From Gammaproteobacteria bacterium (GTDB lineage Bacteria > Pseudomonadota > Gammaproteobacteria > JAUZRS01), in NCBI GenBank assembly GCA_030950195.1, contig JAUZRS010000306.1:1-33829 (forward strand): DNA of 33,829 nt, in the 5' to 3' direction. Of the stretch, positions 1 to 33,829 are shown piece by piece. A program made the position numbers and the translations under genes. The notes beneath the pieces are model-generated. The model ran no database searches. It saw nothing but the letters and a program-made list of their open reading frames with translations, and was not told where the DNA came from. Every line of letters begins with the position of its first letter. Positions within the stretch are counted from its first letter, which is position 1.

Positions 1-140
1 ATAAAAAAGAGCTTTGTTTGCTTCTTGAAGATTATTATCTTCCCAGCGTTTCTATTTCTGCTATTTACCCACTCAACCGAAATTTGTCTCGAAGAGTTAG
101 GTTGTTGATTGATTTTCTTGCTGAAGAATTATCGAGATAA
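1..140 (+). CDS. LysR-family transcriptional regulator, C-terminal fragment (5' end outside window)
   Basis: The frame beginning at base 3 is open to TAA at 138-140 and encodes 45 residues. The tail includes LLEDYYLPSVSISAIYP followed by NRNLSRRVRLLIDFLAEEL, which has the typical ending of LysR-type regulators: a short loop, a strand with A-(I/V)-Y-P, then the basic L-(S/P)-x-(R/K)-V-R turn and the final helix IDFLAEEL. In this family the C-terminus closes effector-binding subdomain I. The DNA-binding helix-turn-helix and most of the effector domain lie upstream of the window, so the regulated genes and effector cannot be inferred. The call rests on one short but characteristic stretch. Confidence 0.75.
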   Translation, partial: KKELCLLLEDYYLPSVSISAIYPLNRNLSRRVRLLIDFLAEELSR

Positions 141-557
141 AAGGAGTCGGTTGGTTTTCATGCTTGTTTTAAAGGGAAGGCAATTGAGTGCTAAGATAAC
201 CGCCGGTATTTCTGGTGTATTCCATAAAAAGCTCGTCGAAGTTATCCACGACTGAGTTTTTTACCGATGCCCGTTTTAAACTGTGCGCGCTTCAGTAGGC
301 CAATCTATTGCTTAATAGATTTAACGCATACACTAAATTCTTTTTCATCTTTCACATACAACATTGCAAACATGTTCATGTTCATGGTGATGTCTGATGC
401 AAATTCTGTCCATGAGCGATGGTTGGATTTTTCAAGTAACTCTTTGGGGTGGAGGCTGGGGGCATCATATAACCAATGCTTCACTGTGGTAAGTAGTTAC
501 CAATTGGATAGTGATGGGATAAATGGTGTTTTATGAGCCTCACCCCAACCCACGAGT
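141..557. other. Intergenic region without a supported gene
   Basis: This stretch lies between the LysR stop codon and the stop codon of the minus-strand TPR gene. Apart from the probable terminator at 226-262 and a short fragment resembling the palindromic repeats found later in the window (541-558), I see nothing definite. An 89-codon plus-strand frame at 267-536 has no ribosome-binding site, no recognisable motif and an irregular composition, and I do not call it a gene. Confidence 0.5.
226..262. terminator. Probable Rho-independent terminator, possibly bidirectional
   Basis: CTC-GTCG (232-238) pairs with CGAC-t-GAG (249-256), with one bulged base and a 10-nt loop, and is followed by six T (257-262). 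Five A at 226-230 can pair with the T-run, so the element could work in both directions. It lies about 90 bp after the LysR stop codon and about 300 bp after the end of the minus-strand operon. Confidence 0.45.
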
Positions 558-558
558 T
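541..558. repeat. Short fragment resembling the right end of the 120-bp palindromic repeat
   Basis: The 18 bases at 541-558 differ at two positions from the corresponding part of the repeats at 22368-22487 and 24480-24599 (the CACCCCAACC-T-ACGA arm and its continuation). It could be a decayed half-copy of the same family, but it is short and the left arm is missing. Confidence 0.3.
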
Positions 559-1202
559 TAATCCTGAACAACCCCATCATAAAGGTAACGATTGGCCTCA
601 CTGTGTTTAGGTGAACGACGCAACACCTGTCGATAGGCGATCTCTGCTGCACTGCGATTCTTCAACCAAAGATACGCTCTGGCCTGATAAACCCAGCCAT
701 TGACATCGCTTGGATAGCGTTTATTAAACTCCTGAGTGTGTTTTAACAACGTCTGCCACTGGCGTAACCCTTCCTGCACCGCCATCAAACGTACATGAGC
801 GGTGTAACTCCACGGATCAAGAGCCAAGACTTGTTTTAAAAACCGTTCCGCTTCACTCCAGCGCAGTTGTGCCATCAGCGGCAAGGTAATGCCCAAACGG
901 GCATCCAAAGAGTCACTGTTGCGTGACAAGGCGCGCCGATAATTGCGAATAGAGTCGTTGTAATTGGCTTGTTGATAAAAGAGCCAAGCGTAACGCAACA
1001 CTCCATAGTCGCTGCTTGCCGGCCCTTCTAATAACGGTTCCAATACGGCTCCTGCTTTCGCGTATTTTCCCTCTGACTCCAGTTGATGGGATTGGCTCCA
1101 GAGATCTTCTGCCATAACCAACGGTGAAAGTAGAGTGGTCAACAGCAGTGTTTTACAGAGCTGGCCAAGAGTGAAACAACGATCTGTTTTATTACCAAAC
1201 AT
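558..1202 (-). CDS. Periplasmic tetratricopeptide-repeat protein
   Basis: 214 residues. Residues 1-31 form a signal peptide (basic start, LLLTTLLSP core, cleavage probably after VMA), so the protein is exported. The remainder is helical and carries TPR-like units around residues 67-100 (YAWLFYQQANYNDSIRNYRR), 101-135 (W-x-x-A-E-x-F-L-x-x-V-L-x-L-D-P) and 170-205 (AEIAYRQVLRRSP). TPRs are protein-protein scaffolds; no catalytic motif is present. It is the last gene of the six-gene minus operon, and its ATG lies inside the end of the upstream beta-barrel gene (11-nt overlap), so the two are probably co-translated. TPR/barrel pairs occur in export systems for polysaccharides and other molecules (YaiO- and PgaA-like proteins combine both parts), but that role is inference. 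Its partner or cargo is unknown. Confidence 0.8.
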   Translation of the reverse strand: MFGNKTDRCFTLGQLCKTLLLTTLLSPLVMAEDLWSQSHQLESEGKYAKAGAVLEPLLEGPASSDYGVLRYAWLFYQQANYNDSIRNYRRALSRNSDSLDARLGITLPLMAQLRWSEAERFLKQVLALDPWSYTAHVRLMAVQEGLRQWQTLLKHTQEFNKRYPSDVNGWVYQARAYLWLKNRSAAEIAYRQVLRRSPKHSEANRYLYDGVVQD

Positions 1203-2088
1203 AAGCTAAGTCCGTGTAGAGGTAGTTATTACGATACGCGTTATTGATCTCATTATTGGTGGAGTTTTGCACTCCAGCAGCGAGCAGCACCTGCCATTGA
1301 GTGCCGACATACCAGAGAGCCGACAATGACAACGGGCCACGATCCGTGTCGGTCAGGGTGTAGACCGCTGCCACATCGGGATCAACGCTGTAGAGTCGTT
1401 CGCCAAAGACCTTGTTCAGTTGCACTCGATCTGGCAGCAAACCCTTTGCTGAGTGAAACCAGTGGCTCCATTTTAGCTCCACAGCCTGAGCTGATGAGCG
1501 ACCTTGCGCTGTGCTTGAATCAGAGTAATCGAGTAGATAGCCCCTGACCTGCAACCAATCGGCTTTATGATTCATTTCCCAAGCCAGCGTGGGTGTCCAC
1601 TGAGAAACCGACAGGCCGTTTTCATAGCTTGAATAAGCAAAGCCCAGATCAAGCAGATAACGACCGGTGTAATCCGCAAACTGAATCGACGGCATCAGAG
1701 TCTGTACCTGCTGTTGCAGCGTTGTGGCTGAAAATGTTGTTTCGCTGTTGGTAAGGTAGCCGTCCAAGCGGGCGGTCACAATCCCCGGCAGCGATGTGGG
1801 GTAAAAATGCTGGCGACCACTGGCAAACCAACCCTGTTGGGAGATGTCTTGCGAGAGGCGGGTGGCGGTCACCACGCTGTGGTTTTGCCCTAAAGTAAAA
1901 CCGTATTGATCAAAATAATCTGCGGCAAAAAACAGATCGGCTCCGATTACTGAATCGCGCAGTTCAGAGTTACTGTAACTGCCGTAGAGTCCGCCGAGAT
2001 CCAGCCGCATTTTCCACGGATCAGCGAATAAAGTGGTTGAGCTTAATATTAAACCAGTACAAATAAAAAATCGAAACGGATGTTTCAT
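1192..2088 (-). CDS. Probable outer-membrane beta-barrel protein
   Basis: 298 residues from the ATG at 2088, which overlaps the stop of the preceding gene as ATGA and has GGGAG eight bases upstream; the longer frame to 2103 is rejected. Residues 1-22 are a signal peptide (FFICTGLILSSTTLFA). The mature part is rich in alternating aromatic/polar segments and short turns (MRLDLGGLYGSYS, GRYLLDLGFAYSSY, WLQVRGYLLDYS, WQVLLAAGVQNS), and ends in YLYTDLAYVW. A C-terminal aromatic residue and this strand pattern are typical of barrels inserted by the BAM complex. I do not recognise the subfamily; resemblance to YaiO-type barrels is possible because a TPR gene follows directly. Within its operon it is the likely outer-membrane exit or entry point. 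Confidence 0.7.
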   Translation of the reverse strand: MKHPFRFFICTGLILSSTTLFADPWKMRLDLGGLYGSYSNSELRDSVIGADLFFAADYFDQYGFTLGQNHSVVTATRLSQDISQQGWFASGRQHFYPTSLPGIVTARLDGYLTNSETTFSATTLQQQVQTLMPSIQFADYTGRYLLDLGFAYSSYENGLSVSQWTPTLAWEMNHKADWLQVRGYLLDYSDSSTAQGRSSAQAVELKWSHWFHSAKGLLPDRVQLNKVFGERLYSVDPDVAAVYTLTDTDRGPLSLSALWYVGTQWQVLLAAGVQNSTNNEINNAYRNNYLYTDLAYVW

Positions 2089-4271
2089 ATACGTTGCTCC
2101 CAACCTGGAATGCCTTCGTCTGCGGTTAAGCCACTGCCCTGCAATTGTGCTTCAATACAATATTGGTCCATCTGCAAGGAGAGCTGACAACAGCCTACAT
2201 TTGGTTTTATCATGGCGCTGCTTTTGGCCAGCAAGGTTTTACCTGGCCAGAGCGGCAGGCGGTGTTCCCCCAACTGAAACCAGACTTCCTTTTTGCTGTC
2301 CCAATGACGGCAATAAGTGCTCTGTAAACCGTGACCCAGTGGGTAACGCAGCAAGCAGAAGAGTTTTTGCCAACGGGAGAGTGGCAACAGCGCCAGCGAG
2401 GGACGGTCAGACCATTGTAAGGAGCCACTACTGAAGGGGGTTAGCCCTAACGCCAGCAGCCAAAGATCTAAGAAAGCATCGGCTTCACCCTCACGATCAT
2501 AAAAGGCTAACACACCACTCAATTCCTCAAAGGCGCTGCTGGCCTGCTGATCACTGATTAGGGTTAAACGCCCATCCAGACTCAGATCCACCTGCAAACG
2601 GCGTGGCAGCGAGGCAGTGTTAGTCTCGTTCACTTGGTAGGTTAAAAAACGCCCTACAGGCAGATGCAGTGGTGTTGCCAGTCGAGCATCGCGCACGGCG
2701 GCTTGCACCGTCTCGGCTTCAACGGGGATGACGCTGGTGCAAAACTGCGTGGCGTTGTCGCGTTTTAGCAGCACTGAGCTGAGATGAAAGGGGACGGTCG
2801 CAGCGCCTAAGGTGGCCGTTGCCTGTACTTGTAGATGCAGATGAGGCTGTGGTGAGCGCCCTGAATTCCCGCAGGCGGCAATCACTTCGCCTGCCTGTAG
2901 CCACTGTCCCTCTTCCACTTTGAGGCTGTTTTGACGCAGATGCGCCAACATCACATGTAAGCCAGAAGTGGTGCGCAGGAGAATAAAGTTGCCCCAATTG
3001 CGCTTGGTATTAACTTCGCCTGGAGCGTTGTCAGCCACATCGGAGACACAGCGCACCACCTGACCAGCAATGGGTGCCAATACTGGCAAGCCAAAGACAA
3101 AATAGTGTTCAACCTCTTTGCCGTTGGCGCGATAGCTTTTGCCACCTTCGGTGACAAAAAAATCCAAAGCGTGCTGCCACGGTGCTTTGTGGGTAAAGCG
3201 GCCATTAAAACCTTGGTAAATCTGGCAGGCTCCCATCAGCGGCATTACCAGTGGCAAGCTCGCTACGCCGCCGTTGCGTACCTGCGCTAAGCGACTGCGT
3301 TCGTAGTTTTTCTCGGGTAGATCGGGGCGCTCCAACAGCAGCCACGGTTTGGCCAGTGCTTGACGGTGTTGCAGTGCCATCAAAAGGGTGAAGGTGGTGA
3401 GTAAAAAGGGAATGGCCATAACGGAGAGGCCGAAGAGCAGCAGCATGGATTGGGTTGCAGCGGTTAGCAGCGCCGCCAAAGCTGCCCCCACCAGGGCTAA
3501 GAAAAACGCCGCCCAACTGGGTATCACAAAGACACCGCCCAGTGCCATTGCGGTAAGAATAAAGTTAAAACCCGCCCACGCCACCAGCGTGGGGTTGGGG
3601 TCGCCGGTTAAAATAACAAAGACCCAGTGGCCAATGCTGAAACCCGCCAGCGCCAACAGCGCCAGATAGCGTGAGGTGATTAACAGGCCGACAAACAGAA
3701 TCAGACCGGCTAAAGGGTGTGGGCTGAAAAAGGCCGAACCTAGGGCGATTAGAAAATTATCAAAAAAAGGATTAACAAAGGTGTCAATCGGAGCCAGTGG
3801 GGTTAAATAGTGGCTTAAATTACCGTAACTCTGAGCTGAAAAAGCGGTGGTCAGAGCCACCACTACAAAAGGCAGACTCAGCGCCGGTAGCCGTCCCAAA
3901 CGCCAGAAAAAATCCGATACCGCGACGGTCAAAAACACCGCTAAAACTGCACCGAGAACAATCAGTAAGGTTAAATATTGATCAAGCTGGTAGACCGCTC
4001 CCAGTGAAAGACCCACCAACAAGCTGTTGTAGAGGTGCAGGCCGCTGCTTAAATTTGCAAAGCGCAATAACTGCGCACTCAACAGACCCACCACCACCGC
4101 CAGCAGACCAGCCAAACCGATGTTGCTAAACCAGAACGTGGCCAGCAGAAACAGCCCGCCAACCCAAAGACGATTCGCAAACAGAATTGAGGCGTAGGCG
4201 CGCAGTATTCCTTCTATTCCTATCTTGAGCGCCTCCCATAGAGGCGGCCATGTTGCGCTGAAAAAGCTCAT
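2085..4271 (-). CDS. Urea transporter (UT) domain fused to M23 peptidase domain
   Basis: 728 residues. Residues 1-305 are almost entirely membrane segments and show the two-fold repeat of urea transporters: N-R-L-W-V-G-G-L near 33 and HPLAGLILFVGLLI near 185-198 (the P-L-x-G-L motif), with G-L-H-L-Y-N-S-L-L-V-G near 77-87 and AWAGFNFILTAMALGG near 231-246. Residues 355-490 form an M23/LytM zinc peptidase: T-H-K at 360-362, H367-A-L-D370-F, A-H444-L, and GNSGRSPQPHLHLQV with H477-x-H479. The first metal ligand is H361 or H367, because the usual H-x-x-x-D spacing is shifted. Residues 500-728 are an extension I do not recognise. Family knowledge: UT proteins passively conduct urea, and M23 enzymes cut peptide bonds in peptidoglycan or small peptides. 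The gene overlaps the barrel gene by ATGA and follows the decarboxylase gene by 10 bp. The cell side of the peptidase domain is uncertain. Confidence 0.85.
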   Translation of the reverse strand: MSFFSATWPPLWEALKIGIEGILRAYASILFANRLWVGGLFLLATFWFSNIGLAGLLAVVVGLLSAQLLRFANLSSGLHLYNSLLVGLSLGAVYQLDQYLTLLIVLGAVLAVFLTVAVSDFFWRLGRLPALSLPFVVVALTTAFSAQSYGNLSHYLTPLAPIDTFVNPFFDNFLIALGSAFFSPHPLAGLILFVGLLITSRYLALLALAGFSIGHWVFVILTGDPNPTLVAWAGFNFILTAMALGGVFVIPSWAAFFLALVGAALAALLTAATQSMLLLFGLSVMAIPFLLTTFTLLMALQHRQALAKPWLLLERPDLPEKNYERSRLAQVRNGGVASLPLVMPLMGACQIYQGFNGRFTHKAPWQHALDFFVTEGGKSYRANGKEVEHYFVFGLPVLAPIAGQVVRCVSDVADNAPGEVNTKRNWGNFILLRTTSGLHVMLAHLRQNSLKVEEGQWLQAGEVIAACGNSGRSPQPHLHLQVQATATLGAATVPFHLSSVLLKRDNATQFCTSVIPVEAETVQAAVRDARLATPLHLPVGRFLTYQVNETNTASLPRRLQVDLSLDGRLTLISDQQASSAFEELSGVLAFYDREGEADAFLDLWLLALGLTPFSSGSLQWSDRPSLALLPLSRWQKLFCLLRYPLGHGLQSTYCRHWDSKKEVWFQLGEHRLPLWPGKTLLAKSSAMIKPNVGCCQLSLQMDQYCIEAQLQGSGLTADEGIPGWEQRI

Positions 4272-4281
4272 CTATTTGAAC

Positions 4282-5688
4282 CTAAAGGGTGTTGGGTAAG
4301 CTGTTGGGGAAGGGTTGGCTCAGATGTTCCGGCATTCTCTCTTGTTGGGTCATCACTTCTAGGTTTTCAGCAGCGCGCAGTACATCGACTCCGCCGTGTT
4401 CATTGACCATCACCACATTGGGGCGGTATTCGATAAATTGCATCCACTGAGTGTTGTTGTACGCGCCCACAGGTCCAATCACCAGCGGCTCACCGGTTGG
4501 CAAGGGAGGTAACATGATGCTTTGGCGTATCACATCAATGTTCATGCACATGGGGCCATAAACCACGGTCTCCTCTGGTACGCCGTCGAGGTAGCGGGTT
4601 GGTTTCAAGCTGTGGTTGTACCAAAAGGCGGTGAAGAGCAGATTGATGCCCGCATCCACCACCACCGAGCGCCGACCATCGGGCAGCCGTTTGTTGGCCA
4701 CCACTGAGGTGATCAGTTCTTCGGCATCGTCCACCAGAGCGCGTCCGCTCTCCAGCACCAAGGTGGGGCGGTTTTTGCCTTGTGCTTCGCGTTGGTTGGT
4801 GGCTTCCAATAAAGTGTCGCAGATCGCTTCGGCGTACTGTTCGGCGCTGGGGACGATCTCTTCTGGTGGTAAATAAACCCCTTGCAGGGCGTTGTGCGAG
4901 GCGAATCCACCACCGATGTCGATGTATTCAATCAGACAGTCGGTGGCCTCTTCGACGCTCTCCATAAAGGCACACATAATGCGAACTTGAGAGGTGTAAG
5001 CACGCAATTCAGTGACAAAGGTACCGACATGGCTGTGCAGCCCGGTTAGTTTTAGATGCTCGCTTTGAGAAATGCGTTGTGCCGCTTCCATCGCTTGCCC
5101 CGATTCGATGTTAAAACCAAAGCGACTCCACGCTTCAGTGTAACCGGTATCAAAATTGAGGCGAATGGTCACCGGCACCACCTTGCCCGCTTCTCTGGCC
5201 ACCTCTTCTAGCAGCGCCAACTCGTCCAGATGGTCAATGTGCAGTTTGGCTCCCTCATCTACGGCACGGGTTAAAATTTTGCGGTTTTTATTCGGGCCGT
5301 TAAAGAGGATAAATTCACCAGGTACGCCCAGTGAGCGGGCTTTTTCATACTCAAAATCAGAGACCACTTCGGCCCAAGCCCCTTCTTGATGGAGAATATT
5401 ACAGACCGCTCCAATGTAGTTGGTTTTATAAGACCAGCCCTGAATCACATTAGGATAGCGGGCGCTAAAGGCGCGTTTTACGCGGCGGACATTTTCTCGC
5501 AACCGACGTTCGGAAAAGACAAACAGCGGTGAGCCGTACTCTTTAACCAGTTCGGTTACGGGCACACCATCAATGGCATCACGCACCGATTCGTAACGAT
5601 TGGCTCCGAATTTATTTAATCCACCCGCCCGATGTGGGGTCAGGGTAGGGCGTTGCCATTTTTTTTCTCTGCGGTTTTCATTGTTCAT
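4282..5688 (-). CDS. PLP-dependent fold-III decarboxylase (diaminopimelate/ornithine decarboxylase superfamily)
   Basis: 468 residues. All parts of a fold-III decarboxylase are visible: the PLP lysine K88 in W-S-Y-K-T-N, HSHVG (218-222), the glycine loop D-I-G-G-G-F (257-262) and E-S-G-R (313-316) for phosphate binding, G-P-M-C-M-N-I-D (378-385) in the position of the catalytic Cys/Asp loop, and G-A-Y-N-N-T (408-413) near the C-terminus. Such enzymes remove a carboxyl group from an amino acid or carboxy-amine (lysA, nspC and speA families). The residues that set lysA specificity are not clearly conserved, so I do not call it lysA; its place between an ATP-grasp gene and a transporter gene suggests a dedicated pathway. 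ATG at 5688 has AAGGA nine bases upstream. A 52-bp gap separates it from the ATP-grasp gene. Confidence 0.85.
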   Translation of the reverse strand: MNNENRREKKWQRPTLTPHRAGGLNKFGANRYESVRDAIDGVPVTELVKEYGSPLFVFSERRLRENVRRVKRAFSARYPNVIQGWSYKTNYIGAVCNILHQEGAWAEVVSDFEYEKARSLGVPGEFILFNGPNKNRKILTRAVDEGAKLHIDHLDELALLEEVAREAGKVVPVTIRLNFDTGYTEAWSRFGFNIESGQAMEAAQRISQSEHLKLTGLHSHVGTFVTELRAYTSQVRIMCAFMESVEEATDCLIEYIDIGGGFASHNALQGVYLPPEEIVPSAEQYAEAICDTLLEATNQREAQGKNRPTLVLESGRALVDDAEELITSVVANKRLPDGRRSVVVDAGINLLFTAFWYNHSLKPTRYLDGVPEETVVYGPMCMNIDVIRQSIMLPPLPTGEPLVIGPVGAYNNTQWMQFIEYRPNVVMVNEHGGVDVLRAAENLEVMTQQERMPEHLSQPFPNSLPNTL

Positions 5689-5740
5689 TTTAATGCTTCC
5701 TTATCCGTGCTTTTTGCAGCGACCGATTGATTTATTTTGC

Positions 5741-6790
5741 TTAGATTCGACAGCCGTTCATGACCACCGATTCATACTCCGCCAGCGGTACCACACACTC
5801 ATCGGCGTAGCGGATGTACAACATGCCCGGTTTGGAGGGGGGGAATTCTGCTAGCTCTTCGCCCATCGCCAACTGCACCAGGGCGTAGGGCAGATTGCGT
5901 CCCAGTCCGGCGGAGAAATAGACCCAAGCGGGGAAGCGTGGGTTGATCTCAATCAGGTGATAACGGCCTTCGTCATCGCGCATCACCTCGACCTCCAAGG
6001 GACCGCGCCAATCGAGGTTTTTGACCAATTTTTCCGCTGCCGAGAGCAGGGTTTGATCGTGAATGGCGATGCCTGCCCACGCTTTGCCTTTGTCGGTCAG
6101 ACCTTTTTTGCGCATCATGACCGAACCTAAAAGGTTGCCTTTGCCGTCACCCAAGCCGGTTAAGTTGACCTCTTCGCCTTTGACAAAACGCTGCACCAAC
6201 ACCGGCAGCCCCCACTGAGCGGCGATGCTGTGAAAAGCCTCTGCGGCTTCATCGGCGCTGTGGGCGATTTTGGCATCGTAAAATAGCCCTTTAACCACCA
6301 AAGGGTAGCGCCAGCCTTCCTCTTGGCAGCGATAGAAAAAGCCCGCTTGCGTCACTGATTGGATTTCTGGGCACTCTATGCCCGCTAATTTGGCTACCTC
6401 GTGCAGACGATCTTTGTTGCGCAGTTGCAGCTGTTCACCGCTGGGGATAAAGAGTTTGATCCCCATCTGTTCCAGTACGGGTTGCAGACGAATCATGCTC
6501 GGCAGCTCAGCATCAAGGCAAGGGATGAGCAGATCAAAGGGGTCGGCGGCGTGGATCTGTTGCAGCCGTGCCAGCAGCGCCTCTTCTCCGGCGGAAGGGT
6601 AGGGCAGCAGGTAACTGACATCGCAGTATTGCGGCAGATAAAAACCGGGGTCTAGGGCATCGTAACCGAGACCGATCAGACGACCGTCAAAATCTTCAGC
6701 ATCGCGCAGACTGTGAGCGACGGCCAGGCCAGGGCCGGGATTGTCGGGGCGGGCGTTCATCCCTGTGATGGCAACGCGCAGTTGATTCAT
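5741..6790 (-). CDS. ATP-grasp carboxylate-amine ligase-like protein
   Basis: 349 residues, no signal peptide, cytosolic. The N-terminal 105 residues look like the pre-ATP-grasp Rossmann-like domain (V-A-I-T-G-M-N, then G-L-G-Y-D, and L-I-P-C-L-D-A-E near 87-95). The ATP-grasp core follows: R-N-K-D-R-L (near 123-129), YPLVVKG for the ATP-binding lysine, V-L-V-Q-R-F-V-K-G-E-E for the strand with acidic residues, and L-I-E-I-N-P-R-F with the Mg-binding Glu and Asn. It resembles the PurK/CarB-like group rather than the RimK-like ligases of graspetide pathways. Such enzymes join a carboxylate to an amine through an acylphosphate. Start overlaps the upstream stop as ATGA (6787-6790), so translation is coupled to the PqqD-domain gene. 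Substrates are unknown; the neighbouring decarboxylase suggests amino-acid-derived ones. Confidence 0.85.
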   Translation of the reverse strand: MNQLRVAITGMNARPDNPGPGLAVAHSLRDAEDFDGRLIGLGYDALDPGFYLPQYCDVSYLLPYPSAGEEALLARLQQIHAADPFDLLIPCLDAELPSMIRLQPVLEQMGIKLFIPSGEQLQLRNKDRLHEVAKLAGIECPEIQSVTQAGFFYRCQEEGWRYPLVVKGLFYDAKIAHSADEAAEAFHSIAAQWGLPVLVQRFVKGEEVNLTGLGDGKGNLLGSVMMRKKGLTDKGKAWAGIAIHDQTLLSAAEKLVKNLDWRGPLEVEVMRDDEGRYHLIEINPRFPAWVYFSAGLGRNLPYALVQLAMGEELAEFPPSKPGMLYIRYADECVVPLAEYESVVMNGCRI

Positions 6791-7608
6791 TTCAGTTGTC
6801 CTTTTAACAGACGCGAGAAATCCATTAGGTCTCGCTCAACTTCGTGGGCATCGGCTTCGTACTCGTCTACCACACGCTGTACTAGGGTCTTGGCATTCAG
6901 CCCTTCTTGCAGCAGTTTGAGTAAAATTAAGCCACTGTCATTGACCGAAAAGCTGTGGCCGCTGACAGGATCAAAGACAAAGCCGTTGTCGTTCAGAGCC
7001 AGTCGTTTGACGCTCTCGCTATTGGGCAGTGCGGGGTTTTCCATTGCGTTCTCTTCCCATGGTAGTTGACTCATTTCACTCTCCTGCGATTCATAATCTG
7101 AGCCGATGGCTCGTGGCATACGGGCTAAATTTTGCCAAACGCTGTCCATCAGGACGCGGCTGGGAATGCCCAACGGGCGATTGGGCAATATTTCGATACG
7201 GGCAAACAACTGCGCCCAAATGTCATCACGAAAACGCAGCAGGTGCAGCCGCAGCGTTTCATCCACCATCGGTGGGGCAAACAGCAGCGACAGTAAGGCG
7301 CTGTCGCTGGCGATGTTGCGCAAACCGTTTAACAGGCCTTGACGGCCTTGAGGCATACCGTTGACGATCAGATTCAATCGTTTGCAGCGTGACTCCATCC
7401 AGAGCAGAAAAACGCTCTGTTTGTTGGGCAGCAGTCGAAACATCACCCCTTCTGAAACTCGGGACAGGCGTGCCAATACTTTGGTGGTTACCATTGCCAG
7501 TTGATCTGCCTCGGCAAGACGATCCAGCGCGGTCAACAGTGCTTTGATGCGTCGATCCTTGAGCAGCTCTCGGAGCGGTTGATCCAGTTGTGATGATGAT
7601 CTGTTCAC
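6787..7608 (-). CDS. TetR-like DNA-binding domain fused to PqqD domain
   Basis: 273 residues from a GTG at 7608. Residues 19-70 match a TetR N-terminal helix-turn-helix: helix I-K-A-L-L-T-A-L-D-R-L-A, T-T-K-V-L-A-R-L-S-R-V-S-E-G-V as the helix-turn-helix, then M-F-R-L-L-P-N-K-Q-S-V-F, equivalent to the usual LYRHFPSKEAL. Residues 75-170 are helical and may be the ligand/dimer domain. Residues 198-271 are a PqqD domain (LALNDNGFVFDPVSGHSFSVN, then a helical half ending FSRLLKGQL). PqqD domains bind leader peptides or tether small substrates. Met179 is preceded by AGGAG six bases away, so a free 95-residue PqqD protein could also be made. The first gene of the operon, it probably binds the inverted repeat in its own promoter. 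The TetR part is diverged, which is the main uncertainty. Confidence 0.75.
   Translation of the reverse strand: MNRSSSQLDQPLRELLKDRRIKALLTALDRLAEADQLAMVTTKVLARLSRVSEGVMFRLLPNKQSVFLLWMESRCKRLNLIVNGMPQGRQGLLNGLRNIASDSALLSLLFAPPMVDETLRLHLLRFRDDIWAQLFARIEILPNRPLGIPSRVLMDSVWQNLARMPRAIGSDYESQESEMSQLPWEENAMENPALPNSESVKRLALNDNGFVFDPVSGHSFSVNDSGLILLKLLQEGLNAKTLVQRVVDEYEADAHEVERDLMDFSRLLKGQLK
7072..7085 (-). promoter_or_regulatory. Internal ribosome-binding site and ATG for a free PqqD protein
   Basis: On the minus strand AGGAG (7081-7085) lies six bases before an in-frame ATG (7072-7074) that corresponds to Met179 of the TetR-PqqD frame. This spacing is optimal and the product would be exactly the PqqD domain with a short leader (95 residues). 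The site is better than the one in front of the GTG at 7608. Confidence 0.5.
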
Positions 7609-7633
7609 GGCTTTCCCTTATCTCGTGGAGCTA

Positions 7634-7662
7634 TTTGTAAGTGAAAGTGTTTGCTTTCACAA
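7634..7662 (-). promoter_or_regulatory. Putative promoter of the six-gene operon with embedded operator
   Basis: On the minus strand TTGTGA (7657-7662) and TACAAA (7634-7639) are separated by 17 bp and each matches the sigma-70 consensus at four of six positions. Between and overlapping them is a perfect inverted repeat, GTGAAAG (7641-7647) and CTTTCAC (7654-7660) around a 6-bp centre. A 20-bp dyad in the spacer, 33-52 bp before the GTG of a TetR-like gene, is the usual arrangement for autorepression by TetR proteins. Binding is inferred. Confidence 0.55.
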
Positions 7663-7814
7663 CAGGGATTGTTCTGTAGGCTGAAAAATGTGACGGAGTT
7701 GGGCTATTGGTGGAGTTTGTTGTTACAAATCAGCTGTTGTTGTTGATGCTCTTCATGTAATGTTCGCCCTAAATTTTCCCAGCACACGCAAGCTCAATTG
7801 GTGACACAGAACCT

Positions 7815-8684
7815 ATGAATGACAAAACGATAGCAACCCACAACGGTAATTTTCACGCAGATGATGTGTTCAGTATTGCTGCATTTAGGCTCCTATTCTC
7901 CTCTTTTAAGCTGATTCGCACCCGAGATTTAGAGCGGATCGCTAAGGCTGATATTGTGGTCGATGTTGGTGGTGAATATGACCCAGAGACGGGGCGTTTT
8001 GATCATCATCAGCGCGGTGGTGCTGGTGAGCGCGAAAACGGAATTCCTTACTCTTCATTTGGTTTGATTTGGCAGAAGTACGGTTTAGAGCTGTGTGAAG
8101 GCAATCAAAAGGTGGCCAATGCCGTTGATGCCGGTCTGGTCTCAACGATTGATGCCATTGATTGTGGTCATGTCGAAGGTGTTTCTGAAGGCATTAGCCT
8201 GAGCCAAACCATCGGCATGTTTAACCCAACGTGGCAAGAAAAGAGTCACTTTGATAGTTGCTTTGATGAAGCGGTCGAATTTGCTTCGCGGGTTTTAACC
8301 CGCTTTATTGCTTCGGCTAACGGTGGCATCAGTGCAAAAGAGATTGTGGCCAAAGCGATTGATCATGCCGATGACCCAAGGGTGATTGTGTTGGAAAGAT
8401 ACACGCCGTGGAAAAGAACGGTTCAGGCACTGTCTAAAGAAGCCCTTTACATGGTTTATCCTTCTCATACGGGGCAGTGGAGAGTTCAAACCGTACCTGT
8501 TGAGCTGGGTTCATTTGAAAATAGAAAACCGTTGCCTAAACCGTGGGCGGGTCTGTCGGACAGAGAGTTGCAAGAGGTGACGGGGCTTGAGGATGCGATG
8601 TTCTGCCATAACGGTCTGTTTATCGCGGGTGCAGAGTCCTTTGAGAGCGCGATGAAAATGGCCTCTATAGCGATTGAGGCGTAA
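7815..8684 (+). CDS. MYG1 family protein (DHH-like putative exonuclease)
   Basis: 289 residues. The N-terminal T-H-N-G-N-F-H-A-D-D-V (8-18) and V-D-V-G-G-E-Y-D-P followed by G-R-F-D-H-H-Q (near 59-65) are the signature of the MYG1/UPF0160 family, related to DHH phosphoesterases. These conserved His and Asp residues would bind metal. Eukaryotic MYG1 has been described as a 3'-5' RNA exonuclease; the bacterial members are mostly uncharacterised. The C-terminal half contains the family blocks V-L-E-R-Y-T-P-W and V-Y-P-S-H-T-G-Q-W, and the conserved W-A-G-L near 247. Length is normal for bacterial members. The gene is monocistronic, divergent from the operon to its left and convergent with the lipoprotein gene to its right. 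The ribosome-binding site is weak. Confidence 0.9.
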   Translation: MNDKTIATHNGNFHADDVFSIAAFRLLFSSFKLIRTRDLERIAKADIVVDVGGEYDPETGRFDHHQRGGAGERENGIPYSSFGLIWQKYGLELCEGNQKVANAVDAGLVSTIDAIDCGHVEGVSEGISLSQTIGMFNPTWQEKSHFDSCFDEAVEFASRVLTRFIASANGGISAKEIVAKAIDHADDPRVIVLERYTPWKRTVQALSKEALYMVYPSHTGQWRVQTVPVELGSFENRKPLPKPWAGLSDRELQEVTGLEDAMFCHNGLFIAGAESFESAMKMASIAIEA

Positions 8685-8754
8685 TAAATTGGCTTGTAGA
8701 AGCAGCTCAACGGGTCAAAGAACAAAGGCTACATGATCAAAGCCGCTCTTATGA

Positions 8755-9462
8755 TCAGCGTTTTTTCTGAATACGGTGTTGCCATTTTTTCAGTACTTCA
8801 GTTGGGCAGTCGCCTTCAATGCATTTCACCAAATAATCGGCTTTGTCGCAGTTTTCTTGGCAGTAGCTGATTTTATAGCGACCGCACTGTGTTGAATTTT
8901 TATCAAATTCGGCTACACAAGCCGCGTAATAATCATTGCAGGCGGCTTCTTTTGAAACGGGTTTTTGCTGCTTGATTTGGTCGATATTATTTTGGTGCAG
9001 TTGGCAGCCGTGTGAACAGTGCAGGTATGATTTTTTAACCTGTTGGTATTCGTGCTGTTTGCGTTTAAATTGACGTGAACAGGAAAAAGTACCGTTATTG
9101 ATCGCACAATTTTGTTGCAAAAAGTAGGAGAGCTGTGTCTCTTGGTGCTGGAGTTCAGCACAATGATGGTCGCAATTGGTGTAGGCTTCGGTGGCATCCA
9201 GCAGAGCGTGGTTGTAGTGATTGAGTTGTTCTTGATAGAGTTGGCTGTGATTGATTTTGCAGACATCCACCTGTGATTTATGTTCGGTACGGCAGCGTAA
9301 ATTTACCTGTTTTGCTTTGTAGAGGCAGTTTTTCGCGTTGTCTGGGTAGAGGTCTTTGATGGCGTATTTGGGCGAGCAAGCCGCCAATAAAACAAGGCTG
9401 CTGAGCAGTAGCAGCGATAAAGCGCGTTTGCTGATAAAAGAGAGGGGGTTGCTGCTGCGCAT
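8755..9462 (-). CDS. Cysteine-rich lipoprotein of unknown function
   Basis: 235 residues. A lipoprotein signal peptide is clear: a basic start, the hydrophobic run A-L-S-L-L-L-L-S-S-L-V-L and the lipobox L-A-A-C with C29 as the acylated cysteine. The residue after Cys is Ser, which favours outer-membrane sorting. The mature protein contains 16 further cysteines, many in C-x3-C, C-x4-C or C-x6-C spacing (T-N-C-D-H-H-C, L-H-C-S-H-G-C, A-A-C-N-D-Y-Y-A-A-C, S-Y-C-Q-E-N-C), and many His and Gln residues, suggesting a disulfide-stabilised helical fold. No CxxCH haem site and no known domain is recognised. It has no obvious operon partner. Confidence 0.75.
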   Translation of the reverse strand: MRSSNPLSFISKRALSLLLLSSLVLLAACSPKYAIKDLYPDNAKNCLYKAKQVNLRCRTEHKSQVDVCKINHSQLYQEQLNHYNHALLDATEAYTNCDHHCAELQHQETQLSYFLQQNCAINNGTFSCSRQFKRKQHEYQQVKKSYLHCSHGCQLHQNNIDQIKQQKPVSKEAACNDYYAACVAEFDKNSTQCGRYKISYCQENCDKADYLVKCIEGDCPTEVLKKWQHRIQKKR

Positions 9463-9531
9463 ACGAACGGCTCCTGAAAATAGGCTATTAATCGTAATAC
9501 TACAGTTTAAGTGCCACTCTTATCGGAGTGC

Positions 9532-10296
9532 TTATAAAAACCCCGACAGACCGCGTTTTGAGGGTGAATCCAACCACTGTTGCAGCCGTTTTATCTCTGC
9601 GGTCTGCTCTAGTTCAGACAAATCTTTTGTGCCATTTTTAATGAGGCGGTAGGCTTGCTCGACGATTTTAAAGGCCGCGCCTTTGATGCCGTTGCGGCGC
9701 AGACCAATGCTGTTGAGGCGGTAATGTTTCAACGGCTGACCGGCGCTCATGGTGAAGGGCAGAATGTCTTTGCGGGTACCGGTAAAGGCGGCGATCATTG
9801 AGTAGGCACCAATGCGGCAGAATTGATGAACCAGTGCGCCCGCACCGAGAGTGACGCGGTCGTCAACGTGGGTGTGGCCACCCAAACCGGCGTTGTTGGC
9901 CATAATCACGTAATCCCCCAGCGTGCAGTCGTGACCAACGTGAGTGTTGCCCATCAGATAACAGTGGTTGCCAATCCGAGTGATGCGTTCATCAGAGGTG
10001 GCGCGGTGAATGGTGGCCGCTTCACGAATGACGTTGTGCGCGCCGATCTCGACCCAGGTTTCGCGCTGATCAAAACTGAGGTCTTGTGGCAGATCGCCCA
10101 GCACCGCATGGGCGTGGATTTTATTGCCGTTGCCCATACGAACGAAGTTGTGAATGACCGCATGAGGGCCGATTTCGCAGTCATCACCGATGATGACATG
10201 ATCGTCGATAATGGCGTAGGGGTGGATTTTTACCCGCTCACCCAGCTGAGCTTGGGCGGAGACGATGGCGCTGGGGTGGATCTGATCTGTCATCAA
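9532..10296 (-). CDS. lpxA: LpxA-type UDP-N-acetylglucosamine O-acyltransferase
   Basis: 254 residues. The protein is a left-handed beta-helix of hexapeptide repeats (I-H-P-S-A-I, V-K-I-H-P-Y-A-I-I, C-E-I-G-P-H-A-V-I). The LpxA active site is present: N-T-H-V-G-H-D-C-T with catalytic H122 (E. coli H125), V-H-Q-F-C (156-160), and G-L-R-R-N-G in the C-terminal helical part. The segment L-P-Q-D-L-S-F matches V-N-Q-D-L-K-Y of E. coli. LpxA moves a hydroxyacyl chain from ACP to the 3-OH of UDP-GlcNAc, the first step of lipid A synthesis. Here it stands apart from the usual lpxD-fabZ-lpxA-lpxB order and follows rnd by 7 bp, so it may be a relocated or second copy. AGG eight bases before the first of two adjacent ATG codons supports this start. 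Confidence 0.85.
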   Translation of the reverse strand: MMTDQIHPSAIVSAQAQLGERVKIHPYAIIDDHVIIGDDCEIGPHAVIHNFVRMGNGNKIHAHAVLGDLPQDLSFDQRETWVEIGAHNVIREAATIHRATSDERITRIGNHCYLMGNTHVGHDCTLGDYVIMANNAGLGGHTHVDDRVTLGAGALVHQFCRIGAYSMIAAFTGTRKDILPFTMSAGQPLKHYRLNSIGLRRNGIKGAAFKIVEQAYRLIKNGTKDLSELEQTAEIKRLQQWLDSPSKRGLSGFL

Positions 10297-10303
10297 TAAA
10301 ACC

Positions 10304-11467
10304 TCACTCTGGGTTGCGGTTGAGGGTCAGTTTTCCCCCTTTGACCGACAGGTTAGCTGTCCCATTGAGCAGCGCTTGCAGATCGGCACCGATCATTTTA
10401 TTGCGCCAGCCGCTGAGCAGAATCAGGTCAGTGTCGCCTTGGGTAAATTTCAGCAATTCTTTGCGTTGGGTGATGACATTGGGGTTGAGGGACTGTTCTT
10501 CTGCTCGTTGGCGCACCATCGCCATCAGCAGATCAGCAACCGCTTCATGCTCTGCTTTGGGGCGTTTCTTTTTCATAAAGGCTGGCAGAGGTTGAGGCTG
10601 TTGCTGACGGGCTTCACTGAGCAGTTTCAGCAGCACTTTGCCGGTCTGTTTAACAAACCGATCTGTGAGGCCGCGAATGTGCCCCAGCTCGGTCTGATTG
10701 TTTGGTTTTTGCAGTGCCAGATCGAGTATTACCTCGTCTTTGAGCAGCCATTTGCGCGGCAGATTTTTTTTCTGCGCCTGCTCTTCACGCCAAATGCAGA
10801 GCTGCTGGGCGATGGAGAGGGACTCCCCTTTCAGTCGTTCTAAGCCGCGCAGTTTTTGCCAGATGGTGTTGGGGTCAATCTGATAACGCCCTGTGTCTGT
10901 GAGGGCTTGAAAGTCGTCGCTGAGCCATTGAAGGCGATCTTTCTGTTGCAGCTGTTGTTGCAGTTTTTTGTAGACCTGGCCTAGGTAGATCACGTCGTCG
11001 GCAGCGTAGTTGATCTGCGCTTCGGGCAGTGGGCGGCGGGTCCAGTCGGCGCGGGAGTGGGCTTTTTCCAGCTGCACACCAAGCACTTCATTAACCAAGT
11101 TGGCGTAACCGATCTGTTCGTTGTGGCCGAGCAGTGGCGCGGCGATTTGGGTATCAAACAGCGGGCTGGGCAGGCGACCATTGAGCTGGAAGAGAATCTC
11201 CAGATCTTGGCTACCCGCGTGAAAAATTTTGGTGATATTGGGGTTATCAAACAGCGGTAGCAACGGGTCGAGGTTGGGCAGCGCGAGGGGATCAATGCAG
11301 GCGGTGATCTCATCGGTAGCCAGTTGCAGCAGGCAGAGCTGTGGGTAGTAGGTTTTTTCTCGTAAGAACTCGGTGTCCAGTGCGATCCAAGGGGCATCGT
11401 GCAGCTGTTGGCAGAGTTGTTCGAGGGCGGCGGGGGTGTCGATGTATTGAATGGGGTTTGCGTTCAT
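10304..11467 (-). CDS. rnd: Ribonuclease D
   Basis: 387 residues from ATG at 11467; the 35 extra codons of the longer frame do not resemble RNase D. The DEDDy exonuclease domain is complete: W-I-A-L-D-T-E-F (Asp and Glu), F-H-A-G-S-Q-D-L-E, and Y-A-A-D-D-V-I-Y with the Tyr-x3-Asp motif. Residues near 200-285 form the first HRDC domain (W-x-x-E-x-A-x-x-K-N-L-P-R-K-W-L-L-K-D) and a second weaker HRDC region follows. Length is close to the 375-residue E. coli enzyme. RNase D trims 3' ends of tRNA precursors and other structured RNAs. It is transcribed divergently from argG and is probably co-transcribed with lpxA. Confidence 0.92.
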   Translation of the reverse strand: MNANPIQYIDTPAALEQLCQQLHDAPWIALDTEFLREKTYYPQLCLLQLATDEITACIDPLALPNLDPLLPLFDNPNITKIFHAGSQDLEILFQLNGRLPSPLFDTQIAAPLLGHNEQIGYANLVNEVLGVQLEKAHSRADWTRRPLPEAQINYAADDVIYLGQVYKKLQQQLQQKDRLQWLSDDFQALTDTGRYQIDPNTIWQKLRGLERLKGESLSIAQQLCIWREEQAQKKNLPRKWLLKDEVILDLALQKPNNQTELGHIRGLTDRFVKQTGKVLLKLLSEARQQQPQPLPAFMKKKRPKAEHEAVADLLMAMVRQRAEEQSLNPNVITQRKELLKFTQGDTDLILLSGWRNKMIGADLQALLNGTANLSVKGGKLTLNRNPE

Positions 11468-11534
11468 GGTGGCAGAATAGCAGGCTTGCCCGTTTCTGGG
11501 TAGAGGGCTGGAAAAAGTGAATAAAAAGAGCCTC

Positions 11535-11564
11535 TCACAACACTGGGCCGCTTTGGTGTAGAAT
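11535..11564 (+). promoter_or_regulatory. Candidate argG promoter
   Basis: TAGAAT (11559-11564) matches the -10 consensus at five of six positions and is followed by a GC-rich discriminator (CCCCGC). The -35 is weak (TCACAA at 11535-11540 with an 18-bp spacer). It lies about 50 bp before the argG start in the 145-bp divergent region with rnd. No clear ARG-box was found. Confidence 0.35.
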
Positions 11565-11612
11565 CCCCGCACTGTTTTTACGCCTATCTCAGCCTTTTAG
11601 GGGAATTTGTTC

Positions 11613-12830
11613 ATGTCGGATACAAAAAAAGTCGTTTTAGCTTACTCGGGTGGTCTGGATACCTCGGTGATCTTGAAGTGGTTGGAAGAGGAGCACGACT
11701 GCGAAGTGGTCACGTTCACCGCTGACATCGGTCAAGGCGAAGAGGTTGAACCGGCGCGCGCCAAAGCGGAAGCGATGGGCGTGAAAGAGATTTACATCGA
11801 AGATCTGCGCGAAGAGTTTGTCCGTGATTATGTTTATCCCATGTTCCGCGCCAACGCCATTTACGAAGGTGAATACTTGCTTGGTACTTCTATTGCCCGC
11901 CCGCTTATCGCCAAACGTCTGGTGGAGATCGCGCAAGAGACCGGTGCCTATGCCATCTCCCACGGTGCGACGGGTAAAGGCAACGATCAGATCCGTTTTG
12001 AGCTGGGTGCCTATGCCTTGATGCCTGATGTCAAAGTGATTGCACCGTGGCGTGAGTGGGATCTGCTCTCGCGGGAAAAATTGATGACCTACGCTGCCAA
12101 ACACGGTATCCCCGTGGATTACGCCAAAGCAGGTAAAAAATCCCCTTATTCAATGGACGCCAATCTGCTGCACATCTCTTACGAAGGTGGCATGTTGGAA
12201 GATCCGTGGGCGGAGGCCAACGACGAAGAGATGTGGCGCTGGACACGCTCTCCTGAGCAAGCCCCTGATCAAGCCACTTACATCGAGCTGGGGTTTGAAA
12301 AGGGCGATGTGGTCTCCATTGACGGCGCGGCCATGACTCCAGCACAGGTGCTGACGTATTTGAATAAAGTCGGTGGTGAAAACGGCATTGGTCGGGATGA
12401 CATCGTTGAAAATCGTTACGTGGGAATGAAATCCCGTGGTTGTTATGAAACCCCAGGTGGCACCATTTTGCTCAAAGCGCATAGGGCGATGGAGTCGTTA
12501 ACGATGGATCGTGAATTGATGCACCTGAAAGATGAGTTGATGCCCCGTTACGCACAGATGATCTACAACGGTTACTGGTGGGCACCTGAGCGCACCGCTA
12601 TGCAAGCCTTGATTGATGCCTCGCAGGAGAATGTCAACGGCATCGTGCGTCTCAAGCTCTATAAGGGCAACGTGATGGTCGCAGGTCGTCAGTCCGTCAG
12701 CGATTCGTTGTTTGATGAAAACATTGCGACCTTTGAAGACGATGCCGGTGCTTACGATCAGAAAGACGCGGACGGTTTCATTAAACTCAATGCTCTGCGC
12801 TTGCGCATTGCCGCCAATCGTCGAGGTTAA
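11613..12830 (+). CDS. argG: Argininosuccinate synthase
   Basis: 405 residues from ATG at 11613, chosen because AGGGGA ends eight bases upstream; the TTG two codons earlier is not needed. The N-type ATP pyrophosphatase loop A-Y-S-G-G-L-D-T-S is at the N-terminus, followed by F-T-A-D-I-G-Q, the citrulline/aspartate-binding [15 protein letters not shown] and the [11 protein letters not shown] block. It condenses citrulline and aspartate with ATP to argininosuccinate, the penultimate step of arginine synthesis. Length is typical of the short (type I) form. It starts a plus-strand run argG-gloA-DUF2892; argH is not in the window. Confidence 0.97.
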
Positions 12831-12832
12831 TT

Positions 12833-13234
12833 ATGCGAATTTTGCACACCATGTTGCGGGTCGGTGATTTGGATCGTTCGATTCAGTTTTACACCGAGGT
12901 GTTGGGGATGAAACTTTTGCGTCGTAAGGAGTATCCAAAGGGCGAATTCACATTGGCCTTTGTGGGTTACGGCTCAGAAGCAGAAAATGCGGTGCTGGAG
13001 TTAACCTACAATTGGGATACCTCAAGCTATACTCAAGGTTCTGGTTTTGGTCATCTGGCTCTGGAAGTGGACGATGTCTATCAGGCGGTCAGTCAAATTC
13101 GAGATAAGGGGGGTAAAGTACTTCGTGAGGCGGGGCCGATGAACGCAGGTCAAACGATCATTGCTTTTGTTGAAGATCCCGATGGCTATGAAATTGAGTT
13201 GTTGGGTACAGAGCGTCATCAAGAACCATTGTAG
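12833..13234 (+). CDS. gloA: Lactoylglutathione lyase (glyoxalase I)
   Basis: 133 residues, the size of E. coli GloA (135). The four metal ligands known for the E. coli enzyme are at identical positions: H5, E56, H74 and E122. The signature [11 protein letters not shown]-x-F-Y is intact. The enzyme isomerises the hemithioacetal of methylglyoxal and glutathione to S-lactoylglutathione. The short form lacking the extra loop is usually Ni/Co-activated. It begins two bases after the argG stop with GAGG overlapping the end of argG, so it is translated from the same message. Confidence 0.95.
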
Positions 13235-13267
13235 CGATGTTTATCATCGTTTTTTGAGGTGAATATT

Positions 13268-13453
13268 ATGGCTGTTACCGTTAATGTTGGAAAAGCAGAT
13301 AAAATAATTCGGGTGATATTGGGTTTGTCAATTATTGCCGGAGGGGTGATTTTTCAGAGTTGGTGGGGGTTGGTGGGTGCGGTTTCACTGACTACTGCTG
13401 CGATGGGTTGGTGTCCGACGTATTTGATCTTTGGCATCAATACCAATAAATAA
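13268..13453 (+). CDS. DUF2892 (YgaP-type membrane domain) protein
   Basis: 61 residues from ATG at 13268; GAGGTGA (13256-13262) sits five bases upstream, so the GTG inside that site is rejected. The sequence starts with V-G-K-A-D-K-I-I-R-V-I-L-G-L, then a first membrane helix, a W-W-G-L-V-G turn and a second helix ending M-G-W-C-P-T-Y. This is the DUF2892 pattern, found as a stand-alone inner-membrane protein or attached to rhodanese domains as in YgaP. Its one cysteine lies in the conserved G-W-C-P motif. No specific function is established. It is the last gene before a probable terminator and lies 33 bp after gloA. Confidence 0.85.
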   Translation: MAVTVNVGKADKIIRVILGLSIIAGGVIFQSWWGLVGAVSLTTAAMGWCPTYLIFGINTNK

Positions 13454-13470
13454 ACGACTTCGATGTTATC

Positions 13471-13500
13471 AAAAGACCCTCTAATAGCAGGCCTTTTTGT
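13471..13500. terminator. Possible bidirectional terminator between convergent genes
   Basis: AAAAG-a-CC (13471-13478) pairs with GG-c-CTTTT (13490-13497) across an 11-nt loop with one mismatch, and a T-run follows on the plus strand. It lies between the convergent DUF2892 and GGDEF genes and could serve both. Confidence 0.4.
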
Positions 13501-13506
13501 GTCCGT

Positions 13507-14544
13507 TTAAAAGAACAGATCGACGCTGCCTTCTTCTTGTTGTGGCCGTTGCAGAAGCTGGTTGGAGATCAATAGCTGGTAGCCGAAAACCGCATTACGA
13601 CCGTGTTCTTTAGCGTAGTAGAGGGCTTGATCGGCTTGTTCTAGGACGGTGGGTGGGTAATCGTGTTCTCTGATTTTTGAGTAACCGATGCTGATGGTGA
13701 TGTTGCCCACCGAAGGAAATTGAAACTGTTCAATGCTGTGGCGAAAGCGTTCTAAGGTCTGTGCTGCCATCTCCTCCGGGATCGGTTCTAATACGATGAC
13801 AAATTCCTCACCGCCAAAACGAAACAACAGGTCGCTGCTGCGGAAAAAGGACTTCATCTGCTGAGAGAGCAGCAACAATACCTCATCACCGTACAGATGA
13901 CCGTAGTCGTCGTTTACCCGTTTGAAAAAATCAATGTCTAAAATAGCCAGCCATGCGTTGCTCTCTTGCTGGGGTTCGCGTTGTTGCTGAACGGCACTGT
14001 AATCCTGCTGTTGGTCACGCTGTCGAGTCAATAGTTTGGCTAATTTTTTATCAAAGGTGCGGCGGTTGAAGATGCCGGTCAGCTTGTCGCGTTCACTTTC
14101 ATTCAGAATAAACAGATAATTTTGGTAAATTTTTAGCAGATTTTTGAGCAGTGCTAACTGGCCTTGCACGGTGTCAGGGCCGCTGATTTTTATTGCGGCG
14201 GTTATTTTATTTTCACTTGAAATGGGAAAGAGACTGATGTGCAAGGAGGCTTTTTGATAGTGAACAACCTTGCCCTGTTCTAAGCACTGGCTTAGCGGTG
14301 CATCAGCGAAGATGGTGTGTTGATTGGTGCGCCACTGATGGCAAAAAAAACGCTGTTGGCTGTTGGATATATCCAGCCTCAGCAGTTCTTCCGCTTGTGT
14401 GTCGTGTTCTTGGCTGGTTTGGTAGAGCGAGATGGAATGGCAGGGGATCAATTCTGCGATGGCGACGAGGAAGCTCTGGTTGAGTGAATCGACGTCGTTT
14501 TGTTGGGTGATGTCAGCGACCATTGATAAGGTTTTATGTTCCAT
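13507..14544 (-). CDS. Diguanylate cyclase with N-terminal GAF-like sensor region
   Basis: 345 residues from ATG at 14544; a TTG seven codons upstream is the alternative and neither has a good ribosome-binding site. Residues 1-150 have no signal peptide or membrane helix and look like a GAF-type sensor (L-V-A-I-A-E-L-I-P-C-H-S-I-S-L-Y). The GGDEF domain spans about 150-325: R-D-K-L-T-G-I-F-N-R-R, D203-I-D-F-F-K, N-D-x-x-G-H-x-x-G-D and the active-site motif G-G-E-E-F at 244-248. The inhibitory I-site R-S-S-D (235-238) lies five residues before it, as in product-inhibited cyclases. It should make c-di-GMP from two GTP. An unusual low-complexity Q-rich insertion (Q-R-D-Q-Q-Q and Q-Q-Q-R-E-P-Q-Q) at 175-195 interrupts the domain. 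Confidence 0.9.
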   Translation of the reverse strand: MEHKTLSMVADITQQNDVDSLNQSFLVAIAELIPCHSISLYQTSQEHDTQAEELLRLDISNSQQRFFCHQWRTNQHTIFADAPLSQCLEQGKVVHYQKASLHISLFPISSENKITAAIKISGPDTVQGQLALLKNLLKIYQNYLFILNESERDKLTGIFNRRTFDKKLAKLLTRQRDQQQDYSAVQQQREPQQESNAWLAILDIDFFKRVNDDYGHLYGDEVLLLLSQQMKSFFRSSDLLFRFGGEEFVIVLEPIPEEMAAQTLERFRHSIEQFQFPSVGNITISIGYSKIREHDYPPTVLEQADQALYYAKEHGRNAVFGYQLLISNQLLQRPQQEEGSVDLFF

Positions 14545-14594
14545 AGTGGAAATGAATGTAGGCAAAAATCTAGCCAGTCATTTTTTTTGGGCAC

Positions 14595-14621
14595 AAAAAA
14601 GGCAGCGTTGTTACGGCTGCC
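14595..14621 (-). terminator. Rho-independent terminator of rpoH
   Basis: On the minus strand a perfect 6-bp stem, GGCAGC/GCTGCC (14616-14621 and 14601-14606), with a 9-nt loop is followed by six T (14600-14595). It begins 26 bp after the rpoH stop codon and ends before the GGDEF start. Confidence 0.9.
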
Positions 14622-14646
14622 TGACAGAGTTTAAGTCTGTTTTGTT

Positions 14647-15516
14647 TTACGCTTCGATGCTGCCGCGCAATTTTTTCATCGCGCTTTTTTCCAATTGACG
14701 AATGCGCTCCGCAGAAACACCGTATTTGGCGGCCAGCTCGTGCAGGGTGGCTTTTTTCTCGCTTAACCAGCGCTGTTGCAGAATGTCTTGGCTGCGTTCA
14801 TCCAGATTTTTGAGGGAGTCGCTCAGCTGCGCTTGCTGCTGCTGCAGGTGGTCTTGATGTTCCAGCAGCAGAGCGGGATCGGCGTTTTCCTGTTGCAGAT
14901 AGGAGGAAGGTGAGATGCTGTGACTGTCGTCGCTCTGGTCGTTGCCCAGATCAAAAGGGGTGTCCTGATGACTGAGGCGAGACTCCATCTCCAGCACCGT
15001 TTCTGGCTTTACCCCCAGATCTTTGGCCACCGCTTGTACTTCGGCGTGGTTCAGCCAGCCGAGACGGGTTTTGGAGCTGCGCAGTTTGAAGAACAGTTTG
15101 CGCTGCGCTTTGGTGGTGGCGACTTTGACGATGCGCCAGTTGCGAATGACATATTCATGAATTTCAGCGCGAATCCAATGTACGGCAAAGGAGATCAAGC
15201 GCACGCCGACATCGGGGTCAAAACGTTTGACCGCTTTCATCAGACCGACGTTGCCCTCTTGAACCAGATCTGCCAGTGGCAGGCCGTAACCGTTGTAACC
15301 ACGGGCGATGTGAACCACGAAACGCAGCTGAGAGAGAACCAAACGACGAGCCGCCTCCAGATCGTTGTCGTGGCGCAGTTTGCGCGCCAGCTCTTGCTCT
15401 TCTTCAAGGCTAAAAACCGGAATCTCGGCAATGGTTTGCAGATAACCGCCCAAGTTGCCACCTGCGGGAGTGGGCATAGCGGTGTGATAATTGGAATTTA
15501 TTAGTGCCTTGCTCAT
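14647..15516 (-). CDS. rpoH: Heat-shock sigma factor sigma-32
   Basis: 289 residues, matching the usual 284-290. The RpoH box Q-R-K-L-F-F-K-L-R (138-146), which sets this family apart from other sigma-70 members, is present. Region 2 includes [19 protein letters not shown] (83-101) and region 4.2 ends with [15 protein letters not shown]. Sigma-32 directs RNA polymerase to chaperone and protease genes after heat or unfolded-protein stress. AAGG nine bases before the ATG is a modest ribosome-binding site. A 66-bp gap separates it from the receiver-protein gene; a weak promoter-like pair (GTTTCAC..., TAATAT at 15550-15555, minus) may lie in it, as rpoH genes usually have their own promoters. Confidence 0.96.
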
Positions 15517-15582
15517 GAATCTACTACCTTAACGTGTTGCGTTTGTCTGATATTAGCACTGTTCATGGGTGTGAAACGAGGG

Positions 15583-16374
15583 CTAACCCCAAAAAATGCC
15601 TTGTAAGCGTTCTCTTAAGGCCTCGGCAGAGATGGGTTTGTTAATAAAGTAGTTGGCTCCGGCTTTGAAGGCTTCGGAGACCTGCTGACCGTCTCTGGGG
15701 TTGGCGGAGAGAATAATCACCGGCAACTGCTGAGGTGAGTAGTTTAAATCTGTACGGATCAATCCGACCAACTGCAAAGCGGAGAGTTCACCGGCCAGGC
15801 TGAGATCGCTGATGATCAGATCAAAGGCTTGGCCTTTGATGGGTTGGTGTTCTGTGATGATCTCCAGAGCTTGACGGGCATCGTTACTGTAGGTGACGGC
15901 GATGCCGAAGGTGTTGAGAATCGCTTGGAGACCGGCGGTGGTCGAGGCGCTGCTTTCCACATAGAGCACCCGCCGTCCTTTCAGGGTAGCGTTGCTGTTG
16001 GGCAAGTAACCTTTTAAGGCTTCAATGTAGCTTTGTAAGCCCTCTGATTTGTCAATGTAGTAGGTGATGTCGTCGGCGTACCCTTTCTGCTGCAAATGAT
16101 GGTCGGTATCGCCGGAGATTAGAATCACAGGGGTGGTGAGGTAGTTGGGCATCCGGCGTACCTTGGTCGCCAAACTAAGGCCGCTTTCGTCGGGCAGTTG
16201 CATCGCGGTGGTGATGCAGTCGAAGGTGTTGACCATCAACAGCCGGATTGCTTCGGCAGCACTGCCGCAGGAGATGACGCGAATATTCGGCAGTTCCTGC
16301 TGGATGCGAAGAGCTAGCAGTTTGCGAGCGGTTTTTGAGTTATCGACGATCAGTATGTGATTGAACTTGCGCAT
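15583..16374 (-). CDS. Double-receiver response regulator, first receiver degenerate
   Basis: 263 residues from ATG at 16374 (a GTG three codons upstream is possible). Two CheY-like receiver domains stand in tandem with no output domain. Receiver 2 (135-262) has D190 at the phosphorylation site (F-D-L-I-I-S-D), S223 and K246 (I-N-K-P), but only E140 of the acidic pair. Receiver 1 (5-124) has D11 and K109, but the phospho-acceptor position is A57 (F-D-C-I-T-T-A), so it cannot be phosphorylated normally. Such tandem proteins act as phosphate sinks, relays or protein-interaction modules. The gene is inserted between ftsX and rpoH, which are adjacent in most relatives I recall, and starts 12 bp after ftsX. 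No histidine kinase lies nearby. Confidence 0.85.
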   Translation of the reverse strand: MRKFNHILIVDNSKTARKLLALRIQQELPNIRVISCGSAAEAIRLLMVNTFDCITTAMQLPDESGLSLATKVRRMPNYLTTPVILISGDTDHHLQQKGYADDITYYIDKSEGLQSYIEALKGYLPNSNATLKGRRVLYVESSASTTAGLQAILNTFGIAVTYSNDARQALEIITEHQPIKGQAFDLIISDLSLAGELSALQLVGLIRTDLNYSPQQLPVIILSANPRDGQQVSEAFKAGANYFINKPISAEALRERLQGIFWG

Positions 16375-16386
16375 GAGGGTCACTGT

Positions 16387-17358
16387 TTAATGAGGTTCTA
16401 CGCTGTGCAGATGACGGCGCACAGCAAGCCAGGAGCCAACCAGCCCTAAAAAGGTGCTGAGCATAATTAGGCTGAGGATGTTAACGCCATTTAAGCGGAT
16501 AAGTTGATACGGGCTGCCGTACAGCTGTGTGAGCTGATGAACGGGGTTTTGCAGCAGCAGTAGACCACCTTCGACCAAAAACAGCGCCACAATGCCACCC
16601 AATAGACCGTACCAGATACCGCCGTAGAGAAATGGGCGGCGGACAAAACTGTGCGTCGCGCCAATCAGTTTGATTACCTCGATTTCAGCGCGTCGGCTTT
16701 GAATGTCGAGGCGAATGGTATTGCCGATGATGAGCAGCACGGCAATGGCCAGCAGTGATGCAATCAGCCAAACACCACGGTGTATAATGGCGATGATGGC
16801 GCGCAGGCGTTTGACCCATTCCAGATCAAGCTGCATCTGATCGACTTTTTTCAGTGCTTGCAGCTGCTGGGCAAACAGAGAGAGGCGCGGTTCACTTTCA
16901 GCCTGCTGGGCAATATAGAGCACCAATACCGAGGGCAGTGGGTTCTTTTTTAGGCTATCAATGGCCTCGCCGAAACCAGGATATTGACGAAATTGGTTTA
17001 AGGCTTCACGGCTGCTGATAAAGCGAACCGAGACCACCTCTTCGCGTTTTTCCAGTTGCTTGGCCAATTTTTGCGCGTCGTTATCGCTGACGCTTTTTTT
17101 CAAGTAGAGGGATATGCTGGTGGGGCTGTCCCAATCTTTGCTCAGCTCTTGGGCGTTGATCAGCAGCGCGTAGAGGGCGGTGGGCAGTGCCAGCGCAATG
17201 CCGATGACGCTGATGGTGGTGAGGTGAGCCAGTGGGGTACGGTAGAGCTTGCCAAGGCTGAAGAGTAAAGAGCGCAAGTGATTGAAAATGTAGGCTTTAA
17301 AAAAATGCTCTTTGGCGCGCTGCATTTTAAAATCGTGTGCTTGTTTACGCGATTTCAT
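16387..17358 (-). CDS. ftsX: Cell-division ABC transporter-like permease FtsX
   Basis: 323 residues with the FtsX layout: a cytoplasmic basic N-terminus, a first membrane helix near 45-68 (L-T-T-I-S-V-I-G-I-A-L-A-L-P), a periplasmic domain of about 115 residues, then three helices near 195-220, 245-275 and 295-315. The I-E-V-I-K-L-I-G-A-T-H motif before the third membrane segment is the FtsE-coupling region of this family. FtsEX localises to the septal ring and activates peptidoglycan amidases through EnvC. The start overlaps ftsE by 14 nt. Confidence 0.94.
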   Translation of the reverse strand: MKSRKQAHDFKMQRAKEHFFKAYIFNHLRSLLFSLGKLYRTPLAHLTTISVIGIALALPTALYALLINAQELSKDWDSPTSISLYLKKSVSDNDAQKLAKQLEKREEVVSVRFISSREALNQFRQYPGFGEAIDSLKKNPLPSVLVLYIAQQAESEPRLSLFAQQLQALKKVDQMQLDLEWVKRLRAIIAIIHRGVWLIASLLAIAVLLIIGNTIRLDIQSRRAEIEVIKLIGATHSFVRRPFLYGGIWYGLLGGIVALFLVEGGLLLLQNPVHQLTQLYGSPYQLIRLNGVNILSLIMLSTFLGLVGSWLAVRRHLHSVEPH

Positions 17359-18037
17359 TGGCGCGTTTCCCTTGGTTAAGGCCGTTTTGGATCAAACGCC
17401 CCTGATAGAGGGTCATAATGGGCTGCTGTAGGCGACGGATCAACTCCAAGTCATGGCTGGCGATCAGCACCGTGGTACCGATCTGATTGAATTCAATAAA
17501 CAGGCGCATGATCTCTTCGGATAGTAAAGGATCCAAGTTGCCCGTCGGCTCATCGGCCAGCAGCAGAGGGGGGCGATTGACTACCGCACGGGCGATGCCG
17601 ACCCGTTGTTGTTCACCGCCGGAGAGGGTGATGGGCAGGACGCGTTCTTTATTCAGTAGGCCGACTTTATCCAGTGAGGCGCGTACTCGGCGGCCAATTT
17701 CACGGTGTTTGTAACCGGCGATGATCAACGGCAACGCAACATTGTCGTAGACACTGCGGTCGTAGAGCAGATGATGGTTTTGAAACACCATGCCGATCTG
17801 ACGGCGCAAGGTGGGGATTTTTCGATTCGGCAGGGTGGAGAGGTTCATGCCGTTGATAACGATTTGACCGCGACTGCTGGGTTCAATGGCGGCAATCAGT
17901 TTCAGTAGGGTGCTTTTGCCCGCACCTGAATGGCCGGTGAGAAAGGCCATCTGGCCTTGGGCAATGTGAAACGTGAGGTTGGTGAGTGCCTCATGTCCGC
18001 CAGGATAACGTTTGCTGGCATGGTCAAAGCGGATCAT
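17345..18037 (-). CDS. ftsE: Cell-division ATP-binding protein FtsE
   Basis: 230 residues, an ABC ATPase of the MacB/LolD-like class. Walker A is [10 protein letters not shown] (near 35-44), the Q-loop lies in M-V-F-Q-N-H, the signature is L-S-G-G-E-Q-Q-R-V, and Walker B is [12 protein letters not shown]. FtsE-specific V-Y-D-N-V-A-L-P-L is present. It powers FtsX-dependent control of septal peptidoglycan hydrolysis. Its ATG overlaps the ftsY stop as ATGA at 18034-18037, so the ftsY-ftsE-ftsX block is translationally linked. Confidence 0.95.
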
Positions 18038-19014
18038 GAAGGGTCGACTTTGAGCAGAGCATCGACAAACTCGCTGGCGTTGAAGGTGCGCAGATCTTCG
18101 ACTTTTTCACCAACGCCGATAAAGCGGATCGGCAACGCCAGCTTCTGCGCGATGGCAAAGACGATGCCGCCCTTGGCCGTGCCATCCAATTTGGTGATGG
18201 CCAGTCCGGTCAGGCCAACGGCTTTATGAAATTGCTCCGCTTGAGTGAGGGCGTTTTGGCCTGTACCGCCGTCCAGCACCAGCAGGGTTTCATGGGGAGC
18301 TTCGGCATCCAACTTAGTCAATACCCGTTTGACCTTTTTCAACTCGTCCATCAAACCCGCTTGGGTGTGCAGCCGTCCGGCGGTGTCGGCGATCAGTACA
18401 TCAACGCCTTTGGCTTTGGCCGATTGCAGCGCATCAAAAATCACCGAAGCGGAGTCGGCGCCGCTGCCTTGCGCGACGACGGGAATCTGATTGCGTTCGC
18501 CCCACGCTTGTAGTTGCTCCACGGCGGCGGCACGGAAGGTGTCACCGGCGGCCAACATGACGGAGAGGTTGGCCTCTTTGAGCCGTTTGGAGAGTTTGCC
18601 AATGGTGGTGGTTTTGCCCGAACCGTTCACCCCCACCACTAAAATGACATAGGGTTTTTTTGCACTGCTGATCTCCAGCGGTTGTTCACAAGGAGCTAGG
18701 ATGTCGTTTAGCTCTTGCTGTAATAAATCTTGGAGAGCCTCGCTGTCGTTCACCTGTTTTCGGCCGATGCTCTGGCCTAACGTGTCCATTATCCGTTGAG
18801 TGACATCCACGCCGGTGTCGGCCACCAGAAGGTGAGTTTCCAGCTCTTCGAGCAGGTCATCGTCGATGGGTTTTTTGCCGAGGAAAAAATCCAGCAAGCC
18901 ATCGGTGAAACGGGAGCGCGTTTTGCCCAGCTTCTTGCTAAGATCTTTCTCTGTTGATTGAGAAGATGATTCGGCTGGAACTTTTTTCTTTCTGCGAAAA
19001 CTGAATAGGCTCAT
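18034..19014 (-). CDS. ftsY: Signal-recognition-particle receptor FtsY
   Basis: 326 residues. The NG domain is complete: N domain near 30-110, G1 V-V-G-V-N-G-S-G-K-T-T-T, the D-T-F-R-A-A-A-V-E-Q-L motif, G3 D-T-A-G-R and G4 T-K-L-D-G-T-A-K-G-G. The acidic A domain is short (about 25 residues, basic and polar instead of the long acidic tail of E. coli), as in many other bacteria. FtsY docks ribosome-nascent-chain-SRP complexes at the membrane through GTP-dependent pairing with Ffh. First gene of the ftsY-ftsE-ftsX operon. Confidence 0.95.
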   Translation of the reverse strand: MSLFSFRRKKKVPAESSSQSTEKDLSKKLGKTRSRFTDGLLDFFLGKKPIDDDLLEELETHLLVADTGVDVTQRIMDTLGQSIGRKQVNDSEALQDLLQQELNDILAPCEQPLEISSAKKPYVILVVGVNGSGKTTTIGKLSKRLKEANLSVMLAAGDTFRAAAVEQLQAWGERNQIPVVAQGSGADSASVIFDALQSAKAKGVDVLIADTAGRLHTQAGLMDELKKVKRVLTKLDAEAPHETLLVLDGGTGQNALTQAEQFHKAVGLTGLAITKLDGTAKGGIVFAIAQKLALPIRFIGVGEKVEDLRTFNASEFVDALLKVDPS

Positions 19015-19020
19015 GGGCGT

Positions 19021-19081
19021 TTGGCTGTGAAACAGTATGGTGATAAAAGCGGTATCCTACCACCGGTGTAGGTACGACCAA
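19021..19081. promoter_or_regulatory. Divergent promoter pair between ftsY and the M16 peptidase genes
   Basis: Plus strand: TTGGCT (19021-19026), a 17-bp spacer and TAAAAG (19044-19049) with TG one base before it (extended -10). Minus strand: TTGGTC (19076-19081), a 16-bp spacer and TAGGAT (19054-19059). The two -10 elements face each other 4 bp apart. An 8-bp palindrome CACCGGTG (19061-19068) lies in the ftsY spacer and could bind a regulator. None of this is tested. Confidence 0.4.
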
Positions 19082-19100
19082 AGTTAAAGGAAACATAATT

Positions 19101-20474
19101 GTGAAAAGAGGGTGGATGTGGGCGTTAAGCCTGATGTTTGTCAGTGGTCTGTTGCAGGCCACGGAGGTACACGAGTTTCAGCTCGACAACGGTTTGAAAA
19201 TTTTGGTGCAAGAAGATCATCGTGCGCCGGTGGTGGTGTCGCAGATCTGGTACAAGGTCGGCAGCAGTTACGAACACGGCGGCATCACGGGCGTTTCTCA
19301 TGTACTGGAGCACATGATGTTTAAGGGCACGGAAAAACACGCCTCCGGTGAATTTTCACGCATCATTGCGCTAAACGGGGGGCGAGAAAATGCCTTCACC
19401 AGCAGCGATTACACCGCTTATTTCCAACGGATTAATAAAGATCGCCTTGGCCTCTGTTTGGAATTGGAGGCGGATCGGATGCGTAATTTGCGTCTGGATG
19501 CCACGGAGTTTGCCAAAGAGGTGAATGTAGTCAAAGAGGAGCGTCGGATGCGCACCGACGACAAACCCCGTTCGCTGACTTACGAGCGTTTTAAAGCGGT
19601 GGCCTACAGCAGCAGCCCTTATGGCAATCCGGTTATCGGTTGGATGGGAGACCTTGATTCGCTGACGCTGGAAGACGCGCAAACATGGTACGAGGCGTGG
19701 TACGCGCCCAATAATGCCACTTTGGTGGTGGTAGGGGACGTTAAACCCGCTGAGGTTTTTGCGCTGGCGAAACACCATTTTGGTGCGCTGAAACCGTCTA
19801 AACAGCCCCTTATTAAAGCTCGCGCAGAAGTGCAACAGCACGGTACGCAACGTTTAACCTTAAAACTGCCTGCCAAACTGCCCTACTTGATTATGGGTTA
19901 TAAAACCCCCGTTTTGAAAAGTGTTGATGAGCCTTGGAAAGCCTACGCCTTAGAGGTGTTGGTGGGTATTTTAGACGGCGGTGACAGCGCCCGTTTCAGT
20001 GATCGTTTGGTGCGCAGTCGGCAGTTGGCCGCCAGTGCCGGTGCCAGTTACAACTTGCACGGTCGTCTCGATGCGATGTTGGTGTTGGATGGCATTCCCG
20101 CTCAAGATCATGATTTGGATGCCTTAGAAACGGCCTTGCTGGCCGAGGTGGAGTTGCTTAAACAGGGCAAAATTTCTGTCGCTGAGCTGAACCGAGTGAA
20201 GGCGGGTGTTTTGGCCAGTTCGGTGTATGAGCGTGATTCGATGTTTTATCAGGCGATGCAGATCGGTATTTTGGAAACCAATGGCGTGGGTTATCAGGCT
20301 TTGGATGAATATTTGGCCGCCATTCAAGCCGTGACGGTCAAACAGGTGGCGCAGGTGGCGCGAGAGTACTTGAAGATGGAGCAGTTGACCGTGGCGCGTC
20401 TTGAGCCGCTGCCGCTGGAAACGGAGAAAAAACCGCCTGCCAGTCGTTCGGGTCTACGTGGAGATAAATTATGA
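19101..20474 (+). CDS. Periplasmic M16 zinc metallopeptidase, catalytic member
   Basis: 457 residues from a GTG with AAAGGA nine bases upstream. Residues 1-21 are a signal peptide (W-A-L-S-L-M-F-V-S-G-L-L-Q-A). The inverted zinc motif H67-V-L-E-H71 and E147, 76 residues later in V-V-K-E-E-R-R, are the ligands of M16 peptidases, with E70 as the catalytic base. It has the size of one pitrilysin half (about 450). It is paired by an ATGA overlap with a second M16-fold protein lacking the zinc site. The same pair lies between ftsY and rsmD in Pseudomonas as I recall. The substrate is unknown, probably peptides in the periplasm. Confidence 0.93.
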   Translation: MKRGWMWALSLMFVSGLLQATEVHEFQLDNGLKILVQEDHRAPVVVSQIWYKVGSSYEHGGITGVSHVLEHMMFKGTEKHASGEFSRIIALNGGRENAFTSSDYTAYFQRINKDRLGLCLELEADRMRNLRLDATEFAKEVNVVKEERRMRTDDKPRSLTYERFKAVAYSSSPYGNPVIGWMGDLDSLTLEDAQTWYEAWYAPNNATLVVVGDVKPAEVFALAKHHFGALKPSKQPLIKARAEVQQHGTQRLTLKLPAKLPYLIMGYKTPVLKSVDEPWKAYALEVLVGILDGGDSARFSDRLVRSRQLAASAGASYNLHGRLDAMLVLDGIPAQDHDLDALETALLAEVELLKQGKISVAELNRVKAGVLASSVYERDSMFYQAMQIGILETNGVGYQALDEYLAAIQAVTVKQVAQVAREYLKMEQLTVARLEPLPLETEKKPPASRSGLRGDKL

Positions 20475-21808
20475 GACGTTTATTAGCGAGTTTTAGCTTG
20501 TTATTGATCGCGCCTCTGAGTTGGGGTGTGCCACAGATTCAGCATTGGCAGACGCAAAACGGCGCGAAGGTGCTGTTTGTGCCCAGCACAGCCTTGCCGA
20601 TTGTGGATCTGCGCGTGGTGTTCGCCGCAGGCAGTGTGCGTGATAACGGTTTGGCCGGAGTGGCGCAGCTCACCAACAATTTGCTGGATACGGCTGCCGG
20701 TGACCTCAACGCCCAGCAAATCGCCACGCAATTAGAAGGCGTTGGTGCGCGTTTGGGTTTGGAGTCCTTGCGTGACATGGCGGTACTGAGTCTGCGCAGC
20801 TTGCGTGAGGAGCGGTTTTTTAAACCGGCTTTTGAGGTGTTTAACACCATTTTACAGCAGCCGCGTTTTGAGCAGAGCGAGATTGATCGCATTCGCAAGC
20901 AGATGTTGATCTCGCTAAAAAACGCCAAGCAGTCGCCTTCCGCCTTGGCCAGCAAAGCCTTTTATAAAGCGGTGTACGGCACCCACCCGTTGGCTTCTCC
21001 TCCAGGGGGTACTGACGAGAGTCTGCCAGTGATTCAGCGCGAACAAATTTTGGCTTTTTATCAGCGTTTTTATGTGGCTAAAAATGCCGTGATTGCGATT
21101 GTGGCGGATCTGGATCGAGCGGCAGCGGAAGCCCTTGCTGAGCGCATCAGTTCAGGATTGCCCGAGGGCAAAAAAGCCGCTGCATTGCCAATGATTCCTG
21201 AGCTGAAAAAAGCGCAGTTGATTCGGATTCAATTTCCTTCCAAGCAGTCTCACATCAGCATTGGTCAAGCGGGCATGAGCCGCACCGATGCTGATTTTTA
21301 CCCTCTTTATGTGGGCAACCACACCTTTGGTGGCAGCGGTTTTAGTTCGCGTTTGATGCAAGAAGTGCGGGAAAAACGCGGTTTGGCTTACAGTGTTTAC
21401 AGCTATTTTTCACCGATGGAGCAGGCCGGTCCCTTTGAGATGGGTTTGCAAACGCGCAACGATCAGGTGGAGGAGTCGCTGCAGATTGTGAAGCGTGAAT
21501 TGCAAAAATTCATTACAGAAGGTCCCAGTGCTGAGGAGTTGGATGCCTCGATTCGTAATATTACCGGCGCTGCGCCGCTGCGCATCGACAGCAATAAGAA
21601 GTTGGTGCAGTACTTGGCGATGATCGGTTTTTATCACTTGCCGTTGGATTATTTGGATAAATTTGATCAGCGGATTACGTCGGTGAGCTTGGCGCAGGTG
21701 AAGACGGCGTTTCAGCAGCGTCTGCACCCAGACAAAATGGTGACGGTGATTGTGGGTGATCAAACGGTTGAGGCGGCCAATGAGCAAAAAACAGCGCGTC
21801 GCAACTAG
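20471..21808 (+). CDS. M16 family protein, non-catalytic partner
   Basis: 445 residues with a signal peptide at 1-19 (L-L-A-S-F-S-L-L-L-I-A-P-L-S-W-G). It has the M16 fold, including the D-N-G-L-A-G-V-A-Q-L-T segment where the H-x-x-E-H motif should be; both His and the Glu are missing. The substrate-binding C-terminal part is conserved: G-G-S-G-F-S-S-R-L-M-Q-E-V-R-E-K-R-G-L-A-Y, the R-x-x-x-G-L-A-Y motif of M16 enzymes. In this family one active and one inactive subunit form the closed chamber. ATGA overlap with the active gene (20471-20474) suggests equal amounts. Confidence 0.92.
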   Translation: MRRLLASFSLLLIAPLSWGVPQIQHWQTQNGAKVLFVPSTALPIVDLRVVFAAGSVRDNGLAGVAQLTNNLLDTAAGDLNAQQIATQLEGVGARLGLESLRDMAVLSLRSLREERFFKPAFEVFNTILQQPRFEQSEIDRIRKQMLISLKNAKQSPSALASKAFYKAVYGTHPLASPPGGTDESLPVIQREQILAFYQRFYVAKNAVIAIVADLDRAAAEALAERISSGLPEGKKAAALPMIPELKKAQLIRIQFPSKQSHISIGQAGMSRTDADFYPLYVGNHTFGGSGFSSRLMQEVREKRGLAYSVYSYFSPMEQAGPFEMGLQTRNDQVEESLQIVKRELQKFITEGPSAEELDASIRNITGAAPLRIDSNKKLVQYLAMIGFYHLPLDYLDKFDQRITSVSLAQVKTAFQQRLHPDKMVTVIVGDQTVEAANEQKTARRN

Positions 21809-22394
21809 AACCTCTGCGGGGGGCAGCAATCGGCTGCGCATCATCGGTGGGCGTTGGCGGGGGCGTAAGTTGAGTTTTCCTGATGCTCTGGGGCTGAGGC
21901 CGACGGGGGATCGTCTGCGCGAAACTCTGTTTAATTGGTTGCAGCCTTATTTAGCCGAAGGGCGTTGTCTGGATCTGTTTGCGGGCAGCGGTGCTTTGGG
22001 TTTTGAAGCCGCTTCTCGTGCCGCCGCTGAGGTGGTGATGCTGGAGGCAAATCCACAGGTGGCGCGCAGTTTGGCGGCCAATATCGAGCTGTTAGACGCG
22101 GATCAAGTCCAGCTACAAAACATGAAAGCTGAGCATTATTTGCAACAGACTCCAACACCGTTTGATCTTGTTTTTCTCGATCCGCCGTTTGCTTTTGATA
22201 TTTTGCCGCAGATTTTTGTCTTACTGGAGCAAGGCTGGTTGGCAGAGGGGGCGCTGATTTACATTGAGCAGCCGTTGCGTACTCAGTTGGTGTTTCCTAA
22301 GTCTTGGCAGATTTTGAAAGAGAAACGTATGGGAGAGGTGCAGGTGTGGTTGTTGGAGGTGGGGGATCTGGATGTATCTGGTAGGTTGGGGTGA
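21780..22394 (+). CDS. rsmD: 16S rRNA (guanine-966-N2)-methyltransferase, C-terminus altered
   Basis: 204 residues from ATG at 21780 with GAGG six bases upstream; the start lies within the last codons of the M16 gene (29-nt overlap). N-terminal R-I-I-G-G-R-W-R-G-R-K is the RsmD signature, D-L-F-A-G-S-G-A-L-G (65-74) binds S-adenosylmethionine and L-D-P-P-F (133-137) is the catalytic motif. RsmD makes m2G966 in helix 31 of 16S rRNA. After L-L-E-V the normal tail (A-E-stop, kept in the copy at 23815-23920) is replaced by ten residues, G-D-L-D-V-S-G-R-L-G, read from a 7-bp linker and the repeat at 22368; that repeat supplies the TGA stop. The change lies outside the active site and is probably tolerated. 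Confidence 0.93.
   Translation: MSKKQRVATRTSAGGSNRLRIIGGRWRGRKLSFPDALGLRPTGDRLRETLFNWLQPYLAEGRCLDLFAGSGALGFEAASRAAAEVVMLEANPQVARSLAANIELLDADQVQLQNMKAEHYLQQTPTPFDLVFLDPPFAFDILPQIFVLLEQGWLAEGALIYIEQPLRTQLVFPKSWQILKEKRMGEVQVWLLEVGDLDVSGRLG
22265..22360 (+). repeat. Direct repeat, copy 1: 3' end of rsmD
   Basis: These 96 bases inside rsmD recur at 23815-23910 with a single difference (A at 22334, G at 23884). The distance between copies is 1,550 bp. Copy 1 continues into a 7-bp linker and the palindromic repeat, whereas copy 2 continues into the apparent original stop codon. Confidence 0.95.
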
Positions 22395-22487
22395 TAACCC
22401 CAACAAACATCCATCGTGGGTATTTTATGTTGGGGTTGCCACCCCAACCTACGAATTGGGTTACTTAACAAGTCTTATGGTTTGTAT
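22368..22487. repeat. 120-bp palindromic repeat, copy A
   Basis: The sequence recurs at 24480-24599 with two differences. It is bounded inside by GTAGGTTGGGGTG (22381-22393) and its exact reverse complement CACCCCAACCTAC (22440-22452). Each end also contains a smaller hairpin (TTGGGGT with ACCCCAA, separated by 4 bases). The remaining right part is not palindromic. It looks like a non-coding REP/MITE-like element; no transposase is present. Open frames read across it are identical in both copies and are not genes. Confidence 0.85.
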
Positions 22488-22573
22488 CTACTCGCCCTCA
22501 TTGAAAACCTCAGGCAAAGACACAGTTTGGTATGAAATTCTATGTTTTTAGTAAATAAATAGGTTGATGTTGA

Positions 22574-23773
22574 ATGAAAATAATCTCAAGCTCAAAAAGT
22601 ATTGACTTGGTTCTTGTAAGGTTGATGGAGAAATATAATAAATATTATATTGCAACTGCTTGGGCTTCACCTGGGTCTAAGGCTTCCAAGAAATTGCTAG
22701 AAAATAAGGATAATATAGTGAAAATGGTGGTTGGGACACATTTTCACCAAACGCACCCCGATTTTATTAAAGATTATATTGATAATGAAAGCGTTAGGTT
22801 TATATTGAACCCCAGCGGGGTTTTTCATCCTAAAGTCTATCTGTTCTATCATGATGTGAATGATTGGGAGTGTATTTTAGGGAGTGCAAATTTCACTAAA
22901 TCTGCTCTTACTAAGAATTCAGAAATTGTTGTGCATATTAAAAGTAGTGATGGAGGGGTTGATAAGGTTTACAATGATATTGTAAATACGATTAATAGTT
23001 ATTGGGTTAATGCAGATGTGATGGATTCTGCTGATCTCGCGGGCTATAGGAGCGTTTGGGAAAGAGATTGCAAGGCTGTAGATAAATTGTCTGAGAAATA
23101 TGGGGGGGCAAACCCAAAAAAATCACTTATGAAATCAGTTTTATTTACATCTGATTGGAGTAAATATTATTCACGTATAATAAAAGATAAATATAATTCG
23201 TTTGACAGAAGGCTTGAGTTGTTAGAAATAGTGAAAGGCTACTTTTCTAAAGTAGTATATTTTTCGGAATTAACAGAATTGCAGCGACGAGAAGTGGCTG
23301 GTATTGCAACTCAAAAGCAAAGCAATTCAAATGTTGAATGGGGCTGGTTTGGCAGTATGACTGGAGCCGGAAAGTTTCAGAATAGAATAAATAAAAATAA
23401 TCCATTTATATCTAAATCACTAGATAAAATCCCTCTATTGGGAGAAGTCAGAAAAGAAGATTATGAACAGTTTGTACGTTTGTTTTGCCAAGCTTTCCCT
23501 GATGGTGGGGCTGGGGTGGCCATAGCAAGTAGGCTGCTGGCTATGAAGCGCCCAGATTATTTTGTGTGCTTGGATACACAAAATAAATCGGGGCTATGTG
23601 ATGAATTTGGAATTTCTAGAAAAGTTTCATTTGATGGGTATTGGGATGATATTGTTGAGCGAATTATTGATTCAGTGTGGTGGAACTCAAAAGAACCTAA
23701 GGATGATTTTGAATGTAAGGTGTGGCATGTTCGTGTAGCAATGCTGGATTCAATATATTATAAAGAAGAATAA
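22574..23773 (+). CDS. PLD-family nuclease-like protein, probable defence gene
   Basis: 399 residues, clearly more AT-rich than its neighbours (long runs of AAT/ATA codons). Residues 1-130 form a single phospholipase-D nuclease half: F-H85-P-K87-V-Y-L-F, then I-L-G-S-A-N-F-T-K-S-A-L near 101-112 and N-S-E-I-V at 115-119, the H-x-K / G-S-x-N / E set used by PLD nucleases including the restriction enzyme BfiI. A single motif means it must dimerise to form the active site. Residues 180-399 are a second domain I do not recognise, with A-F-P-D-G-G-A-G-V-A-I-A-S-R-L-L, R-P-D-Y-F-V-C-L-D and a final V-A-M-L-D-S-I-Y-Y. It may recognise DNA, by analogy with BfiI, but it is not an evident B3 domain. 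No methylase gene is adjacent. Lying between two repeat pairs in the rsmD tail suggests recent acquisition. No strong ribosome-binding site is seen. Confidence 0.75.
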   Translation: MKIISSSKSIDLVLVRLMEKYNKYYIATAWASPGSKASKKLLENKDNIVKMVVGTHFHQTHPDFIKDYIDNESVRFILNPSGVFHPKVYLFYHDVNDWECILGSANFTKSALTKNSEIVVHIKSSDGGVDKVYNDIVNTINSYWVNADVMDSADLAGYRSVWERDCKAVDKLSEKYGGANPKKSLMKSVLFTSDWSKYYSRIIKDKYNSFDRRLELLEIVKGYFSKVVYFSELTELQRREVAGIATQKQSNSNVEWGWFGSMTGAGKFQNRINKNNPFISKSLDKIPLLGEVRKEDYEQFVRLFCQAFPDGGAGVAIASRLLAMKRPDYFVCLDTQNKSGLCDEFGISRKVSFDGYWDDIVERIIDSVWWNSKEPKDDFECKVWHVRVAMLDSIYYKEE

Positions 23774-23811
23774 TTTTTTCTTGTTGAGGGTTGCTCTAAG
23801 GTGTTGACTTG

Positions 23812-23920
23812 CACTGAGCAGCCGTTGCGTACTCAGTTGGTGTTTCCTAAGTCTTGGCAGATTTTGAAAGAGAAACGTATGGGGGAGGTGCAGGTGTGGT
23901 TGTTGGAGGTAGCTGAATGA
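23812..23920 (+). pseudogene. Detached original 3' end of rsmD (direct repeat, copy 2 at 23815-23910)
   Basis: In the rsmD reading frame this encodes T-E-Q-P-L-R-T-Q-L-V-F-P then K-S-W-Q-I-L-K-E-K-R-M-G and E-V-Q-V-W-L-L-E-V-A-E, followed by TGA at 23918-23920. It matches the C-terminus of the rsmD gene 1,550 bp upstream and has the expected short natural ending. No start codon or upstream part is present. Its stop overlaps the start of the brnT-like gene as ATGA, so rsmD and brnT were apparently once adjacent and coupled. Confidence 0.9.
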
Positions 23921-24198
23921 TTAAGTTTGAATGGGATAAAAATAAGGCGCAGAGCAACGAGAAAAAACATCAGGTTAGTTTTTCAGAAGCCAGTAGTGTT
24001 TTTTCTGATCCTTTTGAATTGACCGTTGTAGATCCAGACCACTCTTCAGACGAGTATCGTTTTATCAGTATTTGAAAATCCAGAATGGGCCGATTATTGA
24101 TAGTGTCATATACTGAAAGGGAGTTGGACTCTATTCGAATTATCAGCGCGCGATCAGCAACACAGCGAGAGCAGAAATATTATGCACAAAAACATTGA
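23917..24198 (+). pseudogene. brnT: BrnT-type ribonuclease toxin, interrupted by an in-frame TGA
   Basis: Reading from ATG at 23917 gives M-I-K-F-E-W-D-K-N-K-A-Q-S-N, the standard BrnT start (F-E-W-D-x-x-K), then K-K-H-Q-V-S-F-S-E-A-S-S-V-F-S-D-P and D-E-Y-R-F-I-S-I. Codon 53 (24073-24075) is TGA. The same frame then continues K-S-x-M-G-R-L-L-I-V-S-Y-T-E-R-E and I-R-I-I-S-A-R-S-A-T-Q-R-E, the conserved BrnT C-terminal half, to a stop at 24196-24198. In BrnT this position is Gly (F-I-x-I-G-x-S), so a single GGA-to-TGA change explains the break. The truncated product lacks the catalytic Arg-rich end. TGA recoding is possible in principle but other genes here use TGA as stop. Confidence 0.85.
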
Positions 24199-24400
24199 TG
24201 ATGAAATTCGAGCAGAATACGATTTTTCACAGGCGGTGCGTGGCAAACATCATAAATCGTATAGTGAAGGTGTAAATGTGGTTTTTTTGGAAGCAGATAT
24301 TGCTCAGGTGTTTAAGGATTCTGAAGCGGTGAATCATGCCTTGAGAATGTTGATGGAGTTGGCGGGTACGGAATTAAAGAGAAATAGAACTAAACCCTAG
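24182..24400 (+). CDS. Antitoxin of the BrnT-type toxin-antitoxin pair
   Basis: 72 residues; its ATG lies 17 nt inside the brnT remnant. The sequence E-Y-D-F-S-Q-A-V-R-G-K-H (12-23) and V-F-K-D-S-E-A-V-N-H-A-L-R-M-L (43-57) fits a small family of antitoxins found beside BrnT-like toxins, ending in a short helix and basic tail. BrnA-type antitoxins neutralise the toxin and repress the operon by DNA binding. Here the toxin is broken, so the antitoxin is orphaned; it could still protect against a homologous toxin on a plasmid. Whether it is a true BrnA (ribbon-helix-helix) or a related antitoxin family is uncertain. Confidence 0.75.
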   Translation: MHKNIDDEIRAEYDFSQAVRGKHHKSYSEGVNVVFLEADIAQVFKDSEAVNHALRMLMELAGTELKRNRTKP

Positions 24401-24479
24401 AGCGTGAACGTTAACAACAATGACCAGTGCTAGCATCCACTTCATCAAGCGTAAATCGGAGTGAATCGGTGCTAATTCA

Positions 24480-24599
24480 CTGGATGTATCTGGTAGGTTG
24501 GGGTGATAACCCCAACGAACATCCATTGTGGGTATTTTATGTTGGGGTTGCCACCCCAACCTACGAATTGGGTTACTTAACAAGTCTTATGGTTTGTAT
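24480..24599. repeat. 120-bp palindromic repeat, copy B
   Basis: Same element as copy A (118 of 120 bases identical), 2,112 bp downstream. It is preceded by an extra small inverted repeat, GTGAAT (24461-24466) and ATTCAC (24475-24480), not found before copy A. Together with 24401-24688 it makes up the only non-coding stretch between the antitoxin gene and the MscS gene; nothing else is recognised there. Confidence 0.85.
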
Positions 24600-24688
24600 T
24601 CCCTGACCCCAATTGAAAATGGCTGACAAGTGAACAGAGTAAGTTGTTTTTTCCTGTGATTGTGTAACCATCATGGCAAATAACAACG

Positions 24689-26029
24689 ATGGGGCAGGGT
24701 ATGGAGCAGTGGTTAGAGCCGCAGTGGTGGCAGCAACTTTATCAACTGGCGATGCAGTGGTGGGTGCAGACGGTGATGGTTCCCGCCACCTTAATCCAGC
24801 TGGTTTTAATGGTGATCAGCTTTTTGGTGGCTCGCCGCCTAGAACCCACGGTTAATCAATTTCTGGCTCGCCTCAAACAGCGTGGCCGTCATCTGCCCGC
24901 TTTTCAAACCTTAATGACGGCCTTAATGGCCATCAGCTTGCCGCTGATCTGGGTGATCATGCAGTGGTTGGCCATCACGGTGGCCGAACAGATGCTGTGG
25001 TCGCACTCCTTAATGACCACGATTAGCAGTCTTCTGGCCGCTTGGGTGGTGATTCGCCTCGCCTCTCATTGGTTGGATAATCCCGTTTGGTCACGCCTGT
25101 TTGCTCTGGTTGCGTGGAGCATTGCGGCGTTGAATATTTTGGCGCTGTTGCCGCAAGCCAAAGCCCTGTTGGACGGTGTGGCCTTGAGTGCGGGTGATAT
25201 TCGGGTTTCTGCTTTAACCGTGATTCAGGGCTTTATTGTCATGGGTTTGCTGCTTTGGTTGGCCATTAGCCTAACTGGAGTGATTGAAAAACAGCTGCGC
25301 AGCTCCGCTTCCATCAGCCCTGCTGCGCGGGTGTTGATCAGTAAGTTTGTCCGTATTGCGCTGATTTCAGCGGCGATTATTTTCTCGCTGGATAATTTGG
25401 GCATTGATCTAACCGCTTTGGCGGTCTTTTCCGGTGCGCTGGCGGTGGGGCTGGGGTTTGGTCTGCAGAAGATTTTTTCCAATCTGGTCAGTGGCGTGAT
25501 TTTGTTGTTGGATAAGTCGATCAAACCAGGTGATGTGATCGCTCTGGGTGCAACTTACGGTTGGATCAATCATTTGGGGGCGCGTTACGTTTCGGTGGTT
25601 ACCCGCGATGGGGTGGAGCACTTGATCCCCAATGAGGAGCTGATTACGCAGCGAGTGGAGAATTGGACGCATACGGATAATTTTATTCGATTAAAAATTC
25701 CCGTCAGTGTCTCTTATCAGACCGATCCGCGCCAAGCGATGCGGCTCTGTGTGGAAGCGGCGCAGATGGTGCCGAGGGTGTTGCTTGATCCAGAACCGAC
25801 GTGCCAGTTACGCGGTTTTGGTGACAGCGCCTTGAATCTGGAGCTGCGCCTCTGGATGGAAGATCCCGAAAACGGCCGAGGCAATTTGATCAGTGAGGTA
25901 CTGCTCAATGTTTGGGATCGTTTTAAAGAGCATGGCATTGAGATCCCTTACCCACAACAGGATCTGCACCTACGTTCGATGCCAACAGGTTTGGCAGAGG
26001 TTTCATTACTGCCTACTTCTGGAAGCTGA
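24689..26029 (+). CDS. MscS-family mechanosensitive channel
   Basis: 446 residues. The N-terminal half holds about five membrane helices (near 30-48, 75-98, 105-125, 135-155, 185-210) and the pore helix follows: F-S-G-A-L-A-V-G-L-G-F-G-L-Q-K-I-F-S-N-L-V-S-G, with the Ala/Gly packing pattern and the G-x-x-x-x-x-x-N-x-x-S-G end typical of MscS TM3. The beta domain includes D-K-S-I-K-P-G-D-V-I and R-D-G-V-E-H-L-I-P-N-E. The extended N-terminus makes it an intermediate-size member rather than the short MscS form. It should open under membrane tension to release solutes. The start is uncertain (ATG at 24689 or 24701; neither has a clear ribosome-binding site). It overlaps the convergent FGE gene by 17 nt. 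Confidence 0.92.
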   Translation: MGQGMEQWLEPQWWQQLYQLAMQWWVQTVMVPATLIQLVLMVISFLVARRLEPTVNQFLARLKQRGRHLPAFQTLMTALMAISLPLIWVIMQWLAITVAEQMLWSHSLMTTISSLLAAWVVIRLASHWLDNPVWSRLFALVAWSIAALNILALLPQAKALLDGVALSAGDIRVSALTVIQGFIVMGLLLWLAISLTGVIEKQLRSSASISPAARVLISKFVRIALISAAIIFSLDNLGIDLTALAVFSGALAVGLGFGLQKIFSNLVSGVILLLDKSIKPGDVIALGATYGWINHLGARYVSVVTRDGVEHLIPNEELITQRVENWTHTDNFIRLKIPVSVSYQTDPRQAMRLCVEAAQMVPRVLLDPEPTCQLRGFGDSALNLELRLWMEDPENGRGNLISEVLLNVWDRFKEHGIEIPYPQQDLHLRSMPTGLAEVSLLPTSGS

Positions 26030-27245
26030 CGTTGATCTGATCGGGGGTGGGGACAATTTCACCGCTGGGCGGAATCACGATGCGCAGACCGGCAAACAGA
26101 GTGCGGTTGGTGGGATCGGCAAAGTGGCGATAACTGGCTCGGCGTAGGGCTTTTTGGGTGTGCAGTGCGCCGCCTTTGAGGGTGACGTTGTTCTGCTCAA
26201 AATGAACCTCTGACAGGTGGGTATCGGGTCTGGCCTGAAAGCCTTCGTAGGGATGGAAGGAATTGCTGCACCACTCCCAAACGCGCCCTGTGTCTTGCAA
26301 CTCGCCGCTGCGCGCCGCCATCTCCCACTGGAACTCGTGGGGCAAAATTGCCCCTTGGAACGGTTCGTAACGCTCGCTCAACCAATTTACAAAGGCTTGT
26401 GATTCGTGCTGGTTGATGCCCATCACCGGCGCTAAACCATCCAGCTCGTAAGGGCCGTTGATCCCCAGTGCGTACCAATTCTGATGTTTGTCCTGCCGCC
26501 AGTGATTGGGGGCGTTGACCTTGTTTTGTTGCTGCCATTGCCAGCCTTGTTGGCTCCAGAGGTGTTGATTTTGATAGCCGCCTTGCTGGATAAAGAGGTG
26601 GTAGGCGCTGTTGTGAATCGGGTGCGTGGCGATGCGAAAGGCGCTTAATTCTACTTGCTGCACAGGCCGTTCGTTGTCGTAGGCTTCCGCTGCGTTTTTA
26701 TTGCCGATGAGGTAGACGCCACGGGGAACCTCTTTAAAGTAGATCGGCGGTGTTTGTGCGGGCAGAGGCTCTTTGGCTTGGTAAGGTTCGGCGTTGTTTT
26801 GCGCTTTTTGATTCAATACGGCCAAAATGGCTTCGTAGTTTTTACTCAGCTCTTGCAGGATCAGGTGGTAAATAAAATCGTTTTCCAGCAGTGGGTGCTG
26901 GGGTAACTGCTTGGGGTTGGCGAGCCACATGAGGTGTTGTTCGAAACGTTCGTGTCCCCAGTTGAGTAGGTGATCTTTGGGTGGCAGCTTTGTGCCTTGC
27001 CGTTGAAGCGACGTGTTACCGGGAGTGAAGAGCGTCTGTACGGGGCGGGTGTAGCGATCATCGCCTTGAATCATCTCTTGTAGGTAGAGGGCTTCAAGGT
27101 AGACCGAGCGACCATAATACCAGCCGATGGGGCTGAGCTGTGGGTGAAACTGGCGATTGCAATCGCTGTCTTGCAAGGGTTCTAAAAGATGATTGAGGGA
27201 GTCGTGCAGATTGGATATTTGTCCTAGCAGGTGGCTTTGGCTCAT
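26013..27245 (-). CDS. DinB-like/FGE-sulfatase domain protein, EgtB-like, metal site degenerate
   Basis: 410 residues from ATG at 27245 (the longer TTG frame is rejected). Residues 8-145 resemble the DinB-like part of EgtB and residues 165-395 are a formylglycine-generating-enzyme (FGE/SUMF1) fold: P-R-G-V-Y-L-I-G, D-N-E-R-P-V-Q-Q-V, T-H-P-I-H-N-S-A-Y, G-R-V-W-E-W-C-S-N-S and L-K-G-G-A. In EgtB the iron ligands are one His in a S-P-x-x-W-x-x-x-H segment and an H-x-x-x-H-x-E. Here the equivalents appear to be R46 (S-P-I-G-W-Y-Y-G-R) and Y126/L130 (Y-H-L-I-L-Q-E). So it is probably not an ergothioneine or ovothiol synthase. No methyltransferase gene (EgtD) is adjacent. True function unknown. 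Confidence 0.75.
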   Translation of the reverse strand: MSQSHLLGQISNLHDSLNHLLEPLQDSDCNRQFHPQLSPIGWYYGRSVYLEALYLQEMIQGDDRYTRPVQTLFTPGNTSLQRQGTKLPPKDHLLNWGHERFEQHLMWLANPKQLPQHPLLENDFIYHLILQELSKNYEAILAVLNQKAQNNAEPYQAKEPLPAQTPPIYFKEVPRGVYLIGNKNAAEAYDNERPVQQVELSAFRIATHPIHNSAYHLFIQQGGYQNQHLWSQQGWQWQQQNKVNAPNHWRQDKHQNWYALGINGPYELDGLAPVMGINQHESQAFVNWLSERYEPFQGAILPHEFQWEMAARSGELQDTGRVWEWCSNSFHPYEGFQARPDTHLSEVHFEQNNVTLKGGALHTQKALRRASYRHFADPTNRTLFAGLRIVIPPSGEIVPTPDQINVSFQK

Positions 27246-27373
27246 GCGGATGTCTACGCTTTTTCTGATTGAAAAGAGAGGCCATCTTAGCAAAAAAACC
27301 AGCCTATGAAGGCGGTCTGCTTTGTTTATAAAGATGCACTTACTTTTTCAGCTTTGACGAGACAAAACACAGT

Positions 27374-27772
27374 TTACAAGGCGACAGTACAGGAGGGCAG
27401 TGGTTTATTAAGGCGCTGGTTGCGTTTAGAATTAACCGTATTGATGTGATGATTTTGATTCTTTTCACTGTGTAAAGCGGCGTTGACCGCAGCGAGTGGA
27501 TCCTCATCATAATTTTGTTCTAATTTTGTGGGGGGGGATGCAATATTTCTGTGATGTTGTGGAGAGTCGCTTGCCAGCAGTGTCAATATTTGGGTGCTGA
27601 TCCAGAGCGCTAGACCTAAGTTGATGATGATTCCATTAGAGTGACTCATGCTATAGATCAAGGTTGTTAATCCACCTAGCCACATTAAGGCAGCGGGTAG
27701 GGCGGTTTTGAGACCATGCTGTTGATAGATTGAACGAAGGGGAAATACGAGTGTTTGAACTGTGTTTTTCAT
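27374..27772 (-). CDS. Small membrane protein, paralogue of the upstream neighbour
   Basis: 132 residues. Two membrane helices are likely near 23-45 (A-A-L-M-W-L-G-G-L-T-T-L-I-Y-S) and 47-66 (I-I-I-N-L-G-L-A-L-W-I), followed by a polar tail. Shared with the gene at 27927-28325: M-K-N-x-V-Q at the start, Y-Q-x-H-G-L-(K/R)-T-A near 17-26, N-P-L-A-A-V / D-P-L-A-A-V and L-P-S-C-x-x-A at the end, and the same length. GGAG seven bases before the ATG supports the start. No known family recognised. It lies downstream on the same strand as its paralogue, separated by 154 bp; it has its own upstream TATAAA (minus, 27852-27857). Confidence 0.7.
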   Translation of the reverse strand: MKNTVQTLVFPLRSIYQQHGLKTALPAALMWLGGLTTLIYSMSHSNGIIINLGLALWISTQILTLLASDSPQHHRNIASPPTKLEQNYDEDPLAAVNAALHSEKNQNHHINTVNSKRNQRLNKPLPSCTVAL

Positions 27773-27926
27773 GATCTTACTCCAAGAGGTCGGTGTGGAG
27801 AGAGATACTAGCGAAGGGGTCTCACCGATTTGTCACTAAGACGGTGCTTTTTTTATAGGCATGATGAGGGAGAGAGAGGATGGCAAGGCTTGAAATAAAG
27901 CAGCTCAGTTGAGTGATCGGTTAACT

Positions 27927-28325
27927 TTAATGCGCGATGGGACAAGAAGGCAATTTAGTGTGGTTCAACCCTTTGCGCAAAACGGCGCTGGCTTTCAGTT
28001 TTAGGTAACGACGGTAGCTGAAGCGTGCATTTTCGTGACCGAGGGCGGCTTTGACTGCTGCCAAAGGATTTTCACTGTATGAGGTTTTGGCCATGTGTGC
28101 TGTTTTATGGCTCGGTACGTTGGTGGCGAGTAAACCCAGCGCCTGAGAGATGATCCAAAGTGACAGACCCAAACCGGCGGTCAGCTCGCTCAGGGTGTGC
28201 AGGCCTTGCACCATGGTCACTAAGCCGCTTAACCAGACGATGGCAATGGGGGCGGCGGTTCTTAGGCCGTGCATTTGATAGGTTTTGTACGCAGGGACTA
28301 AAATGTGTTGGACGATGTTTTTCAT
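27927..28325 (-). CDS. Small membrane protein, paralogue of the downstream neighbour
   Basis: 132 residues from ATG at 28325, where AGAGGA sits about seven bases upstream; nine further codons in the longer frame are rejected. Two membrane helices are likely near 23-45 (I-A-I-V-W-L-S-G-L-V-T-M-V-Q-G) and 47-68 (G-L-G-L-S-L-W-I-I-S-Q-A). The polar C-terminal half contains N-P-L-A-A-V-K-A-A-L and the basic region R-Y-L-K-L-K-A, and ends K-L-P-S-C-P-I-A-H. With its neighbour this indicates a tandem duplication. It is divergent from nhaA. The conserved LPSC ending is unusual and may be functional. Confidence 0.7.
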   Translation of the reverse strand: MKNIVQHILVPAYKTYQMHGLRTAAPIAIVWLSGLVTMVQGLHTLSELTAGLGLSLWIISQALGLLATNVPSHKTAHMAKTSYSENPLAAVKAALGHENARFSYRRYLKLKASAVLRKGLNHTKLPSCPIAH

Positions 28326-28546
28326 TTTTTTTCCTCTTCCTTTGATCTGCAAAGCTGTTGTTGTGTTTTCTGCTTTGCTGTTGAGCTTATTTAAGCAGAT
28401 TCACGTTGGTTTGATGGGAACCGCTTCACAAAAACAGCACCTTTAAATATTGAACCTTGATCTCGGTCGCAAAATTTAGCTTCTTGGGTGAGCCATGTGG
28501 CGGTTTGTTACACTGTGCCAACAAGAATAGACGAGGTGGAGAGATC

Positions 28547-29908
28547 ATGAGTAACAGAGACGCAACAGCACAGGCCGCTGAGCACACGGCTCCTTGGGAG
28601 CAGGGGTTTGATAAGGTGGTGACGCCGTTTGAGGAGTTTATTTACGAAGAGAGCTCCAGTGGTCTGCTGTTGATGATCTGTACCGTGATCGCTCTGATTT
28701 GCGTCAACACGGCGCTGGCACACAGCTATGAGCATTTTTTCCATCAAAGCTTTTCTATTTCGGTGGCCGGTTGGACCTTGGAGCACACCCTGCATCACTG
28801 GATTAACGATGGTTTGATGGCGCTGTTTTTCTTTGTGGTGGGGCTGGAGATCAAGCGCGAGGTGCTGGTGGGGGAGCTTTCCAGTATGAAACAGGCCATT
28901 TTGCCGGTGGTGGCCGCCATCGGTGGCATGGTGGTTCCGGCGGCGCTGTTTGTCTGGATGACGCAGGGTGATGTGTCTGTGCTCGGTTGGGGTATTCCGA
29001 TGGCGACGGATCTGGCCTTTGCGGTGGGGATTTTGGTTTTGCTGGGTAAACATGTTCCCCATGCGCTGCTGAGCTTTTTGGTCGGTTTAGCCATTGTGGA
29101 TGATCTCGGTGGGGTAATGGTGATTGCCATTTTCTACACCGAACAGATTTTCTGGATGCCGTTGCTGGTGGCGGGGCTGCTGTTGCTGCTGTTGATCGGT
29201 TTTAACCGTTTTGGCATCTCTAAGCCGCTGCCCTATTTTATTGTCGGTTTGGGCCTGTGGCTGGCGATGATGGAGTCCGGTGTACACGCCACCTTGGCGG
29301 GGATTTTGACCGCGTGGACGATTCCCGCTCGATCTAAGTCGTCACCGCAAAAATTCAGCCTGCACATGCGGGAACTGTTGGATCGCTTTGATGGTGCCTG
29401 TAAGGGCGGTTCGAATTTGATGAACAATCCAGAGCAACATGCGCTGTTGCAAACCTTTGAACATGGCATCCATAAGGTAGAGACACCGCTGCAACGTTTG
29501 GAACACAGTATGCATATGCCGGTGGCGTTTTTGATCATTCCGTTGTTTGCCTTGGCCAATGCGGGTATTCCGATCAATTTTAGCGAGCTGGGTAATATCT
29601 TCGCTCAGCCAGTAACGCAAGGGGTGATGTTGGGTTTGGTGCTGGGTAAATTTATCGGCATTGCTTTGGTAACATTGCTGGCGGTCAAACTGGGCATTGG
29701 TGAGCTGCCACGAGGGACTAACAGCCGCCACATTATTGGTTTAGGTCTGTTGGGAGGGATCGGTTTTACGATGTCGATCTTTATTGCGGAGCTGGGTTTT
29801 CAGTCGATGCCAGATCAATTGTTACTGGCAAAGACGGGGATTTTGTTTGCGTCGCTTTTTGCAGGTGTGGCGGGTTACTTGTGGTTGCGGTTTTTTTGTA
29901 AACGTTAA
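28547..29908 (+). CDS. nhaA: Na+/H+ antiporter NhaA
   Basis: 453 residues from ATG at 28547, with GGAGAG six bases upstream; 30 codons of a longer frame are rejected. Motifs of NhaA are intact: A-T-D-L-A-F-A (Asp equivalent to D133), A-I-V-D-D-L-G (the D163/D164 pair that binds Na+ and protons) and G-I-G-F-T-M-S-I-F-I-A in the C-terminal helices. The N-terminal 45 residues are an extension with no match to E. coli NhaA. It expels Na+ in exchange for protons. It has no operon partner. A sodium-regulated nhaR gene is not present in the window. Confidence 0.95.
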   Translation: MSNRDATAQAAEHTAPWEQGFDKVVTPFEEFIYEESSSGLLLMICTVIALICVNTALAHSYEHFFHQSFSISVAGWTLEHTLHHWINDGLMALFFFVVGLEIKREVLVGELSSMKQAILPVVAAIGGMVVPAALFVWMTQGDVSVLGWGIPMATDLAFAVGILVLLGKHVPHALLSFLVGLAIVDDLGGVMVIAIFYTEQIFWMPLLVAGLLLLLLIGFNRFGISKPLPYFIVGLGLWLAMMESGVHATLAGILTAWTIPARSKSSPQKFSLHMRELLDRFDGACKGGSNLMNNPEQHALLQTFEHGIHKVETPLQRLEHSMHMPVAFLIIPLFALANAGIPINFSELGNIFAQPVTQGVMLGLVLGKFIGIALVTLLAVKLGIGELPRGTNSRHIIGLGLLGGIGFTMSIFIAELGFQSMPDQLLLAKTGILFASLFAGVAGYLWLRFFCKR

Positions 29909-30012
29909 ATCAGGCCGCTGATGACGCTGCTGATCAGTTTGATCGTAACGAGGGTCAGAAGTAAGAAGGTGCCACGGCTGGTCCAGAGTAGAGCGGTGTT
30001 TTGCTGTTTCAT
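29905..30012 (-). CDS. Possible 35-residue single-helix membrane peptide
   Basis: An open frame of 36 codons begins at ATG 30012 and ends at TAA 29905-29907, overlapping the nhaA stop by 4 bases. It encodes M-K-Q-Q-N-T-A-L-L-W-T-S-R-G, then the hydrophobic stretch T-F-L-L-L-T-L-V-T-I-K-L-I and S-S-V-I-S-G-L-I. GAGGA lies about ten bases upstream, slightly far. The two-part structure, a polar start followed by one membrane helix, is typical of small membrane proteins. No family is recognised and it could be chance. Confidence 0.4.
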   Translation of the reverse strand: MKQQNTALLWTSRGTFLLLTLVTIKLISSVISGLI

Positions 30013-30230
30013 GTTTTTATTATCCTCAAGGGTCTGTCTGTTGTTGGTGCGTCATGTCGTTCGATGGGGTTAGTTTATAAACGCTGGGGAGGGTGTGCTG
30101 AGGTCTGGGTCACATGTTTTGTGCCAATCGCTTCACAGAAAAGGTGATTAACTGTTTGAGTTTCTTTGTTTTTTTAGGGAGTGATGCTGTTTTTCTGATG
30201 AGTGGGCGGTAAAGAATGGATGATGCAATG
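30013..30230. other. Intergenic region, no gene recognised
   Basis: Apart from the possible ribosome-binding site of the small reading frame at 29905-30012 and a TATAAA-like box on the minus strand near 30073-30081, I see no gene, RNA or repeat here. The stretch from 30231 to 30351 is filled by two hairpin repeats. Confidence 0.5.
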
Positions 30231-30263
30231 TGTAGGGGCAGACCTGTGTGTCTGCCCTTTTTT
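30231..30263 (+). repeat. Hairpin repeat (GTAGGGGC type), forward copy, also terminator-like
   Basis: GGGCAGAC (30236-30243) pairs perfectly with GTCTGCCC (30250-30257) around CTGTGT, and six T follow (30258-30263). It is a relative, in opposite orientation, of the hairpin at 30318-30343. The T-run would make it a plus-strand terminator, but no plus-strand gene ends nearby except nhaA 320 bp away. Confidence 0.7.
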
Positions 30264-30317
30264 GGTGATGGGTATTTTTATGGCGGTTGATTTTAAAGGC
30301 GCACAGGTGGTTTGAAA

Positions 30318-30343
30318 GGGCGCACACATAGGTGCGCCCCTAC
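30318..30343 (-). repeat. Hairpin repeat (GTAGGGGC type), reverse copy
   Basis: GGGCGCAC (30318-30325) pairs with GTGCGCCC (30332-30339), and CTAC follows. Read on the minus strand it starts GTAGGGGCGCACC and has TATGTGT in the loop region, against GTAGGGGCAGACC and TGTGTGT in the forward copy. The stem bases that differ are changed on both sides, keeping the pairing. It may also terminate the DUF4402 operon, whose last gene ends 9 bp away. Confidence 0.65.
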
Positions 30344-30351
30344 TACGGAGG

Positions 30352-30846
30352 TTATGTACAGGTGTTGTTGGTTGCATTGTAGGTGCAACTGGTGACGGTG
30401 ACGCTGAAGTTTTGCGTTTGACTGCCTGAGTTGTTGGTTTGCAAATCTAAGATGCCGCCAATATAAAATATTGTGCTGGTGCTGTTGTTTGGGATCTGTA
30501 ATGGGCTGGTGGGTACGGTGTAGGTAATGTCTCCGTTGGATATGATGGAGGCCACAGTGAAAGCCTCTCCCATCGTGCCGGTGACGGTGCATTTGCCGCG
30601 CTGGGCTGCGGTTGGATTATTGGCGCTGTTGAGGGGCAGTAAGTTTCCAGTGCTACTGGCATTGCCGGTGAAAATGGGAATGTCTGAGGTGAGATTTAGC
30701 GTGACGCTGGCCGCTGCATTCGAAACTGGCGCGATGATGGTACCAAACTGCAAATTTTGATCGCAACTGATCGTAATGGCATTGGCTTGTGCGCTGGCGA
30801 AGATCAGCAGTGTGCTGAGTAGGGTGATTGGGATTATGAAGGTCAT
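30352..30846 (-). CDS. DUF4402 secreted protein, probable fibre subunit
   Basis: 164 residues. Residues 1-23 form a signal peptide (I-T-L-L-S-T-L-L-I-F-A-S-A-Q-A-N-A). The mature part is Ser/Thr/Asn-rich with the DUF4402 pattern: L-Q-F-G-T-I-I-A-P near 33-41, R-G-K-C-T-V-T-G near 83-90, E-A-F-T-V-A-S, I-F-Y-I-G-G-I-L-D-L and a final C-T-Y-N-A-T-N-N-T-C-T. The cysteines (29, 85, 154 and 163 approximately) allow two disulfides. DUF4402 proteins are encoded next to chaperone and usher-like genes and are presumed surface-fibre subunits. The ATG overlaps the usher stop as ATGA. Confidence 0.75.
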   Translation of the reverse strand: MTFIIPITLLSTLLIFASAQANAITISCDQNLQFGTIIAPVSNAAASVTLNLTSDIPIFTGNASSTGNLLPLNSANNPTAAQRGKCTVTGTMGEAFTVASIISNGDITYTVPTSPLQIPNNSTSTIFYIGGILDLQTNNSGSQTQNFSVTVTSCTYNATNNTCT

Positions 30847-33548
30847 GGCGCTCTCCTTTGACTCATGGTTTGATTGAAGGGCTGAGGTTTTTTCAGCCGT
30901 TTTAAAATAAGGTCGGGGGTGGTGATGCTGTCGCCGCTGGCGCTGATTTCGATCTCAAAGGGATCGGGGGCGTTGAGCTTGAGACGTTTGAGTAGGGTCG
31001 GTTCCACTTGCAGGCGGTATTTTCCGGGAGTGACGTTGGGCAGGTAAAAATAGCCGTCGTACTCGGAACGTAAAATAGTCGCTACTTCACCGGTTTCGGC
31101 GTGGCTCAACTGCAAACTGACGTTGGCCGCTTCGATTTTTTCACCGTCGCGCAGCAAATAAACGTGACCGTCGATCTCACCGATGCTGATCAAGGGGAAA
31201 TCGAGCTGCATGATGTGCCCCGGTCTTGGGGTGATGCCGTAGCCTTCGCTGCTGGAGATCAGATAAGGATCACCCAAGGTGCTGGGGTTGAGCTGAATGT
31301 CCACCTTGCCGCCGCTGTTGAGACCAGAAAGCAGCAGTTTGCCGTGGCGATTGCTCAGTCCGGGTCGGTAGCCTCGATTGATAATAAACCCCACCCCTTG
31401 TACCGGTTGCTCCCAAAAATCCCGTTTGCCGTTGCGGTTTTCGTCAAGGTAGCTCTGCGCCAGTACGGAGCCTTCTTGGGCTTTTGAGGTGCTGGCAAAA
31501 AAGAGTGGGCGGTTGCGAACCGGATCGGGCAGCACACTGAAGGAGAGTTTTAGCCCCAGATAGAGGTCATCTTGCTGGCTGCCGCTGAGGGTCGCGCCGA
31601 AGTTGAGTACCCTAAAGCGTTGGTTGTAACCCAAGCTGTAGTAGACCGTCTGATTGTTGGCGGTTTGGTAGTTGCGGTTGGCGATTAGGCTGATGTTGCG
31701 TTTTTGATCAAAGCGGTAGTTGGCTCCGAGGCTGGCGTTTTGGGTCTGCTGTTCGGGGTCGATGCTGTAATCGACGTTGCTGCGCAGATTGAAGCCTTTG
31801 AGCAATTTGTCGGCGTTGAAGCTGAGGCGAGCGCTGCCATTGAGGGTCGCGTCGCTGCTGCTGTTTTCTTGGTAACGCAGATCGTTGCTGAGGCTCAAGC
31901 TGCCGACGGAGAGCCAGAAATTATGGCCGACGCTGCTGCTGCTGCGGCCACTGAATTGGCGGTTTTGGCTGAGGTTGAGGTTGAAAAGAGAGGTGGAGGC
32001 ACGGTCGCCGAGGCGCAGCGGGGAGCCTTCTATTCTTAGGCTGTTGCTCTGTTGCAGTGGGTCGCCGTTTGGGTTGGCGTTGCGAAAGTCGCGGCTGTAT
32101 TGGCTGTGGCTGAGATCAAAACGGATGTTGTTCCATTCGGTTTGCAGGCCGAAGACTCCGGCGCTGTGGCCGTTTTGGTCGAGGGCGATTTCGCTCTGCG
32201 CCAGAAAAGCGCCGAGGGTGCCGCGCAGGCCGAGGTTGGCAAAGCTCTGCTGTTCTTGCTCCTCTTCGTATTGCGCCAGACTGGCGGTGGCGCTGAGGTT
32301 GCGGCTGAGGCCGTAGCTGGCGGAGGCGAGCCACGCGACGCTCTGGTCGTCGTTGCGCTGATCGCTGACGCTGAAGAGGGTTTGGCTGGGTTGGGTGAGG
32401 CTGAAGCGGTAGTTGAGTTTGCCCGCTTTGGCCGCTGCGCCGTCGGAGTAGAGGCGCTGGATTTTTTCGTACTGCTGTCCTTGTGGGCCGTAAAAAATCA
32501 GTTTGAGTACGTTCATGCCTTGAAACAGCGGTACGTTTTCAAATTTATAACGGCCTGTTTCTGAGGCACGTTGAAACTCGTAGAGGCCGCCGTTGCGGTA
32601 CAGCTCGACATCGTATTGCGGTTGCAGATCGCCTTCTAGGGTGATGCGGTTGAATTCGCTGCTCTGGTTTTTCGGGATGCTGCTGAATTGAAAGCCGCGC
32701 CCCGAGAAGCTGCCGCCGATGAGGGCGCGGCTCTGTACGCTGATGTCGCCGAGGCGGTAGCGGTTGGCGTGCAGGGAGCCGAGCAGTTGGCTGTTGAAGT
32801 CGTCTTTGCCCAGTTGCAGGCGTAGGTTTTGCAGGCCGTTTTGGTCGTCACCGCTGAGAAAAAGTTGGCCGCTGTGGTAGAGCAGGTCGCCGTGCAGTTG
32901 GGCGCTGTAGCTGCTGCGGGCGAGGCCGTTTTGTTGCGCGTAGCTGCTGTCGAGGTTGATGCTGGCGGCGGGGGTGGCGATGAGTTGGTAGGGCATCGGT
33001 GTGTAGGGCAGTTCGGATTTGATCGTGAAGCCTTTGCTGAAATTGCCGTAGCGTTGGTCACGGCTGGCGCGTTGCTGCATCGGCAGCGGTTGTTCGGAGC
33101 TGAGGGTGATGCTGAGGGCGGGCATGGAGACGTTGAACTCCAGCCCGAACCAGCGGCTCAGTTGTTTGGTGCTGACGTAGATTTCCCCTTCGCTGCTAAA
33201 GAGGTCGTCGCTGGTGTAGGGGATCTGTTTCTCGCGAATTTCGATGCGTTGGGCGCTGAGGTCGAGGGAGAAGGTGTTGAGGGGGCTGATAAACCAGCCT
33301 TCGGCGCGTTGGCCATCGGGGCCGAGCATGATGGGGAATTCCAGCACGCGGGTCAGTTCACCAAGAGGCAGGTAGCTCTGTTGTTCGAGTTGGTAGGCGA
33401 AGAGGCCGTCGCTGATGACCTGTCGCCCGAGGGCGAGTTGGAAGATGGTTTCGGCTTGCAGTAGGGCTTCGGCGCTGGGGGCGGCGTGGCCGCTCTGGCT
33501 GAGCAGCCCCCAGCAGAGCAGCCAAAATCTATGGTGTGGCAGTTTCAT
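30843..33548 (-). CDS. Usher-like outer-membrane protein of a DUF4402 fibre system
   Basis: 901 residues. Residues 1-22 are a signal peptide. Residues 30-160 form an N-terminal domain with Y-L-P-L-G-E-L-T-R-V-L and Y-V-S-T-K-Q-L-S-R-W, resembling the alpha-beta domain before ushers. Residues 180-690 are long stretches of alternating barrel strands, with an embedded plug-like segment G-R-Y-K-F-E-N-V-P-L-F-Q-G-M-N-V-L-K-L-I-F near 340-360. The C-terminus carries Y-L-D-E-N-R-N-G-K-R-D (about 698-708), then a carboxypeptidase-regulatory-like fold (I-D-G-H-V-Y-L-L, Y-D-G-Y-F-Y-L-P-N-V-T-P-G-K-Y-R-L). It belongs to the usher-like group beside DUF4402 genes rather than to FimD/PapC. It would secrete the subunit delivered by the upstream chaperone. 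Confidence 0.75.
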   Translation of the reverse strand: MKLPHHRFWLLCWGLLSQSGHAAPSAEALLQAETIFQLALGRQVISDGLFAYQLEQQSYLPLGELTRVLEFPIMLGPDGQRAEGWFISPLNTFSLDLSAQRIEIREKQIPYTSDDLFSSEGEIYVSTKQLSRWFGLEFNVSMPALSITLSSEQPLPMQQRASRDQRYGNFSKGFTIKSELPYTPMPYQLIATPAASINLDSSYAQQNGLARSSYSAQLHGDLLYHSGQLFLSGDDQNGLQNLRLQLGKDDFNSQLLGSLHANRYRLGDISVQSRALIGGSFSGRGFQFSSIPKNQSSEFNRITLEGDLQPQYDVELYRNGGLYEFQRASETGRYKFENVPLFQGMNVLKLIFYGPQGQQYEKIQRLYSDGAAAKAGKLNYRFSLTQPSQTLFSVSDQRNDDQSVAWLASASYGLSRNLSATASLAQYEEEQEQQSFANLGLRGTLGAFLAQSEIALDQNGHSAGVFGLQTEWNNIRFDLSHSQYSRDFRNANPNGDPLQQSNSLRIEGSPLRLGDRASTSLFNLNLSQNRQFSGRSSSSVGHNFWLSVGSLSLSNDLRYQENSSSDATLNGSARLSFNADKLLKGFNLRSNVDYSIDPEQQTQNASLGANYRFDQKRNISLIANRNYQTANNQTVYYSLGYNQRFRVLNFGATLSGSQQDDLYLGLKLSFSVLPDPVRNRPLFFASTSKAQEGSVLAQSYLDENRNGKRDFWEQPVQGVGFIINRGYRPGLSNRHGKLLLSGLNSGGKVDIQLNPSTLGDPYLISSSEGYGITPRPGHIMQLDFPLISIGEIDGHVYLLRDGEKIEAANVSLQLSHAETGEVATILRSEYDGYFYLPNVTPGKYRLQVEPTLLKRLKLNAPDPFEIEISASGDSITTPDLILKRLKKPQPFNQTMSQRRAP

Positions 33549-33829
33549 GGCACGATGAGTTTTCCAGTAACGAAGGTAGTACCTACATCACGATCCAGGC
33601 CACGATAGGTAACGGTGAGTATTTCTCCTGATTGAAGTTTGTCGGCATCAAGAGGGACATTGAAGGTGCGTTCTTTGTAAGGGTTGTAGAGGGTTAGGCC
33701 TTTGGCCAGCCCGACCGTTTTGTCTCCTTGTTTAATTTCTACTTCCCCATAGAGAGATCGATTACCTGATCGTGAAAGGTGAAGTTTGATACTGGGATTT
33801 TTGGGGTCTTCTCTGATTAAAGTTAATGT
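33545..33829 (-). CDS. Periplasmic chaperone of the DUF4402 fibre system, C-terminal part (5' end outside window)
   Basis: A 94-codon frame open to the window edge ends with TGA at 33545-33547, overlapping the usher ATG as ATGA. It reads R-S-G-N-R-S-L-Y-G-E-V-E-I-K, then V-G-L-A-K-G-L-T-L-Y-N-P-Y-K-E-R-T-F and V-P-L-D, and ends with T-V-T-Y-R-G-L-D and G-K-L-I-V-P. This fits the second immunoglobulin-like domain of chaperones in usher/DUF4402 clusters (N-R-S-x-Y-G-x-x-x-V and the basic Y-x-P-x-x-x-R turn). The donor-strand G1 motif cannot be examined because the first domain lies outside. Confidence 0.7.
   Translation of the reverse strand, partial: TLTLIREDPKNPSIKLHLSRSGNRSLYGEVEIKQGDKTVGLAKGLTLYNPYKERTFNVPLDADKLQSGEILTVTYRGLDRDVGTTFVTGKLIVP

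Follow-up and report, generated by a model that had tools for sequence, protein, structure and literature searches.

A group of six genes on the minus strand of the window, the whole 33,829-nucleotide stretch of DNA analysed here, is by its sequence a genuine conserved unit, and the operon that these genes form probably makes a small amide-type compound that is passed through a urea-channel-like pore. The component families are known, but the gene set has no published description in the literature searched, which left most subscription papers outside its coverage; within that literature, the statement of an earlier sequence-only reading that no characterised pathway carries this set still stands. 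Conservation across phyla, a clean loss in a sister species and an operator of its own together point strongly to a pathway, for a metabolite or a nutrient, that has yet to be discovered.

Layout, conservation and loss of the operon

The window is one of the 323 contigs of a 2.76-Mb source genome. The list of open reading frames confirmed six ORFs on the minus strand between 558 and 7608, at the positions given by the sequence-only reading, and Pfam and NCBIfam assigned their products to the families TPR, UT with Peptidase_M23, Orn_Arg_deC (ornithine/DAP/arginine decarboxylases), ATP-grasp and PqqD. According to the ORF coordinates, the PqqD and ATP-grasp genes overlap by 4 bp, gaps of 52 bp and 10 bp lie on the two sides of the decarboxylase gene (towards the ATP-grasp and the UT-M23 gene, respectively), the UT-M23 and barrel genes overlap by 4-19 bp depending on the choice of start codon, and the barrel and TPR genes overlap by 11 bp. 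The coordinates and Pfam families thus bear out the six genes with overlaps or short gaps described earlier. None of the six proteins matched a PADLOC anti-phage defence model, and a defence island was rejected on this ground. Plasmid carriage was rejected as well, as the decarboxylase was encoded on no plasmid.

In a first survey, named genomes were scanned with the UT-M23 protein as the query. Five further loci were found, and each of them that reached far enough had PqqD, ATP-grasp, decarboxylase, UT-M23, barrel and TPR in identical order. A wider survey used profile searches built from the ATP-grasp alignment. Matches occurred in 12 genomes out of 369 for the class, 37 out of 399 for the phylum, 20 out of 74 for the family f207 and 2 out of 198 for a Nitrospirota phylum set; these draws contain already known carriers and are therefore not unbiased rates. 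The ATP-grasp gene was followed by the decarboxylase gene in 100% of the regions read, and the decarboxylase gene by UT-M23 in 31 of the 32 assessable loci (the sole exception being L116); the core order of PqqD, ATP-grasp, PLP decarboxylase and UT-M23 was found in 31/32. Its hosts are Gammaproteobacteria, further classes of the same phylum and Nitrospirota. An identical order in such distant genomes shows that the arrangement is more than chance. The claim that the genes are one functional unit is upheld by this order across phyla, and the separation of the genes in relatives, which had been named as its refutation, is the opposite of what we found.

A PqqD domain was present in every readable locus. 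The barrel and TPR genes lay beside the core in 20 loci, in one of them across a split contig; two loci had the TPR gene without the barrel gene and three (L037, L038 and L092) had neither. The operon unit recurs in dozens of distantly related bacteria.

In a tree of the ATP-grasp and decarboxylase proteins, the Nitrospirota copy paired with a gammaproteobacterial copy with strong support, from which we conclude that the gene set moved between phyla as a unit. The spread inside f207 was patchy, and this fits gain and loss of the genes as a unit. In G001, the sister species and the one genus-mate that was compared, the flanks were 95-96% identical in DNA and the operon was absent. The locus there consists of the left flank with about 140 bp of a degraded TPR 3' end, then a few bases, and then the sequence from window position 7715. 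This locus is explained by a single deletion of about 7 kb that removed operator, promoter and every gene as far as the end of the last. The DNA to the right of window position 8739 was on a separate contig in G001, and this points to an additional rearrangement adjoining the deletion.

Enzymes, channel and secreted proteins

The ATP-grasp ligase (5741-6790, minus strand; 349 aa) was recognized by Pfam, by its invariant residues and by AlphaFold and Foldseek. The ATP/Mg residues E266, E268, E281, N283, R285, K126 and K167 were invariant (25/25), and the AlphaFold model had a pLDDT of 91. Foldseek found 2pn1 as the best match, followed by carboxylases and the L-amino acid ligases 3vot and 4wd3. 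Because carboxylases, CPSase and amino-acid ligases were returned alike, the substrate is unreadable from the structure. Three variant loci (L103, L106 and L120) carry an extra glutamine-dependent asparagine synthetase, which we counted as strengthening the amide theme.

The PLP decarboxylase of the alanine-racemase fold (4282-5688, minus strand; 468 aa) had 7kh2, an N-citrylornithine decarboxylase, as its best profile match (296 bits, compared to 216 bits for DAP decarboxylase), and its residues K88, H218, C381 and D385 were invariant (24/24). A housekeeping LysA was rejected: the score against the curated LysA model was 225.9 bits, below the cut-off of 297.9, and a genuine LysA (542 bits) was encoded on a different contig of the genome. 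The sequence-only reading had this fold acting on amino acids. That view is sharpened here, as the sequence is nearest to the acyl-amino-acid type of FigC/FslC (again by the 296-bit match) and not to a plain amino-acid decarboxylase. FigC decarboxylates N-citrylornithine and is part of the rhizoferrin pathway in Francisella, and its relatives SbnH, AcsE, MccE and BtrK are enzymes of specialised metabolism (PMC7857480). In FigC, R387 and H357 dock citrate, roles that were inferred from docking (PMC7857480). In our alignment, T327, Y331 and M355 of FigC (PMC7857480 numbering) were kept as T353, Y357 and M382, and R387 and H357 were replaced by Q414 (24/24) and I384 (23/24), respectively. With Gln and Ile in place of the citrate-binding pair, the substrate is probably an acylated amino acid whose far end is neutral. 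No NIS synthetase was found beside the decarboxylase among the operon proteins by Pfam and NCBIfam.

The third core protein (2085-4271, minus strand), identified by Pfam and a structure model, combines a UT-type channel (residues 1-318), an M23-type zinc hydrolase domain (about 340-500) and an unassigned beta-rich C-terminal domain (about 500-728). Its Pfam scores were 168 bits for UT and 50 bits for Peptidase_M23, and the mean pLDDT of the model was 90. In the model, residues 1-318 resemble bacterial and mammalian urea channels, with a TM of 0.86 to dvUT, and the M23 part had a TM of 0.75 to an M23 domain and a fold like the LytM, DipM and EnpA domains. For the C-terminal 220 residues or so, no solved structure stood out when the model was compared. 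The slot residues F31, L85, F182 and L239 were conserved. In UT channels, the Gln/Glu that line the slots and both Thr form hydrogen bonds with urea; here the positions of the slot-adjacent Gln/Glu were mostly Ala, Ser or Gly, the first Thr was Ser and the second was mostly Ala. The domain is a UT by fold in which most of the polar urea ligands have been lost.

Ten membrane helices were modelled in the UT-M23 protein, with both ends on the same side, and the loops contained 5-20 Lys and Arg inside versus 0-3 outside in 22/22 homologues. This positive-inside bias agrees with the N-in/C-in topology of the UT family. The helices and the bias together suggest that the M23 domain faces the cytosol, alongside the enzymes, and we predict it to be cytosolic. 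The periplasmic or extracellular location of M23 peptidoglycan hydrolases is thus not what the predicted topology gives; a periplasmic peptidase was rejected on the topology of all 22 homologues, and the view that it trims peptides on the periplasmic side is not supported. The zinc-site residues H361, D370, H444, H477 and H479 were present in 22/22 homologues. A precedent for a cytosolic M23 domain is the APH-M23-aminotransferase family PRK06148, which appeared as a 15-bit NCBIfam match.

The three loci with the asparagine synthetase also encode a second UT, in which TPRs are inserted between the two UT halves. By topology this insert would be periplasmic, and the occurrence of TPR and UT in one polypeptide supports a contact between the UT and TPR proteins in the main form. 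In G365, a divergent copy consists of PqqD, two ATP-grasps, a decarboxylase and a UT without M23, so that the minimal core common to all variants is PqqD, ATP-grasp, decarboxylase and UT.

The two remaining genes encode secreted proteins. The predicted outer-membrane beta-barrel (1192-2103, minus strand; 303 aa) matched no Pfam or NCBIfam family. A signal peptide was read from its sequence, the likely true start being the ATG of codon 6, and its homologues had a C-terminal Trp (16/16) and an alternating pattern; a signal peptide and a C-terminal aromatic residue are the sequence marks of outer-membrane barrels. The periplasmic TPR protein (558-1202, minus strand; 214 aa) was recognized by Pfam TPR and a signal peptide, and its gene adjoins the barrel gene in most relatives.

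The TetR-PqqD gene and its predicted operator

The first gene (6787-7608, minus strand; 273 aa, GTG start) encodes a TetR-type DNA-binding domain fused to PqqD (Pfam E 2e-8 for PqqD). Pfam did not call TetR_N in the window protein and called it in four homologous PqqD proteins. Many loci encode PqqD on its own, as a protein of about 90 aa, whereas in nine of those compared it forms the C-terminal portion of a TetR-like protein. Because about five changes between the two forms are needed on the tree, the fusion was gained or lost several times.

The predicted operator (7641-7660, minus strand; 20 bp), located 52 bp upstream of the TetR-PqqD start, is GTGAAAGCAAACACTTTCAC, a perfect 7+7 inverted repeat (GTGAAAG-N6-CTTTCAC) with a 6-bp spacer. 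Such a repeat is not significant by itself within the window (shuffle p ~0.15), and therefore its significance rests on its recurrence upstream of TetR-PqqD genes. The site was found with 0-3 mismatches upstream of 17/17 of these genes in the window and the family f207, mostly at a distance of 10-52 bp from the start codon; in an outlier, L071, the site has 3 mismatches and is 210 bp away. No site within 3 mismatches was found at 17 stand-alone PqqD genes, two of them in f207. The operator was also absent at the fused genes outside f207 (L050, L051, L058, L060 and L082), as expected if those repressors drifted. Nine whole genomes were scanned for the site. The window genome contained a single exact site and no other at up to 2 mismatches, one exact site occurred in G372, and there was none in G001 and three other genomes. 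Second sites with 1-2 mismatches in G400, G437 and G406 were each located beside unrelated genes; they look like chance occurrences, and a wider regulon was rejected for the same reason.

The sequence-only reading had placed a putative promoter upstream of the operon. A sigma-70 consensus scan of this region called none, and what stands out there is the conserved operator. A TTGTGA-17-TACAAA pair straddles the operator in the window, and as the scan called no promoter, we mention it as a suggestion only. An HTH domain together with a palindromic site upstream is the pattern of an autoregulated TetR operon. The proposed TetR-PqqD regulator is thus maintained for some lineages, by fusion and operator, where the gene is a predicted autoregulator, and fails for the others, where PqqD stands alone.

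Possible pathway and relation to known systems

We propose that an amino-acid conjugate is joined and decarboxylated in the cytosol by the enzymes of the operon, and that the small product leaves through the UT-type pore towards the TPR and barrel proteins, an account that we consider evenly poised between right and wrong. PqqD, as a subunit or a sensor domain, would work with the ATP-grasp enzyme, which would form an amide bond between an amino acid and a second acid or amine. The FigC-like decarboxylase would then strip the alpha-carboxylate from the joined amino acid, and the M23 domain, at the pore mouth, may hydrolyse the conjugate or trim it. Diffusion through the pore could take a small uncharged product into the periplasm; there the TPR protein would bridge the channel and the outer-membrane barrel. 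TetR-PqqD would repress the operon from 7641-7660 until a pathway compound, or the ligase itself, makes it dissociate. Conservation, catalytic residues, topology and the operator come from sequence; the order of the reactions, the direction of transport, the product, the client of PqqD and the contact of TPR and barrel are what we infer. A passive UT pore could also import. Three observations were counted against this proposal: no precursor peptide was found, the core occurs without barrel and TPR in L037, L038 and L092, and the UT pore is without most of its polar urea ligands. A more specific form is vectorial biosynthesis, in which the hydrolase at the inner mouth of the UT releases the product of the PqqD-assisted ATP-grasp and decarboxylase into the pore, the TPR adaptor and barrel carry it onward and the repressor senses the pathway state via PqqD; we hold this form tentatively and consider it somewhat unlikely.

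It is conceivable, though we think it unlikely, that the chemistry takes place on a peptide scaffold, as in RiPP or carrier-peptide systems. PqqD would recognize an unlinked peptide, the ATP-grasp enzyme would add a residue, the decarboxylase would act on the bound residue and M23 would free the product for exit through the UT. The PqqD domain in each readable locus, as in RiPP recognition, and the intact zinc site of a predicted cytosolic M23 favour this scheme. However, the G365 variant has no M23, the operator search gave no second conserved site that could mark an unlinked precursor gene, and about 29 loci had no conserved small ORF nearby. When 1703 small ORFs close to the operons were compared all against all, no general candidate for a precursor peptide emerged, in agreement with the earlier note that no such short gene was present. 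Uptake or salvage seems less likely again. UT proteins are passive pores with a known part in urea uptake, and a barrel and UT that import an amide or urea-like compound, a cytosolic M23 that cleaves it and enzymes that recycle it would suit the conserved zinc site and the barrel and periplasmic protein of most loci. Nevertheless, some copies have neither barrel nor TPR, the conserved set is without urease, amidase or ureohydrolase, and in all the relatives that have been studied an ATP-consuming ligase and a FigC-type decarboxylase serve biosynthesis (PMC7857480).

The decarboxylase is structurally closest to an enzyme that makes the siderophore rhizoferrin (PMC7857480), and the product might be a metal-binding conjugate of the acylated, decarboxylated diamine or amino alcohol type. 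We regard such a metallophore as quite improbable, because by Pfam and NCBIfam the operon genes lack an NIS synthetase, a TonB receptor and a Fur-type feature, the citrate-binding residues of the decarboxylase are replaced, and a charged chelator is unlikely to leave by a UT pore. Envelope maintenance, in which a periplasmic M23 would hydrolyse peptidoglycan or act as an activator while the remaining genes modify an envelope component, we find about as improbable. Peptidoglycan is the usual target of M23 and the fold matches LytM, DipM and EnpA, but the ten helices and the N-in/C-in bias in 22/22 homologues put M23 in the cytosol, M23 is dispensable in the G365 variant, and UT and the decarboxylase would have no role.

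If the proposed export pathway is true, the UT (SLC14) family would reach beyond urea, and PqqD would serve as the sensor domain of a repressor. We know of no earlier UT pore with an attached enzyme domain. The unique operator offers a direct handle for switching the operon on and seeking its product.

In kind, the operon most resembles those that make specialised metabolites and have an exit of their own, and the coupling of UT and hydrolase would be a new principle. The UT-M23 protein has the fold, the ten-helix inverted repeat and the Phe/Leu slots in common with the UT/SLC14 urea channels (dvUT 3k3f, UT-A and UT-B). It differs from them in that the slot Gln/Glu are mostly Ala/Ser and the second-half Thr mostly Ala, in its fusion to a predicted cytosolic M23 and a new C-terminal domain, and in being encoded in a predicted biosynthetic operon and not beside urease. 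The M23/LytM metallopeptidases (DipM, ShyA, EnpA and lysostaphin) share its zinc ligands and fold; they mostly act on peptidoglycan outside the cytosol, whereas this M23 is predicted to be cytosolic and channel-bound. FigC/FslC of the Francisella rhizoferrin pathway is the closest solved relative of the decarboxylase over its whole length, with the fold, the PLP lysine and the CM motif in common. The partner in our operon is, however, an ATP-grasp ligase and not an NIS synthetase, and the proposed exit is a UT pore and not an MFS transporter. The L-amino acid ligases BL00235 and RizA and the CPSase-like 2pn1 have the fold and catalytic residues of the ATP-grasp enzyme, but an identity of 14-20% is too remote for a substrate assignment. 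Finally, the PqqD fold domain of the RiPP recognition elements is common to all copies of the operon, which differs from those systems in having no precursor peptide or radical-SAM partner and, in several lineages, a fusion of PqqD to TetR.

Loss of the operon in the sister species

When window 1-7714 was compared with positions 9938-13217 of the corresponding locus (L044) in the sister species G001, we found that the entire operon was missing from the latter, and this absence is a loss. A decayed 3' end of the TPR gene persists there, abutting DNA that precedes the promoter, with transposase-like ORFs immediately outside. Synteny between the window and G001 is broken at window 8684-8739. In G001, MYG1 is located on contig C8, whereas the lpxA/rnd side is on contig C3; a rearrangement or an assembly join therefore adjoins the operon at this point.

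Duplicate copies and other regions of the window

The ATP-grasp gene occurred twice in each of the genomes G749 (contigs C17 and C136), G426 (C60 and C182) and G220 (C114 and C115), and the operon is therefore probably present twice in them. Elsewhere in the window, the GC content falls to 0.40 at 22001-24000, where a gene at 22574-23773 encodes a nuclease domain of the PLD/NgoFVII type, and this region is likely a recent insertion. A 901-aa ORF on the minus strand (30843-33548) had no Pfam matches at E 1e-5.

Gene neighborhoods and variant sets in relatives

Immediately 5' of PqqD, a FecR-domain protein and a TPR-barrel protein were encoded at L103 10733-13176, L106 10912-14456 and L104 6860-9444, and perhaps substitute for the separate barrel and TPR genes. 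In two gammaproteobacterial genomes, this position was occupied by a conserved protein of 221-229 aa with no assigned family (L032 2803-3468 and L035 5205-5894). In family f104 (L089, L090 and L091), the DNA ahead of the operon, upstream of PqqD, contains a histidine kinase gene, called by Pfam in L090, along with related genes for signalling. An asparagine synthetase adjoins a UT protein at L103 1897-5035, L106 2072-5329 and L120 1894-4867, and this UT protein carries TPR repeats between its two UT halves. The set in genome G365 (L097 3248-7301 and L096 7312-8401), comprising PqqD, two ATP-grasps, a decarboxylase and a UT protein without M23, is a divergent relative of the system.
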